Assembly (NCBI GenBank): GCA_951213105.1 | Contig: OX578152.1 | Location: 97,997,068 to 98,061,067 of the forward strand | Length of the DNA stretch: 64,000 nucleotides | Direction of reading: 5' to 3' | DNA from: Amaurobius ferox | Lineage: Eukaryota > Arthropoda > Arachnida > Araneae > Amaurobiidae | Shown here: piece after piece, positions 1-64,000 of the stretch | Layout: every line of letters starts with the position of its first letter | How positions within the stretch are numbered: the first letter of the stretch is position 1 | Position numbers and translations under genes: made by a program | Notes under the pieces: model-generated | The model's database searches: none | The model's input: only the letters and a program-made list of their open reading frames with translations | What the model was told of the DNA's origin: nothing

Positions 1-743
1 CACCTCAAATGATTTTAGCGTATTCTTAATATGGAGTTTTAACTTCTTTCCTATACCTCCATGCCTCTTCAACGTAACGACATGCACGACGAAGGGACGC
101 TGCGCCATCGCCAATTGTATTCTAAGCAAATATATTTTTTTGTAAACATGGGTTAAAATATGTTCCTTTTGAATTTGGAACGTTAGAAACAGCACACAAA
201 AGATTGTACTCCTTCAGCAGAAATCGAAAAGAAGTTAGAGTTACAGATTAGATTTATTCAAGATAAATCTAATTTAATCTTATATTTAAAATCAATTTTT
301 TACTTTATACGTGAATTTTTTAGTGAATTTTTCCCATTCTGGACTGAAATATAATGTTTTGGTATATAGACTGTAAGTGCGAATTGATTTCAAGAGATCT
401 ATGCACACTTCTTGGATCAAGAAAAACTGTAATTGGTCAGAACTTAAAAATGTTTGAATACTGCATAAATGCTCTCCCGCCCCCTCTCATCTGTAGTATT
501 TAAAAAATATTGTTTACATGAAAATTTTCGATTTTGAGGCCAATATATGTTTTAAGACCTCCTGAACACGTTTAGACTATTTTTGGAGTGATGTCTGTGG
601 TCGATTTTTTGTGTGCACGATAGCAGACTCAAATATTAATGGATTTTCCTGAAACTTTATATACGGCTTTGTTATTAAAAAGTCTAGAACTAGATAGAAT
701 TTTTTTTAAACTCGAGTGAAAACTTCGAAACTTATTCGAAATT
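1..743. other. non-coding AT-rich DNA with an R1-related fragment
   Basis: I see no gene here. Positions about 520-735 resemble 24285-24520 directly and 29100-29290 in reverse, so they are a copy of an interspersed repeat related to R1 (see 744). The rest shows no pattern I can name. Confidence 0.5.
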
Positions 744-2639
744 TTAGATTTTTACTTTCCTTATATACATAGTATAATGTATAAGGAAAGTATTATGACG
801 GGGTCGAAAATTCGAATTCAAGTTTTCGACTGAAGAGCACGTTTCAAGCATCCCTGAACACGAATTGAACATTTTTGAGGTGTTGTGTGTGTGTGTGTGT
901 GTGTGTGTGAGTCTGTGGAGACGATATCTCACGAACAAATGGAGCGATTCGAATGCAATTTGGTACAAAAATTATAATCTGTGAATACTGGAATCCTATT
1001 GTTTTTAAACGTAGTCAAATGTTCAGAACCCTCAAAATTTTCGAGTGACATTTTGAAAAAATCATCAAAAAATCACAACCTTTAATAAAGTTACCCAAAT
1101 AGACATTTATTATGTAATTTTTCCTTAGAAAACGATTGACATAAACTTTAGAACGCTGGCCTAAACCGTTCTGAAGATATTACACGTTTTTCAAACAAAT
1201 TTATCAAAAAATCACATAAATTAAAAAAAATAGCTATTGTGCAATATGTTTACTTTTTAAATGTAATATCATGCGATAAATTCGGTGACATCATTCTCGT
1301 GAATCTTTCTCGTTCCATTCATGAGAAAAGTTACTTTGGATAATACTTTTGTATTTGAACGCCAATAGTCATTTATCTACTATAAGAATAACTTATTTCT
1401 CCGTCCATAACGCTTGGTGAGATTTTGGCGACGAATTTAGCGGAATATAGCTAATTTGGCCACTTTTTTAAATGTTGCCAAATTGATCAAAATGGCGCTA
1501 AATCAATGAAATTGACTATTAATTGACGAAAATTCAACATCTTGGAAGCACAATAAGTATTTACTCTAAGAATAACCAATTTTTCCGTCCCTAACGTTTG
1601 ACAAAATTTTGGTGACGAATTTGTCGGAATATCTCAAACTTGCTGACAGTTTAAAAGTTGCCATATTGACGAAAATGTCACCCAATTGATAGAAATTTGC
1701 CAAATTGATGAAATCGACGCTAAATCAATGAAATGGCGATTAACTGATAAACGTCCAATATCTTGGTAAAAACGTAAGTAGACTATAAGACTATAACTTA
1801 AGTAGACTATAACGTGAGTAGACAATAAGAATAACTCATTTCTTCGTCCGTTCGTCCGGAACGTTTGGCGAAAAATTTAGCGGGATGTCACCAAATTGGT
1901 GACTATTTTAAATGTTGCCAAAGTGACAAAAGTTCCGACAAATTGATAAAAATGACGTCAAATGGGAAGGAATGTTTCTCAAATTCTGATTTCCATCACA
2001 TGACGGGCATACCTTCTAGTATATATTCTCTCCGTTTGTCTGTAACTAGGGGCGGTTCGTGTATAGGCACTGCGGCATTGCGGAAGCGACAAAGCTCTCT
2101 ATTCCTCGCAGCCTGGCAGTGCAGCTTCCTCCTTGCGCATGCGCACAACAGTCAAACACCACGTCGTTGAAAGTGTGAAGCGTGGTGTTTGACTGTTGTG
2201 CGCATGCGCACATAGGAAGCTGCACGCGAGAATGCGAGGGCGAAAGAGCACTGTCGCTCCCGCAGTGCCGCAGTGCCTATGCACGAATCGCCACTGTCTG
2301 TAACACTTGGTGATGCATTTCGGTAAACTCGGCGAATAATCTAGCAAAATATCGCCAATTTGGTGATATTTCGCCCCAGATTGACGAAAATATCGCCAAA
2401 CTTGCAAAAATGATGTTAAATTAATGAAAATGACGCCTAATTGATGAATTAATTATTTTAATACATAGACTATATCGCTTATTGATGATGCTATCAACAT
2501 TGATAATTGTTTATTTAGAGTTGCGCGAAATATAAGTTAATTGGGTACTTTGAAATAGTTTTACAGGTTGTCTTCCGGAAAATCACCAAATGTACAATTC
2601 AACGATGAAAACGCAGTACCGTGGATTTTATACATCATT
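744..2639 (+). repeat. R1 interspersed repeat, copy 1
   Basis: R1 is my name for a family that recurs in this window. It opens with a hairpin (here 754-791, ACTTTCCTTATATACAT against its complement), continues through a TG/CTG microsatellite (886-910) and a block about expected sequence 'gtctgtggagacgat', and in fuller copies ends with CACATCAGATTTTT. Inside this copy 1380-2000 is a degenerate tandem repeat of roughly 180 bp whose units all carry 'cgtccataacg' and runs of 'gccaaattgacgaaaa'. A hAT-like MITE interrupts it at 2047-2296. No protein is encoded. The family could be a non-autonomous DNA transposon; I cannot place it in a known superfamily. Confidence 0.6.
2047..2296. mobile_element. 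hAT-like MITE / foldback element
   Basis: The 250-bp element is nearly one long inverted repeat. Its ends are TAGGGGCGGTTCGTG and, reversed, CAGTGGCGATTCGTG, and both arms continue through TAGGCACTGCGGC. The 8-bp sequence TCTGTAAC flanks it on both sides (2039-2046 and 2297-2304), and host sequence reads through once the insert is removed. An 8-bp duplication with CAGTGGCG-like ends is the pattern of hAT elements. There is no transposase, so it is non-autonomous. It also carries the matched blocks GCGCATGCGCA in its two arms. Confidence 0.8.
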
Positions 2640-2772
2640 ACTTTCCTTATATACATAATGTATAAGGAAAGTATTGTGACGGGGTCGAAAATTCGAATTC
2701 GAGTTTTCGACGGAAGAGCACGTTTCAAGCATCCCTGATCACGAATCAAACATTTTTGAAGTGATGTCTGTG
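2640..2772 (+). repeat. R1 copy 2, 5' part (split by the LTR element)
   Basis: It begins with the R1 hairpin at 2640-2672 and runs to the microsatellite, where the gypsy element is inserted. The copy continues at 13923 on the far side. Confidence 0.7.
2768..2772. repeat. target-site duplication CTGTG (left)
   Basis: The same 5 bp follow the 3' LTR at 13918-13922. A 5-bp duplication is usual for Ty3/gypsy integration. Confidence 0.85.
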
Positions 2773-3979
2773 TGTCATGTCGCAATTCTGCGCCATGAGC
2801 CTTTTTGTATTTTCTGAAAGAGAAACATCCTTCTCTCCGTTCGTGCCAGTACAGTGTTTTTACTAACACTTGTTTCCATTGAAATTACATTAAAAAGCGC
2901 ATTTCGTCGAGAAAGCGTTGGAATGTCTGGACTTAGTGTCTGGCCGTGGAGCGTGACGTGTTGGCTGTGTAGTTGCTATGTGAGCGCGCTGTCCAATCAG
3001 GAAGAGGCGCATTTTTTGCGTAGGAGAACTTGCGTGGGCTCTGAGGACCCATGTTTCGCTCTTCGAGCTGGAGATCCCGAGGATGGAAGACGCTGGGAAA
3101 ATTTGTCGAAAGACTTGAAACAAAGGCTTTTGGCCAAAATGGCTTGCCGTTCATCTGGAGCTGAAGAAGAGGAGCCTGGAACTATTCATTAATTATCCTG
3201 ATGCAAATCTTTTCTAAATTATATTTTTTTCCCTTCCAGGAAATATTCCGACGACGACTCTGGAATTTGAGATGAGTGATTGTCGTTTTGTTTTCAATTC
3301 GAAGCATTGTATTCGGAAGTTCGGTTTCTAAAGATTTTGGATTCTCCGAAAATCTCCCTGTGAACATTTATGATATCCCGCCTCAAAACCGTGATTACCT
3401 GATGCGAATCTGTTGCTCCAAATTAAATAAAATTAAGAGATCAGGTAAATTTTCCTTTTACCGGAATCAATGATTCCGAGGCGGCACTGGCATGATGAAA
3501 TTAAATTCTATAAGTAAAATGGCTCATGTTAAAATATTTAAAGTTAAATTAGAAATGATTTAAGATCATATGATTATGAATAATTTGATTATTTGAATGC
3601 TATATATTTTTACCAGAGCAATTGGTTTCTTGAATATGTCTAATATAAGTGAAGCTCTGAAGTTTATTTATTATTTGAAAGTTAAAATACACATATTGAA
3701 TTCTTCGAAAAATCTAAAATAAATCAATATTTAAGTGGTGTGAAAAAGAGCCTATTTATTTGTGTCTGTATATTTACTTTACTCACTGTACTTCATTTAG
3801 GGTTATTTAATTCCCCTAAACTGGGAACTCCTTTAAATCTTGAACCTGGTGTTTTTGCTGATACATTTTTGAGAATATATTTGTTAAATTTATGTCTCTT
3901 TGGCATTTTGAAATTAAGATCACGAAGTTGTGGGTGGTGGAGTCAGTAGGTGCTGATTTGTACTGACCCAGCTCCCACA
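2773..3979 (+). repeat. 5' LTR
   Basis: 1,207 bp, TGT...ACA ends, same length as the 3' LTR with a constant offset of 9,938 bp. Frames that look open in it occur identically in the other LTR and are not genes. Confidence 0.95.
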
Positions 3980-3982
3980 AAT

Positions 3983-4000
3983 TGGTGCCGTATCCCTTTC
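3983..4000 (+). promoter_or_regulatory. primer-binding site
   Basis: TGGTGCCGTATCCC starts 3 nt after the LTR. The leading TGG pairs with the CCA end of a tRNA. I cannot say which tRNA. Confidence 0.6.
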
Positions 4001-4594
4001 CCAGAGTATTACAGTGAGTGAGGTATAATTTTATGAAAGAGTGCAAATTTTTTATTGTGTAAAAAAATATTGCAGTACTAATATGTCGAAGTAAGTTAAA
4101 AAATTATTTTGTGGTGCAAAATATTTGAGTTTAATGGGCATAAAAATTTTGTTTATGTGTCATATATTAAGAAAAAGTGCAAAAGCACATAAGCCCAGAC
4201 GCACCAGAGAATTATTTGCATGATTTAATTTGCATTTTACATGTTGAAATTGTGTTACATATATTTTGAGGTAATTGACATACATAAATACACAAAATTT
4301 TATATGATATATGATATATGAGTAAATTGAAATTTCCAAATACACACACATAAAAGGTAAATACATGAAGTGCATACATTTATTTTGAAAAGTGAATACA
4401 AAAGTTCTGTGCACATGCAAAAGTGATTCGAAGTTCATGATAATGAACAAAAAGTGAAAAGAGTTACACGTAGTGTTTTTCGGTGCTCTGTTTACACATA
4501 AATAAGTGATTTAAGAAAAAGTGAAACCAATTTTCCACAATAAACTGTGTTCGTGATAAATTTGAATCTTTTTGGTGAAAAACCTTGTGCAAAA
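4001..4594 (+). other. retrotransposon 5' leader
   Basis: An untranslated AT-rich leader between the primer-binding site and the gag start. Several ATGs and short frames occur; none is convincing. Confidence 0.5.
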
Positions 4595-7500
4595 ATGCCT
4601 AAAACTAGAAATACGAGAGCAAGCAGGAGTAGAGATTCCTCTACACAACGGAATTCATCTAACCGTGTCCCTTCGGTGTCTCCGCCACGACTTTCTCCAA
4701 ATTCTGGCAGATCAGCTTCCGCTGTTAGAGACTCTAACAAAATGAAAATCGGAATTGGATCACAGTTCCTTGGATCCATTCCAAGTTTTGCTGGCAATGC
4801 AAATGAATCTTTTCACGAATTTTTGGAGAAATTTCTTCTGGTTGCTGAACATGCCGAGTGGTCTAATAGAGACAAAATTTTTGTATTAAAGTTGAAGTTA
4901 TCTGGTAGGGCTGAAAGACTGATAAAATCCATCCCGAAACTAAACCAAAGTACGAATTTTTCAGAATTAGTGAATACACTCAAGGACAATTTTACAAAAA
5001 AAGAAAATATTGCCAAGAACGTTGCCGCACTAGTAAATTGCAAGCAAATGACAAACGAGAGTGTTCGTGATTATGCAAATCGAATAGAGGCAGAATCATA
5101 TGTTGCTTTTCCGCAAGATGTTGTGTCTGATAATGAAGATTCCTTGAGAACTGCTATTTTGATCAACTCATTCAAGAAAGGGTTGAAGATTAGCATTCGA
5201 AAGTCTGTCTTATCTGCAAATCCACAGTCATTTGAAGCTGCGAAAGAAATAGCCATTCTGGAAGAAGAAGTACAGAACGAAGAGCTGGAAGAAATGACAG
5301 AGGACATAAATGCTGTGAGAATCGAAAAAGACACTAAGCAGGAAATTGAAGAGTTGAAGAATGAATTAAAATTAAAGAAGAAAGAATTTGAGAAATTAAG
5401 AAGAAAATTTTGTGAAAATTCAGAGAAGAGGAAGAAAAGACTGAATGAAATAAGAGAAGATCTGGAAAAGAGCAACTCCAGTTTTGAAGAATCTTTCCTG
5501 GATACGCCCTCTACAAGCAGATACAATGAAAATGAATTGGAAGAGGAAGATTGGGAAGATATTCCAGTAAAGAAGAAACATAAACCATCAACATCTTTCA
5601 GAACTTCTACACCATCCAGAAAATCTGAAAATAAAAACCGTTTCAGTCAAAGAAGAATTCCAGTTGCCTCACAGGAAGAAGAGTGGTATGTTAAAAGTCC
5701 ATATCAAAATTATTCTCCAAGGAAAAACTCTCATTTTCTTAGAAGACCTTTTCGTAACAGTTCATATAGAAATCCAAATGTCCAAAGAAGATATTTTTCA
5801 AATTTTAGAAATTCCTTTGATAATTATAAATCACAAAACTTCAATAATTTTGGATATAGAAGAAATAACAGATATTTTAATAATAGATTTGGTAATAGAA
5901 GGCAATTTAGAAGACAAAACTTTAGAACACAAAATTTCCAATCTCCACTAGTTAATAGACGAAATTCTGAAGTTAGTTTTATGACTGAAAGCGAGACTCC
6001 TTGCCAAAACAATTTTCCTATTATTCAAGTTTTTGTTGAAGATGTCACACTAAATGCCTTAATCGACACTGGAAGTTCTATAAACATTATCTATAGTGAT
6101 GCTTTACACAAAATCAATCCGAGAAAAGTACAATTAAAGCATACATCCACTATTCTGAGAGGAATTGGAAGTCAAAATATTTTGGTTGAGAGAAAAGCTT
6201 CTTTTCCCATGATCATTGGAAATGAAAGAGATGTGATTGAATGCTGCATTTTAAATACACCTGCCCCAGGAAGGTACAACATGATTTTAGGAAGTACATT
6301 TTTACATGAGAAACAAGTGACAATTACTTATAGACATAAACGTGTGAATTTTTTGTACTGTAGTATTCCCTTTACTGAATTTACCGAATCACAAAGTTTT
6401 ACTGTGATTTCTGATGATGTACAATTTAAACCAATCGAGAGTTATGCAATAAGCCATGATTTTGACAGAAGAAATTACAATTTTACACATGATGTAGATT
6501 ATAGATGTAATAATGGATATTTATTTGAACAAAACAATCTTCATAATGAATTTAGAGACGTTGATTTTAGAAATTTTGATGCAAATGGAAATGATAGGTC
6601 AAGTTATGAATGTGAAAATGATTTACATGAAAGACAAATGAATGACAATGTACATACAGACAGATTTTTGACAAAAGACAATACCAGTAACAATGAAATA
6701 TTTCAGACAGATTGTGATAAACATGTTGAAGGAAGTTCACAACAAAATCAGGCAATAGGGATTGCCAAAGCTTTCAACAAATGTGTTCTAAAACCATTTT
6801 CGGAAACTTTTATTAAATTAAAAAGAAATTACAAAATTGAAAAAGACACGACAGTTTTGCTTGAACCTATCAATAATAAAGAATTTTCTGCAAACAAAAT
6901 TTTTGTAGCCAGAAGTATCCACAAAATTCCTGAAAATGACTTTTTGTATGCTAAAGTTGCAAATCCATCTGAAAAGGTTGTTTATATAAACAAAGGAATG
7001 AAATTAGGAACATTTGAAAACATCCATGAATCTGATATTGACATAAATAATAGAGTTGACATTGAAAACTGTATTGAAGAAAATGAAACATTTGATGCAT
7101 GGGGAGGAGATTTTGATTTGAAACATATGAACTATGCACAAAGAAATTTGCTTTTGAAATTACTAAGTAAATATAAACATGTTTTTGCTAAAAATATGAA
7201 AGAATTGTCTGGATGTGACACTATTTTGCACGAAATTAATCTTGAATCTAACATACCTGTTAGGCAAAAGCCATACCGCATTCCACATAATTTACAGAAA
7301 GAACTTTCACGCCAGGTAAACGAACTCCTTGATGCAAAAATCATTCAGCGCAGTACATCACCTTACAATACTCCAGTGCTTTTTGTTAAGAAACCTGATG
7401 GAAGTTACCGTTTGGTAGCGGATTTTCGAAAGCTCAATAAGATCACGATTGTAGAAAACTATCCGATTCCAAATATATCGGAATTAATCGATAACTTGTC

Positions 7501-10474
7501 TGGAGCCTTGTATTTTTCTACCCTGGATCTAACCAGTGGATTTTACCAATTGTGTTTACATCCTGATGATTACCCAAAGACTTCTTTTTCAACACCTGAT
7601 GGCCACTTTGAATGGACCAGAACCCCATTTGGTCTTAAGAATGCGCCTGCATCCTTTCAGAGACTGATGTCTCTGGTGCTGGCTGGCATATCTGGAATTT
7701 ATATTGATGACATTATAGTTGCTTCAAGAACATTCGAAGAACATTTGAAAAAACTAGAAGAGATTTTTGTAAGATTAAGTAAACATGGTCTTAAATTGAA
7801 ACCAAGTAAATGCCATTTTTTCAGAAAAACAATTAAGTATCTTGGATTTTTGGTATCAAATGGAAAAGTACAACCTGATACTCATAATTTAGAAGTTGTA
7901 GAGAAATTCAAAATTCCTAAATCAATTAAGAATGTGAGACAATTTCTTGGACTCACCGGATTCTATAGAAAATTCATAAAAGACTATGCAGAACTGACCT
8001 TGCCATTAACAGAATTATTGAAAACTAAGAATAATGAAAGTAAAAAGAAATTTATTTGGACTAATGAAGCTCAAAAATCTTTTGAAATTTTAAAAGGAAA
8101 ACTTTTGTCAAAACCAATTTTGACCCTTCCAGATTTCAGAAAACCATTTATTTTACATACAGACGCATCAAATCACTCTTTAGGTAGCTATTTGTCTCAA
8201 GAAGATGAGAATAAAATCTTGCATCCAATATCTTACGCAAGCAGAAAGCTTAGTGAAGCAGAATGTAAATACAGTGTTGTCGAAAGAGAAGCATTGGCTG
8301 TTGTTTGGGCTACAAACTATTATAAACATTATTTAATTGGAAAACCTTTCACAATTTTTTGTGACCAAAAATCTCTGTCCTTTGTATTTAAATTAAAAGA
8401 TCCTACATCTAGATTGGCTAGATGGATTGCATCCTTATCACAGTTTGATTATCAAATAGTACATAAACCAGGAAAAGCAAATGTAGTTGCTGATTATATG
8501 TCAAGAAATGTAGATGAATGTACAAATACTATTAACAATATTCCACAAAGATTCGTGTCACAATATAAAGTTATAAATCAAAATGTTAATCAAAATTTTC
8601 CAAGTGTAAATCAAAGTTCTCAAAGTTCTAATAATGTAAACAATACTAATAGTAGCAATAGAAGAGAATCAGAAGTCAATTTGAATCCAGCAAATACAAA
8701 TGAAGAAAATGAAATTTGTGCTGTTAATAATAATGAAAGTGAAATGCAAAATGAAAATAACATGCAAATTGGTCAATTGGAACAAACATTTACTTGTCCT
8801 ACTTTGCTCATAAGAATTAAGAATGCTCAAAAATCTGATCCAAGGTGCAATAAAATTATAGATCTCTTAGATAAAAACATAAAACCTTACCCACAAACTT
8901 TGGTATTTTTTAGAAAAGATGATATCCTGTGGTGTACTCACAAACACCCAAAGCGTAGACATCAAGAACAAGAAAGAGTTGTTGTTCCGCAGGAACTTGT
9001 GTCTGAAATTTTATGGTTACATCATGACTGTCCCACTTATGCACATTGTGGATTTAGAAGAACTTTAGCTTCTGTAAGTAGAAAATATTTTTGGCAGGGA
9101 ATGTATTCCCAAACCCACAATTATGTTGCATCATGCGAAATTTGTGTGGTAAATCGTGGCTTTAGAAATAACAAAGCACCCATACAAAGATTTTCGAAGT
9201 CCACATACCCATTTGAGCGTATCGCCATGGATTGTGTCGGACCATTACCTATATCAAGATCTGGAAATAAATTCATATTGGTCATAACTGACTATTTTAC
9301 AAGATGGCCTGAAGCATATCCCTTAGCTTCAATTAAAACTGAAGACATTTTAAGTTGCTTAGAGCACTACATGGCTCAGCATGGTATACCCAAATTCATC
9401 GTCTCGGATCAAGGGACGAATTTTGTTTCTAGAACAGCAAGATGCTTTTATAAGAAATTAGGAATAATAAAGAATACTACTACTGCCTACATGCCATCAG
9501 TAGACGGTTGTGTTGAAAGATTAAATGGTACTTTGATCAGATCCTTGAAAAATATTGCATATAACGATAAAGATAATTGGGACAATCTGATACATTTTGC
9601 TTTATTAGCACATAGAAATGTCATACATGCTTCTACGGGTGAATCGCCTGCTTATTTACTCTATGGTAGAGATTTAACAGTTCCAAATACTTTGATCACT
9701 GGATTTAAACCTCCGACATATGAATCAACATATGATTATGGAGAAGACATGAGATTCCGACTTAAAAGAACATATGATGTAGTAAAAAGTAACTTAGAAA
9801 AAGCTGAAAATTCACAAATTTTACAACAGCATAAGAAAGCAAAGATGCCCAATATTAAAGTTGGTGATTTAGTGTATCTTTACACTCCCTTTTTACCTCA
9901 AGGCCAGTCAAGAAAACTGAGCTCTTTTAACAGAGGTCCTTTTAAAGTGATAAAACAAACATCTGCAGTAAATTTCCTCATCAGACATGTAATGAATCCC
10001 AAAAATGAACAACTGGTTCATGTGAACAGACTGACTCTTTTACCTCCAAGAAGAGAGGAATTGCAGAAATTTTCAAAACAAACTCATGAAAGTCAAAAAT
10101 TGAACTCTAAGCCAAATAAACTTACGCCTGTGATCACCGCTGAGAAAGACTCTGTGAAACTAAAATCTTGTTTGACAAGATCTGGAGATAAATCTCAAAA
10201 CAAAAAAACTGTGAAACGAGTAAGATTTAATTTGCCAAATAAAAGGGTAAACGAAAATGCTGTTCATACTAGATCAAATTGTCGTACAAATCAAAGACAA
10301 CAATATGTTCAGAGAAATAATTCAAATAACTTTGATAATAGAGGAAATGGAAGAATCATTTACAATAACAATTATAGAAATAGTTATACACCACACCAAA
10401 ATCAGTATTACATGACAAACAGAAATACACGTACACCCTATAATCTTAGGAGTCAAAGATTTTCACAATATTAA
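4595..10474 (+). CDS. gag-pol: Ty3/gypsy gag-pol polyprotein
   Basis: A single frame of 1,959 codons makes capsid and enzymes for reverse transcription and integration. I start it at the ATG at 4595 (MPKTRNTRAS); the frame is open back to 4547 but only with a GTG. In order: a retrotransposon gag domain (about residues 55-215); a coiled, charged stretch; an Arg/Asn/Phe-rich segment (about 330-450) where a CCHC knuckle would be expected but none is seen; an aspartic protease with DTGSS at D491; reverse transcriptase with YIDD at about 1036; RNase H (about 1185-1300); an HHCC finger near 1476; an integrase core with D about 1545, D about 1605 and E about 1641; and an Asn/Arg-rich tail. There is no frameshift or stop between gag and pol. 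All catalytic motifs look intact, so it may be active. Confidence 0.93.
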   Translation: MPKTRNTRASRSRDSSTQRNSSNRVPSVSPPRLSPNSGRSASAVRDSNKMKIGIGSQFLGSIPSFAGNANESFHEFLEKFLLVAEHAEWSNRDKIFVLKLKLSGRAERLIKSIPKLNQSTNFSELVNTLKDNFTKKENIAKNVAALVNCKQMTNESVRDYANRIEAESYVAFPQDVVSDNEDSLRTAILINSFKKGLKISIRKSVLSANPQSFEAAKEIAILEEEVQNEELEEMTEDINAVRIEKDTKQEIEELKNELKLKKKEFEKLRRKFCENSEKRKKRLNEIREDLEKSNSSFEESFLDTPSTSRYNENELEEEDWEDIPVKKKHKPSTSFRTSTPSRKSENKNRFSQRRIPVASQEEEWYVKSPYQNYSPRKNSHFLRRPFRNSSYRNPNVQRRYFSNFRNSFDNYKSQNFNNFGYRRNNRYFNNRFGNRRQFRRQNFRTQNFQSPLVNRRNSEVSFMTESETPCQNNFPIIQVFVEDVTLNALIDTGSSINIIYSDALHKINPRKVQLKHTSTILRGIGSQNILVERKASFPMIIGNERDVIECCILNTPAPGRYNMILGSTFLHEKQVTITYRHKRVNFLYCSIPFTEFTESQSFTVISDDVQFKPIESYAISHDFDRRNYNFTHDVDYRCNNGYLFEQNNLHNEFRDVDFRNFDANGNDRSSYECENDLHERQMNDNVHTDRFLTKDNTSNNEIFQTDCDKHVEGSSQQNQAIGIAKAFNKCVLKPFSETFIKLKRNYKIEKDTTVLLEPINNKEFSANKIFVARSIHKIPENDFLYAKVANPSEKVVYINKGMKLGTFENIHESDIDINNRVDIENCIEENETFDAWGGDFDLKHMNYAQRNLLLKLLSKYKHVFAKNMKELSGCDTILHEINLESNIPVRQKPYRIPHNLQKELSRQVNELLDAKIIQRSTSPYNTPVLFVKKPDGSYRLVADFRKLNKITIVENYPIPNISELIDNLSGALYFSTLDLTSGFYQLCLHPDDYPKTSFSTPDGHFEWTRTPFGLKNAPASFQRLMSLVLAGISGIYIDDIIVASRTFEEHLKKLEEIFVRLSKHGLKLKPSKCHFFRKTIKYLGFLVSNGKVQPDTHNLEVVEKFKIPKSIKNVRQFLGLTGFYRKFIKDYAELTLPLTELLKTKNNESKKKFIWTNEAQKSFEILKGKLLSKPILTLPDFRKPFILHTDASNHSLGSYLSQEDENKILHPISYASRKLSEAECKYSVVEREALAVVWATNYYKHYLIGKPFTIFCDQKSLSFVFKLKDPTSRLARWIASLSQFDYQIVHKPGKANVVADYMSRNVDECTNTINNIPQRFVSQYKVINQNVNQNFPSVNQSSQSSNNVNNTNSSNRRESEVNLNPANTNEENEICAVNNNESEMQNENNMQIGQLEQTFTCPTLLIRIKNAQKSDPRCNKIIDLLDKNIKPYPQTLVFFRKDDILWCTHKHPKRRHQEQERVVVPQELVSEILWLHHDCPTYAHCGFRRTLASVSRKYFWQGMYSQTHNYVASCEICVVNRGFRNNKAPIQRFSKSTYPFERIAMDCVGPLPISRSGNKFILVITDYFTRWPEAYPLASIKTEDILSCLEHYMAQHGIPKFIVSDQGTNFVSRTARCFYKKLGIIKNTTTAYMPSVDGCVERLNGTLIRSLKNIAYNDKDNWDNLIHFALLAHRNVIHASTGESPAYLLYGRDLTVPNTLITGFKPPTYESTYDYGEDMRFRLKRTYDVVKSNLEKAENSQILQQHKKAKMPNIKVGDLVYLYTPFLPQGQSRKLSSFNRGPFKVIKQTSAVNFLIRHVMNPKNEQLVHVNRLTLLPPRREELQKFSKQTHESQKLNSKPNKLTPVITAEKDSVKLKSCLTRSGDKSQNKKTVKRVRFNLPNKRVNENAVHTRSNCRTNQRQQYVQRNNSNNFDNRGNGRIIYNNNYRNSYTPHQNQYYMTNRNTRTPYNLRSQRFSQY

Positions 10475-12697
10475 ATTTTGGTTGAGTTCACAATTTTACA
10501 GAAATTAAATTTTGCAAGAAAAGATTTCATTTTAAGTTAAAGTTTATACTTGTTTAAGTTTTATATTTCAATATTGTCTTTTAAAATAGAATTTATGAAA
10601 AAAATTGTTGTGATTTTAAAAATTTATTGGAAATCTTGCATTAAGTTAAAAAAAGTAAATAAGTAATTGATTTTGTGAACTATAATTTATGAATATTTAT
10701 ATTATAATTTAAATAATAAGTAATTTTGTTAACTGACTCTCCTTGGACTTTAAAATTTTTTCGAGAGTCCTGTCTTGATTGACTTTGATTATATTGATGT
10801 GTTTTAATGTAAAAAAATGTTGATTATTTGTTTAAGTTCATTAATGGAAATAATTAAAATGGTGTTGGTAATTGATTTGTTCCCCTAAGTAAAAAGGAGG
10901 AAATTTTGAATTTTGAAAAAGGTAAATGATTTATTAAAATAAAATTGAAATTAATATAAAGTAATTGAAATAAATTAAGTAATTTGAAAGTGAAAATGAA
11001 AAGTTTGAATTTGAAAATTTTTGAAAATTTAATGAAATTTTTTTGAAGATCAAAAGTAAATGATCTCTTTTGAAAAATGTTTTGAAACTTTGTTGCTGAG
11101 AGAGGTGAAATTTTTGGCTGATGTTTTGTTGAAATTCTGTTCTCTTGAAATTCCATTTCACATTGTTGTTTTTTTTTTGACCAGCAGTTTTCAAACATCT
11201 ACACAAGTTTAGGTTAGACATCATATTTTTATGCTGCAACCCCTTTTTCTGAAGGCTGGCTGGTGGACGCAAACATTGGACAAATTTACATTGGATCACA
11301 GATGAAGAAGCAGCTTAGCAAATTAATTGTCCGAACTTTTGTGGCAGGACTGGAGTCCTGGACGACAACTTGCTCCGAGCCTACCTAGGAGGGTTGTGTT
11401 TGGCCAGGTGGGAAACTGGTGAAGCTGAGGATGATGATGATGAAGAAGATGATGAGGATGATGAGGTCAGCGCAAGCTGTCCAAAAATTTTGGTGACGTC
11501 CGTGCTTCTGAGGCGTGTCCTGGCGTCCTGTTTCTGCTGCAATCGCTTCCTGCACGCGAGTATTTTTTTTTCTTTTTTCTACACCCCCGTTTTATGTGTT
11601 GGCAACTCGTTAGTCCCCGCCGAGTTTGCTCTTTAGATGTGTTCCTGCTCTTTTACATAACTGACGTGAATTTCAGGAGAAATTTTTCTCCTTCTCTCTC
11701 TCTCAGTAGACAAATGTATATAAATGTAAATTTTTCTTTTGTGACATGAAGTTGTCACTTGTTGAGTTATTTCAGAGATTTTGTTAAAAGTAAAGTAAAT
11801 TGAAATTTTAAGATAAATTAAATAATGTAAAAATAAATGAATAATTTAAGGTAATTTATGAAAAGTGTGTCAGAATGAGAAAATTCTGAATTGTCTTGAT
11901 GACAAAAATAAGTTGAATTAAAGTTGATATTGAATATGTTGAATAATTGTCGAAAAGTTGAAATGATGAAAAATTGGAAAGTAAATGTAATTTAAAGTTA
12001 ATGTGTTAAAATGAAAGTAATTTAATGTGAAAGTAAGATTTTAATGAAAGTTTTGAAATTAAATATTGAAATTGGAAAATGTAAATATTGAAAGTGACCT
12101 TGTTCTCAAAGAGTGAGACATTTTTGAATGAGTGAAGAATCTCATTACCTGAATATGACAAATTTAATTTAGAAATTAATTTTCAAAATATTTAAACTTT
12201 TGATGAAAATTAAGAATAATTTTTGTGTCACTTGTGTGTTTGAAAGTGACAAATGTTGAATTTTTGAATTGTTTATATTGTTAAGTTTTGTAAATTCATA
12301 TCATATCATATTTTATTTTTCATATCACCTGGTTGATCTCAATGTGGTTGATTGAGATAGTGTGTTGTCAGGCAAATTGCCTTGACAAATTTTTCTTCTG
12401 ATTTAGTGTAATTTTATGTAAATTTTTGTAAAGGTTCCTTTAAGATGTGGTGACGCCTTGTCATCCTTTCGGTTTTCTTTTAGTCTTTTCCTGTGGTGAT
12501 GAATGGCTTGGCCGGTCATTCAGATCTGCAGTGCCGTTGTCTTGAGAAACGTTGGGGCCCACGTTTTCTCGCCCAAAATTTTGGTTTAAATTATTTTACA
12601 CTTACAGGTTCCTAAAACTCCTTGTAAACTTTTGTGTTTTTGTGTTTTGTGTGAGAGAAAAATTTTCCTCACTGTGTTCTGAAAATTTTTGCCTCCC
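10475..12697 (+). other. long 3' non-coding region of the retrotransposon
   Basis: It is very AT-rich up to about 11150, then holds a G+C-richer patch with an acidic (GAT/GAA) repeat at about 11420-11470 and TC tracts near 11690. I see no env gene: no signal peptide, transmembrane anchor or glycoprotein-like frame. An 88-codon acidic frame at 11370-11636 is not convincing as a gene. Confidence 0.6.
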
Positions 12698-12710
12698 AGA
12701 AGGGGAGAGC
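12698..12710 (+). promoter_or_regulatory. polypurine tract
   Basis: AGAAGGGGAGAGC lies directly against the 3' LTR, where plus-strand synthesis is primed in LTR elements. Confidence 0.8.
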
Positions 12711-13917
12711 TGTCATGTCGCAATTCTGCGCCATGAGCCTTTTTGTATTTTCTGAAAGAGAAACATCCTTCTCTCCGTTCGTGCCAGTACAGTGTTTTTA
12801 CTAACACTTGTTTCCATTGAAATTACATTAAAAAGCGCATTTCGTCGAGAAAGCGTTGGAATGTCTGGACTTAGTGTCTGGCCGTGGAGCGTGACGTGTT
12901 GGCTGTGTAGTTGCTATGTGAGCGCGCTGTCCAATCAGGAAGAGGCGCATTTTTTGCGTAGGAGAACTTGCGTGGGCTCTGAGGACCCATGTTTCGCTCT
13001 TCGAGCTGGAGATCCCGAGGATGGAAGACGCTGGGAAAATTTGTCGAAAGACTTGAAACAAAGGCTTTTGGCCAAAATGGCTTGCCGTTCATCTGGAGCT
13101 GAAGAAGAGGAGCCTGGAACTATTCATTAATTATCCTGATGCAAATCTTTTCTAAATTATATTTTTTTCCCTTCCAGGAAATATTCCGACGACGACTCTG
13201 GAATTTGAGATGAGTGATTGTCGTTTTGTTTTCAATTCGAAGCATTGTATTCGGAAGTTCGGTTTCTAAAGATTTTGGATTCTCCGAAAATCTCCCTGTG
13301 AACATTTATGATATCCCGCCTCAAAACCGTGATTACCTGATGCGAATCTGTTGCTCCAAATTAAATAAAATTAAGAGATCAGGTAAATTTTCCTTTTACC
13401 GGAATCAATGATTCCGAGGCGGCACTGGCATGATGAAATTAAATTCTATAAGTAAAATGGCTCATGTTAAAATATTTAAAGTTAAATTAGAAATGATTTA
13501 AGATCATATGATTATGAATAATTTGATTATTTGAATGCTATATATTTTTACCAGAGCAATTGGTTTCTTGAATATGTCTAATATAAGTGAAGCTCTGAAG
13601 TTTATTTATTATTTGAAAGTTAAAATACACATATTGAATTCTTCGAAAAATCTAAAATAAATCAATATTTAAGTGGTGTGAAAAAGAGCCTATTTATTTG
13701 TGTCTGTATATTTACTTTACTCACTGTACTTCATTTAGGGTTATTTAATTCCCCTAAACTGGGAACTCCTTTAAATCTTGAACCTGGTGTTTTTGCTGAT
13801 ACATTTTTGAGAATATATTTGTTAAATTTATGTCTCTTTGGCATTTTGAAATTAAGATCACGAAGTTGTGGGTGGTGGAGTCAGTAGGTGCTGATTTGTA
13901 CTGACCCAGCTCCCACA
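12711..13917 (+). repeat. 3' LTR
   Basis: 1,207 bp, apparently identical to the 5' LTR. It is followed by the right copy of the CTGTG duplication (13918-13922). Confidence 0.95.
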
Positions 13918-13922
13918 CTGTG

Positions 13923-14750
13923 TATGTGTGTGTGTGAAAGTATGTGTGTGTCAGTGAGTCTGTGGAGACGATAACTAACGAACGAATGGACCGATTCAAA
14001 GGAAATTTGGTACAAAAATCACAATCCGTAAACACTGGAAGCCTATTGTTTTTATACGCAATCGAATGTTCAGAACCCCCCTAAATTTTCGAGTGAAATT
14101 TTGAAAAAATCGTCAGAAAATCAAAACCGCTAATACAGTTACACAAATAGACATTTCTTATGTAATTTTTCATTAGAAAACGATTGGCATAAATTTTAGA
14201 GCGCTAAAATGAACCATTCTCGAGATATTGCACATTTTTAAAAAAAATTTATAAAAATTCATACAAAATAAAAAAAAAATATTTCCTATTGAGAAACATG
14301 TTCACTTTTTATATGTAATACCATGCGATAAATTTGGAGACATCATTCTCGTGGATCTAGCTTGTTCCATTCACGAGAAAAGATACTTTGAGTAATACTT
14401 TTGTATTTGAACGCCAATAGTCATTTATCTGCTGTAAGAATAATACATTTATTCATCCATAACGCTTGGCGAGATTTTGGCGACGAATTTGGTGGAATGT
14501 CGCCAACTTGGCGACTTTTTTAAATGTTGCTAAATTAACGAAAAACTTTCCAAATGGAGAAAAATGACGCTAAATCAATGACGACTCATTGATGATGACG
14601 ACATGGAAAATGACGACTCATTGACGAAAATTCAATATCTTGGAAAGAATACAAATAACTTCTATAAAAATAATCTATTTTTTTTACTGTAAAAGTAGTA
14701 AATTCATTGCATTATATAAGGAAATTCATGTGCTGCCCACATCAGATTTT
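13923..14750 (+). repeat. R1 copy 2, 3' part
   Basis: It resumes the R1 copy broken at 2772, beginning in the TG microsatellite and ending with the R1 terminal block CATGTGCTGCCCACATCAGA near 14733-14750. No gene. Confidence 0.7.
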
Positions 14751-15060
14751 TAACATTGCAGCATAGGACAAAAATTGACGTAATTATGAATAAAAAGGTT
14801 TATTTAAGGCCCAATGACCACGCGACTTAATATTTTTAATCATTGTTGTGAAAAATTGTCGTGATATAATTTTTTTTGTTCGTGATATCATTAGTTCGCC
14901 TTGGGGGGGGGGAAGTTAACCCCCCCGGGGGGGGAGGGGGTACATTGTCAAGTATAGAAGTATATTATGAATCGAAAGATTTTTTCAAGCCCTTTAAAGT
15001 AAAGTGTAGCAAGCTATAGCTGTAATCATTTGGACCCAAGATACCGATTTTTCAAAAAAT
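14751..15060 (+). repeat. R2 interspersed repeat with G/C homopolymer core
   Basis: R2 directly follows an R1 end. It starts with a 'gcataggacaaaa' block and has a central run of G then C then G (14903-14940), then 'tcaagccctttaaa' and 'atcatttggaccc'. Related copies are at 24540-24860 and, reversed, 27960-28310. The G/C run could fold or form a quadruplex. No coding. Confidence 0.6.
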
Positions 15061-15324
15061 TTTCTTGTAAAATTAAAAAAAATAAAAATAAATGAATTTT
15101 TGTGTGAGAAAGTGGAGTTGAGTCTCACTCTAGTAAATTTATTTTTGCAACCCTGTACTTAACTTTATCTGATGTTTGTCAATGTGATTCAAATCGTTGA
15201 GGCCCTAATTTAAAAGGTTTCACTAACCATACTATTAAGGAATTTGATATGTCGTCATCTTCTGTGGTACATTTCAGTTTTTTTAATTTAAAACGCAATT
15301 GGGCTAGCTCGTCCTGGATCCGCT
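15061..15324. other. no feature seen
   Basis: AT-rich DNA without a recognisable gene or repeat. Confidence 0.4.
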
Positions 15325-16150
15325 ATTAGTGCGCGTGCGTGCGTGCGTGCGTGTGTGAAAGTGTGAGTGTGTGTGTGAAAGTATGTGTGTGTGTGTTTCA
15401 GTGAGTCTGTGGAGACAATAACTGACAAACGAATGGACCGATTCGAATGAAATTTGGTACAAAAATCACAATCCATAAACACAGGAAGCTTATTGTTTTT
15501 ATACGGAATCGAATGTTCCGAACCCCCTAAATTATCGAGTGAAATTTCGAAAAAATCGTCAAAAAATCAAAACCTCTAATAAAGTTACGCAAATAGACAT
15601 TTCTTATGTAATTTTTCATTAGAAAACGATTGACATAAATTTTAGAAAGCTAACATGAACCGTTCTCGAGATATTGCACATTTTTAAAATAAATTTATTA
15701 AAAAATTCCATAAACAAATATTAACTGTTGAGAAACATGTTCACTTTTCATATGTAATATCATGTGATAAATTGGGTGACATCATTCTCGTGGATCTAGC
15801 TCGTTCCATTCATGAGAAAAGGTACTTTGAGTAATACTTTTGTATTTGAACGCCAATAGTCATTTATCTGCTATAAGAATAACTTATTTCTCCGTCCATA
15901 AAGCTTGGCGAGAGTTTGGCGAGGAATTTGGCGGAATGTCGCCAACTTGGTGACTTTTTGAAATGTTGCTACATTAAAGAAAATCTCGCCAAATGGATAA
16001 AAATGACCACTAATTGTCGAAAATTCAATATCTTGGAAAGAATATAAGTATCTACTATAAGAAAAACCTATTTTTTTTTACTGTAAAAGCAGTAAATTCA
16101 TTGCATTATATAAGGAAAGTCATGTGCTGCCCACATCAGATTCTTTTTAT
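15325..16150 (+). repeat. R1 copy 3 (5'-truncated)
   Basis: It starts within a GTGC/TG microsatellite (15329-15400), follows copy 2 closely through the 'gtctgtggagac' block and the 'cgccaacttgg' block, and ends with CCCACATCAGATTC at about 16145. The hairpin start is missing. Confidence 0.65.
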
Positions 16151-16159
16151 GAAGGAATG

Positions 16160-16330
16160 AATGAATTTTAATGAATACGTAAATGATTCAAGCTTGATGC
16201 AAAATTTTAACAAATATTTTTACGAAGGCATGAATTAATTTTAATGAATATTTAAATGATTCATGCTTGGTGCGGAATTTTAATAAATATTTTCATGAAT
16301 GAATGAATGAATGTCAACGAATATTTAAAT
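16160..16330. repeat. AT-rich tandem repeat, about 2.5 units of 75 bp
   Basis: Units share 'aatgaattttaatgaata', 'aaatgattcatgcttg' and 'aattttaataaatattt'. It is non-coding. Confidence 0.5.
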
Positions 16331-16399
16331 AATTTAGACGCATGATCAAGCGTTTTTAAATGGTAATATTCTAGTACATATTTTAAAGCATACTTTTTT

Positions 16400-16494
16400 T
16401 TTCAAATTTTGATGATTTTGTCCGAATTGTACCTAAATATGATCGGCACCAGGGTAATCCATCCGCAAGTGGCTTATCATCTTGCGTCAAGAGA

Positions 16495-16564
<70 letters not shown>

Positions 16565-16720
16565 TACATACACACACACACACATACACACATCCTCTCA
16601 AAATCGTTCGATTTGTGTTCAGAGATGTTTAAAATGTGCTTTCCCGTGTTGAAAACTCGAATCCGAATGTTCGACTCTGCCACTATACTTTACATTATAC
16701 AATGCATGTAGGGAAATTAA
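16400..16720 (-). repeat. R1-related fragment with a TC/AC microsatellite
   Basis: Read on the minus strand it has the R1 order: an ATGCATTGTATAATGT block, 'cgaatt' with 'gaaaactc', then the microsatellite (16496-16592) and 'gatcggcacc'. It is decayed and not coding. Confidence 0.5.
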
Positions 16721-17174
16721 GAAAAAAAACTTTCGTTAGAATCTTCAAGACTTAAATCGAGTGCTTTTCGAAGGGGAGAAACTGACGTCATCCCTTGTTA
16801 TATTTCGAACAAATATATTCTCGTAAACATACGTTAAAAGGTGTTTCCCCATTCAATTTGGAATGTTAAAATCACTGCACAAAAGATTCTATTTACTCTT
16901 TCAACAGAAATCGGAAGGAAAAGAAATAAAACTATGGCTTCAGAGATTTGGTTCGGGACAAATCTAATTATTTGTTTATAAATTTAGAGTTGAGGCAGGT
17001 ATAAATTCAATTTTTGCGTTATGTCCGAATTTTTGAGTTAAATTTACCCATACAGGAAAATATTGAGATACTGTTTTTTCTTCGAGTATTTTGACTGCAG
17101 ACAAGAATTGAATTCTAGAGTTCTTTTCCATCATGGATCAGGAAAAACAGTATTTGGGGCGAACTAAAAAATGT
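16721..17174. other. no feature seen
   Basis: AT-rich intergenic DNA without a gene that I can support. Confidence 0.4.
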
Positions 17175-17455
17175 TTGGATTTGTCGCACAGATGAATATA
17201 TAGGGTTACTGGGAACGCCCTTAACCTCACGTACGATAGCGACCACACTAAATGAAGAACCTTTAAAAAAGACAGGTATTTAACATACCCTATCCCAAAC
17301 AGTTCCATTTCTCTTTGCAGGCATTGGCGTCCATGGACGCCAATATCTTTAGGGTGGTCGCTGTCCCACCTGTAAGCAAAAGGTTAAGGACTTTCCCAGG
17401 AACCCTATATATTCATCTGTGCGACAAACAAATCCAAACATTCTTGATTTTTGAC
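17175..17455. repeat. foldback repeat with long imperfect arms
   Basis: The arms (about 17175-17235 and 17390-17450) contain TGTTTGGATTTGTCGCACAG and its complement, then complementary copies of 'gaatatatagggtt'. The loop holds GGCGTCCATGGACGCC, itself a palindrome. Pieces of the loop and right flank ('tcccacccgtaagcaaaa') recur at 26080-26330, so this belongs to an interspersed family, probably a non-autonomous DNA element. Confidence 0.6.
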
Positions 17456-17650
17456 ATTGTCCCACCCGTAAGCAAAATGTTAAGCACCCCAATAACTTTG
17501 TATGGAAAGGTACATGGTTGTACACGTTAGGCCCATCTGTAGTAAAGTGACCCTGCTCGATCGAATAAAAGGGATTCTATCGTCCGTTAGATCGAATAAA
17601 AATTCTAACGGATAATTTGGATTGTTAGGATGGTAAACTTGGCAACAAGG
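17456..17650. repeat. interspersed repeat shared with 25300-25480
   Basis: Shared blocks include 'aactttgta', 'acacg...cgttaggtctatc', 'gatcgaataaaa' and 'gcaacaaggtgagat'. Also partly shared with 26220-26330. Non-coding. Confidence 0.45.
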
Positions 17651-18045
17651 TGAGATAAAAGATGAGTGTAAATTAAAATGCTATAGGGAATTATCTAATG
17701 CAGGGTTTCTTAACACTAGAAAGGCGGAAGATGTCATTTTGAGAGAATACTTTGAGAAACGATTCCTCCAAAACGGCTAATGCCAGCCCATTGAAATTTT
17801 ATGACTTTTCTTATTTTCTTAAAGTTATTGGAAACACAGAAGAAAATTATTCTAGGTTTTATAATAAGAGAATATTGACCGCTCCCGTCGTTTTAGGTAG
17901 CTTAAAATATCCGTCGTTCTAGTGTTAACCTTCTAAGCTTTACGTACCCCCTGGAAATGTAGATGTAACTTGAATATCCTTTATATAAATAGATAAAACT
18001 ATAATTCTAGTATAACAATGGGAATAAAACACACACACAGATATA

Positions 18046-18064
18046 CTTATATTTTTACAACAGA

Positions 18065-18108
<44 letters not shown>

Positions 18109-18136
18109 TCTGTTGCAAAAATATATGCAACCATAA
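18046..18136. repeat. TA microsatellite between inverted TIR-like ends
   Basis: A (TA)n run at about 18072-18104 is flanked by ACAGAGTGT and its complement ACACTCTGT, extended by 'tttttacaa' and 'ttgcaaaaa'. This may be two ends of a Tc1/mariner-like element lying head to head; no transposase remains. Confidence 0.4.
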
Positions 18137-20764
18137 AAGTTGAGCTACAGTCACGAAACTCAATGTCGTTTTGTTTAGTGGTTCTCTTTCACTGACGAAG
18201 GGATTCCAGCGTATCCTCGAAACAGCTGTATGCCGCATTATTTTATTATTTATGCTTATGAACGTTGCTCAAGTTTTCCTTATCGAGTTTACTTTTCACT
18301 TTTCATTTCGGGTCAGAAAATTGCACCGATCTCTAACTTTCAGCGCGAATCGACATAGGCCTAGCCAGAATATCGGAAAGGGGGGGGGCTAGATGGAAAT
18401 TTAAAAGGGGGTTTATAGTGATAGATATTGCTTAGCTAATGTGGACCTATTTGGTTGTGAATGTAATTACTGAAAATATACCCCTGGCTAATCTCCTGCC
18501 GATCATAGCAAAAACGATAATAAGGAGCAAATACTTCAAAAGTGTTACAATAATTGTACAGTACTAACTTTCTAAATGTAATTTAAAATCAAAGACGAAA
18601 TTTATGAAGAATCTTCATATTATAACAACTATACAACATTTTTGACGGAACTGTTAAGCAATTTAGACTCCTTTGCACACTTGTTTTGTACAGATATCAG
18701 ATATACTAATTTCCGAAAACCAGAAGTTGAAAAAGAACTGGAAATAGAAATCTTTAGTGAACCCCTCTTCCCCCCCCTCTGGAATTTAATGAATCCATAT
18801 TAGTCAACATCTAACCTTTATCTATAATCAATTTTGAGAAATAGATGTTTCAAGAAAAATGCAAAATTTTTAACCGGAAGTGAAATATCTAGAAGAAATG
18901 GAAATTCTTATTGGATCCTATATCCTCTTCAATATTTCTGCTGAAATGATATCAGTTATAATTTAGATTTTATCTACAGCCAATCTTGAAAAATAGATGT
19001 TTCACGAGCTTATAAACATGTTTCAGAAATCACGAGCAACGTCGAGTATATCTGCTAATAGACTATTAATGCATGGTAACTTAAAGTTGGACACTCTAGA
19101 TATTTACTTTCTCATACAATGTATAAGATATTATTGTTTTCCCGGTATTTTAGATCGATGAGTCTAGGACAAATCAAGTAATAGTGAGGAACGTGATTTT
19201 TGTACAAAACTCCATAAACTTGGCCTTATTTATTAATTACTATAAGAAGTACATTCGACAAAGTCTTTGATTGTTAATTTTCTTATCCTTCCATTCAGGA
19301 AATTGCACGCTTGACTCTATTTTCAGATAGTTATAGATGAGACGGATTCAAAATTGTCTTCGGAAATTATGAATCAATAAAGCAAAGTAAAATAGGAAAT
19401 TGATCAATATAAGTTAACACATGGAATGCATTTATAAAGTCATCATTCATTCACTCATTCATCCAAACGTTCACCAAGAGGACTGTGCTGTGTATTTAAA
19501 GGCAGAAAGACTTTTTTACAGAAATCTATGCTTTTAAAATCTGTCAATCTATTTATCCTAGAGTTTTCCTCGCGAATATTTTACTTGGGATGTCAATTTT
19601 GCCATTAACAGAAGCAACAGACCTGTAGAATTGCACCGTTTTTTCTAAACTTAATTTTTAGTTGCGAGCAACCCGTGAAAATTTTATGTGTACACATTTC
19701 ATGTAAAAATCCATAAGATTATCTCGTAATTTGCATGATTTAAATACACTTTAATCGAAATTAAATACTTTTATATAATTTTCTATGAAGAAACAAGAAT
19801 CTTTTGCCATGCAAAGTTAAAATGTAAACGATTTTGTCCCTGGCATCAATATCTAAACCGACTATAACTTTGATTGTTGGAGTGTGATAAGCAATCGATA
19901 CCAGAAGTAAAATAGAACTTAATGGTCCATACTCTAGACTTCACTCTTGTTTTGGGATTCGAGATTGAGTTGGTACACAAGGAAGCTGCGTTCATCATAC
20001 AAACATAAGTGGTCCCTTAAGGCACAAAAGTTTTATGAAATGCTCCAACGGAATTCAGTTTTTAGAATTTAAAACAATTATTTAATAAAAATCCCTAATA
20101 ATTATTTCTGGTTGGTTAGTTGGTTGGTTAATTGGAATTTTGCGGCATAAAATCCAAAAAGGATATGCTGTGCCAAACACATGGTACAAAGAACTAATTT
20201 ATTAGTAAAAAACAATAACATGTGTGTAATGTAAAAATGAAAAGTACACATAGTAACATGGCGATGAAAAATAGAGAAAACCAGAAGATATACGGCAAAA
20301 GAATGATAGAATGTGAGAGGTAAAATGTTATATATGATAAAAAAAATCCTATATCCATCAAAAATGAAAAAAGGCTAGGATGAGGATTTTCTCCTATCAT
20401 ATTTCTGTATAATAGATTGATAACATTAAAATGTTTGATACTAAGAACAAATACAACCGGTATTGTCCGGGTCCTGAATAAACGCTTGTTATGTAAATAA
20501 TGCAAATAACACGACTGAATTTCCAAATCGCCTGTTTGGAATCAAAATCATTCTCAAGCTCCGTTGTTTCCATGCGCAACCATGTCAATTACCCAATGCG
20601 GGCATAATGCGCCTTTAATAAGCTCTTTTTGTTAGGTCCTGAATAAAGCAGTTGAAAAATACTTGAAATCGCAGAAAATAAAAGACCTCCATCTTTGGTC
20701 CGATGCGCGGGCGCTTTTGTCTCCAACGCGACCTTTGTTAATAGCGCCCTATGTCAGTGAAATA
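18137..20764. other. 2.6 kb without a recognisable gene
   Basis: I looked for coding stretches, tRNAs and repeats and found only a short G run (18379-18388) and AT-rich sequence. Short open frames here lack any recognisable motif. Confidence 0.4.
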
Positions 20765-20936
20765 GGATCAACGGGGTATTTCTCGGATCAACGGGATATT
20801 AATCCAATCAGCGGGTTATTAATAGGATCAACGGGGTATTTATCGGATGAACGGGGTATTAATCGGATGAACGGGTTATTAATCGGATCAACGCGGTATT
20901 AATAAGATCAATGGGTAATTAATCGGATCAAGGGGG
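20765..20936 (+). repeat. 20-bp tandem repeat, about 8.5 units
   Basis: Unit GGATCAACGGGGTATTAATC, with point variants between units (for example GGATGAACGGGTTATTAATC). Because 20 is not a multiple of 3 it is unlikely to code. Confidence 0.85.
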
Positions 20937-22224
20937 CTGAGATATACCAAACCGCAGTTGAAAAAACGGTAAAATTATAAAAAAACAAATACTGCTTCAG
21001 CGAGTTTTCGTTTGAATGTTGACATTATTTAGCACAAATACTCTTAATGATAATATATACCAGGTAGGATAAAAAAGTTTGGAGACTGTGCTGATCTCTC
21101 CAACCCTGATTGGAGGAGAGGGGAACTATTTTACCGTTGCGTAGAGGCACATGGGACGCGAGATATGAAAAGGAAGAAGCAGGTCTTTTTTCAGACAATG
21201 CGTGCCAGTGAACTGTAGTCGTTCGCGTTCGTCGAAAACGGAAACGGTGTTTGAAGAACAATGTACGAATATCAAATTCTGCTAGCGTTTGTGGAAATCG
21301 CCGACAGAAACATGGCACATGCTGCAGCAGGTGATAGCATGTGGTAGTTATATGATTAATTGTCGACGTATTCTCGTGTCTACTCGGATTATGGGCATGA
21401 AAAATCTGCAGGTTCGAATGCCCATTCCGAGATGAGATGGGTTAGAAGAAGGTTAATACGGTCCCTCTGGTTGACATTCCCATTAGGTTACGGTCTCAAT
21501 TAAGTCGCACTTTTCTGGCTATCCAGATTTTTTATACCTTCGGGTAGGTCAAATGGTCTGAGAAGAAAGTAAGAAAGTGTAGAATTTCGTGGCTGCCCAA
21601 AGCTTCGAATTTTCTCTACAAAAGACACACACACACATACACACAGACAAACATCTTATTTTATTATGCATGATCGAATGGCCTATGTATATCTGTAGTA
21701 GATCGATTGATGCACAACCATACATATCTATTTTTATTCCATGTGGAATACAAGAACGCCCATTTAAAGTCTTGCCTAGGGCACATAATAGCCTTGAACC
21801 GACGCTGTCGAGCAGACCCATCACATATTTATTGGAAATGTGAATAGCAAACTTCCTTTTCTGCGAAAATATATTTTGGATTTCATACAGTGCAATGACT
21901 TTTCACATAAGTCCGAAGGAATGAGTGTAAGAATAATTCTTTGGTTTTGTAATCGTTTACGAGAATCGTTCATTTTAACCTTTACGTATGGTTGTTACAG
22001 TGTATGCAACCACGCCCAGAGTTTTTAAATGAGATAGAGTTGTAAGTTAATAAATGTTATGATCAAAAATCTCTTTTTTCTTACAAGAGAAGCTCACGAG
22101 TTGATAGTCTGAAACCTGAGGAAAAATTATGCCCTCGTGAAGAGGACTTTAACCAATGTACAAAAATCGTATTTATTTGCATCGACGATTACTTTATTAA
22201 CAAAAAATTTTTAAAGGTAAAAGT
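20937..22224. other. no gene seen
   Basis: Includes a short AC microsatellite near 21626. Short frames lack motifs. Confidence 0.4.
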
Positions 22225-22435
22225 GAACCTGGTTAAAGTGACATCTGGTGAACCTGGTTAAAGTGAAACCTGGTTAAAGTGACCAACCATTCTTAGGACT
22301 GAGGAAACTGACCACTTTATGAAAATAGTGATGGTTCTATATGAAAATGGTATGGTCACTTTGGGAAAAGCGGTCACTTTAGACAGGTTGTCGGTATACC
22401 AAGGTGGTCACTTTACCAGGTTTCAATGTACATGC
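22225..22435. repeat. small element with inverted ends AAACCTGGT(T)AAAGTGACC
   Basis: The left end has three tandem copies of 'aacctggttaaagtga' (22228-22280); the right end (22405-22432) is the complement of AAACCTGGTAAAGTGACCAC. The core AAAGTGACC recurs inside in both directions. It looks like a non-autonomous DNA transposon. Confidence 0.55.
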
Positions 22436-22629
22436 ATTTATTTATATTTAGGTAAACTAGCAGTATGCTTGTTCTTTACACGAAATGTATAATACAAAAT
22501 AACTTAATTCACAATTCGCGGTGAACGTTTAATATTTGGAGTATTTCTTTTTGAAATTTTATAATCATTTTAACAAAAAGGTAAAAGGGTAGTTGAAGAC
22601 AGAGAGATAGAGAAGAACAGCTTACAATT

Positions 22630-22990
22630 TATTTTATGTAGATAATGGAAGATATACCAGACGCCGCTTGTGATTTAAAATATGTGTAAAATTCCTGTAG
22701 TATTCTAAATGATAGTGTTATTCAAAGTATTCTATTAAAATATTTTATTTAATTTTCATGAAAGAAGTATAAGAACCTCTGTTCTCGATATACACAATTA
22801 TCTTTACAGGCAGATCTGAAAATTGAAACGTCCCGGTCCTGCCTGTAAACAAATATACAAAAAATTTAAATTGGATCAAAATATGTCAAAATGAAAGTGC
22901 TGAAATTTATATTAGACGATATACCAGTAGCATTTTTATTCTGTTTCAAAAATTAGCTTGAAAAATCTTTACCAAAATGAGACAAATGAT
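22630..22990 (+). repeat. R3 interspersed repeat, copy 1
   Basis: R3 shares 'acttaaaatacgtg'-type sequence at its start and 'gatatacnagtaccatttttatcctg' (split in copies), then 'gaaaaatctttac' and 'aaacaaatga'. Copies: here, 38370-38600 and 61600-61965. A truncated start is at 29975-30005. No coding capacity. Confidence 0.55.
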
Positions 22991-23037
22991 GTTAGAAATT
23001 GAAAATAACGATAATTCCCGTAATCTGATTTTCTACC

Positions 23038-24086
23038 CACAAAATTTCGTGGAGTTCGGTGCTATCTTTCTCCTGTGATGATGTGATGTCACACATGATG
23101 TCACACAAAATTTCGTGGAGTTCGGTGCTATCTTTCTCCTGTGATGATGTGATGTCACACATGATGTCACACAAAATTTCGTGGAGTTCGGTGCTATCTT
23201 TCTCCTGTGATGATGTGATGTCACACATGATGTCACACAAAATTTCGTGGAGTTCGGTGCTATCTTTCTCCTGTGATGATGTGATGTCACACATGATGTC
23301 ACACAAAATTTCGTGGAGTTCGGTGCTATCTTTCTCCTGTGATGATGTGATGTCACACATGATGTCACACAAAATTTCGTGGAGTTCGGTGCTATCTTTC
23401 TCCTGTGATGATGTGATGTCACACATGATGTCACGCAAAATTTCGTGGAGTTCGGTGCTATCTTTCTCCTGTGATGATGTGATGTCACACATGATGTCAC
23501 GCAAAATTTCGTGGAGTTCGGTGCTATCTTTCTCCTGTGATGATGTGATGTCACACATGATGTCACACAAAATTTCGTGGAGTTCGGTGCTATCTTTCTC
23601 CTGTGATGATGTGATGTCACACATGATGTCACACAAAATTTCGTGGAGTTCGGTGCTATCTTTCTCCTGTGATGATGTGATGTCACACATGATGTCACAC
23701 AAAATTTCGTGGAGTTCGGTGCTATCTTTCTCCTGTGATGATGTGATGTCACACATGATGTCACACAAAATTTCGTGGAGTTCGGTGCTATCTTTCTCCT
23801 GTGATGATGTGATGTCACACATGATGTCACACAAAATTTCGTGGAGTTCGGTGCTATCTTTCTCCTGTGATGATGCGATGTCACACATGATGTCACGCAA
23901 AATTTCGTGGAGTTCGGTGCTATCTTTCTCCTGTGATGATGTGATGTCACACATGATGTCACACAAAATTTCGTGGAGTTCGGTGCTATCTTTCTCCTGT
24001 GATGATGTGATGTCACACATGATGTCACACAAAATTTCGTGGAGTTCGGTGCTATCTTTCTCCTGTGATGATGTGATGTCACACAT
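23038..24086. repeat. 66-bp minisatellite, about 16 near-identical units
   Basis: The unit carries GGAGTTCGGTGCTATCTTTC followed by GATGTGATGTCACACATGAT. Units differ only by a few transitions (for example CACGC for CACAC in the units near 23434, 23500 and 23896, and GATGCGATG near 23874). Because 66 is a multiple of 3 and the unit lacks stops in several frames, frames of about 350 codons run through it on both strands; I treat these as artefacts. Each unit has two TGATGTCA motifs and the palindrome TGTGATGTCACA. There are no spacers, so it is not a CRISPR array. Confidence 0.95.
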
Positions 24087-24239
24087 ACATTTATGTGAAA
24101 GATTTTTTTTTATCTTAGAGCAATATTTCTCTAGTCATTCTCAATGGAAGTGTCATTGAAGAGTTTCAGAAGAAGATACCATTGGATCTGAAAATCCCAA
24201 CAATTTAATCACCGCGAGGATGGTAAAGAGTTTTCGACA

Positions 24240-24540
24240 AGCTGAATCTATTGCAGAGAAAGTATTTTTTTCACAAAAATGTTCGCTTTCGAAATTTCGC
24301 TATTAATATATGTTTTGGGGCCTTCTGAACACGTTTTGACTATTTTTAGAGTGATGCCCGTCTGTCTATCTGGTTGTGGTCGATTTTTTCTGTACACGGG
24401 ATCTGCCACAAATATGGATGGATTTTCACGAAACTTTATATCCGGCCTTGTTATTGGACAATCTAGAACTACATGGAATTTTTTGAAATTCGAGTGAAAA
24501 CTTCGAAATTCCATATTTCCTTAAAATGGCAACATGGGAC
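24240..24540 (+). repeat. R1-related fragment
   Basis: Closely parallels 520-735 ('ccttctgaacacgttttgac', 'gtggtcgattttt', 'aaactttatatccggc'). Confidence 0.55.
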
Positions 24541-24862
24541 AAAATTATACATAAAAGCGGTTATTTATTCTGTGATTATTAATTATGCATAAAATCTAGC
24601 GATTATTAATTATGCATAAAAGCGGTTATTTATGACTTATTGATCAGCGAAACTTAACGGTTTCAATCATTGCAGTGAAAAATAGCCTCGATATAATTTT
24701 TGTCTTAGGGACATCATTAGCCCCCTCGAGGGAGGAGGGGAGGGGTGGGGGCAAGTAATCCTCCCGAGGGTCGCCATTGTCAAACTTGGTATCAATTAAA
24801 ATATTTTTCAAATCCTTTAAAATGAAGGGTAACACACTATAATTGTGATCATTTAACTCATT
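24541..24862 (+). repeat. R2 copy
   Basis: Starts 'acatgggacaaaattat', has two copies of 'gattattaattatgcataaaa' and a G-rich centre (24728-24752), and ends 'atcatttaactc'. Related to 14751-15060. Confidence 0.55.
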
Positions 24863-27164
24863 TCATAATGCCCTATGTAAATTTCCAATTGAATCCAGAG
24901 ACTCAAAATCCACCGAATGTACCTTTATCTGTTTTATATACTAGCCTACATCGAATGATTTCAAACTGCAATATTTCATTGGACACAATATACATTGAAT
25001 TAATGAGAATGAGATACATATTTCGATTATTAATAAAATTTGAATTCCATTTGTTAAGCCATTAATGAACTTCGAATTTATTATGCAATGTAAAGCTTTT
25101 AATTCAATAGTTACATTAACGGTTTAGTTGATAGAGTTGATAGTGTAATTGTATTACTTCTCACAATAAATAAGTATAAAATGGAATAATTCTAAGTATA
25201 GCAGATATACAGGAAAATAGACAAAATCGATGTTTTGAACTTTATAGATATTTCAGCTTTCTTTAGATTTTAAATTTTTAAAATATTTTTTATCTTATAT
25301 ACAGTGTTTCTAGGAACGTTCTTAAGCAACCCAAAAACTTTGTAAGGAATAGTACACGAGTGCAGACGTTAGGTCTATCCATAGTCCGGTGATCATGCAT
25401 GATCGAATAAAAATGATTGTAGCTCCCTTAGCGGAGAATTTAAAAAGTTTAAATAATGAATTTGGCAGCAAAGCGAGACAGACGAAAAAAAGGCAATTAC
25501 GAAGTTGTGAGTCTAATAAGTAGAAATCGACCCTAAAACTGTTATAGAGAATATTTATTGGATAATTTTAGTCTTATATTTATTTAATGATCGAAAACAT
25601 GTATATTTTGTACATACATTAAATGCTGTCTTGTAAATGTTTTATAAACTGTCCGAGTTTTTCAATCAAAGATGAAGTGGAGCCTTTAAAAACTCTACAG
25701 GCATAAGAACCCTCGAGTTGGTACTGTAATTCCCAAAACCGAAGTAAAGTCATGACACTGGCGCAGTCGGGAGGATTGAAACGGAAGAGTTGACCGTGAC
25801 ACTAGCACAGTTCAACAGCCTGTGACACAGTTTAAGTCGACAGGGACAAGGATGGAAAAAGAGTTGAACACTTACATGAACAGAAATTTAGGTAGAGTTT
25901 TCCATTTATCTGGCAGATAGGTGCTACATCACTGATTTTATTTGCACATCCTCATAAATCATTCGCCAACATTTAACAGCATTGCAGCGTAGCCACAAAT
26001 CCAGCAACCCATTAAGTATGACTGGTATTTATTACCCTCTTTATACGCGTTTCGTTCGTTAATGGTGTCGATTCATACTAATTAATCAATGGACGCCAAT
26101 GTCTGAAAAGGGGGATCGAACTGCTTGGGATAGAGTATGTCAAATACCTGTCCTTTTGAAAGGTTATTCGTTTGAGATTGACGCTGTCCCACCCGTAAGC
26201 AAAAGGTTAAATTAACTAGAGGCGCTGCAATCCCTTTTATTCGATTGGGAATGGCCATTGATACACTCATGGACCTTTTCTTACAAAGTTATTGGGGTAC
26301 TTAACGCCTGTCCTAGGCACCATACATTATAACGAAATTGCAATGAAATTCTAAAAGCACTTTCCAATTCAGAATCTTCTGTTTACTTTATGAAGAATGT
26401 TCTGTTTCTGTTTATGAAGGATGTATAATTAATTCTCTTTCTTTTTATGAAGAATATATAATTAACGTATGAGAAAATTGAGCCTAGTCTCACAGCTCAT
26501 ATATTTATACAAGCAAGCTTAAACTCATTAACACATTAAGATCAACATTTCCACAATTTATTATACTATGACTAAAATAGTCATTACATAATTCATTTTT
26601 AAAATTTTACCCACCTTATAGATATTCATAAACTATTGAACGAACTTATTTTGATGAGGGCAGGTCAAAATCGAATCATATGCAACCACAAATTGAACGA
26701 AGTAAACTAATTAAAAGGAGATGCCCCTGCGGTATTGATGGAATTTGAATATATTATGCAATACTGAGTGGTTAATTCAATAATTATTTGCGCAGAATTG
26801 ATGGGTATTTAGTTATCAAACACAGGGTGTCCCAGAAGTTACTATGTAGTGAAACATTTTTTATTATTATGGACGACAGTAGCGAAGTCCATTTTCTATT
26901 CCTAACGAAGCGAAATCAACATTTGCCTGAATTTTGTGATCGCTTTTACTTGAAAACTACAATAGGTATGAAGATGAAAATGTGCACACATACTTGAAAT
27001 TGCACACAGATGTGCCAAATCACCGTTTCAATAATTAAAACGAACTGTTTTTAAACCACGCATTCTTACTACGATTCGTACAAATAACACGTAAACAACA
27101 ACTTTTAAACAGCTAATCAAAGCACGTGCATTTGCAAATTAACTGAACTGTAATTCAACTCAAC
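24863..27164. other. mostly featureless, with repeat remnants
   Basis: I see no gene. Remnants: 25300-25480 (shared with 17456-17650); 26080-26330 (shared with the 17175 foldback); TGGCGCAGTCGG at 25759-25770, which looks like the primer-binding site of a decayed gypsy-type element; and at 26823 a start reading AGGGTGTCCCAGAAGT, typical of some DNA-transposon ends. Confidence 0.4.
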
Positions 27165-27167
27165 TTT

Positions 27168-27955
27168 TTACTTTCCCTGCAATACATGGTAATGTATAGG
27201 GAAAGTATTGGAATCATGCCGAAAATCGCAACTCGAGTTTTCGACGGATCAACACGTTTCGAGACCTCTAGAATACGAAAAAATTATTTTTAGCGTGACG
27301 TCTGTGTGTGTGTGTCTCTGTGTCTGTCTGTCTGTGTGTCTGTCTGTCTGTCTGTGCAGATTTTGTATCCACTCTAACTAAAAAACTAATGGACCGAATT
27401 CCACAAAATTTGGTAGGTAAGTTACTTGTGAGCGAGTCTGGTGCTTAGTTTTGGGTACGATTCGGGATAAAAGAACCCGCCTTTTTTTGCGAAATGGCCC
27501 GCAAAAGCTTGTATCCACTCTAACTGAAAAACTAATGGACTGAATTTCACAAAATTCGGTAGATGAGTCACTTGTGGGTTACCCTGGTGCTGATTAGATT
27601 TTGGTACGATTCGGAAAAAAATGACCTGCCTTTTTTTGCAAAATGGCCCGCAAAAATCGACCAAATCTAAACTAAAGAACTGGGTTTACTCAAATATATC
27701 CATTAAATGCCGATTTAATACGTAATTTTTAACGACGAAAAGAATGAGACCAACCCCATTACACTAGGACTAGCCGTTCTCGAGATATTTTAGTTTTTCG
27801 TACTTTCCCTACGCCACCTTTGAAAATAAGCCCGGTTACCAAATGAGAACGAAAATTGAATTAAAAGTGAAATAAATTTAATTAAAATAAAGAGAACATT
27901 AATATAAGTCTGCAGGGAAAGTCATGTGCTGCCCACATCAGATTTTTCATGCTAG
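27168..27955 (+). repeat. R1 copy, left arm of a large inverted repeat
   Basis: It begins with the hairpin ACTTTCCCTGCAATACAT and its complement, then a TG/TGTC microsatellite (27303-27356), two internal direct repeats of about 120 bp ('tatccactctaactnaaaaa'), and ends GTCATGTGCTGCCCACATCA. It is almost the exact complement of 28310-29085. Confidence 0.8.
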
Positions 27956-28309
27956 AATCCCCTTTTAGTATCATTTTTTTTCAAATTTTACAAGAAAAAT
28001 TTTAAAAAATCGACATCATGGGTCCAAATGATTACAATTTTAGCTTGTTACCCTTCATATTAACGATATTAAAGGACTTGAAAAAATATTTCGATTGATA
28101 TCATATTTGACAATGTACCTCACCGGGGGGGGGGGGGGTAACTTGCCCTTTCGATGCGAGCTAATGACGTCACGAAAAAAAGATTGTATCGCGGCTATTT
28201 TTCTCTACCAGGATTGAAACTATGAAGTCACGTGATCATTGAGCCATACATAAACCCTATTATGCACGATTATGTCAAATTTTGCCCTATGCTACCATGT
28301 TAAAAAATC
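27956..28309 (-). repeat. R2 copy in the spacer of the inverted repeat
   Basis: It is R2 in reverse orientation with a G run at 28122-28137. Order R1, reversed R2, reversed R1 makes this spacer belong to the right arm's copy. Confidence 0.6.
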
Positions 28310-29085
28310 TGATGTGGACAGCACATGACTTTCCCTGCAGACTTATATCCACTTTCTCTTTATTTTGATTAAATTTATTTCACTTTTAATTCAATTTTCG
28401 TTCTCATTCGGTAACCGGACTTATTTTCAAAGGTGGCGTAGAGAAAATACGAAAAACTAAAATATCTCGAGAGCGGCTAGTCCTAATGTAATGGGGTTGG
28501 TCTTATTCTTTTCATCGCTAAAAATTACGTATTGAACAAGTATTTAAAGGATATATTTGAGCATACATAGTTCTTTAGCTTAGATTTTGACGATTTTTGC
28601 GGGCTATTTTGCAAAAAAAAAAAGGCAGGTTATTTTTTTCCGAATCGTACCAAAATCTAATCATCACCAGGGTGATCCACAAATGACTCATCTGCCGAAT
28701 TTTGTGAAATTCTGTATATTAGTTTTTTAGTTAGAGTGGATACAAGCTTTTACGGGCCATTTCGCAAAAATAAGCGGGTTCTTTTATCCCGAATCGTACC
28801 CAAAACTAATCAGCACCAGACTCGCTCACAAGTGATTTACTAACCAAATTTTATGAAATTCGGTCCATTAGTTTTTTAGTTAGAGTGGATACAAAATCTG
28901 CACAGACAGATACGCAGACAGACAGACACACAGACACACACACAGACGTCACGCTAAAAATGGTTTTTTCGTATTCTAGAGGTCTTGAAATGTGTAGATC
29001 CGTCGAAAACTCGAGTTGCGATTTTCGACATGATTCCAATACTTTCCCTATACATTACCATGTATTGCAGGGAAAGTAAAAAGTA
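28310..29085 (-). repeat. R1 copy, right arm of a large inverted repeat
   Basis: Reverse complement of 27168-27955 with scattered substitutions. The end hairpin is at 29040-29078. The arms are long and similar enough to form a cruciform with a 354-bp loop. Confidence 0.8.
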
Positions 29086-29099
29086 TAAAATTTCGAATA

Positions 29100-29345
29100 C
29101 ATTTCGAAGTTTTCGCTCGAATTGATAAAAATTCTATCTAGTGTTAGATTTTTGATAACAAATCCAGATATAAAGTTTTGTGAAAATCCATTAATATTTG
29201 TGGCAGCTAAGTTAAAACAAGCTCAGGAGGTCTTAAAACATATATTGGCATCAAAATCTCGAATTCAAAAATTTTCGTGAAAACAATACTTTCTCTATAC
29301 AACTAATGTGTTGCAGGACTATTACATAGTATAAGAAAGTAAAAA
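29100..29345 (-). repeat. R1-related fragment
   Basis: The complement matches 520-735 and 24285-24520; ends in a hairpin-like 'actttctctatac...agtataagaaagt'. Confidence 0.5.
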
Positions 29346-30005
29346 TTGATTTTAATAGAGTGAAACTTCTTCAGAAGCGCCTTAAGAGTGTAAATTCCTC
29401 ATTAATTGATATTTTTTTTTTAACTCCATATCAAAAAGTTTTCCTCGAACAGTAAAACTTCTTAATAATTCACTTATGGGACTTTAAAAACATGTACTTT
29501 TAGACCAGTGATCGTGGAAAACAGGTAAGCCCAGAAGCAAAATTTACAGTAAAATAAATATATGCTTATTATTTAAAAGCACTAAAATATTAAAAGTTTT
29601 ATTTTCGCCAATTAGGAGATAAATACACAAGCTAGAAACCTTTTAGCGCTTTCGGGCATCACGGGAAAAGCACGATTACGTAGGAAATGTATACTAAGCC
29701 AAACGTGAACAAAAATTTGCATTTTACAGTAAGCTACAGCAAGAGGCAAAAACAGATCTAAGGAGAATTATATAAATGTGCACATAAAAAATGTTGAGTA
29801 CTGCGAAAACGAAAAATATATAATCCGAAAGAAAATGTACAGAAAGTGGGGAATGAGCATTTTTATTGCTTGGGTACGTGGACAGTTTCGCAAAGTACTT
29901 TGCGAAATAGATTACTAATATATAATAGTTCATGGTGCTTGTAAGTCATGATATGATAATTTAGCAAACAGAAAGTACTAGCAGGTATAACTGGCGTTGT
30001 TCGTA
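29346..30005. other. no gene seen
   Basis: AT-rich. An R3 start ('actagcaggtat') at about 29975 is cut off by the following R1. Confidence 0.4.
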
Positions 30006-31322
30006 ATATAAAAAAATCTGATGTAGGCAGCACATAACTTTGCCTATAGACTAAAATTCATTTTGTCTTTATTTCTTTAATGATTATGATTCATAAAATT
30101 TTGTTTAATTGCGCAAAATAACATGCATAATTTTCTGAAATTACACTAAATTTGCACTTTTAATTCAATTTGCGTTCTCATTTGGTAACTGAACGTATTT
30201 TCATAGGCGGCGTAACAAAAATGAGAAAAAACTAAAATATCTTGAGAACAGCTAGTCCTAGAGTAATGGGGGTTGGTCTTTTTCTGTTTACCGTCAAAAA
30301 TTACGTATAAAACAAGCATTTAATGAATGCATTTGAGCATACGTTGTCTTTTATTTAAAGATTTTGACGATTCTTGAGGACCATTTCGTAAAAAAGACAG
30401 GTTCTTTCTTTCTGAATTGTCCCCAAAATCTAATCAGCAGCAGGTAACTTATCTACCAAATTTTGTGAAATTTGGTCAGTTAGTTTTTTAGCTAAAATGG
30501 ATACATACGATTTTTGTGGAATATTTTACAAAAAAGGTAGGTTCTTTCTGTGAGAAACCAAATAGAAAAAGAAACTTAAAGTTGAACTTTTAGCTTAATT
30601 ATCATTACCATATCTATATCTTATCTTAACATGGTCGTAAAATCGTAAATAGTGGACACATTATTATTTTGTACATTGCATTGTGTGCCGCTATTAACCC
30701 TCCAATTATTTAACTTTCGCTCGAGTTCTGTAAAAGAATATTAATTAATATAACACTAAATTGATTGCACCAGCTTTTCCATCCAATGTCGTTACTTCAC
30801 ATTTTCTGAAAAGTTCATTCGACCCACCCCCCCTGTCTTGGCACCCCTAAATTTATGATTTTACCTGACCTTTGGATTCACGTGCTGTAAACCTTGGCGT
30901 CATTCAGACTGGAGGTATTGTTCGATGTTTCAGACCAATAAATAATGTACATAAAACTGTCTCACCATAACAGTGTGAGATCTATTTCTGGTCTCACACT
31001 TTCATCCCGAATTATACCAAAATCTAGTCAGCACCGGGTCACCCACAAGTGACTTACCTACCAAATATTTTGAAATTTGGTCAATTAGTTCAGTTAGAGT
31101 GGATATATACATTGCACAGACAGACACACACACACACAGACACACATATACACAGATACACATATACACAGATACACACAGACGTCACGCTAAAAATAGT
31201 TTTTCCGTGTTCTATAGGTCCCAAAATGTATAGATCCGTTGAAAACTCGAGTTTCGATTTTCGCCATGATTCCAGTACTTTCCCTGTACATTACAATGTA
31301 TTGCAGGGAAAGTTATATGTGC
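30006..31322 (-). repeat. R1 copy (reverse)
   Basis: Starts with the complement of CACATCAGATTTTTT and ends with the R1 hairpin at 31278-31312. It holds an AC/ATAC microsatellite (31115-31180) and the 'gacgtcacgctaaaaat' block. About 30560-31010 is extra sequence not seen in the other copies. Confidence 0.65.
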
Positions 31323-34300
31323 AAATTTTAGTAATGTATTGTAGATGATATTGTTCTTAAATGATCTTTTACAACAGCGTTTTCAAACCTTTTTGGCCGC
31401 GAAACTCTTTGAAGTTTAGTTTAATGGCGTTTTCCCAAAATGAGAAAAATTCCACTGTGGTTCAAAGTATGCATTCTAAATTTTACTCGTTTCTTTTAAT
31501 TTTTAAGAATATTTACTCGTAACTATCACTTCGCGGCACCCACTTCAAAAAACGCAGTATTAAAATATTTGATTTATTTCCCCTTAGGCCGTCCGAATAG
31601 CAACTTTACGGGCGGGATCCAAGTGAAACATTTTTGCTTCGCAACTTTGCAAGTTAGTTACTTGCCATAGTCTTTTAACGAAAATGTCTTACTTGCATCT
31701 CCGCCTAAACTTTCGTGTGAACCGGACGGTTTGGGTAGTTGAATTTAATTTCACTGATACTCCTGAACTCCGATTCAAGATGGCCAGTGTTGTTTTTTGC
31801 TTGTGATTATTATTATACATTTGATATGTGCATTTATATTATTTAGTGTGTGAATATTATTTGGTATGTGAAAATATTAACACTTTACTCCGAAACTTTG
31901 ATTAACCCGTTAAGAGTGAAATGATTGAATTTGGTGGTGGAATTCCTTGATTATCTTCAATTGAACATTTTGTGATCTTCGACGTGGCTTTGCAGACGTC
32001 AACATCATCTTCCTAATTTTTCCTGGATGACAAGGTGGGTTTTTGTTTTAAAATTAAGAATGTTTAGTTTGACAAGATAATATTTTAAACGAGTGATCCT
32101 GTCTCAGTGGTCATTGCTTCTTCATGAATGTTTGCACATTACTTTTACGTACAGTGTTGCTTTCGGCAGGGTTGCCGCCCATAAGAGGGATGGACACCAC
32201 TCGAGTTGGAGGTGGGGACGGGCTCTAAAGGGGGTTCATACCCCTAATAAGTTTTAGAGGAAAGGGAAGACATAAAAAATTCGCAAAAGGGGGAAAATCA
32301 AATAAGGATAGGGGGGGGGGGATTGCAGGGTTGTCTACAATTTGCATGGGCGACCCTACCTACCTTAAGGCTATGCTTTCAGGATCTTGAACCAGGTGAT
32401 TGGAAACTTAGAGGGGCAAATATTCCAATATAGTTTCAAGCTACTATATTTACACATACAGAAGTAGTTACTTTATATACAGTAATTATTTATTCAAATA
32501 TTTTAAGTATGGACTGTCTCCAGCTAAACAAGGAGGAGGATTTCAAAATACTTCAAATTGGGTTGAAGCCACAAAATCTCATTCTGAAAATATCCAATCG
32601 TAAAAGTAAAATTTATAATGATCTAAGTGCTATCTGATAAATGCTATCTTATAAGTTGGAACCAGGTTAATATGTGAAGTTTGATTTGAAAATTTTCTAC
32701 ATAAATTATCTTGTCAATTTCTTAATTTGCTGTTATAAATTTTGAATTTGCTAACATTTAGTTTGGTAACATAAAATGCCTTCAGCCGTTTACAGGGGGG
32801 GGGGGGGGAGGGGTAGCTCCCGTTCTGAATGCATACCTGAAAGACACATTGTCTGCGCATGATGTTTGATGTGTATTACACATGAAAAATATTTCATCTG
32901 TATTCATTTTATAGTAATTTGCTTGTGATACATTCAGCTTTGTTTATATAATTTGATTTTTTATAAGATAGACTTTATGTAATTTATTGATAGATACAGT
33001 TTTTCTACTTTAATCCTGGCTATTTTTAATATGGCTGATTATGAATTAAATGATTTCGTAATATTATGAATTTGGGTGCGTTGCTTCTGAACATGGCGTT
33101 TGCCTGGAGTTCTGCTTTATGAATATTGCTGGTGTGCGTAATATACTTGTAATTAGCTAAAATTATATTTACGTATATAATTATTTATTTAAATTTCTGA
33201 TGTATAAACTTTTGACTGATTTAAAAATTTGATACTTCTTGACAAGATTGATTTACAAATTACAATTGATTCTATTAAAGAACATAACTTAGGTTTTGTA
33301 TGTCTTCGTCTTCGCAAAGATAAACTTATTAATTATTTATTACTTAATAAAGTATTTATTTTATTGAGATAAACACGGTCTTAGGTTTCTAAGTGAAAAG
33401 GATGACAGCAGATTTTACTATATTTGCAAGAGAAAGCATTTGTCGTTCAGGACAGAGCACCAGGCTCCTTTAATCTCCCTCCTCACAGTGTGGTACTTAT
33501 CTTCATACTTTGACATTATTTCATTTACCCATTATATGGAAGCTCGTTGTTTTTATTTACTAGATCTTATTTTTGACTTGGCTCCTAATGTGGCAGTTTG
33601 TTGCACATTTGAGTTTAATCAGTTTGGGGGGTTGGTACAGATCTAAGTATTATTTAGAGTTTTGGCACCAGAATTATATTTCCGTACATAATAATTTATT
33701 TAAATTTCTGATGTATAATTATAATTATTTATTATTATTTAATAAAGTATTTATTTATTTTACTAACAAACACGGCCCAGGTTGCTAAACAGAGGAATGG
33801 CGGCAGATCTTACTCATAATTTTATCAACTTCTATTTAAAAGTCATTAACAGTCAGAATAAGAATGCGTAAAATGAAAAGGGCCGTTATGCTTCCTTGGA
33901 AGTTATGCATTTGCCTGGAGGTCAATCGGTAGAAGATGATTATATTAAAGATTTAGATTTTTTAAAATACTGCGTTTGAAGGTCGATTTTCTAAACGTAA
34001 TAAGATGCTGGATTCTCTTCCCAAAGATTCGAAAGAAGCTATTGCTTCTATATCTTCTTTCCCTAAAGATCTTTATCCAGGTTCTTTACCTGTGCTACTT
34101 GAATCTATAAAATAAACTCACCCTCTTTTCAAATCTCCTACTGCTGCTGTTAAAATAACTTATATATAATTTCAGTCGATTAGAAAATTAAGCAATCAAA
34201 ACAGTAGATTGTACGTACGTACTTGGGAGTCGTCCCACTTGGGAGTGCTCTCACTTGGGAGTGCTCCACTGATGTATCCCTTAAAATTATATGTTCATCT

Positions 34301-34617
34301 TGTTCATATCTTAATTTAAGTAAGCATTCAATTAAAGTTGAAATAGCTACATCAACTTTTCCAAAGGGGGCGTGGCCATAGAATTTCCAATGGCAAACAC
34401 AAAGGGGGCGTGGCGATTGTGGCCCACATTTCCAAAGGGGCCTTTGTGGTTCCCGCCCTCACAGAAGCGGAATCCCTTTTTTGATGAACTTTCTGAAATT
34501 CCTGACCTTTCTAGAACCTTACTTTAATTAAAATGACTAAGTAAAAATACAAAACTTATTATTTTTAATGTTTGTGAAGAATTGATGTTTCAGGAAGTTG
34601 AGAGCGCAATCTATCAG
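31323..34617. other. 3.3 kb without a recognisable gene
   Basis: G runs at 32308-32319 and 32796-32808. A 48-codon coding-like piece at 33977-34114 ends in a stop but matches nothing I know. A 16-bp unit 'cttgggagtgctctca' repeats three times at 34222-34267. Confidence 0.4.
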
Positions 34618-34950
34618 TAAACTTGTCTATAAACAACCCCATCTACTATGCATACTGCGAACTATTTCTCTTAGACTCAAATCAATCATTTAGTCTTCAA
34701 GTTGGATAAGTTTTTGTATTTTATTTGCAGGTTAGAAAATTGATACTTGTATAATTTACAACGTTTAGCTGTACACTGAGCTAATCCTAAATCTGGAAAT
34801 GAGAACGCTATTTGTAATAAATATGTATAAACGCAGTTTTTTAAAGTTTTTGTTACACAGATGGAATATATCGATTTTTAAACTTTCTAGTCCGTAAAGC
34901 ATTCTACATCTACTATACTTATTTGGTATACACTTTTTAGTGTTGCTCTT
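34618..34950 (+). repeat. diverged direct duplication, copy A
   Basis: Copy B is at 35482-35795. Shared blocks: 'agaaaattgatac', 'cgtttagct.tacactgagct', 'acagatgga', 'tctagtccg' and 'ttttagtgttg'. Substitutions are spread throughout, so the duplication is old. Confidence 0.6.
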
Positions 34951-35481
34951 TGCGTCCAAAGTCTTTACATTTTTCGTAATGCTCAGGTTGCAGCTGGAGA
35001 TACCCTATTCATAGATGCAAATTACATTGAAAACATGTTTTTTTAAAACTGTTTCTAAACTGCCGTTTCGACAAATTAAACCTGGTGAAAATAATTTGCC
35101 AAATCATCCCCTATGTGCTGATAGATTTGATAAGCTAAACGACTACGAACACAGTAAATGGAAATAACGAATTTTGTTTCAGATATATACCAGCTGGGTG
35201 GATTATAAATGATAGCAAAAAAATTTGGCGACCGAATAAATCACGAGTTGTTGTACGCGGAAACTTTACCTTTTTAGCCACATAAAACAATATATTATTT
35301 GTTAATGAACTTGAGAATGTTGAATCTGACATACAATCTTAACTTAATTTGTGTTGAAATATGATATTGTTTTATCTAAAATACTAAATCCGCTTTTACT
35401 CGAAAAGAAGTAAATGATTGAGATTTTGCAAAGAGAAATAGTTTGGAGGATGAGCAATAGATGGCGCTGTCATTCCATAAA

Positions 35482-35795
35482 GTTGTTCATATACAGCTCC
35501 ATCTATTGTACATCCTACGAATTATTTTTCTTAAAAACTAATCAGTTTACATCTTCAAGTAGGATAAGATTTATTACGTTATTTTCTGGTCAGAAAATTG
35601 ATACTTTTACAACTTGCGACGTTTAGCTATACACTGAGCTATTCCTGAATCTGAAAATAGCACGCTATGTTTGGTAAACATGTATACACGAAGATTTTAA
35701 AATATACAGATGGAAAAAATTGATTTTTAACTGTTTCTAGTCCGCCTATATCTATTCTACATATTTTAGTGTTGTTCTTATACATATGTGATGGA
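35482..35795 (+). repeat. diverged direct duplication, copy B
   Basis: See copy A at 34618. Neither copy has an open frame of note. Confidence 0.6.
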
Positions 35796-38700
35796 AATTC
35801 TCAGCATTTCTACTTTTTACACAATATTTTTTATTCAATATTCAGTAAATTAATTGTAATCTGGTTGTATAGTTAATTATATAGTTAATCAATTAATTGT
35901 ATTTAAACGACTGTAACCACGTCAAATTCCACTGGTTTTCTTTTTTTTTCTTTCAAAATTTTTATTTGATCCCCCTATATGTATATTTCTTGATTTTTCC
36001 TGAATAAGAGGAGGATGGGGGATCAATGGAATCCCACGCTAGAATGCTACTTTTATCTTTTAAGTACCCCAAATATTCGAAAATCATTCATAATTGCACT
36101 TGCTTAATGTTTTTGTGCACATAGAAACACATGACGCCTTTCGCAGAAACAAAATTTCTATTGGACGTGGAAAAGAGCTATTTCAAAATTCATCTGAAAT
36201 ATTGATGGTGTCAGAGAAATGGGCACATTAAAAATCGCAGGGCTTTAGCATTTGCTTTATTTTCTTATGTTAAAAGATTGCCGGGTATTTTCTGGGACAA
36301 TGTTTCATGAACAGTCACAAATCACAAGCCATTTATTTTAATTCTTTGCTAAAACTGCAGTTAAAAATTTACTGTGGATTAAACCTTTATCAGCAAATTT
36401 GTAAGGGGATCAATTGATTTACTTTTTTTAATCTTGAAGGCAAAGCGAACATTCTACAGGATGAAAATGATAGGGCTGGCAGCGAGGTGCAAATTGGTGC
36501 ATGTCTACAATATTTTATCTGAAAATTTTGAAAATAATTATGAAAATGTTAGTGATTCGATTACTAAATTGATTAAAAGTTTGACAGTAAAATAAATAAT
36601 TAAAAAATAAAAATAAGACAATAGATTAAATTAAAAGGAAAACAAAAGCTAATTAAAAATTGACTTTTTAAAGTTACATGATAGGAAATCTATGAAAACT
36701 AAAACGTGCAGTAAACCATAGCGAGTGGACGATCGAGTATGTTTGGGTGATTATATGTATTGTTACAAAGTAAACATGAATAGATGGCATGAGCACCACA
36801 TTTTAAAAAATAGTGCGTATAGCACTTTTAAAAATTAGTATGCATCACTTTTTAGAAATTAGTGTGCACCACCTTTAAAAATAACCTCCTTTGATAACAT
36901 CCAGTGCTCCTGGAGAATGAACGTCCAAACTAACAAATCAGACATTCATAAACATACCAAATGCAATAATACTTCTATGTTTTCCAGGTAGGTATAAGTT
37001 TAAATTGTTTCTATTAATATACACGTGGGAGAAAGCACACGGTTGTGGCTGAACGTTCTAATTCGAAAATGTTTTGTATTTTTTTGTCTTTCATATTGCA
37101 TGACATTTATATCAGATTTTTTTGCGATCATATTATTGTAACATTACAAAAATTTATTGATTTTGTCAAAAATGTGTTCAAATCCCATTCATTTGTAATA
37201 GTATTAAAATGTTCTGTAAGGAATGACTTCTAATTATTACTAATTTTCCAGGGGGTGATATTTTGGCACACCCTGATTCCCCTAAATACGCTCATGTTTA
37301 TATGCTTTTAGGTTATTTCCTAAAAAACAGGCTTCTTCCAACGTTAGCCATTGTTATGTTTTCGTCAAAAATTGTGGTCCCTCCCCACTTGAAATTTTTT
37401 CTGACTACGTGTTTGGTCATACCTCTCTACGGTATTCCTGGGTTGAATGCTGCCTTGAGTGTGGGGGTGAGCACGCATCTGATGTCTGTTCCAATGTTTT
37501 AAGTTGTGTTAAATGCACTTATAGAAATGTTAGATATAATATCGATTATGATTGTCGTGACAAGCGTTATAAAGTTCTTTTTATATAATTTGGATGTTTA
37601 TATGAGATACATTGACTACGGAGATTCACTGTTGTTTTTCGCCTTATTTAGCCTTTATTTGTTATTCTTTGGAACACTTGATTTTTTTTTTTTTTGTATT
37701 ATTTGTGCTTTAGTATTTGTGCCTTTCTTTCTCCCCCTTTTTGAGCCCGCCTCTGTAACATATGTGACTCATTTAATTATTATTTATTACTTGTTCTCGC
37801 TTGTTAGTTGTTTATTTATTATCCCCATACTTTTGAGTTGAACCCTGTTATATTTTGTTGTGTTTATTTTCCTATTTAATTGATACTGAAATTTTTTTAT
37901 TTATTTCGTTGTTTAAGTCTAAAATGTTTGGTATTTTTTTTTATGTTGTAATCCAGTTTGGAGTTGGTTTAAAATTATTGTTTCATTGCAGCGTCGCATG
38001 ACTGTATTTATCTCTTTTGAATTGGGGGTTTTCATTACTTATTTTTATGGTTACTTTTTTTTCTCCCCCTTTATGTTAGATTGAGTTTCTGTCGTTTCCT
38101 ACTGTTCTATTTTAATTGTTTATTTATTCTTTAGTGTTTTTGTTACTTTTCCTTCAACTTTTGTGTGATTACCAGTTTGTTTAGCTTTCTTTTTAGTCCT
38201 TTCTTGAACACAATTTGCTGTTTTAAGCCTTCGAGTAGGCCGCATGGTTTGGGACATGAAAATGAAAAGTAAAACTAATTTGTATTTTTTAAAAGCATAA
38301 TTGAAAAAAAAAAAATGATTTTTAAAAAAATAATAAGAAGAAAAATAAGAATGGCTGTTCTCATTGTACAAAATTATCTTCACATGTATCGAAAGAATAA
38401 AATATCCTCGCTCCGTTTTTAAACAAATTAAAGAAAATATGAAATTTGGTCAAAATATTTTGACATTGGCTAAAATGGTAGAAGATATACAAGTACCATT
38501 TTTATCCTGCTTCAATCGGTTAAACACAGTAAAATATACGAATTTGAAAAATCTTTACTAAGATAAAACAAATGACTTAAGACATTGAGAGTATCAATCA
38601 TTTTCTTAATATCATATCTCTAGATCGTGACTGACAACCAAATGGGAAATATAATGCCGCTGATTTATAAAATTAATTTTTTATCCATTTCTTGTAATTG

Positions 38701-41639
38701 TTTAAATCACATAAATAAAAGATCAATCGTCTGTCGATTAAACTTTTGATTTAATTCCGTTGATAAGCAACATGATATAATTTTCTTTAAATAATGTTTC
38801 GAATAATAATCGTCTAAATTATGTTATTTCTTTGCCAACACTTTGGACGCTTGTATTTCGAACCTAATAGATAAAAATATAAGCAATTTATAATTCTTTT
38901 GTCGGAAATAGGGTACCATTTATGAATAAACAAAAATAATTCAAATATTTAAAATTATTTTTGTCAAAGCTAGTTTTTGCTTCACTTTGATTACGTTCAC
39001 TCGAAATATAATCTAAACTATAGAAGATAGATATAATAATAAGCGACAAAATTATTCATTAGGAAATCCAATTTCCAGATCAATAATTTTTTTTTATATA
39101 AAATTCTTACAGCTTTTGAGCAATTGTCTTGTCAAGTTGAAGAAGATTGAAAAATTCCCGTTTACTAATCTCGTAATGTTTATATCTCGAAAACTATGTG
39201 AGCTATAAACAATGAATTTGTAAACTTTTAAAAGACATACAAAGATACATAATTGTATTTTTGAGCGGGTTTTTAATTTTCAAAACATGTAGTGTTTGTA
39301 ATTTCGATGTCTTAATATTTTTAACTACATTTTGAAAAAGTCGATATTTTAACTAGCTGTAAACAGCAAGTGAGTAATTTGTAGCTCTTTGAAACTTTGA
39401 AACTCCTACAAGGTTATATAATTGGAACTTTATTGGAGTTTTATTTTGCAAGTCGTTATCTCCATAAATCCATTTTGGCTCCATCGGACAGGAGCCACCG
39501 CCGAATTCTTCCATACTTATTCTCTGATAAGAAATATAAAGAAATGTAATTTTGTTAAATAATATATTTCTTTTGAACTAAAATCCTAATGGTTGTTTTG
39601 TTTTAGAGAATAATTATCTGAAATATAATAATGTAAATTATAAAATAAACCTTAGACAACTAAGCAGCTTTCCAAACGTTTTTCTTCTTCTTCTTCTTCT
39701 TGAAAGAAAAGACAATTGGATCCATACATTGTCATGAATGTAAGTCTTAATCTTTTGATTAAAAGGATAAAAATCACACCTCAGGCGATCTGTTGTTCTT
39801 GATGAACGATAATTGGGGTTTTAGTTGGGAAAAAAAAATGATCGAAAGTAATCGCATAATTGAAATACCCAATAGAACAAATTAAAATTAGCTGCTTAAG
39901 ACAGATCATTTTAAGGTAGAAAAATATAAAGCTATGTCAGCCTCACATTTGCATTTATAAGTAAATCATTTTTTGTATTGACCGACTTTTGTTTGGCAAA
40001 TCGAAAATCGACAACTATTTGTATAAAAATATTTTTTACTTATTTCACCAGTTACTATAGAATTCCGATAATAATTTATTTCCCTATATATTTTTAAAGA
40101 AAATTGAAAAAAAAATGCAAAAGGAGATTGCACTTAAATTTAAATAAAAAGCATAGGAATGTGTGCTATACATGAATAAATGTGTGCTATACATGAATAA
40201 ATGTGTACTATGAATGTGTACAATGAATGAAAATAAATCGATATTCTAAGACATTGGTGTCCAATCTTTGAGGCATCGAGATTCACTTTTGATATGCGTT
40301 TAAGCTAAAGATCGGCTTCCAGCTGCAGGGGCGTATTTAAGGAGGGGGTGTGGGTCTGTACATCCTTCTCCAAACTGAAGAATTTCAAGAAAATCTCAAG
40401 AGAATTGTAAATTTTCGTCTTTAGTTATTTTATTCGAAAATATACCCGAAACATCTACCAAATGTCTATTTAAAATAGGACGAGTGAAAAAATACTGTTT
40501 CTTTAATTTATAATATTGCACTGATAGAGGGTGCGAAATTTTACAGAAAGTTTTAAAATTTGGATTTATAGCCATCACTTTTTTAGCAAAATAAATTTAT
40601 TTATTAATATTATTAATATTTCCAATAGTTATTGTTCATATAAAGTCATGTTTACAAACATTTGACACGTATTGGCGGTTAAAGCTTTTTAGCTAGGAAC
40701 TCTTATAAATTCGAAACAGAAGCTTTCTGAACCATTTAATAATTTATTTCTGTGAACTAGAACACTTATAAATGAACAGTTAATCAAAATATAAATATAC
40801 TTAACCTCCCCCTTTCGCTTAATGAGAGTTTTAAAGTAACATTTAATTTACGTTCCCGTAAAGCACAATACAAGGCAAATCACTTTCTTCAAAATCAACC
40901 ACGGAACGACTTGATAAGTCATGACGCTCGACTGGTAGATCACGATCGACGGATTGAGCACCACAAACATTTTATTTCTCTCATGATTTGGTCTAATTAT
41001 AAATAAATAGGCTTATTGCTAACAATTAAACAAAACATGAAATTTCATGAATATAGCTTTCTTCTTTCCAGAGATATATAACGCTGTGGGGAGAGTACAA
41101 TTTTTAATATTTCGAGACTCATGATAATTTCTAAAAGCAGTTTTAATTATTATCTGATGAAAAGGAATTACAAAACAACCACTCATTTGACAATAGTCAT
41201 TATATTTCACAATTTAATGATTTTTTTCCTTCCAAGACCATAAAAAGTGCAATATCACGAGAGCGTTGAATTTTAGAAATGTCATTCGTATTTAAATAAA
41301 ACAATAATATATTATACAGCTTCTTACGAAACTTTTCTTAACATAAACATCTCTTAAAAAGTGTTTTCGAATTTGAAAACTGTTCGAAAAATTGAGGACC
41401 TTCCCAAAATCCGTTCGGTTGACATTTGCCACTCGACATCTCTGTAAGTAGACTAGAGATTCCCCAAATTAATGTCTCCCTGAATCCCCAAACTCATATT
41501 CAGCGCCATTTACCGTACCCTTTGAAAATTATTTAGAACTAGTATTTAAGTCTTTTTCAAATATATTTTATTTTGTTTAACATCGTAGGGTGTTTGGCGT
41601 CGAAAATAGTTCACTCAATTGAGCATTGGACCAGTTAAG
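35796..41639. other. 5.8 kb without a recognisable gene
   Basis: Very AT-rich. Minor features: about 30-bp units at 36806-36885 ('attagtgtgcaccacttttaaa'-like), an R3 copy at 38370-38600, a CTT microsatellite (39684-39700) and three 21-bp units near 40160-40225. Hydrophobic frames at 37263-37502 and 37506-37841 resemble nothing I recognise; the second is T-rich and probably chance. Confidence 0.4.
38370..38600 (+). repeat. R3 copy 2 (partial)
   Basis: Shares 'tagaagatatacaagtacca', 'ttttatcctg' and 'gaaaaatctttac' with 22630-22990. Confidence 0.5.
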
Positions 41640-42135
41640 TTCGGCCCTGTGGTCGAATTTCAGTCTTTTTTTTCGGATGGGGGGGGGGGGGGGTGAGGTT
41701 TTGAGAGGGTTCTGAGAGACTTTACCCCTCCAATAGTCTTTTGTCTACTGTGGCAGAAAAATAAAAAATCCGGCTCTGTTAGATTCGGTCCAGTGGTCGA
41801 TATTATAAGTGTGCAAAGATGCAACCTTCTATGCCACCGAAGGGCCGCTTGAGGATCTGGGAAAAAAAAACCTCGCAATCTCCACCCTGGGGTGATTAAA
41901 ATATCGACAACGTGAAGTTCTATTCAATGGTTCATACTACAAGTTTGCAAAGATCCAGCCTTCTAGGTGACTAGGTGGGCTTCTGGAGGGTAGCCTTTTC
42001 GAAACACCTCATTTTCGCCGCCCCCGGGTAGCGAATCGAAAATCGTGCTCAGTTAAGTTCTGTACCTATTGTCGATATTATAAGTATGCAAAGATTCAGC
42101 CTTTTAGGTCACCGGAGGTGGGAGGCTTCTGTAGG
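41640..42135. repeat. degenerate tandem repeat, period about 150 bp
   Basis: Three to four units share 'ggtcgatattataagt', 'tgcaaagatncagccttcta' and 'ggcttctggagggt'. A G run lies at 41679-41693. Confidence 0.5.
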
Positions 42136-42289
42136 GTCTGAAAAGACAGAAACGCGTAAGACAATCATATATAGTGTTACGAAAGTGTAAATTGCCTTCA
42201 CTGGAGTACTTTTTTAAAAAACCAGATGGATATAACACCCGTGCAAGCAAACCTTCCTATGACGCAAATCTAGGGTTGCCATATAGTGA

Positions 42290-42740
42290 AGTTCGGAGGG
42301 AATTGCCAAATTTGGCGATATTTGGCGACTATTCGAAGGTTTGAGAACCACCTCGAAATAACGAATATTCTACGAAATGCTAGCCTCTTCTAGAAATTTC
42401 TACAGAGAGTATATAAAAGGAGTAATTGCTCAGTTGAAGAGCAGTTGATGTTATGCGAGCGCGGGCCACACTGAACTGTGACATACGTCAGTGTTTTGAG
42501 AACATTATCGGCTGTTTTGTGAAATTAGTGGAGAATTTAATTTAATTGCTATTTCACTGTAGCTGACAGTTGTTCAGCTATCCTATGAGATAGTTATCGA
42601 GCTATTTGCTGTATATTGTTCCTGTTTACGCTGTACTTGTAAATAAACCTGTTAATTATCCAGAAATTTGGAATCATTCTTGTATCTTGAGCGTACACCG
42701 ATGATTCCAGAGGATACGCTATAACAATAGTGTTTGCACA
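42290..42740 (+). repeat. LTR-like sequence with heat-shock-type motif and TATA box
   Basis: TTCTAGAAATTTC (42388-42400) has the alternating TTC/GAA spacing of a heat-shock element. A strong TATATAAAAG follows at 42410-42419, and 'aaataaa' lies near 42642. This order is common in gypsy-type LTRs, so a solo LTR is likely, but I cannot define TG...CA ends or a target duplication. Confidence 0.35.
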
Positions 42741-42793
42741 ACCCACTACGGAAGAAAATAACAACAGAATACCCAAAACTTATAAATTTGTCT

Positions 42794-42799
42794 AACATT
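42794..42799. repeat. target-site duplication AACATT (left)
   Basis: The same six bases follow the right end at 60597-60602. Six bp is the Polinton norm. Confidence 0.9.
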
Positions 42800-43302
42800 A
42801 GTAGTGTGCAAATGACAGAGCTGGCGCAGTGACTGTTAATGGCTCTCAAACACTCATAAAAATCAGATCCACTTTTAGAAAGTAATGGTTCTCAGCCCCT
42901 CCATTAAATCTCAACCCACTTTTAAAAAACAATGGTGTAAAAACTGACCATTAAAATCAGACCCACTTTTAGAAAGTAATGGTTCTCAGCCCCTCCATTA
43001 AATCTCAACCCACTTTTAAAAAACAATGGTGTAAAAACTGACCATTAAAATCAGACCCACTTTTAGAAAGTAATGGTTCTCAGCCCCTCCATTAAATCTC
43101 AACCCACTTTTAAAAAACAATGGCTCTCAAACACCTATAAAATCAGACCCACTTTTAGAAAGGAATGGCTACATTTCATCCACACAAACCCCATAGGAGG
43201 CGCAGCGACTCTTTCAGAACCCACTTTTAGAAAACAGCGAAAAGTCGTTGACCCCGAAGGGTACCCCCTGCGACGAGCACCCACTTTTCCTCGGATGAGA
43301 CA
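42800..43302 (+). repeat. Polinton left terminal inverted repeat
   Basis: 503 bp, matching 60094-60596 reversed with few differences. It contains 2.8 direct units of 94 bp (starts 42859, 42953, 43047), built on CCCACTTTTAGAAAG and CCCACTTTTAAAAAACAATG. Homology stops sharply after GGATGAGACA. Confidence 0.95.
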
Positions 43303-43500
43303 GATATCATACTTTTGGCAGATGATGGTTTCAAAACAACGAACCCATGTCATTAAAAATTTTGCAAAATGCCTCCCGGCAGGCTCAGAGTATACTCAAT
43401 CTCAAATCCGACCAACCAAGGGGCCCTTCTTGATGAGCCGAATTCAAGACCAAGTACACTCTGAGCCTGCCGCCACTGAGGCAACTCATTAAACATTCAG
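43303..43500. repeat. short inverted repeat inside the left end
   Basis: CGGCAGGCTCAGAGTATACT (43377-43396) and its near complement (43453-43472) form arms of 20 bp with about a 56-bp spacer. The function is unknown; it may be a tiny foldback insertion, since the right end lacks it. Confidence 0.5.
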
Positions 43501-43725
43501 GACATAGGACCACAGTCTCAACCCACCACTTATTATTTAATCGAAGGATGCTACTCCTTTGGTTCAACGACGGAAGTAGCCGACATGTCATTTTTGGCTC
43601 GGTTTAGTTCAATAAACCGTCAACCCAGATTGTTAAACAACCCGGGAGAGGTCGGGATTTGAACCTGGGACCTAGATGTTAAGAGTCCTGCGCGCTAACC
43701 GTTCAGCCAAGGGTACCCATCGATA
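43500..43725 (-). mobile_element. tRNA-derived SINE-like insertion
   Basis: On the minus strand 43648-43722 has a Pol III A box (TGGCTGAACGG) and B box (GGTTCAAATCC) with tRNA-like spacing, and a CTCTTAA loop like that of tRNA-Lys. The anticodon, T and acceptor stems have several mismatches, so it is not a working tRNA. The non-tRNA body extends left to about 43500. I cannot see a target duplication. It lies between the TIR and the broken KilA-N gene. Confidence 0.5.
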
Positions 43726-43821
43726 TTTACTCATACTTTTTATTTAACCTTTACACCACAGGCGAAAATCTTCAAAAATAACACTTTAAACGAGTCAAGT
43801 AGGATATGACCTTAAAATAAT

Positions 43822-44308
43822 AACTTCGGTGGCTTTAGGTTGGTGATTGATAAGAGCACGGGGTACTTTAACGCCACTAAGCTGTGTAATAATGGTATTA
43901 AAAAGTTTAAACATTGGTTATCTTTAGAAAAATCAAAGAGATTAATAAGTTACCATAAAAGCTGCAGTCGTGATCACGACCGCAGCTTTTACGAGATAAG
44001 AGAACAGAACAATGATCCTCTTAATAAACAGATCTCTGGGCAGTATGTTCGAAAAGAACTCATTCTTGACATCGCCTCTTGGATCTCAGTGGAGTTCTAT
44101 GCTTTTGCGAGAATCACTCCCCGTATGGTGCTGCCATCTCCCTTTGATTCTAGTAATCTCCGCTTTTTTCTACCGCTACCTCTGAGAGAACTCTTCTTTA
44201 AAGAGGAAGAGATGTTAGTCAAGGTCAGCGCTCGCTACAGACGTTATGAAAGCAGGAAGTCGAAACAAGGCCGACACTTTCCTAGCAGCTTCGTATTTTA
44301 TCTGATTT
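43822..44308 (+). pseudogene. broken KilA-N domain gene (left copy)
   Basis: Residues from VIDKSTGYFNATKLC to ASWISVEFY match the intact KilA-N protein at 54447-54995. The first about 20 residues are missing: the frame opens after a TAA near 43813 and has only a TTG where the ATG should be. After EFY (about 44100) homology ends and an unrelated, probably inserted, sequence carries the frame to 44308. The matching part includes a 36-bp palindrome (43956-43991) found in the same place in the intact gene. No promoter of the right-side type precedes it. I read it as a truncated, rearranged paralogue. Confidence 0.75.
43956..43991. repeat. palindrome inside the left KilA-N copy
   Basis: An 18-bp arm with one mismatch, centred on TGATCA (43971-43976), outer arms AAAAGCTGC / GCAGCTTTT. 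The homologous palindrome in the intact gene is at 54640-54677. Confidence 0.85.
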
Positions 44309-44330
44309 AAAGAAAACAAAATATAAATAA

Positions 44331-44483
44331 ATGAATGAAATTGAGTCTGAGATATTTCGCTATAGAATTCTTTATCAGTATCTCCAATTCGATGTTTTAA
44401 GCGGTGACATTTCAGAAATGAATAAATCTTTGAAGAAGTTGCATGATCAGTTTGAAACAATTGTCAAACTTATAAAAGAATAG
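44331..44483 (+). CDS. 50-residue protein of unknown function
   Basis: A short frame starting MNEIESEIFRYRILYQYLQF and ending in Lys/Glu-rich helix. Support for it: TATAAATAA touches the ATG, as for the other late genes, and a 10-bp hairpin terminator (44502-44525) follows 19 nt after the stop. The composition (Leu, Lys, Glu, heptad-like) suggests a small helical or coiled-coil protein. I do not recognise a family. It converges with 44584-44829. Confidence 0.5.
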   Translation: MNEIESEIFRYRILYQYLQFDVLSGDISEMNKSLKKLHDQFETIVKLIKE

Positions 44484-44501
44484 CTGGGGGTTCATAAACA
44501 G

Positions 44502-44525
44502 TTTTAATGATATAAATCATTAAAA
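44502..44525. terminator. 3' hairpin H1
   Basis: Stem TTTTAATGAT (10 bp), loop ATAA. It lies between two converging genes and could serve both. Confidence 0.7.
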
Positions 44526-44583
44526 GTGAATGTCTGTAGAACGTTAGCAATCAGTTTAGATACAATATCGGTCCCCATCTCTT

Positions 44584-44829
44584 TTAATGGTGTGCAGTAT
44601 ATTTAATCACGTTTCCATCTGATGTAACCCTGAGGTCAACGTATTCATTTAATAGTTTTATTTCATCCCTGGACAAAACATTATTTTTTAAACATATAGT
44701 TGAGTTATCCGACAAACGTATTAGGATTGAATTCCCGTGTTCAGTAATGTCAGAAACCAAATATTCACCATCCAGTGACCTATATGTTTTAGTATTCAAA
44801 TCGTTCAATTTTTTTACAATACGATCCAT
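44584..44829 (-). CDS. small conserved Polinton protein, paralogue of 59744-60040
   Basis: 81 residues. A pattern of about 45 residues (Y.(V/I)S.I...G....(I/V).L.D.S...L) is shared with the 98-residue protein at the other end of the element, including EYLVSDI against KYPISEI and the DNSTICL against DGSSLFL region. It lacks the LPKR motif of that protein. The alternating hydrophobic pattern suggests a small beta-barrel, possibly OB-like and nucleic-acid binding, but that is inference. TTTAAATAAAG lies 3 nt before the ATG. Hairpin H1 lies downstream. Confidence 0.6.
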   Translation of the reverse strand: MDRIVKKLNDLNTKTYRSLDGEYLVSDITEHGNSILIRLSDNSTICLKNNVLSRDEIKLLNEYVDLRVTSDGNVIKYTAHH

Positions 44830-44891
44830 ATTCTTTATTTAAAGGATAAATATATTCAAACTTGAGGAAGGTAACAAAGGGGTATCTAAAC

Positions 44892-44917
44892 ATTTAATGG
44901 TTGATCAACCATTAAAT
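44892..44917. terminator. 3' hairpin H2
   Basis: A perfect 26-bp palindrome with half-site ATTTAATGGTTGA. It sits 5 bp beyond the stop of the gene ending at 44922. Confidence 0.8.
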
Positions 44918-44921
44918 ATTA

Positions 44922-45677
44922 TTATGGTTCATTTTTGTCCAACTCGGGTTGTATGTCGATAGGATCATTTTTACCCAACTCGGGAGGTATGTCGACAGGT
45001 TCATAGTGTATCACAAATCTATTACATATGTTTGTCAGAAGGATGCAAACCAGCTTTTTAAAATGGAGTTCGTAAAAGGTATCTGAGAGCAATTGGGCTT
45101 TATAAGTCATGAGGTGACAAAGATCTATACGATCCAGATTTTTCATAATAAAATCTTCGTTAAAGGTTTGCCATTGAACAATTCTACCCCATTCAAGGTA
45201 ATCTGCAAATTCCATCATAAAATCTTCAGTGAGCTTTTGTTTGACGCAAATGAGTTCCAAATCGATTTTGTCTATATGCCGACGAATAAATTCTTCTGAG
45301 AGTACTTGGAATTGAGAAACCATTCTCCAATCTAATTTGGAAGCATGTTTATCCAGGAAGGGTTCTGACATTATCTGATATCTGGAAACTACTTCCCAAT
45401 CTAAATATTCAGTATTTCTGTCCATGAAATCCTCTGATAGAACTTGATATTTGGATGTATAGTACCAGTTTAATAGACCTTTGTGTTTTTCTACAAAAGG
45501 CTCCGAAAGCTTCTGATACTGAGAGATGACCATCCAGTTTACCAAACCTTCGAATTCTTCGATAAACTCTTCCGATAAAGTTGAATATTGACTTATGAGC
45601 GACCAGTTAACATAATTTTTACTAACTCTGATTTGTTCTTCCGACAAACCGCTTTTTGATATTTCGTTCCACGCCAT
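44922..45677 (-). CDS. 23-residue repeat protein (LSEEF...W..IS.YQ type)
   Basis: 251 residues, of which about 12-205 are eight units of 23 residues with the pattern (S/T)E.F......(L/V)(N/D)W..IS.YQ.L. Such repeats occur in proteins of giant viruses and phages and probably form a helical solenoid; the function is not known to me. The tail has two copies of a DIPPELGKNDP-like acidic unit. It follows the fibre-like gene by 19 nt, and ATATAATAA touches the ATG. With that gene it forms a unit closed by hairpin H2. A virion or attachment role is plausible from position only. Confidence 0.7.
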   Translation of the reverse strand: MAWNEISKSGLSEEQIRVSKNYVNWSLISQYSTLSEEFIEEFEGLVNWMVISQYQKLSEPFVEKHKGLLNWYYTSKYQVLSEDFMDRNTEYLDWEVVSRYQIMSEPFLDKHASKLDWRMVSQFQVLSEEFIRRHIDKIDLELICVKQKLTEDFMMEFADYLEWGRIVQWQTFNEDFIMKNLDRIDLCHLMTYKAQLLSDTFYELHFKKLVCILLTNICNRFVIHYEPVDIPPELGKNDPIDIQPELDKNEP

Positions 45678-45696
45678 TTATTATATGTACAATTTT

Positions 45697-46539
45697 TTAC
45701 GGCAGCTGGAGTGTCCATTTGATTTCTTCAATTTTTAGAAATGGTTGAACTGTGAACTCAGCATCACATCGTAAGAAAATTTTCAATTGGTCATCTTTTT
45801 TAACCTCTCCGAGAATTAACACGAATTCAGTGGCTACTTTTATCTTGTGAACGTACTGCTTGCTATTAATGTATAACTTAACAACGATTAATTCATCGAT
45901 TATCTTTTGAGGATCAAGGTACAATCCCAGTCTAAAAAAACCGCCCCGAGAGAATTTACATTCTGAGTTCAAAGCATCACCGGAAAACTTCGTAAAAATA
46001 ACAGCATTCGCATTGGTACTAGGTCTAATAGTAATGTATCCTGATGTGGTGGTTGCATAACATACTTTATTGTCAACATAGTTTTCCAAGTACTTTTTAT
46101 TAACCGCATTCATGTCTTCAATAGGGTCCGCGACATTACCTATCCTTTTACCTTTAGCGTCAATGGGTCTTCTATCATTTAATCTCAAGAATCTGTCATC
46201 TAATTTAGAAACACTATCAGCAATTTCACCTCTAAGAGCACTATCCAGATTTTTTATCCTTTCAGCTGTTTCACGAACAAAATTTAAGAAACAATCATTA
46301 AAATTGTTTTTACTGTCTTCAATGATTTGTCTTAAACAAAAGTAATTCTTTTCAAACTCTGTCTGAACAAAATGTTTAGTTGAAACATCCTGATCATCAA
46401 CTGGGTTGTGACAGTTTTTGAGCACCTTATTTTCCATATCATAATTCCCATCGTCTGTGAGTTTAAACCCTATTCCAGGTGGACCGCGAAGACCCACTGC
46501 TTTTCTAGGGTAGTATATCCCAAAAGGAAACCAAGCCAT
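45697..46539 (-). CDS. fibre-like protein with collagen-type and tail-fibre motifs
   Basis: 280 residues. After a short N-terminus comes GLRGPPGIG (16-24), a collagen-like turn. Two copies of a motif known from phage tail fibres and collars follow (about 35-61, NPVDDQDVSTKHF; and 127-155, DPIEDMNAVNKKY), separated by a helical, coiled-coil-like stretch (62-126). The C-terminal 120 residues are rich in beta pattern and could be a trimeric knob. By analogy with adenovirus fibre it may bind a receptor; this is inference, as no family match can be run. ATAATAAAG touches the ATG, and hairpin H3 lies just upstream, marking the end of the capsid unit. Confidence 0.6.
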   Translation of the reverse strand: MAWFPFGIYYPRKAVGLRGPPGIGFKLTDDGNYDMENKVLKNCHNPVDDQDVSTKHFVQTEFEKNYFCLRQIIEDSKNNFNDCFLNFVRETAERIKNLDSALRGEIADSVSKLDDRFLRLNDRRPIDAKGKRIGNVADPIEDMNAVNKKYLENYVDNKVCYATTTSGYITIRPSTNANAVIFTKFSGDALNSECKFSRGGFFRLGLYLDPQKIIDELIVVKLYINSKQYVHKIKVATEFVLILGEVKKDDQLKIFLRCDAEFTVQPFLKIEEIKWTLQLP

Positions 46540-46559
46540 CTTTATTATTATAAATAAGT

Positions 46560-46585
46560 TTTTAATAGATCGTAATCTATTAAAA
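46560..46585. terminator. 3' hairpin H3
   Basis: Stem TTTTAATAGAT (11 bp), loop CGTA, 20 bp beyond the stop of the major capsid gene (minus strand). Confidence 0.8.
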
Positions 46586-46605
46586 TCTAAAGTAATCTAT
46601 TGAGT

Positions 46606-47958
46606 TCACATCCTTAAAGTATTCAACATTGTGATCTTCTTTTCTGCCATATTGAGTTTGCATCTCTTTCTCTCGATCAAAACAAAGTAAAATACATACT
46701 TCTTATTCTGGGGGCTGCTCTTCAGTCTCCAGTGAAATTCAATCATCAGGTTGCTAACATTTACGTACGGCTCGTGAAAAGATAAGTTGAAGCATATGAT
46801 TGGATAGAGACTTCTGAAGGTTTCATAGTTGATGAGACATCCGGTCTCGGAAGTGAGATTGTTAAGTCCTGCATCTAAGAGAGCAGCGTAGAGTCTCGAA
46901 TAATCTTTTTTCACAAAGTCCATAGTATAGTTGATGTTTGGCACCCTCACGTTATTGACCATAAGCCAGCAATCAATCATGTCTAAGTTATCAAACAGCA
47001 TGTTGTTTTGAGAAAAGTTTTCGTTTCTTTCATCATATTGGGGCACAACGTAAAGGCTCATAACTTCATCAGTCGTGGCGGGTATGTTGCATGATCCGCT
47101 GCTATTTTCTAAAATGTTGGATTTGACTACTCTCGGTTGCCTCCAGTTAAGGTCGATGGATTGGTCCGACAGAATCAATTTTGTAAACTGACCATCAACA
47201 GAAGAATTGAATTTAACATAAGGTAGCCAAAGCGAAAGTTTCTTGACTTGTACTTTATAATTAGGATTTTGTGCATTTGTATACAGCATGTTCTTGTGAC
47301 TGTTTCTTTGAAACTGAAATTTTACGTCAAAGCCTGTAATGACTTTTTCATAATCTTTGAGGAAGCCGAAAATGTATTTGAGTGGTATAAATATGTGCAC
47401 AGACTGACTATCTCGGGTATATATCCATCTTTTGGCAAAACCTTCGTTACGCTCATCATTCACTCTTAAGTTAGCGAAAAAATTTGTTATTGTTGTAGCA
47501 TCGGTGAGGGCACCGTTAAACTTGAACGACCCTCTCTCGGCAGAATCAGAGGTATCTATATAGTAAAACATATTGGTCGCTTCCGAAGTTGTATAATCAG
47601 GTGTGAAGTTAATTAAACCCATAACCTGAAGCATCAAGGATGTTTCATGCACATCTGAATCTATCTCGTATGCACCGACGGTCATGATACTTCTCCTGAG
47701 TAAACCTCCACCATTCACCAATGTCACGTTCTCTTCCCCTACAGAATCTCCGTTTCCTTTTACGACTCTGAGTTCTTGGTGAATATATCCTTTGGAGTAG
47801 AGAATTTTAGCGTTTGTGTCGAGTATGTGAAAGTTATACGTGGCATCTTCACTCGTATCCTGAGTGCTGTGCGTTTCTTTAATTTCTCTGTACTCAAAAC
47901 TTTCTATGTCTCTGATGACGTCTTCTGACGTTTGTTTTAATTCCCAAATATTGTTCAT
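46606..47958 (-). CDS. MCP: major capsid protein (double jelly-roll, hexon-like)
   Basis: 450 residues. The N-terminal pattern is that of Polinton major capsid proteins: a strand (NFHILDTN), a tyrosine-rich strand with a Gln/Glu-Leu-Arg-Val core (about 58-66), then NVTLVNGGGLLRRSIMTVGAYEI (in pieces about 77-100), which corresponds to the 'vtLvNn..hlFsri' segment. Two jelly-roll domains forming pseudo-hexameric trimers of an icosahedral shell are known for the family. Length is within the family range. It is last in the minor capsid - small basic - MCP unit closed by H3. The motif ATATAATAAAG precedes the ATG directly. No break is seen. Confidence 0.85.
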   Translation of the reverse strand: MNNIWELKQTSEDVIRDIESFEYREIKETHSTQDTSEDATYNFHILDTNAKILYSKGYIHQELRVVKGNGDSVGEENVTLVNGGGLLRRSIMTVGAYEIDSDVHETSLMLQVMGLINFTPDYTTSEATNMFYYIDTSDSAERGSFKFNGALTDATTITNFFANLRVNDERNEGFAKRWIYTRDSQSVHIFIPLKYIFGFLKDYEKVITGFDVKFQFQRNSHKNMLYTNAQNPNYKVQVKKLSLWLPYVKFNSSVDGQFTKLILSDQSIDLNWRQPRVVKSNILENSSGSCNIPATTDEVMSLYVVPQYDERNENFSQNNMLFDNLDMIDCWLMVNNVRVPNINYTMDFVKKDYSRLYAALLDAGLNNLTSETGCLINYETFRSLYPIICFNLSFHEPYVNVSNLMIEFHWRLKSSPQNKKYVFYFVLIERKRCKLNMAEKKITMLNTLRM

Positions 47959-47978
47959 CTTTATTATATGCAGTAAAA

Positions 47979-48209
47979 TTATTTTCGCTTCATATTCTTT
48001 GCAAGGATAGCTTCTAATTTATCTTCATTCACTACTTTTAAGCCTGCGCCTCTTCGAATGGATTTATTAAGGATTGACTCCAATTTACTATTCACTGCTT
48101 GCTGCACCTCTTGTTCAACCTCTTTCATAGCTACGTTCAAAAGCTTTCTCCCAAAGAAGCCTCGGCCTTGTATCCTCTTGCTTGCTCCGTAAAGTCTATG
48201 TCTGTTCAT
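47979..48209 (-). CDS. small basic virion-type protein with adenain-like site
   Basis: 76 residues, strongly basic, with a predicted helix in the middle. IQGRG at residues 13-17 fits the adenovirus protease consensus (M/I/L)XGX-G, so the element's own protease may cleave it. Glycine-arginine patches (GRGFFGRK, RRGAG) recall small core or cement proteins of adenoviruses, but I cannot assign a homologue. It lies between the two capsid genes, 24 nt after the penton-like gene and 20 nt before MCP. ACAATAAATG contains its start. Confidence 0.6.
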   Translation of the reverse strand: MNRHRLYGASKRIQGRGFFGRKLLNVAMKEVEQEVQQAVNSKLESILNKSIRRGAGLKVVNEDKLEAILAKNMKRK

Positions 48210-48233
48210 TTATTGTAAGTACAAAAATTTTCT

Positions 48234-48923
48234 TCACTCCACCAACAACCTGTAAAGAACTCTCTGATTATTGAGGTTAATTGGTACACCGTCCTGATTG
48301 GTCAGACGCATCCTGATCCTGTATACGTGGTTACTCTTTGTCTTAAAAAAGATGGGTCTGTCAAAATCTTTAGAGAGCAAACTACCTGGCTCTTGCGCCG
48401 GCGTGAAAGAATGGATAACTTCCGATGCAAATTGGTTCAAATAAGCGCCCTCTATTATATCGCAATGGATATGAATATCATCGACGCTTCTAGAGATGTT
48501 AGCCACGTACTTGGCTTCTTGTTTCACTTCTTCGTAAACCTTTGGTTCAAATCCTAAAATCTCATGAAGCTTACTCTTCGATAAATCAAGCATGTAGTGT
48601 TCTTTCAGTTTTATCACAAATCTCTGTCGAGCGAATATCACGCCAAACTGTATGGGAGGACTTTCGTTCCTGAAGTATGTCGTCATGTAATCGTTTAGCT
48701 CCCCCAGAGTATAATTTCCATCAGGAATAGTTAGATCATGCCAAAGGCTGCCATCGTAGAATGAAAGCTTGTTGTTCTCGTAGGCCTTGCAAATGTTGTA
48801 CCATGAAACCCATAAGGAAAAAGATTGCAAAGCAACCTTCTTGATCTTCAGAGGCGTAGCGTATTCGACAGTAAAGTCTTCTGATTTTGGGTAGTCTTTT
48901 GAGTTTAATATAAGCAGAGTCAT
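48234..48923 (-). CDS. minor capsid protein (penton-like, single jelly-roll)
   Basis: 229 residues matching the pattern of the Polinton minor capsid protein: an N-terminal SKDYP strand, IPDGNYTLGELNDYM (about 67-81), LGFEP, IHCDIIEGAY.N (about 153-164), a SFTPAQEPGSLL segment and a C-terminal RIRMRLTNQDGVPINL (205-220). In the family it forms pentons at capsid vertices. It heads the capsid unit; TATAATAAAATG contains the start, and hairpin H4 separates it from the upstream protease unit. Confidence 0.82.
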   Translation of the reverse strand: MTLLILNSKDYPKSEDFTVEYATPLKIKKVALQSFSLWVSWYNICKAYENNKLSFYDGSLWHDLTIPDGNYTLGELNDYMTTYFRNESPPIQFGVIFARQRFVIKLKEHYMLDLSKSKLHEILGFEPKVYEEVKQEAKYVANISRSVDDIHIHCDIIEGAYLNQFASEVIHSFTPAQEPGSLLSKDFDRPIFFKTKSNHVYRIRMRLTNQDGVPINLNNQRVLYRLLVE

Positions 48924-48942
48924 TTTATTATAAGCATTTTTT

Positions 48943-48974
48943 TTATTTTAATAGGCTTTGACCTATTAAAATAA
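48943..48974. terminator. 3' hairpin H4
   Basis: Stem TTATTTTAATAGG (13 bp), loop CTTTGA, 13 bp beyond the protease stop. Confidence 0.85.
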
Positions 48975-48987
48975 CACGCATGCTTCA

Positions 48988-49488
48988 TTAAAGTAGCACT
49001 TTCTTCTCATTATGATCACTTGGTTCTTGAGTTAGGGAGTACAAGATGTCCCAAGGATGGTGGCCTCTATTTCTCTTTTTTATGTATGCCATACTGAAGT
49101 AGCCACAGCGGTCAGATGTGGGTTTCTGCAGGAAGCTTGAATTGTATCGAACTTCCTTATTTGATGATCTCAGGTAGCGAAATATGTTTGCTGGGATAAT
49201 GACATCCTTTAAAGGAATATTGTTATATTTGTAGTCTCCGAATGAATCAAAATATTCTACAAAATTATTATGTGGATCGTTGTAGTAGGCCACCCAATGA
49301 GTACCAGGCCCTGTCGACAAGTCTAAATTAATTATTCCACTTTCAAACTTTCTCATCTTTTTGGGTAGCATGTCAGATGTGAAGACGCCACGAAACCCTT
49401 TCTCACCATTCATACATTCCTCGATCAGATTGTTCGAGATTCCCAGTTTTGTAGAACGCCTTTCCCCTTTTTTTTCTTTCCCTTGCAA
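48988..49488 (-). CDS. PRO: adenain-like cysteine protease (C5 family); start unresolved
   Basis: It would process virion proteins. In the open frame the catalytic set is H64 (GTHWVAY), D81 (YFDSFG), Q121 and C128 (DRCGYF); the spacings H to acid (17) and Q to C (7) equal those of adenovirus protease. The frame has no ATG before codon 26 (49411-49413), which lies within the conserved N-terminus; it opens after a TAA only 5 codons before a TTG at 49486-49488. It overlaps the preceding small virion gene by 64 nt in the -1 frame, at AAAAAAG. So it is made by -1 frameshifting, by non-AUG initiation, or from the ATG at codon 26, or the A run holds an indel. Hairpin H4 follows. Confidence 0.8.
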   Translation of the reverse strand: MQGKEKKGERRSTKLGISNNLIEECMNGEKGFRGVFTSDMLPKKMRKFESGIINLDLSTGPGTHWVAYYNDPHNNFVEYFDSFGDYKYNNIPLKDVIIPANIFRYLRSSNKEVRYNSSFLQKPTSDRCGYFSMAYIKKRNRGHHPWDILYSLTQEPSDHNEKKVLL

Positions 49489-49808
49489 CCGGATCCGCTC
49501 ACTTTATCCATAATCTTTTTAGCTCCCCATCCAGCTGCCCCCGAAAGAGCACCGGTAGCCAAAGTGGTGAGAATGGGGATAAGAAAAGGCAAGAATCCAC
49601 CATTTTTCTCCAGTTGTGTTTTGCTGATCTTTATGCGTTTGCCCTTCTTTAGTTGCTCGATCTGTGTTTGAGTAAGATATAGATCATGATTTGGCGCCTT
49701 GGAGGTATTGATCTGTAAAGTGACCTCCTCTTTTTTCTTGTGTGCAGTCTTTAACTTGTTGATCTGATGATCACTCAGATGTACTTTTGTTTTAACGTAG
49801 TTACTCAT
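49425..49808 (-). CDS. small hydrophobic-basic virion protein
   Basis: 127 residues. The N-terminal half (VHLSDHQINKLKTAHKKK, then LYLTQTQIEQLKKG) has two 'hl(S/T).qQi.kl' helices. GGFLPFLIPILTTLATGALSG (about 70-90) is a hydrophobic Gly-rich segment, and the C-terminus is a Lys/Gly stretch. The layout is common among Polintons and adintoviruses and has been compared with membrane-active or core proteins of adenoviruses; the exact role is unknown. ATATAATAAATG contains the start. Its 3' end overlaps the protease frame and carries A_AAA_AAG at 49467-49473 in its own frame. Confidence 0.7.
   Translation of the reverse strand: MSNYVKTKVHLSDHQINKLKTAHKKKEEVTLQINTSKAPNHDLYLTQTQIEQLKKGKRIKISKTQLEKNGGFLPFLIPILTTLATGALSGAAGWGAKKIMDKVSGSGCKGKKKKGKGVLQNWESRTI
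49467..49473 (-). promoter_or_regulatory. possible -1 frameshift heptamer A_AAA_AAG
   Basis: Part of an A8 run, in the correct phase of the upstream frame. The nearest stem (CTCGA / TCGAG) begins about 29 nt further on, too far for a classical stimulator, so the signal is weaker than the one at 52367. Confidence 0.4.
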
Positions 49809-49834
49809 TTATTATATGCAGAGAAAAATTTTCG

Positions 49835-50638
49835 CTAGCTCAAAAACTTTGCGTAGTAGCTTTTTACAAAATCATTGGTTAGCTCACCCTTTTTTAAAAG
49901 CGTATCCAACAGAGTAACGATTTTATTGTAGAGCTTTTTACTTTTACTCCCACTACATCTTTTATCCGTCAGCCGCGAAAGCAGCTCCATCCCATCGATA
50001 CCCTCGCCTGTATAATAATGTCCATCCCTGAGTGTTTTGAGTGCTTTTGTATAGTTCCTCATCATTTGAATTTTGTGGTTATACTTGGCCAACTCTTTTC
50101 TTAAATATTCTTTCCTATCTCCATTATCTTCTGTGACGTTCATCCATTCTTTCTTTATAGGCCCTTTTCTAGTTCCGAATTCTTTATTTCTGTCGTTGGC
50201 ACGTTTTATGATTTCATTCAGCTCGCCCTCACTTTTGCTCACTAATTCTGAAGGCAATTCAAAACCCTCTTTTCTGATGAAAGACTCGTCTAGATCCTTA
50301 TTTAAGTTTAAATTATAAATCGTGCGCTCCAAATCTTTTATTCCATATTCTAATTCAGGAATTCTTGTGGATTCTAACGATGGAATGGATATTTCCTGCA
50401 TTACATCCTGAACAGCTTTATGAACAGCTTTCATTTGCTCGTTTCTCGATACTTCCTGCTGAGCCAACTGTTCGGTCACAGGCTTATGAAACTCTGTTAA
50501 CGTTTCTCGAACACCTAATTTGTCTTGAAGCTGCTGCTCGTTTTTTCTTCTGAGATCTTTTTGTAACTCACCCAATCTTTTTTGGGCTAGTATCTGCCCC
50601 TTTATCTTTTCGATGCGTTCCTTCTCTAATTGATTCAT
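49835..50638 (-). CDS. coiled-coil virion-associated protein
   Basis: 267 residues. Residues 1-120 are charged and heptad-like (long coiled coil). The C-terminal part has YYTGEGIDGMELLSRL (about 207-222) and a KKLYNKIVTLLDTLLKKGEL segment, the pattern of a protein that recurs in Polintons next to the protease and capsid genes. The role is not established; scaffold or core is a guess. It is the first gene of the minus-strand unit and is divergent from the ATPase. GTAATAAAG touches its ATG. Confidence 0.65.
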   Translation of the reverse strand: MNQLEKERIEKIKGQILAQKRLGELQKDLRRKNEQQLQDKLGVRETLTEFHKPVTEQLAQQEVSRNEQMKAVHKAVQDVMQEISIPSLESTRIPELEYGIKDLERTIYNLNLNKDLDESFIRKEGFELPSELVSKSEGELNEIIKRANDRNKEFGTRKGPIKKEWMNVTEDNGDRKEYLRKELAKYNHKIQMMRNYTKALKTLRDGHYYTGEGIDGMELLSRLTDKRCSGSKSKKLYNKIVTLLDTLLKKGELTNDFVKSYYAKFLS

Positions 50639-50740
50639 CTTTATTACTTGACAAATAAATGTTTGCCTTAAAGTAAATGTTTTTGCTTTAAAGCAAATAT
50701 TTTTGCCTTAAAGTAAATGTTTTTCACCCTAAATAAAGAT
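50639..50740. promoter_or_regulatory. divergent promoter region with 20-bp repeats
   Basis: Between the divergent coiled-coil and ATPase genes lie three tandem units like AAATGTTTTTGCCTTAAAGT (from about 50657), including the palindrome TTTGCTTTAAAGCAAA. AATAAA-type start motifs face both ways (GTAATAAAG leftwards, CTAAATAAAG rightwards). Confidence 0.6.
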
Positions 50741-51490
50741 ATGATTCGAATAAAGAATTACACGCAACCTGAAGAGTTTGCATATGCTGATCAGCATCCT
50801 CTGCTACCCAAACATCCCTTCAGACTCTTAATAACCGGACCCTCAGGGTGTGGTAAAACAAACTTGCTTCTTAACTTCATCTACGATTGGTTGAAGTTTG
50901 ACAATCTCTACGTATGTGCTAAAGACATCTTTGAGCCCAAGTATTCATCTCTACAAGAAACATACACGCAGTTTAATGATATAGAGGAAGATGATATTCT
51001 AAACCTTAAAAAAGTTAAGAAGGCTGATAAAGAAAAATTTTTAGAAATGTTTCACAAGTTCAAGAAGGAAACATTATTCACGTCAGAGTTGAGCGATTTC
51101 ATAACAGTGGATGAACTTGATCCTAGCGTTAAGAATCTAGTTGTATTCGATGACTGCGTGACTGAAAAGAAGCAAAAAGTCATAGAGGACCTATTCATAA
51201 GAGGTAGAAAGAAAAATGCGTCCATCATCTATATATCTCAATCATATTACTCAACACCCATCAACATACGCAAGAACTGTAACTACTTTATCTTCTTTCA
51301 ACTCCAACCAAGAGAGGTTAAACAAATCCTGCGAGAAATCGATGGTAGTCTCACCAGCGGGGAGTTCAATAGTATGTACAAAACGTGTGTCACGAAACCT
51401 CATAATTTTTTTATGCTTGATTTAGTTAACCCTGAAATGAGGTATAGGAAATGTTTTGATCCTTTAAATAAAACATGGAACAAAAATTAG
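50741..51490 (+). CDS. ATP: A32/FtsK-HerA-like packaging ATPase
   Basis: 249 residues from the ATG at 50741, which I prefer to the in-frame ATG at 50717 because the motif CTAAATAAAG ends 2 nt before it. Walker A GPSGCGKT is at residues 33-40, Walker B LVVFDD at 133-138, and the sensor-like YISQS at 164-168. The family pumps viral DNA into capsids. It is the first of a four-gene plus-strand unit (ATPase, membrane protein, PLA2/zinc ribbon, integrase) closed by H5, and overlaps the next gene by 16 nt. No damage seen. Confidence 0.88.
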   Translation: MIRIKNYTQPEEFAYADQHPLLPKHPFRLLITGPSGCGKTNLLLNFIYDWLKFDNLYVCAKDIFEPKYSSLQETYTQFNDIEEDDILNLKKVKKADKEKFLEMFHKFKKETLFTSELSDFITVDELDPSVKNLVVFDDCVTEKKQKVIEDLFIRGRKKNASIIYISQSYYSTPINIRKNCNYFIFFQLQPREVKQILREIDGSLTSGEFNSMYKTCVTKPHNFFMLDLVNPEMRYRKCFDPLNKTWNKN

Positions 51491-51855
51491 AGTCATGGTT
51501 GTACGTATACAGAAAGAGCTACAAATTCTACAGTGATGTTAGTCTGTCTCTGACAGTTGCCAAGTTCTTGTTTGGTACTTCGAGTTTGACTGCTTTCGCT
51601 CTACTTCCCCTAGCATCCTTGAGCATCGTGGTCAGTGTCATAGAGATTATTGATAAATCCTTGCATATCTCAGAACGGAAAGAAGAATACAAGTTTACCT
51701 ACAAGTTTTATAAGTCTTTACTCAATTCCTTGAGAGCAAAGACTGTTTCGGAGGAGGAGGCTTTGATTAAAGAGCAAGAATTTATAAAGGACTTGCAGTA
51801 CTTCCCCATGGAAAAATATTTGAAGAAGAAAGGTTTGAACGGGTACGAAAAATAA
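51475..51855 (+). CDS. small membrane protein of Polinton type
   Basis: 126 residues with one long or two closely spaced hydrophobic stretches (about 24-60, rich in Leu, Ala, Ser), followed by a charged helical part ending FPMEKYLKKKGLNGYEK. Position between the ATPase and PLA2 genes suggests a virion or packaging role, but no family name comes to mind. TTTAAATAAAAC lies directly before the ATG, inside the ATPase 3' end. Confidence 0.6.
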   Translation: MEQKLESWLYVYRKSYKFYSDVSLSLTVAKFLFGTSSLTAFALLPLASLSIVVSVIEIIDKSLHISERKEEYKFTYKFYKSLLNSLRAKTVSEEEALIKEQEFIKDLQYFPMEKYLKKKGLNGYEK

Positions 51856-51872
51856 TTTTACATTCTTAATAA

Positions 51873-52388
51873 ATGAGCAAACACGATACAAAAAAGAAGA
51901 TTAAAGGTGGAGATTTAGTCGGTTGGATGCAAGATAAGCTCAATCCACCAGAAATGCACCTTCCTGGTTATCAGTACTGTGGACCTTTTACAAAGCTTTC
52001 TAAAAGATTGACTAGAGGGGATCCAGGAGTTAACAGAGTAGATAAAGCATGCAAGAAGCATGACATAGCATACAGTCAAACAAAAGACACTAGACAGAGA
52101 CATGTTGCAGATGAAGAGCTTTTAAAGGATCTAGCCACCATTGAAAACCCAAACAGCGGATTTTATCCACTCGGAGAAAAACAAGCAAGGGTTGTGATCC
52201 GACCAATCATAAAAACCAAAAAAGTTTTTGGACTGGGTTCTATTGTGACATACTGCTTGATTTGTAAAAAGAAGACAGGCACACTAAAGGTTGAAAATTC
52301 GGTGACAAGCAACGGAAGGCCTGTTATGAAAGGTGAATGTGAAAAGTGTGGGTCAAGGAAAAGTTCTTTTTTAAAGTTGACGGGGTAA
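51873..52388 (+). CDS. parvovirus-type PLA2 domain joined to a CxxC zinc ribbon
   Basis: 171 residues. YCGPFTKL (35-42) corresponds to the calcium loop and DKACKKHDIAYS (57-68) holds the His-Asp pair (H63, D64) of phospholipase A2; ADEELL follows, as in the parvovirus VP1 unique region, where the enzyme opens endosomal membranes. The C-terminal part has C128-x2-C131 and C156-x2-C159 around NGRPVMKG, the pattern of the DUF5679 zinc ribbon. TTAATAAATG contains the start. The last 49 nt overlap the integrase frame and carry the slippery site TTTTTTA, so the protein may also be made as a longer -1 frameshift product with integrase. Confidence 0.8.
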   Translation: MSKHDTKKKIKGGDLVGWMQDKLNPPEMHLPGYQYCGPFTKLSKRLTRGDPGVNRVDKACKKHDIAYSQTKDTRQRHVADEELLKDLATIENPNSGFYPLGEKQARVVIRPIIKTKKVFGLGSIVTYCLICKKKTGTLKVENSVTSNGRPVMKGECEKCGSRKSSFLKLTG

Positions 52389-53413
52389 CTCAGAACACCC
52401 CTAAACTGAGAGCTGTGTACTATGATCCTGAAACTGGATATTGCGGCATCACGGAGCTTGAGAGGAAGGTGCATGTTCCTAGAAAGGACATCGAAGAGTT
52501 CTTACACCAGCAAGATGTTTACACCAAACATAAACCACTTATCCGTAAATTCAAAAGGAGGAGAACTTACGTTTCACACATTGATGACCAATGGCAAGCA
52601 GACTTGTTATTTTTAAAGCCATTATCAAGTTCTAATGATGGCAAAAACTACTTACTAACAGTCATAGACATTTTTAGCAAATATGGTTGGGCTATACCAG
52701 TTCGCAGGAAAACGGGTGAGGAAGTTACTATGGCGTTTAAAAAGATCTTTAAGGAAAGAATTCCTGAAAAAATTCAGACAGACAAAGGGACCGAGTTTAT
52801 TAACAAAGAGACGCAACAACTGTTTAAAGAGAATAATATTCACTGGTTTACTACTGAAAACGTCGAAATCAAATGCTCCGTTGTGGAGCGTTTTAACAGA
52901 ACTTTAAACGGTAAAATTAGGAAATACTTAGCGGCTAACAATACAAATAGATACGTAGATGTCTTGGATCAATTTGTGAAGAATTACAACAACTCATACC
53001 ACAGAAGTATCAGAATGACACCCTCTGAAGCCAGTCTAGAAGAAAACAGTGGCGATGTGTATCACAATTTGTTTAAAGAAAAGGTCATACATAAACCCAA
53101 ATACCAGGTAGGAGATAAAGTAAGAATATCAATATATAAGTCTACCTTCAGAAGGGGTTATCAAGCAACTTTTACAGAAGAAATATTCGTCATTTCTGAA
53201 GTGTTAGAAACCGACCCAATCACTTATAGAGTAAAGGACTCAAACAATGAAGAGGTGAAAGGTACCTTTTATGATAATGAACTGGTGAAGTATGATAAGA
53301 AAGACGATGTGTATAAGATTGAGAAAATAATCAGAAAGAAAGGGGACAAGTATCTAGTGAAATGGTTAGGCTATCCTGAGACCAGTTGGATCCATAAAAA
53401 CGATCTTCTTTAA
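52340..53413 (+). CDS. INT: retrovirus-like integrase with chromodomain; likely -1 frameshift expression
   Basis: The frame opens at 52340 after a TGA; counted from a GTG at 52346 it has 355 codons. Catalytic residues are D86 (QADLLF), D146 (QTDKGTEF) and E181 (VVERFNRT). An N-terminal AVYYDPETGYCG segment is present, so the domain is complete, and a chromodomain ends the protein (323-355, with YLVKWLGY and W347). In Polintons the enzyme inserts the linear DNA with 6-bp duplications. There is no in-frame ATG until after residue 120. The frame is -1 to the PLA2/zinc-ribbon gene, which ends 48 nt downstream of the opening, and a slippery heptamer with a possible pseudoknot lies in the overlap. 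Non-AUG start, splicing or a homopolymer indel are the alternatives. Confidence 0.88.
52367..52410 (+). promoter_or_regulatory. candidate -1 programmed frameshift signal (slippery site plus pseudoknot)
   Basis: T_TTT_TTA at 52367-52373 is in the right phase of the PLA2 frame. After an 8-nt spacer, GGGGT (52382-52386) can pair with ACCCC (52397-52401), and CTCAG (52389-52393) with CTGAG (52406-52410). The pairs interleave, as in an H-type pseudoknot: stems of 5 bp each, loops of 2, 3 and 4 nt. The zero-frame stop TAA (52386-52388) lies within it. Confidence 0.65.
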
Positions 53414-53417
53414 ATTT

Positions 53418-53448
53418 ATTTTTAATAGCTGTCAAAGCTATTAAAAAT
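53418..53448. terminator. 3' hairpin H5 between converging genes
   Basis: Stem ATTTTTAATAGCT (13 bp), loop GTCAA. It begins 5 nt after the integrase stop and lies 32 nt before the end of the converging zinc-ribbon gene. Confidence 0.85.
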
Positions 53449-53479
53449 TCACGTCCTCACCACACCTAGTTGAACTTTC

Positions 53480-53971
53480 CTAGTAAGCCCATTTTAAAGC
53501 ATTGAAAATGACTCTACAGATTTCTTCATTTTGGGTAAGCGTTTTCTTCATTTTAGGCAACTTAAGTGGGGTCTGATAACCCCTTTTCCGGAGCAAATGA
53601 AATAGAATGTATTCTTTGCTGATTAGGTTTTTTCGCTCTGGGAACATCTCTTCATATTTATGGCTAAAAGAACAAAAGTCTTCCAATAGCTCTTCTTCAA
53701 AAGGAATGTGGTACTCAGTGAGCCATGCAGATAGAGTTTTCATTCGATGTTTTCGCCTCTCTTGGATCTGCTTGTTTCTATAAAGATCGAGCAGATCAAT
53801 AGGAGGCTCATTGGGATTATACCTCAGCTCCTCACCACATGTTGTGCAAACATACCAGCCATCATCATTTTTTCTCACATCTTCATGCTCACATTCTCGA
53901 GCTCCTCCGTCTGATGCAACTTTCATGTCTAGACCTAGCATTCTTATTACTTCGAACACTTCCTTCATCAT
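53480..53971 (-). CDS. VLTF3/TFIIB-like zinc-ribbon transcription factor
   Basis: 163 residues. A zinc ribbon is formed by C27-x-H29 and C42-x2-C45 (DGWYVCTTCGEEL). The rest (about 80-132, IPFEEELLEDFCSF then PERKNLISKEYILFHLL) has the pattern of the late transcription factor VLTF3 of large DNA viruses and of cyclin-fold TFIIB-like proteins. In poxviruses VLTF3 is needed for late genes with TAAAT(G) promoters, which fits the start motifs of this element's virion genes. Its own start has TATAATAAAT just before ATG. Assignment rests on pattern only. Confidence 0.6.
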   Translation of the reverse strand: MMKEVFEVIRMLGLDMKVASDGGARECEHEDVRKNDDGWYVCTTCGEELRYNPNEPPIDLLDLYRNKQIQERRKHRMKTLSAWLTEYHIPFEEELLEDFCSFSHKYEEMFPERKNLISKEYILFHLLRKRGYQTPLKLPKMKKTLTQNEEICRVIFNALKWAY

Positions 53972-54010
53972 ATTTATTATAGTAAGTCTTCCTTTTAACT
54001 GCTTTTAAAT

Positions 54011-54070
54011 TTGATGGTACCCCTTCGATATTTTAAGCATTTAAAGAAACACATTTAGTATATAAATAGA
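54011..54070 (+). promoter_or_regulatory. right-class promoter block E1
   Basis: CTTCGATATTTTAAGCATTT, then AAAGAAACACATTTAG and TATATAAA (54059-54066), 12 nt before the ATG at 54079. Shares 'tttgatggtaccccttcga' with E3. Confidence 0.7.
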
Positions 54071-54078
54071 AGAAGAAC

Positions 54079-54342
54079 ATGAGTGTTTACGTAGAAATTT
54101 ACACGCGTTTAGATGATATACAAGCTCTATATTCCCATGTAGGTGGTGAAAAAATGTGTGCATTAGCTTATGTATGCGAAAATTTGACAGAAGTTCTAGA
54201 AAGTCTCGGTAACAATCACCCTACAGTATTCAGTGATGTGTACGATTTTTTATTGAGTCGCATTCATGAAATGGTTGAGATAGCCCATAATGACATTTTA
54301 GATGAACTGTATGACTATGTTGTGGCGCTAAATTTGGAATGA
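54079..54342 (+). CDS. small acidic helical protein, unknown
   Basis: 87 residues, acidic, Leu/Val/Glu-rich, probably all helical, with no signal peptide or membrane segment. I do not recognise a family. It is likely real because it has its own promoter block (E1) of the same type as KilA-N and PolB and a hairpin (H6) two nt after the stop. Being in the replication-side group it could be a regulator or host-modifying early protein, but nothing in the sequence proves that. Confidence 0.6.
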   Translation: MSVYVEIYTRLDDIQALYSHVGGEKMCALAYVCENLTEVLESLGNNHPTVFSDVYDFLLSRIHEMVEIAHNDILDELYDYVVALNLE

Positions 54343-54343
54343 T

Positions 54344-54377
54344 AAGTTTTAATGGTTTTTAACAATCATTAAAACTT
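54344..54377. terminator. 3' hairpin H6
   Basis: Stem AAGTTTTAATG (11 bp, extendable with a G.T pair), directly after the stop at 54342. Confidence 0.8.
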
Positions 54378-54382
54378 TACTC

Positions 54383-54431
54383 CCTCGATATTTTAAGCAC
54401 TTAAAGAGATGCATTTAGTATATAAATAGGA
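54383..54431 (+). promoter_or_regulatory. right-class promoter block E2
   Basis: CTCGATATTTTAAGCACTTA, AAGAGATGCATTTAG, TATATAAA (54419-54426); 20 nt before the KilA-N ATG. Confidence 0.7.
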
Positions 54432-54446
54432 ACGTAAGCGAAGAAA

Positions 54447-54995
54447 ATGTCTCTGATCGATGTATGTTATGAACAAATCAAGGATAACTTTTACTATGGG
54501 TTATTTGGCGACTTTAAACTCGTGATTGACAAAAACACGGGTTGCTTCAACGCCACGAAACTATGTCAGTCGGGAGGGAAACAATTCTCACATTGGACTC
54601 GACTCGAAAAGTCGAAAAGCCTGAAAAAGTTCTATGAAAGTAAAAGCTGCCCTCCACATGTGGAGGGTAGCTTTTACGAGATAAGAGAGCAAAACAACAG
54701 CGAAGTAAATAAGCAGATTACTGGACAGTATGTCCCTAAGGAATTTATCCTCGAGATCGCCTCCTGGATCTCACCAAAGTTCTACTTCCAGTGCAACAGG
54801 GTCATCCTCAATTACTTTGTAAATGAATATAAGACGATGGACAAGAATGAGTTTGAAATGAAGCTTAAGGAAATCGAGGATCAAATGAAAAGGGTTATTT
54901 TTGAGACAGATGCGATCCAACAGAAGCTTGAAATTTCAGTCGAGGACCGTGCACCCCAGCCTGCAAAAAAGGATAAGCGGGTCCTGGTAGGTTAA
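54447..54995 (+). CDS. KilA-N domain protein (intact copy)
   Basis: 182 residues. KilA-N is a DNA-binding domain of large DNA viruses and phages. Residues about 20-115 carry the core: VIDKNTGCFNATKLC, HWTRLEKSKSL, FYEIREQNN, ITGQYVPKEFILEIASWISP. A coiled-coil tail (130-160) may dimerise it. Two partial relatives are in the element (43822-44308 and 59547-59606), so the gene has multiplied. A 38-bp palindrome (54640-54677) lies within the coding sequence at the point encoding SCPPHVEGSF. It has promoter block E2 and hairpin H7. It may be a regulator of the element or of host genes; the target is unknown. Confidence 0.85.
   Translation: MSLIDVCYEQIKDNFYYGLFGDFKLVIDKNTGCFNATKLCQSGGKQFSHWTRLEKSKSLKKFYESKSCPPHVEGSFYEIREQNNSEVNKQITGQYVPKEFILEIASWISPKFYFQCNRVILNYFVNEYKTMDKNEFEMKLKEIEDQMKRVIFETDAIQQKLEISVEDRAPQPAKKDKRVLVG
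54640..54677. repeat. 38-bp palindrome inside the KilA-N gene
   Basis: Arm GTAAAAGCTGCCCTCCACA, no loop, all 19 positions paired with one G.T. The left KilA-N copy has a palindrome at the same place with different inner arms. Confidence 0.9.
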
Positions 54996-55000
54996 GTTTG

Positions 55001-55030
55001 CGTTTTAATGGATTAATAACCATTAAAATG
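55001..55030. terminator. 3' hairpin H7
   Basis: Stem TTTTAATGG (9 bp plus two outer pairs), loop of 8, six nt beyond the KilA-N stop. Confidence 0.8.
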
Positions 55031-55039
55031 TTGCTTGTC

Positions 55040-55105
55040 TTTTAAATTTGATGGTACCCCTTCGACATTTTAAGCATTTAAAGAGAAGGGTTGCAGTATA
55101 TAAAG
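55040..55105 (+). promoter_or_regulatory. right-class promoter block E3
   Basis: TTTGATGGTACCCCTTCGAC, ATTTTAAGCATTTAAAGAGA, and TATATAAA (55097-55104) only 2 nt before the PolB ATG. That is too close for a classical TATA box driving this ATG. Confidence 0.7.
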
Positions 55106-55106
55106 C

Positions 55107-58100
55107 ATGGATTTTCAATCGAAAACCGTTCGGCAGTTGCAAGACTACTGTCGGGAACATAATATTCGAGGATACTCGAAACTTAAAAAGGCGGAACTGA
55201 TAGCCCTCATTCATCCAATTGATTCATTCTCAACGAATCATAACGGCCTATCCAGTTTCCACGATGACTTGTTCAGCAAGCAAAAGAAGAACAGAGTGCA
55301 GCTGTACAGGTGTTGCGGTAAGTTATTTAAGGAATCTAGCATAGATAAGCACTTGCAAACTAAAGCTCATCGAAACTATAGACCAAAGAAGGCCTCTCAG
55401 AAGGAGGACCACAGAGATGATTTTGACAACATACAGAGCCTGCATCACATGACCATCAACCAACTACGTGATTTTTGTCGAACGCGTGGTATCAGAGGCT
55501 ATTCCATGTTAGGAAGGAAGGCAGACATCATAGCATACATAGAAAGCGTATTGTTCAACCGTCACTTCCAATTCGATCCCGACCTGTTTTCAGATTCGCG
55601 AGAGAGAAGGCTATATACACCCCTTGAAGTTGAGACAGCATTTGAGTCTCGGCTGAAGACGTACGACATCCCAAACGAACACAATCTGATGCTTCCCAAA
55701 GACTTTTTGAATGATGTTTCACCACTTGTTCGGGGTCTCATCACTAAATATCTGAAGAGGCTGCATGGCCTGAAGGTCAATTTTCAGTTCCTCTGCGACT
55801 ATGCAAAAGCAAAAGATGGAAAGGTGGAAGAAATGGAGAAAAACTTCAAAACACAAAATGAAGTCATCTTAGAATCCACTGATTTGGTAGATTATTACAG
55901 ATCAGTTATCCAAAAGTTACTGACAGAAATGGAGGAGTTTGTTGCAAGGGGCTCAGGGTGGACGCTTGCCAGAATCAAAAGCCTTGAGGTAAGGATCAAT
56001 AAATACAACCCGCTGAGAGGAGCATCCTACATCGATCTGCCGAAAAAGATTAAGGCTAAAAAGGCAGTCATAAACGTGCAAAATGAGGATAATAAGTGTT
56101 TCATGTGGGCAATACTCTCTGCACTGCACCCAGCGGAAAAAGATGCCCAAAGAGTCACCAAATATAAACCGTATGAGAATGAGCTAACGTTTGAAGGCAT
56201 TGAGTTTCCTGTGAAGATGGAAGATAGAGTATTTAACAGGTTCGAAAAGTTGAATAACATATCGGTGAACATATATTCATACGAAGGTAATGATATTTAC
56301 CCATTGAGAATCACTAAAAATAAGGAAGACACACACGTCAATTTGCTGTACATAAAGAATATGGAAGGAAACAGTCATTACTGTTGGATAAAAGACATGT
56401 CAAAATTGATAAGTGCTCAATTATCTAATCGTGATGGTAGAGTATATCCCTGTGATCGATGTCTGTTAATTTATCGCTCTGAGGAAGATCTTCAAGCTCA
56501 TGAAACGGATTGTAGGAAGAATACACCAGTAAAGATTGTAATGCCCAAGGAGGACGAATCTCTGCGGTTCAAAAACTACCAAAGGTCTTTACGATTACCC
56601 TTTGTGATGTACGGAGACTTCGAGTGCTTGACAAACAAGATAAACACCTGCCGCCCTACAAAAGACAGCTCATTCTTACATAAATATCAAAAGCATGAAC
56701 CTATGAGCTTCACTGTCTACATCAAATATAAACACGCAGACTATAAGGCACCAATCACATACAGAGGACCCAATGCCGCCAAGCTGTTCTTTGATACAGT
56801 GAAGACTGAGGCGCTAGCGATAAAGAACATTTATGATAAGAAGCAACCCATCAAAATGACCGCCGAAGATGAAGAGCATTTCCAAAGGACCCATGTTTGC
56901 CATATCTGTGACGGAGATATCAGGAAGAAACCTTCACCCTATTCACCCAAGGATGAACCAGACTTCCGAAAAGTCAGAGATCATGACCATCTTCTCGATC
57001 CGGCGAAATGTGAATCGAACTACAGAGGACCTGCTCACAACCTTTGCAACCTAAAGTACCAAGAGCCTTCGTTCATTCCGGTGTTTATCCACAACCTATC
57101 TGGCTACGACGCCCATCTCTTCATAAAGGAGCTCGGTGGGGAGAAAGGAGACATTGATGTCATTCCGAACAACGAGGAGAGGTACATTTCCTTCAGTAAG
57201 GAGGTCGGGGCAAAAACTGTAGAAGTAGGCGATGGGAAGAAAGTAAAGGTACCTGGTATAAAGTTGAGGTTTGTCGACTCATTCAAGTTCATGGCCGCTA
57301 GCCTCGACAGTCTTGCGAAGAACGTAAAGGAGTTCAGGGAGACAGCCAAGTACTTCCCCATGGACAAGCTAGACCTCGTCACCCGAAAAGGCGTCTATCC
57401 ATACGATTATATGGACTCGTGGGACAAATGCGAAGAAACCAAGCTACCCCCACAAGAAGACTTTTACAACCAACTGAATGAGTCACACATAAAGAATGAG
57501 GACTACGAGCACGCTAAAACGGTATGGAATGCATTCAACATTAAGACATTGGGTGAATATTCCGATTTGTATGTGAAGACTGATGTACTCATCCTAGCCG
57601 ACATCATGGAACACTTTAGAGATGTCTGTCTAAAGACCTATAAGTTGGATCCTGCATGGTACTTCACTGCACCTGGACTCTCGTGGGACGCCATGCTCAG
57701 AACCACGAAGGTCGAGCTAGAGCTGTTGACAGACTATGACATGATACTCATGCTAGAAAAGGGGACCAGAGGAGGCATCTCTCAGTGCTGTAACCGCTAT
57801 GGGAGGGCGAACAACAAGTACATGAAGGACTATGACGAGAACAAGAAGTCTAACTACCTGATGTACCTTGACGCCAACAACCTTTACGGATGGGCCATGA
57901 GTCAATACCTACCGCATGGTGGTTTCAAGTGGAGCACTGTGTCAGATGTGACCCAAGCAGCGGATGACTCAGACACAGGATACATCGTAGATTGCGACCT
58001 ACAGTACCCGACCCATCTACACAACCTCCATTCAGACCTACCTCTAGCACCTGAGAGCAGGATGCCCGATGGCTCAAAACAGCTAAAACTACTGACGACC

Positions 58101-59063
58101 CTCTATGACAAAGAGCATTATGTGGTTCATTACAGGGTTTTGAAGCAACTGTTGAATTTGGGGATGAAGCTCAAAAAGGTGCACAAAGTGTTGGAGTTTC
58201 AGCAGTCTCCCTGGTTGAAGAGGTACATCGACCTGAACACAGAAATGAGGACCAAGGCAACCAATGACTTTGAGAAAGACTTCTTCAAACTTATGAACAA
58301 CTCGGTCTTTGGCAAGACGATGGAAAATATCAGGAAGCGACTCGATATTAGGCTAGTATGCGATCCCCAGAAAGCGGAGAAGCTAGTTGCTAAGCCCAAC
58401 TTCAAGGGAAGGACCATTTTTGACGAAAGATTAGCCGCCGTGCATATGAACAAGACGAAAGTGATTTTTAATAAGCCAATATACGTCGGCATGAGTATAT
58501 TAGATCTATCGAAGCATCTGATGTATGACTTCCATTATAATCTTATGAAGCCTAAATACGGGGACGATATCAAGCTATTGTACATGGACACTGACAGTTA
58601 CATCTATGACATACAGACCGAGGACTTTTATGAGGATATGAAAGGATTGATTGACTACTTTGACACATCAGATTATCAGGAAAATAATAGATATGGAATG
58701 CCTCGAGTAAATAAAAAGGTCTTGGGGAAGATGAAGGATGAGAATGCAGGGAAGATCTTGGAAGAGTTCGTTGGCTTAAGATCTAAGATGTATGCCTGTA
58801 AAACTGAAAAAGAGCTCATTAAAAAGTCAAAGGGTGTTAAGAAATGTGTAGTGAAAAATAGGATATCTTTCGGGGACTATAAAAGCTGTTTGTTCTCACA
58901 GGAAGTACACTACAGGACCATGAATCTCATCAGGAGCACAAAGCATGAGATTCATTCCATACAAGTTAATAAGATCGCCCTATCAGGTAAAGATGACAAG
59001 CGTCATATATTGGAAGATGGTATCCATACCTTGGCCTTGGGGCATTACACAATTCAAAAATAA
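55107..59063 (+). CDS. POLB: protein-primed family B DNA polymerase (pPolB)
   Basis: 1,318 residues. It would copy the linear element by protein priming from the TIR ends. N-terminal parts: a SAP-like motif (1-36), a C2H2-type finger (C69/C70, H82, H88), a second SAP-like motif (113-146), a conserved region with NKCFMWAILSALHP (329-342), and a second finger-like set (C449, C452, H465, C469). Exonuclease: YGDFE (D504, E506), N663/D668, Y822/D826. An HNH-like set, C598-x2-C601, DHDH (625-628) and HNLCN (644-648), sits inside it, as usual in Polintons. Polymerase: LDANNLYGWAMSQ (921-933), KLMNNSVFG (1061-1069), YMDTDS (1159-1164). All key residues are present and the frame is intact. It has promoter block E3 and hairpin H8. 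Confidence 0.95.
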   Translation: MDFQSKTVRQLQDYCREHNIRGYSKLKKAELIALIHPIDSFSTNHNGLSSFHDDLFSKQKKNRVQLYRCCGKLFKESSIDKHLQTKAHRNYRPKKASQKEDHRDDFDNIQSLHHMTINQLRDFCRTRGIRGYSMLGRKADIIAYIESVLFNRHFQFDPDLFSDSRERRLYTPLEVETAFESRLKTYDIPNEHNLMLPKDFLNDVSPLVRGLITKYLKRLHGLKVNFQFLCDYAKAKDGKVEEMEKNFKTQNEVILESTDLVDYYRSVIQKLLTEMEEFVARGSGWTLARIKSLEVRINKYNPLRGASYIDLPKKIKAKKAVINVQNEDNKCFMWAILSALHPAEKDAQRVTKYKPYENELTFEGIEFPVKMEDRVFNRFEKLNNISVNIYSYEGNDIYPLRITKNKEDTHVNLLYIKNMEGNSHYCWIKDMSKLISAQLSNRDGRVYPCDRCLLIYRSEEDLQAHETDCRKNTPVKIVMPKEDESLRFKNYQRSLRLPFVMYGDFECLTNKINTCRPTKDSSFLHKYQKHEPMSFTVYIKYKHADYKAPITYRGPNAAKLFFDTVKTEALAIKNIYDKKQPIKMTAEDEEHFQRTHVCHICDGDIRKKPSPYSPKDEPDFRKVRDHDHLLDPAKCESNYRGPAHNLCNLKYQEPSFIPVFIHNLSGYDAHLFIKELGGEKGDIDVIPNNEERYISFSKEVGAKTVEVGDGKKVKVPGIKLRFVDSFKFMAASLDSLAKNVKEFRETAKYFPMDKLDLVTRKGVYPYDYMDSWDKCEETKLPPQEDFYNQLNESHIKNEDYEHAKTVWNAFNIKTLGEYSDLYVKTDVLILADIMEHFRDVCLKTYKLDPAWYFTAPGLSWDAMLRTTKVELELLTDYDMILMLEKGTRGGISQCCNRYGRANNKYMKDYDENKKSNYLMYLDANNLYGWAMSQYLPHGGFKWSTVSDVTQAADDSDTGYIVDCDLQYPTHLHNLHSDLPLAPESRMPDGSKQLKLLTTLYDKEHYVVHYRVLKQLLNLGMKLKKVHKVLEFQQSPWLKRYIDLNTEMRTKATNDFEKDFFKLMNNSVFGKTMENIRKRLDIRLVCDPQKAEKLVAKPNFKGRTIFDERLAAVHMNKTKVIFNKPIYVGMSILDLSKHLMYDFHYNLMKPKYGDDIKLLYMDTDSYIYDIQTEDFYEDMKGLIDYFDTSDYQENNRYGMPRVNKKVLGKMKDENAGKILEEFVGLRSKMYACKTEKELIKKSKGVKKCVVKNRISFGDYKSCLFSQEVHYRTMNLIRSTKHEIHSIQVNKIALSGKDDKRHILEDGIHTLALGHYTIQK

Positions 59064-59080
59064 ACCATGGGACAGTTTTA

Positions 59081-59109
59081 AACTTTAATGGTCATTAACC
59101 ATTAAAGTT
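59081..59109. terminator. 3' hairpin H8
   Basis: Stem AACTTTAATGGT (12 bp), loop CATTA, 17 nt after the PolB stop; also lies beyond the 3' end of the primase fragment on the other strand. Confidence 0.85.
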
Positions 59110-59132
59110 AACGGAAGTTCATGTCGACTGGT

Positions 59133-59549
59133 TCAAGGAGTTATGGAGAGGGTGGCAATGTCTGGAATGATGGTTAGGAGCTGCGGTAGTCTGTCCTCCA
59201 CCTCTTCATCTGGGCATCCCTGCAGCTCCTTCTTGAAGCAACTCGCAAGCGAGATCTCCTCTCGGTTGTGGTTGTAGACCCTTGTGACCTTGTAGGGTTT
59301 GTTGTTGCCCTCTTTTGAACTGCCGTACAGGAGCCAGCACTTGGAGCTCACATCATCGATGAGAGTAGAGGGTTTATCGGTGATGTTGGTAAACAGGCCG
59401 AGGTTATCGACCTCCTCCCTGACCTGGCTGAGCAGAGTGTGTTTGATCGCGTGCTTGGAGAGGAAGATGTGCGGGAAGTGCAGGTGAAACCCGTTCTTGA
59501 GCGTGGTTTTGCCCTGGGTGCGGTCAGAGACGGAGAGCGGCTTCTCCTA
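59133..59549 (-). pseudogene. fragment of a D5-like (AEP) DNA primase
   Basis: An open frame of about 138 codons without an ATG, starting after a TAG near 59550. It contains KNGFHLHFPHIFLSKHAIKH and, further on, KCWLLYGSSKEGNNKPYKVT, the pattern 'GfHlhFP ... WLlYGSsK...Y.lt' of the primase part of D5-like primase-helicases in large DNA viruses. The metal-binding start and the helicase are absent, so it is a remnant. It is visibly richer in G+C than its surroundings, and its upstream edge abuts a KilA-N fragment on the opposite strand. Primases of this type are not part of the usual Polinton set, so transfer from another virus is likely. Confidence 0.65.
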
Positions 59550-59606
59550 TGTGATCAGAGAGCAAAATAATGATCCTCTCAACAAACAGATTACTGGTCA
59601 GTACGA
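59547..59606 (+). pseudogene. KilA-N fragment (about 20 codons)
   Basis: The translation VIREQNNDPLNKQITGQY matches the core of the two other KilA-N copies (EIREQNNDPLNKQISGQY in the left one). Homology starts where the 3' arm of the KilA-N palindrome would end, and on the other side of that point lies the primase fragment. It stops after GQY. Confidence 0.75.
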
Positions 59607-59710
59607 ATACACAGCGGCATCTTTTAGTTTCAAAATATTTTATTAAGCTTTTGGACCTTGACATGCTAGTCGGACTGACTTCGCAGCCTCAACAGAACGG
59701 TTGTTGTTTA

Positions 59711-59739
59711 TATTATAATGGTTTAATACCATTATAATA
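59711..59739. terminator. 3' hairpin H9
   Basis: Stem TATTATAATGGT (12 bp), loop TTAAT, 5 bp beyond the stop of the minus-strand gene ending at 59744. Confidence 0.8.
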
Positions 59740-59743
59740 AAAT

Positions 59744-60040
59744 TTAATGTACAATTTTAAACATTTGCCCTGGTTGTGCTTTCTTGACATCTTTTGTTCC
59801 CAAATATACAAAGAATATAGGTTTGGGCTCATCATTTAGCTTCATATATTCTGCAGCTTTTTGCTCGCATCGCTTCGGTAAAAACAAACTGGAGCCATCT
59901 TCTAACTCCACTACTAGTTTTTCCCCATATTTGGTTGCTATCTGCTTAATTTCACTGATAGGGTATTTTTCATCGATTGTGAGTTCATTCATCTTTTTGT
60001 AGCTTCCTTCCAATGCACTAAGTGTGTTAAGTTTGTCCAT
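59744..60040 (-). CDS. small conserved protein with LPKR motif, unknown role
   Basis: 98 residues. It has KYPISEIKQIATKYGEKLVV followed by a DGSSLFLPKR segment (positions about 26-57), a pattern I associate with short proteins carried by many animal Polintons. The strand-like alternation and conserved basic LPKR end suggest a nucleic-acid-binding beta-barrel; this is inference. It is paralogous to 44584-44829 near the other end of the element. It starts just inside the right TIR with promoter block E4 and ends at hairpin H9. Confidence 0.65.
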   Translation of the reverse strand: MDKLNTLSALEGSYKKMNELTIDEKYPISEIKQIATKYGEKLVVELEDGSSLFLPKRCEQKAAEYMKLNDEPKPIFFVYLGTKDVKKAQPGQMFKIVH

Positions 60041-60057
60041 GGTTTTTTGTTCTCTTT

Positions 60058-60098
60058 TACCTCTAAATGCATCTCTTTAAATGCTTAAAATATTGTCT
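60058..60098 (-). promoter_or_regulatory. right-class promoter block E4
   Basis: On the minus strand it reads ATATTTTAAGCATTTAAAGA then GATGCATTTAG, as in E1-E3, but AGGTAAAAGAG replaces the TATATAAA. It starts at the inner TIR border and lies 18 nt or more before the ATG at 60040. Confidence 0.65.
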
Positions 60099-60596
60099 CA
60101 TCCGAGGAAAAGGGGGTGCTCGTCGCAGGGGGTACCCTTCGGGGTCAACGACTTTTCGCTGTTTTTTAAAAGTGGGTTCTGAAAGAGTCGCTGCGCCTCC
60201 TATGGGGTTTGTGTGGATGAAATGTAGCCATTCCTTTCTAAAAGTGGGTCTGATTTTATAGGTGTTTGAGAGCCATTGTTTTTTAAAAGTGGGTTGAGAT
60301 TTAATGGAGGGGCTGAGAACCATTACTTTCTAAAAGTGGGTCTGATTTTAATGGTCAGTTTTTACACCATTGTTTTTTAAAAGTGGGTTGAGATTTAATG
60401 GAGGGGCTGAGAACCATTACTTTCTAAAAGTGGGTCTGATTTTAATGGTCAGTTTTTACACCATTGTTTTTTAAAAGTGGGTTGAGATTTAATGGAGGGG
60501 CTGAGAACCATTACTTTCTAAAAGTGGATCTGATTTTTATGAGTGTTTGAGAGCCATTAACAGTCACTGCGCCAGCTCTGTCATTTGCACACTACT
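60094..60596 (-). repeat. Polinton right terminal inverted repeat
   Basis: 503 bp, complement of 42800-43302 including the 94-bp subrepeats. At least two substitutions are visible near its inner end. The complement of AGTAGTGTGC is the last base group, followed by AACATT (60597-60602). Confidence 0.95.
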
Positions 60597-60602
60597 AACA
60601 TT

Positions 60603-61296
60603 TACTTTAGAATTTTTAATGCGGTTATGTTTTCTCTAAGCATATATGCTTAGAGAATATGTCTTAGAGCATATATGCTTAAAGTTTGGTTTTTTACAAT
60701 GCATATATATACGTATTGTAAAAAACCCAAACCAATATACCGAAAAGAATAATTTCTGTGAGCTTTAATTGACAGTTTTCCAACTGTGGCCCATTTCCGC
60801 TTGAAAAGACCTCAAAATTTAATTAGACGCGCTGTTAAAGTAGTTATTAATGACGACATTCCGCGTTTGCACATCCAACTCTGAGAGATAACTGTCATGT
60901 TTGAGAGTCTTTCGCAGTTCCGAGCAGCGAAAGAAAAATCAATAGGGGCTCTTTCGCACCCCATTTTAAATAGGGTTCCACCGAAGAATTGTTATAAAAT
61001 CGGATTATATGCGCCGGATATTAGCACTCAGAAGTTCTCCAAAATCTTAAAGAAATATTTGTGTTGGACGTATAAGAATTTATGTCTGATTACTTGAGCA
61101 TAATCGTAATTGAATGTTGACGTTTTGAGGATAAACGTATTTTATTGCTTTCGTTTTGTTTTAAATTGTATTGAATTTAATTTTTACAAAAAATTGTCTG
61201 ATGTGAGCAGCACAGGAATGCTCCGCCCTGTTATTATTTATTTTTCTTCATCTATTCCGTAACACATTAATGTAAATGTATCGCATAAAATAACAC
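60603..61296. other. flank with palindromes, no gene
   Basis: A perfect 26-bp palindrome (60632-60657, arm TTCTCTAAGCATA) and a 40-bp inverted repeat (60688-60727, arm GGTTTTTTACAAT) lie just outside the element. A short reversed R1 end (CTGATGTGAGCAGCACA) is at 61199-61215. A 66-codon frame at 60897-61097 has no recognisable motif. Confidence 0.5.
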
Positions 61297-61574
61297 GGGC
61301 GCGGTAGCCCAGTGGTTAGCCGGTCGGTAGGTTCGGGTTCGATTCCCGCCACTGCCAAAACTGCCGCCGTGTTCACGCGGAGTACGATCACGTTAAACAT
61401 GTGGGTCCGCAAGTCCTTCCGAGAGGTTGGTGGTAGGGGAAGGAGCGTACTGTCCCTGTGGATACCTCCCCCACTGGGTTCCGGTCTAAATTGGGTGGCT
61501 CTTCCCGGCCGTTCAAACAGTTACCTTACACCTTTCTGATAGGTCGGACGGTCTGGATTTCAACAACAACAACA
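61297..61574 (+). mobile_element. tRNA-derived SINE, copy 1
   Basis: The head GGGCGCGGTAGCCCAGTGG contains a Pol III A box and GGTTCGATTCC (61336-61346) is a perfect B box. The body runs through 'ttcacgcggagtacgatcac' and 'gtaggggaaggag' to an (AAC)n tail at 61560-61573. A second copy is at 63693-64000. It is non-coding and mobilised by a LINE in trans. Confidence 0.85.
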
Positions 61575-61599
61575 TTAAAGGGATGCTTGAAATTATATA

Positions 61600-61965
61600 T
61601 AACTAGCAGGTATGCTTGTCGTTGCTCGTGACTTAAAATACGTGCGAATTATAGTTGCGTTCGAAATTGTATAGTTCTTCGAAAAATTCCAGTAAAATAT
61701 TTAAATAAATTCCCTAAAAAAGATCTCAATATCTTTTCTCGCTATACTAAATTATTTTCATATGCAGATCGGAAAGAAAAACTCTTTGGTCCTGTTTATA
61801 AACAAAATTTACAAAAATGTTTGAAGTAGATATACTCGTACCATTGCTATCCTGTTTGAGCAATTGGTTAAAAACAATAGAAATTATATGAGTTTGGAAA
61901 AAAAATCAGACAAGCCAAAATGAAACAAATGACTTACAAAATGGAACATATTAACGTTTCCGGCA
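61600..61965 (+). repeat. R3 copy 3
   Basis: Starts ACTAGCAGGTATGCTTG, contains 'gatatactcgtaccattgct' and 'aaacaaatgacttac'. The fullest of the R3 copies. Confidence 0.55.
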
Positions 61966-62220
61966 ATGTCATATCTCAAGGTCGTACCTGATTTAACCCA
62001 ATCAAAATTATAATACTGTTTATTTATATAAATTATTTTCTACAAATTTCTTTGTTTAAGTCGTATAAATTAAAAATAAATCATGTGCTGTATAAAAACA
62101 CGCAATTTAATTCCGTTATTAAGTACGACGGTAGTATTTTTTTTCTTTCAAATAATCATTTTTCCGAAAATAATTGTTTGCATAAAGTTGTTTCTATTGA
62201 AGGTTTAATTTTACGTTTTC
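61966..62220. other. no feature seen
   Basis: AT-rich, no gene. Confidence 0.35.
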
Positions 62221-62816
62221 ACTTTCCCTACATATATATTATATACACATTAATATATAGGGAAAGTATTGCAACGGGGTCTAACATCCGATTTTGAGTT
62301 TTTCGACGGAAGATCATGTTTTAAGCATTCCTGAACTCGAATTGAACACTTTTGAGGAGCTGTGTCCGTGAGTTTGTGGATACGATATTTCATGAAGGAA
62401 TGGAGCATTTCAAACTTAATTTGGTACGATTATTACGGTCCGAGAATACTGGAACTCTATTGATTTCAAACGCGATCGAACGTTCGGAAGACCCCACCCC
62501 CCTTCCACCCAAACCTTTCAAATGAATTGTTAAAAAAAATCATAAAAAATCAAATAATTTACATATGTTAATATAATGGAGTATTTGCTTAACAGTTAGC
62601 AATATTTCCAATTATAAAGTTATATTTGCGAGAAACATAAGTTAATTGGGTACTTCAAAATAATTTTACATATTGTCGTCAAGAAAAGAGACAAATGCTT
62701 TTTAACGTTAAAAACATTGTGCCGTGGTTCTTGTGCATTTTTATTTTGCATTGAAGGAAGTAAAGTACTTGCATTATGTAGAGAAAGTTCTGTACTGCTC
62801 ACATCAGATTTTGAAT
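62221..62816 (+). repeat. R1 copy (short form)
   Basis: Begins with the hairpin ACTTTCCCTACATATATA and its complement, continues 'gcaacggggtc' and 'tcgacggaagatcatgtttt', and ends CTGCTCACATCAGATTTTG. It has no microsatellite. Confidence 0.65.
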
Positions 62817-62979
62817 TTGGTGACAGCGCATTTTGAAACGTATCTAACATTCCAAAATAATAATAAAAAAAAATGAAATTTATTGAGAAAAATTTATTCT
62901 AGTGAAATGAGATTGATTATATTCGTTTTATCAAAAATTACGTATAAAATAAAAATGTAATGAATATAAAGGTGATTAA

Positions 62980-63650
62980 AAAAGACGGGCCAAACTTTAG
63001 GAGGTGGTAGTACACATCAAACCAAGTATTTTTCGTCGTAGTTTACTGGTTCGGAAATGAATCGTAAAGGCACCAGTGGGTGCTTAATGGTGAAACCGAT
63101 GAGGTGAGGCGAAAACACAAAAATGACTTAGAAGTTATAAAATGACATTTAATAAACAATAATTAGAGTAATGGCTCAAAATAGCGACGGTGAACCTGAA
63201 TGCACGTCTCACAGCGGCGATGGAGCGATTGGCGAACTCTCTCGAACAGACCAGGCATGTCGCGCACTTCGGCAGCAGCGGCCGAAATTCTGCCGACGAG
63301 TTCCTCTTCAGATTCAAGGATAGTGTCATAGACGCGACTCTTGAGATATCCCCATGAAAAAGAAGTCAAGACACGATAGATCGGGCGATCGTGGGGACCA
63401 AGCTATGGGACCACTTCGCCCAATCCATCGGCCCCGAAAAGTGACGTCTAGAAAGTTCCTTATCTCTCAGTGAAAAGCACAGTCGCCGGAAAATCTGGCT
63501 GCGCCGCACTCTGTCCCAGGAACCAGCGAGCGAACTCTACGCGGCGAGGATAACCCGCTGCAGTCATTGCTTGGATTCGCTGGAGATGGTATGGGTGTAA
63601 CTGTTCCCCATGCAGAACCCGCCATACAGTGGATTGTGACCTTTCTGGTA
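62980..63650 (-). pseudogene. decayed DDE transposase (Tc1/mariner-like, DUF4817 type)
   Basis: On the minus strand, two pieces of one transposase can be read. The first (about 63463-63645) has STVWRVLHGEQLHPYHLQRI and FARWFLGQ...VLFTER; the second (63163-63370) has SFSWGYLKSRVYDT and a C-terminal RRCETCIQVHRRYFEPLL, the usual last residues of this family. Between them most of the catalytic core is gone, with a stop and a frame change. 'gacgggccaaactttaggag' near 62982 may be its outer end. A SINE-like tail abuts its other end at 63638. Confidence 0.75.
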
Positions 63651-63690
63651 GGTCGTACGGTCTGGGTTTCAACAACAACAACACCAAGGG
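63638..63690 (+). repeat. SINE 3'-end fragment
   Basis: CCTTTCTGGTAGGTCGTACG through 'tctgggtttcaacaacaacaac' matches the last 50 bp of the SINEs; the 5' part is missing. Confidence 0.65.
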
Positions 63691-63692
63691 TA

Positions 63693-64000
63693 GGCTGGGG
63701 GCGCGGTAGCCCATTGTTAGCGCGATGGAGTTGCACTCGGTAGGCCCGGGTTCGATTCCAGCCACTGCCAAAAACTGCCGCCCTGTTCACGCGGAGTACG
63801 ATCACGTTAAACATGTGGGTCCGTAAGTCCTTCCGAGAGGTTGGTGGTAGGGGAAGGAGGGTACGGTCCCTGTGGATGCCTCCCCTACTGGGTTCCAGTA
63901 TAAATTGGGTGGCACTTCCCGGCTGTTCAAACTGTTACCTTACACCTTTCTGGTAGGTCGGACGGTCTGGGTCTCAACAACACCACCACCACCAAGGGTA
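63693..64000 (+). mobile_element. tRNA-derived SINE, copy 2
   Basis: Same head, B box (GGTTCGATTCC near 63749) and body as copy 1, with an (ACC)n-like tail. ACCAAGGGTA occurs before it (63683-63692) and at the very end of the window, so this may be its target duplication; the insertion is then into the tail of the preceding SINE fragment. Confidence 0.8.

Follow-up and report, generated by a model that had tools for sequence, protein, structure and literature searches.

Retroviral gag-pol expression involves −1 ribosomal frameshifting, which at sites of the HIV-1 type occurs on a U_UUU_UUA heptamer, and bacterial IS elements make their transposase by −1 frameshifting as well. For viruses of the Polinton kind, slippery sites predicted with KnotInFrame have been proposed for the adintovirus Penton and Hexon-Adenain genes in a section of a speculative preprint (PMC11071296). 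Beyond that speculation, we found no earlier report of a frameshift at a Polinton integrase in the open-access literature searched, which agrees with the preliminary description of the locus studied here. According to the abstract of a further report, particles have not been observed for Mavericks (PMC8097293). Here we consider a Polinton of the spider Amaurobius ferox whose integrase is probably a product of programmed −1 ribosomal frameshifting on the heptamer T_TTT_TTA (52367-52373), judging from sequence comparison and RNA folding. From the sequence, this reading draws on the heptamer, its phase, the gene overlap, the stop positions, the missing ATG and the recurrence of the arrangement in three lineages; from folding, it draws on a pseudoknot and a hairpin, both predicted.

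The element and its overlapping PLA2 and integrase genes

The window, which is the whole 64,000-nucleotide stretch analysed, carries one Polinton/Maverick element of 17.8 kb (42800-60596, no strand assigned) with AG...CT termini. A repeat search delimited its terminal inverted repeats (42798-43302 and 60094-60598; 505 nt, 100% identical), which are flanked by a 6-bp target-site duplication, AACATT (42794-42799 and 60597-60602). Pfam identified an A32-like packaging ATPase (PF04665, 6.2e-12), a protease of the C48/adenain/Ulp1 type (PF02902, 2.8e-4) and a double-jelly-roll capsid protein (PF21738, 5.2e-12). Where PolB is expected there is a 1318-aa ORF (55107-59060), for which neither Pfam nor PHROGs nor PDB sequences yielded a match to PolB; its motifs YMDTDS and DANNLYG, read by eye, we take to be PolB-like. 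Two further ORFs, 43816-44310 (+) and 54438-54995 (+), are alike and presumably KilA-N-like, again by eye. The other long ORFs of the Polinton are uninterrupted, and a tRNA scan returned none. Elsewhere in the window, an uninterrupted frame of 1976 codons (4544-10474, +) reads by eye like a gypsy-type gag-pol.

The two genes of interest lie on the plus strand. The upstream ORF (51873-52388; 171 aa), which defines the 0 frame, encodes a PLA2 domain (PF08398) followed by a C-terminal DUF5679 zinc ribbon (ZnR; PF18930), both assigned by Pfam. The downstream ORF (52343-53413) encodes an integrase with an RVE core (PF00665, E 1.9e-14) and a chromodomain match below the Pfam cut-off. It matched 13 integrase chains, retroviral ones included, and D87, D147 and E182 are its putative catalytic residues; the nearest named matches among those listed come from the spiders Araneus ventricosus and Trichonephila clavipes. 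The ORFs overlap by 46 nt, not the 48 nt first given, and the integrase is in the −1 frame, as had been described. The overlap contains the heptamer T_TTT_TTA (52367-52373, +), which keeps to the phase of the PLA2 codons (TCT TTT TTA AAG), conforms to the X_XXY_YYZ pattern of frameshift signals and is followed by an 8-nt spacer (52374-52381, +); the preliminary description had the coordinates and phase of the heptamer and the length of the spacer right. The PLA2 stop codon, TAA (52386-52388, +), falls inside a predicted pseudoknot and touches its first stem. The first integrase ATG is indeed far downstream, preceded by 129 codons and not the 120 initially counted. This ATG is codon 130 (52730) and lies beyond D87, the first Asp of the putative catalytic residues, which an integrase begun there would therefore lose. 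Counted over both strands, the 17.8-kb element holds 21 copies of TTTTTTA, from which simple arithmetic puts the chance of an in-phase copy within a 46-nt overlap at about 0.9%. Rfam gave no match within 52300-52500.

Recurrence of the junction in related copies and proteins

We collected copies of the junction from the Amaurobius ferox genome with two queries. With the integrase, 114 of 10,846 candidates were scored, comprising 41 family A copies at 98-100% identity, the window's own included, four family B copies at 83%, and a remainder at 75-86%, mostly 75-76% (family C); junction DNA was fetched for 110 of the 114. With PLA2, 150 of 2,113 candidates were scored, revealing a family D, from which 20 junctions were fetched, chosen for varied open-frame length. 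The T6A heptamer was found in 41/41 copies of A, 4/4 of B, 63/65 of C and 17/20 of D, the exceptions being L048 (T7) and L095 (T5) in C, and L143 (T7), L144 and L149 (both TTTTTTG) in D. Its presence in every family A copy rules out a sequencing or assembly error of the T run, a concern raised at the outset. Because the family B junction equals that of family A over 130 nt, the independent lineages number three (A, C and D); copies within a family are near-identical and not independent, and each family was counted once. The four B copies (L042-L045) combine a junction exactly like A with an integrase only 83% identical, a pattern that looks like recombination between Polinton lineages.

Searches with the junction context, using exact flanks so that worn copies went uncounted, found 350 places genome-wide for family C, where the gap was left free, and 464 for family D, copies already fetched included. 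By eye, T6A was present at 99 of 100 listed C places (the other was T5A) and at 94 of 100 listed D places, where the rest were four T5A, one T7A and one in which the final A was T. Copies with a T5 or T7 run giving one continuous frame had been named beforehand as evidence against frameshifting; such runs exist at a few of the listed places, 1/100 in C and 5/100 in D, beside the single A to T change, and one of the 20 fetched D copies (L143, T7) does read continuously.

Aligned across related copies, as the preliminary description had proposed, families A, C and D all have an in-phase heptamer, a PLA2 stop close downstream and, as far as read, no ATG ahead of the integrase core. Five family C copies were read; leaving aside the T7 copy L048, their PLA2 frame ends at the equivalent position and the −1 frame becomes open 3 codons ahead of TTT TTT. 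In family D the −1 frame likewise opens 3 codons ahead of TTT TTT, and the PLA2 stop is 6 nt past the heptamer in 12/20 copies; the register is −1 in 15/20, +1 in 4/20 and one continuous frame in 1/20 (L143). The distance from TTT TTT to the YY residues is 17 codons in A, 16 in C, and 8 or 10 in the six D copies measured; junction lengths thus differ among the lineages while the register stays. As read, there is no ATG upstream of the integrase core as far as codon 130 in A, or as far as 49-63 codons past YY in C and 93-96 codons past YY in D, so that a conserved downstream gene lacks its own start in the relatives too. All 41 family A integrase ORFs are open. The lineages are well separated: the PLA2 proteins of A and C are identical at 75/162 residues, and in the parts of both genes that were compared pS is 0.68-0.94 (saturated) and pN 0.20-0.37. 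If only a 0-frame xFL were kept, element codon usage gives a chance of about 0.027 per further lineage of retaining exactly T|TTT|TTA.

Protein records were used to look beyond this genome. Two integrase searches (best 120 of 2340 and best 120 of 4904) yielded 146 proteins; nine among the matches listed have, by eye, an FF start 6-20 residues ahead of YY[DN]. The integrase ORFs with enough residues were all (5/5) compatible with a 0-frame CGx[KR][KR]xxFL ending in TTTTTTA, although these five may include Amaurobius ferox itself, P0016 resembling family D. In the same two-frame test, internal FF sites passed in 1/21 cases (k=5) and 0/21 (k=6), and random peptides in 1732/20000 (k=5) and 191/20000 (k=6). 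A simpler test, for an A allowed after FF, proved weak, as A was also allowed at 16/21 control FF sites, and the stricter test was used instead. Nine of ten FF rows in the tree fall within one 18-row set (93/86) together with nine differently labelled rows, and FF integrases as a single clade were not upheld; P0089 lies elsewhere and may carry a chance FF, and the rows labelled as having their own start took that label from database ORF starts, which may be start-calling artefacts. A scan of IMG/VR viral contigs with the integrase and with a 24-row alignment found no relative.

One PLA2 search gave 47 proteins, 12 of them with a readable C-terminal ZnR, not counting P0068 (Araneus; ZnR, FS, then mid-integrase) and P0158 (cut in the ZnR). 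All 12 have FL followed by 0-28 residues at the end, including Caerostris darwini, Araneus ventricosus (two) and Centruroides sculpturatus (4/12); P0157 and P0159 have no residue after FL and may be truncated. Leucine occupies that ZnR position in 0/10 in-frame ZnR-integrase proteins and in 4/10 proteins with the ZnR elsewhere, so that the C-terminal-ZnR class is not alone in having L after F. The DUF5679 ZnR is a movable module: it precedes PLA2 in some proteins, follows PLA2 in others, and may also lie N-terminal to the integrase (seen in part of P0165-P0182 and in P0139). In-frame integrase fusions occur elsewhere with PLA2 (for example P0024, P0055, P0098), with the ZnR (P0139, Caenorhabditis briggsae) and with the protease (P0064, P0090). 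Fusion to an adenain-like protease is also what P0072, P0091, P0112, P0124 and P0133 look like; of these seven protease records, three were read over their whole length and four from the N-terminal part. The −1 product of the present junction would restore the ZnR-integrase order, and because the integrase is elsewhere fused in frame to PLA2, ZnR or protease, these sequences suggest that its linkage to virion proteins recurs.

Downstream RNA structure and alternative routes to the integrase frame

Frameshift signals also include an RNA structure that stimulates the slip and begins 5-9 nt past the heptamer. The preliminary description had placed here an H-type pseudoknot of two 5-bp stems, and both stems are found where it put them: GGGGT 52382-52386 with ACCCC 52397-52401 (stem 1, +) and CTCAG 52389-52393 with CTGAG 52406-52410 (stem 2, +; in A and B only). 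The stems of the predicted family A pseudoknot sum to -20.2 kcal/mol. Of 500 dinucleotide shuffles, 2 gave an equally good H-type pseudoknot at the right distance, as did 12 of 3944 positions sampled along the element, whereas a plain fold of the 42 nt there does not stand out (z -1.1). The pseudoknot did not hold across lineages. Family C has instead a predicted 9-bp hairpin with an outer GGGG/CCCC stem after the same 8-nt spacer; its two variants (z -3.1 and -4.1) are equalled in 2 and 1 of 200 shuffles, respectively, and in L048 two pairs are changed yet still paired (U-G to U-A, A-U to G-U). None of the six family D copies folded beats its shuffles (46-168 of 200 as good), and a pseudoknot search in two C and six D copies found none. 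The predicted structures thus support a frameshift signal in A and C and leave D unexplained.

Splicing, transcriptional slippage and a non-AUG start could each explain the missing ATG, and none of them explains the exact phase, the final A and the spacing together. The T run might be the polypyrimidine tract of a 3' splice site, with an upstream exon supplying the ATG and the frame. An AG does follow T6 (D: CTTTTTTAG; A: TTTTTTAAAG; in C only 9 nt later), and three Araneus ventricosus records (P0009, P0020, P0068) read as integrase joined to upstream exons. However, the distance to the acceptor AG differs among A, C and D, the codon phase in D is unlike that in A and C, and a pyrimidine tract requires neither an exact T6 plus A nor the PLA2 phase. 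The three Araneus records join at three places to different genes, like forced gene models, and the element's other long ORFs need no introns to be open. We consider splicing improbable. Transcriptional slippage on T6, by which some mRNAs would carry T7 and join the frames without a ribosomal slip, is a little harder to credit: all three lineages have the T run and some genomic copies have T7 (L048, L143 and the T7A place in the D listing), but T6 is short for slippage by RNA polymerase II, and such slippage requires neither the X_XXY_YYZ phase, nor the final A, nor a structure 8 nt downstream as in A and C.

The integrase might alternatively have its own start, at a non-AUG codon or through an internal ribosome entry site, and family A offers an in-frame CTG at 52406 (with A at -3) and a GTG at 52415. 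Across ten sequences, no near-cognate codon is common to A, C and D at one place. We accordingly discarded CTG 52406 as a start of general use, and this explanation appears less probable again than slippage during transcription. Least credible of all, and close to negligible, is ordinary frameshift decay of an in-frame PLA2-integrase gene. Relatives with in-frame fusions and the one fused D copy (L143) fit such decay, but it is contradicted by conservation: three lineages keep the same heptamer over hundreds of copies, and the 41 integrase ORFs of family A stay open at 98-100% identity. Programmed frameshifting has difficulties of its own. In family D the stimulator is unexplained: the six folded copies do no better than their shuffles, 12/20 stops lie 6 nt past the heptamer and 5/20 copies are without the −1 register. 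In family C, L095 (T5) and L048 (T7) depart from the heptamer.

Proposed expression of the integrase and comparison with known systems

Under programmed frameshifting, ribosomes would translate the PLA2/ZnR gene and most would end at TAA 52386-52388, releasing PLA2-ZnR. A minority would slip back one base on T_TTT_TTA while the predicted structure (pseudoknot in A, hairpin in C) impedes them, and would go on in the −1 frame to give PLA2-ZnR-integrase as a minor product, whose PLA2 part would bring the integrase into the virion. We infer all three of these steps, namely the slip, the minor product and the delivery of integrase into the virion by fusion to PLA2; the low amount and the packaging would follow the analogy of Gag-Pol.

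A second junction of the element may be of the same kind, and we offer it as a lead rather than a finding. On the minus strand, the protease ORF (48988-49503) is −1 to an overlapping upstream ORF of 127 aa (49425-49808), which has no PHROGs match and which we take, by eye, to be virion-core-protein-like; a candidate slip site, A_AAA_AAG, is at 49467-49473 (-), counted from the codons. In the A and B copies read, A_AAA_AAG is in phase in 9/9, with no protease ATG upstream of LGIS in the stretch read. C-type copies have an in-phase A_AAA_AAA in 9/10 (L128 had no match) and a protease-frame ATG in 7/10, followed in L126 by a stop. Against a slip site here, runs of A are to be expected from lysine-rich tails, and AAAACTGGGA might serve as a CTG start. 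As a separate observation, GKGV[LY]Q[NP]WE is found near the C-terminal end of P0156 (a PLA2-ZnR protein), of the 49425-49808 (-) ORF and of its family C counterpart; these proteins possibly share a tail. More tentatively, a gag-pro-pol logic can be imagined for a double-stranded DNA virus or transposon, in which the integrase (T_TTT_TTA), and perhaps the protease (A_AAA_AAG), would be minor −1 fusions to virion proteins, packaged at a fixed low ratio, and the integrase would enter the next cell ready-made, tethered to PLA2, whose part would be to open the endosome.

Should the slip take place, the expression logic of retroviral Gag-Pol has evolved in a lineage of DNA transposons for the same enzyme fold, and there is a concrete hypothesis for how Polinton integrase is dosed and enters particles. 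Frameshifting could also explain mis-joined gene models of these genes, and a single genome offers hundreds of junction copies in three lineages for study.

The element shares with described Polinton/Maverick elements (adintovirus, Eupolintoviridae) its integrase family, PLA2, ATPase and adenain-like protease; in other records, however, the integrase either stands as an ORF of its own or continues the frame of PLA2, ZnR or protease, whereas here the join is in the −1 register. The adintovirus proposal concerns slippery sites in the same kind of virus but in other genes, and section 16 of that preprint includes no integrase and no conservation test (PMC11071296). Bacterial IS elements are likewise mobile DNA with a recombinase as the frameshift product, but differ in their bacterial host, their A-rich heptamers and the lack of a virion protein. 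The sequence comparisons support a resemblance to the gag-pol −1 frameshift site of retroviruses, with the same heptamer, phase and 8-nt spacer, a predicted downstream structure, and a fusion that would join an upstream protein to an integrase-bearing one. Unlike gag-pol, the junction belongs to a DNA transposon or virus, has a PLA2-zinc ribbon protein in place of Gag upstream and an integrase without reverse transcriptase downstream, and its predicted structure varies by lineage.
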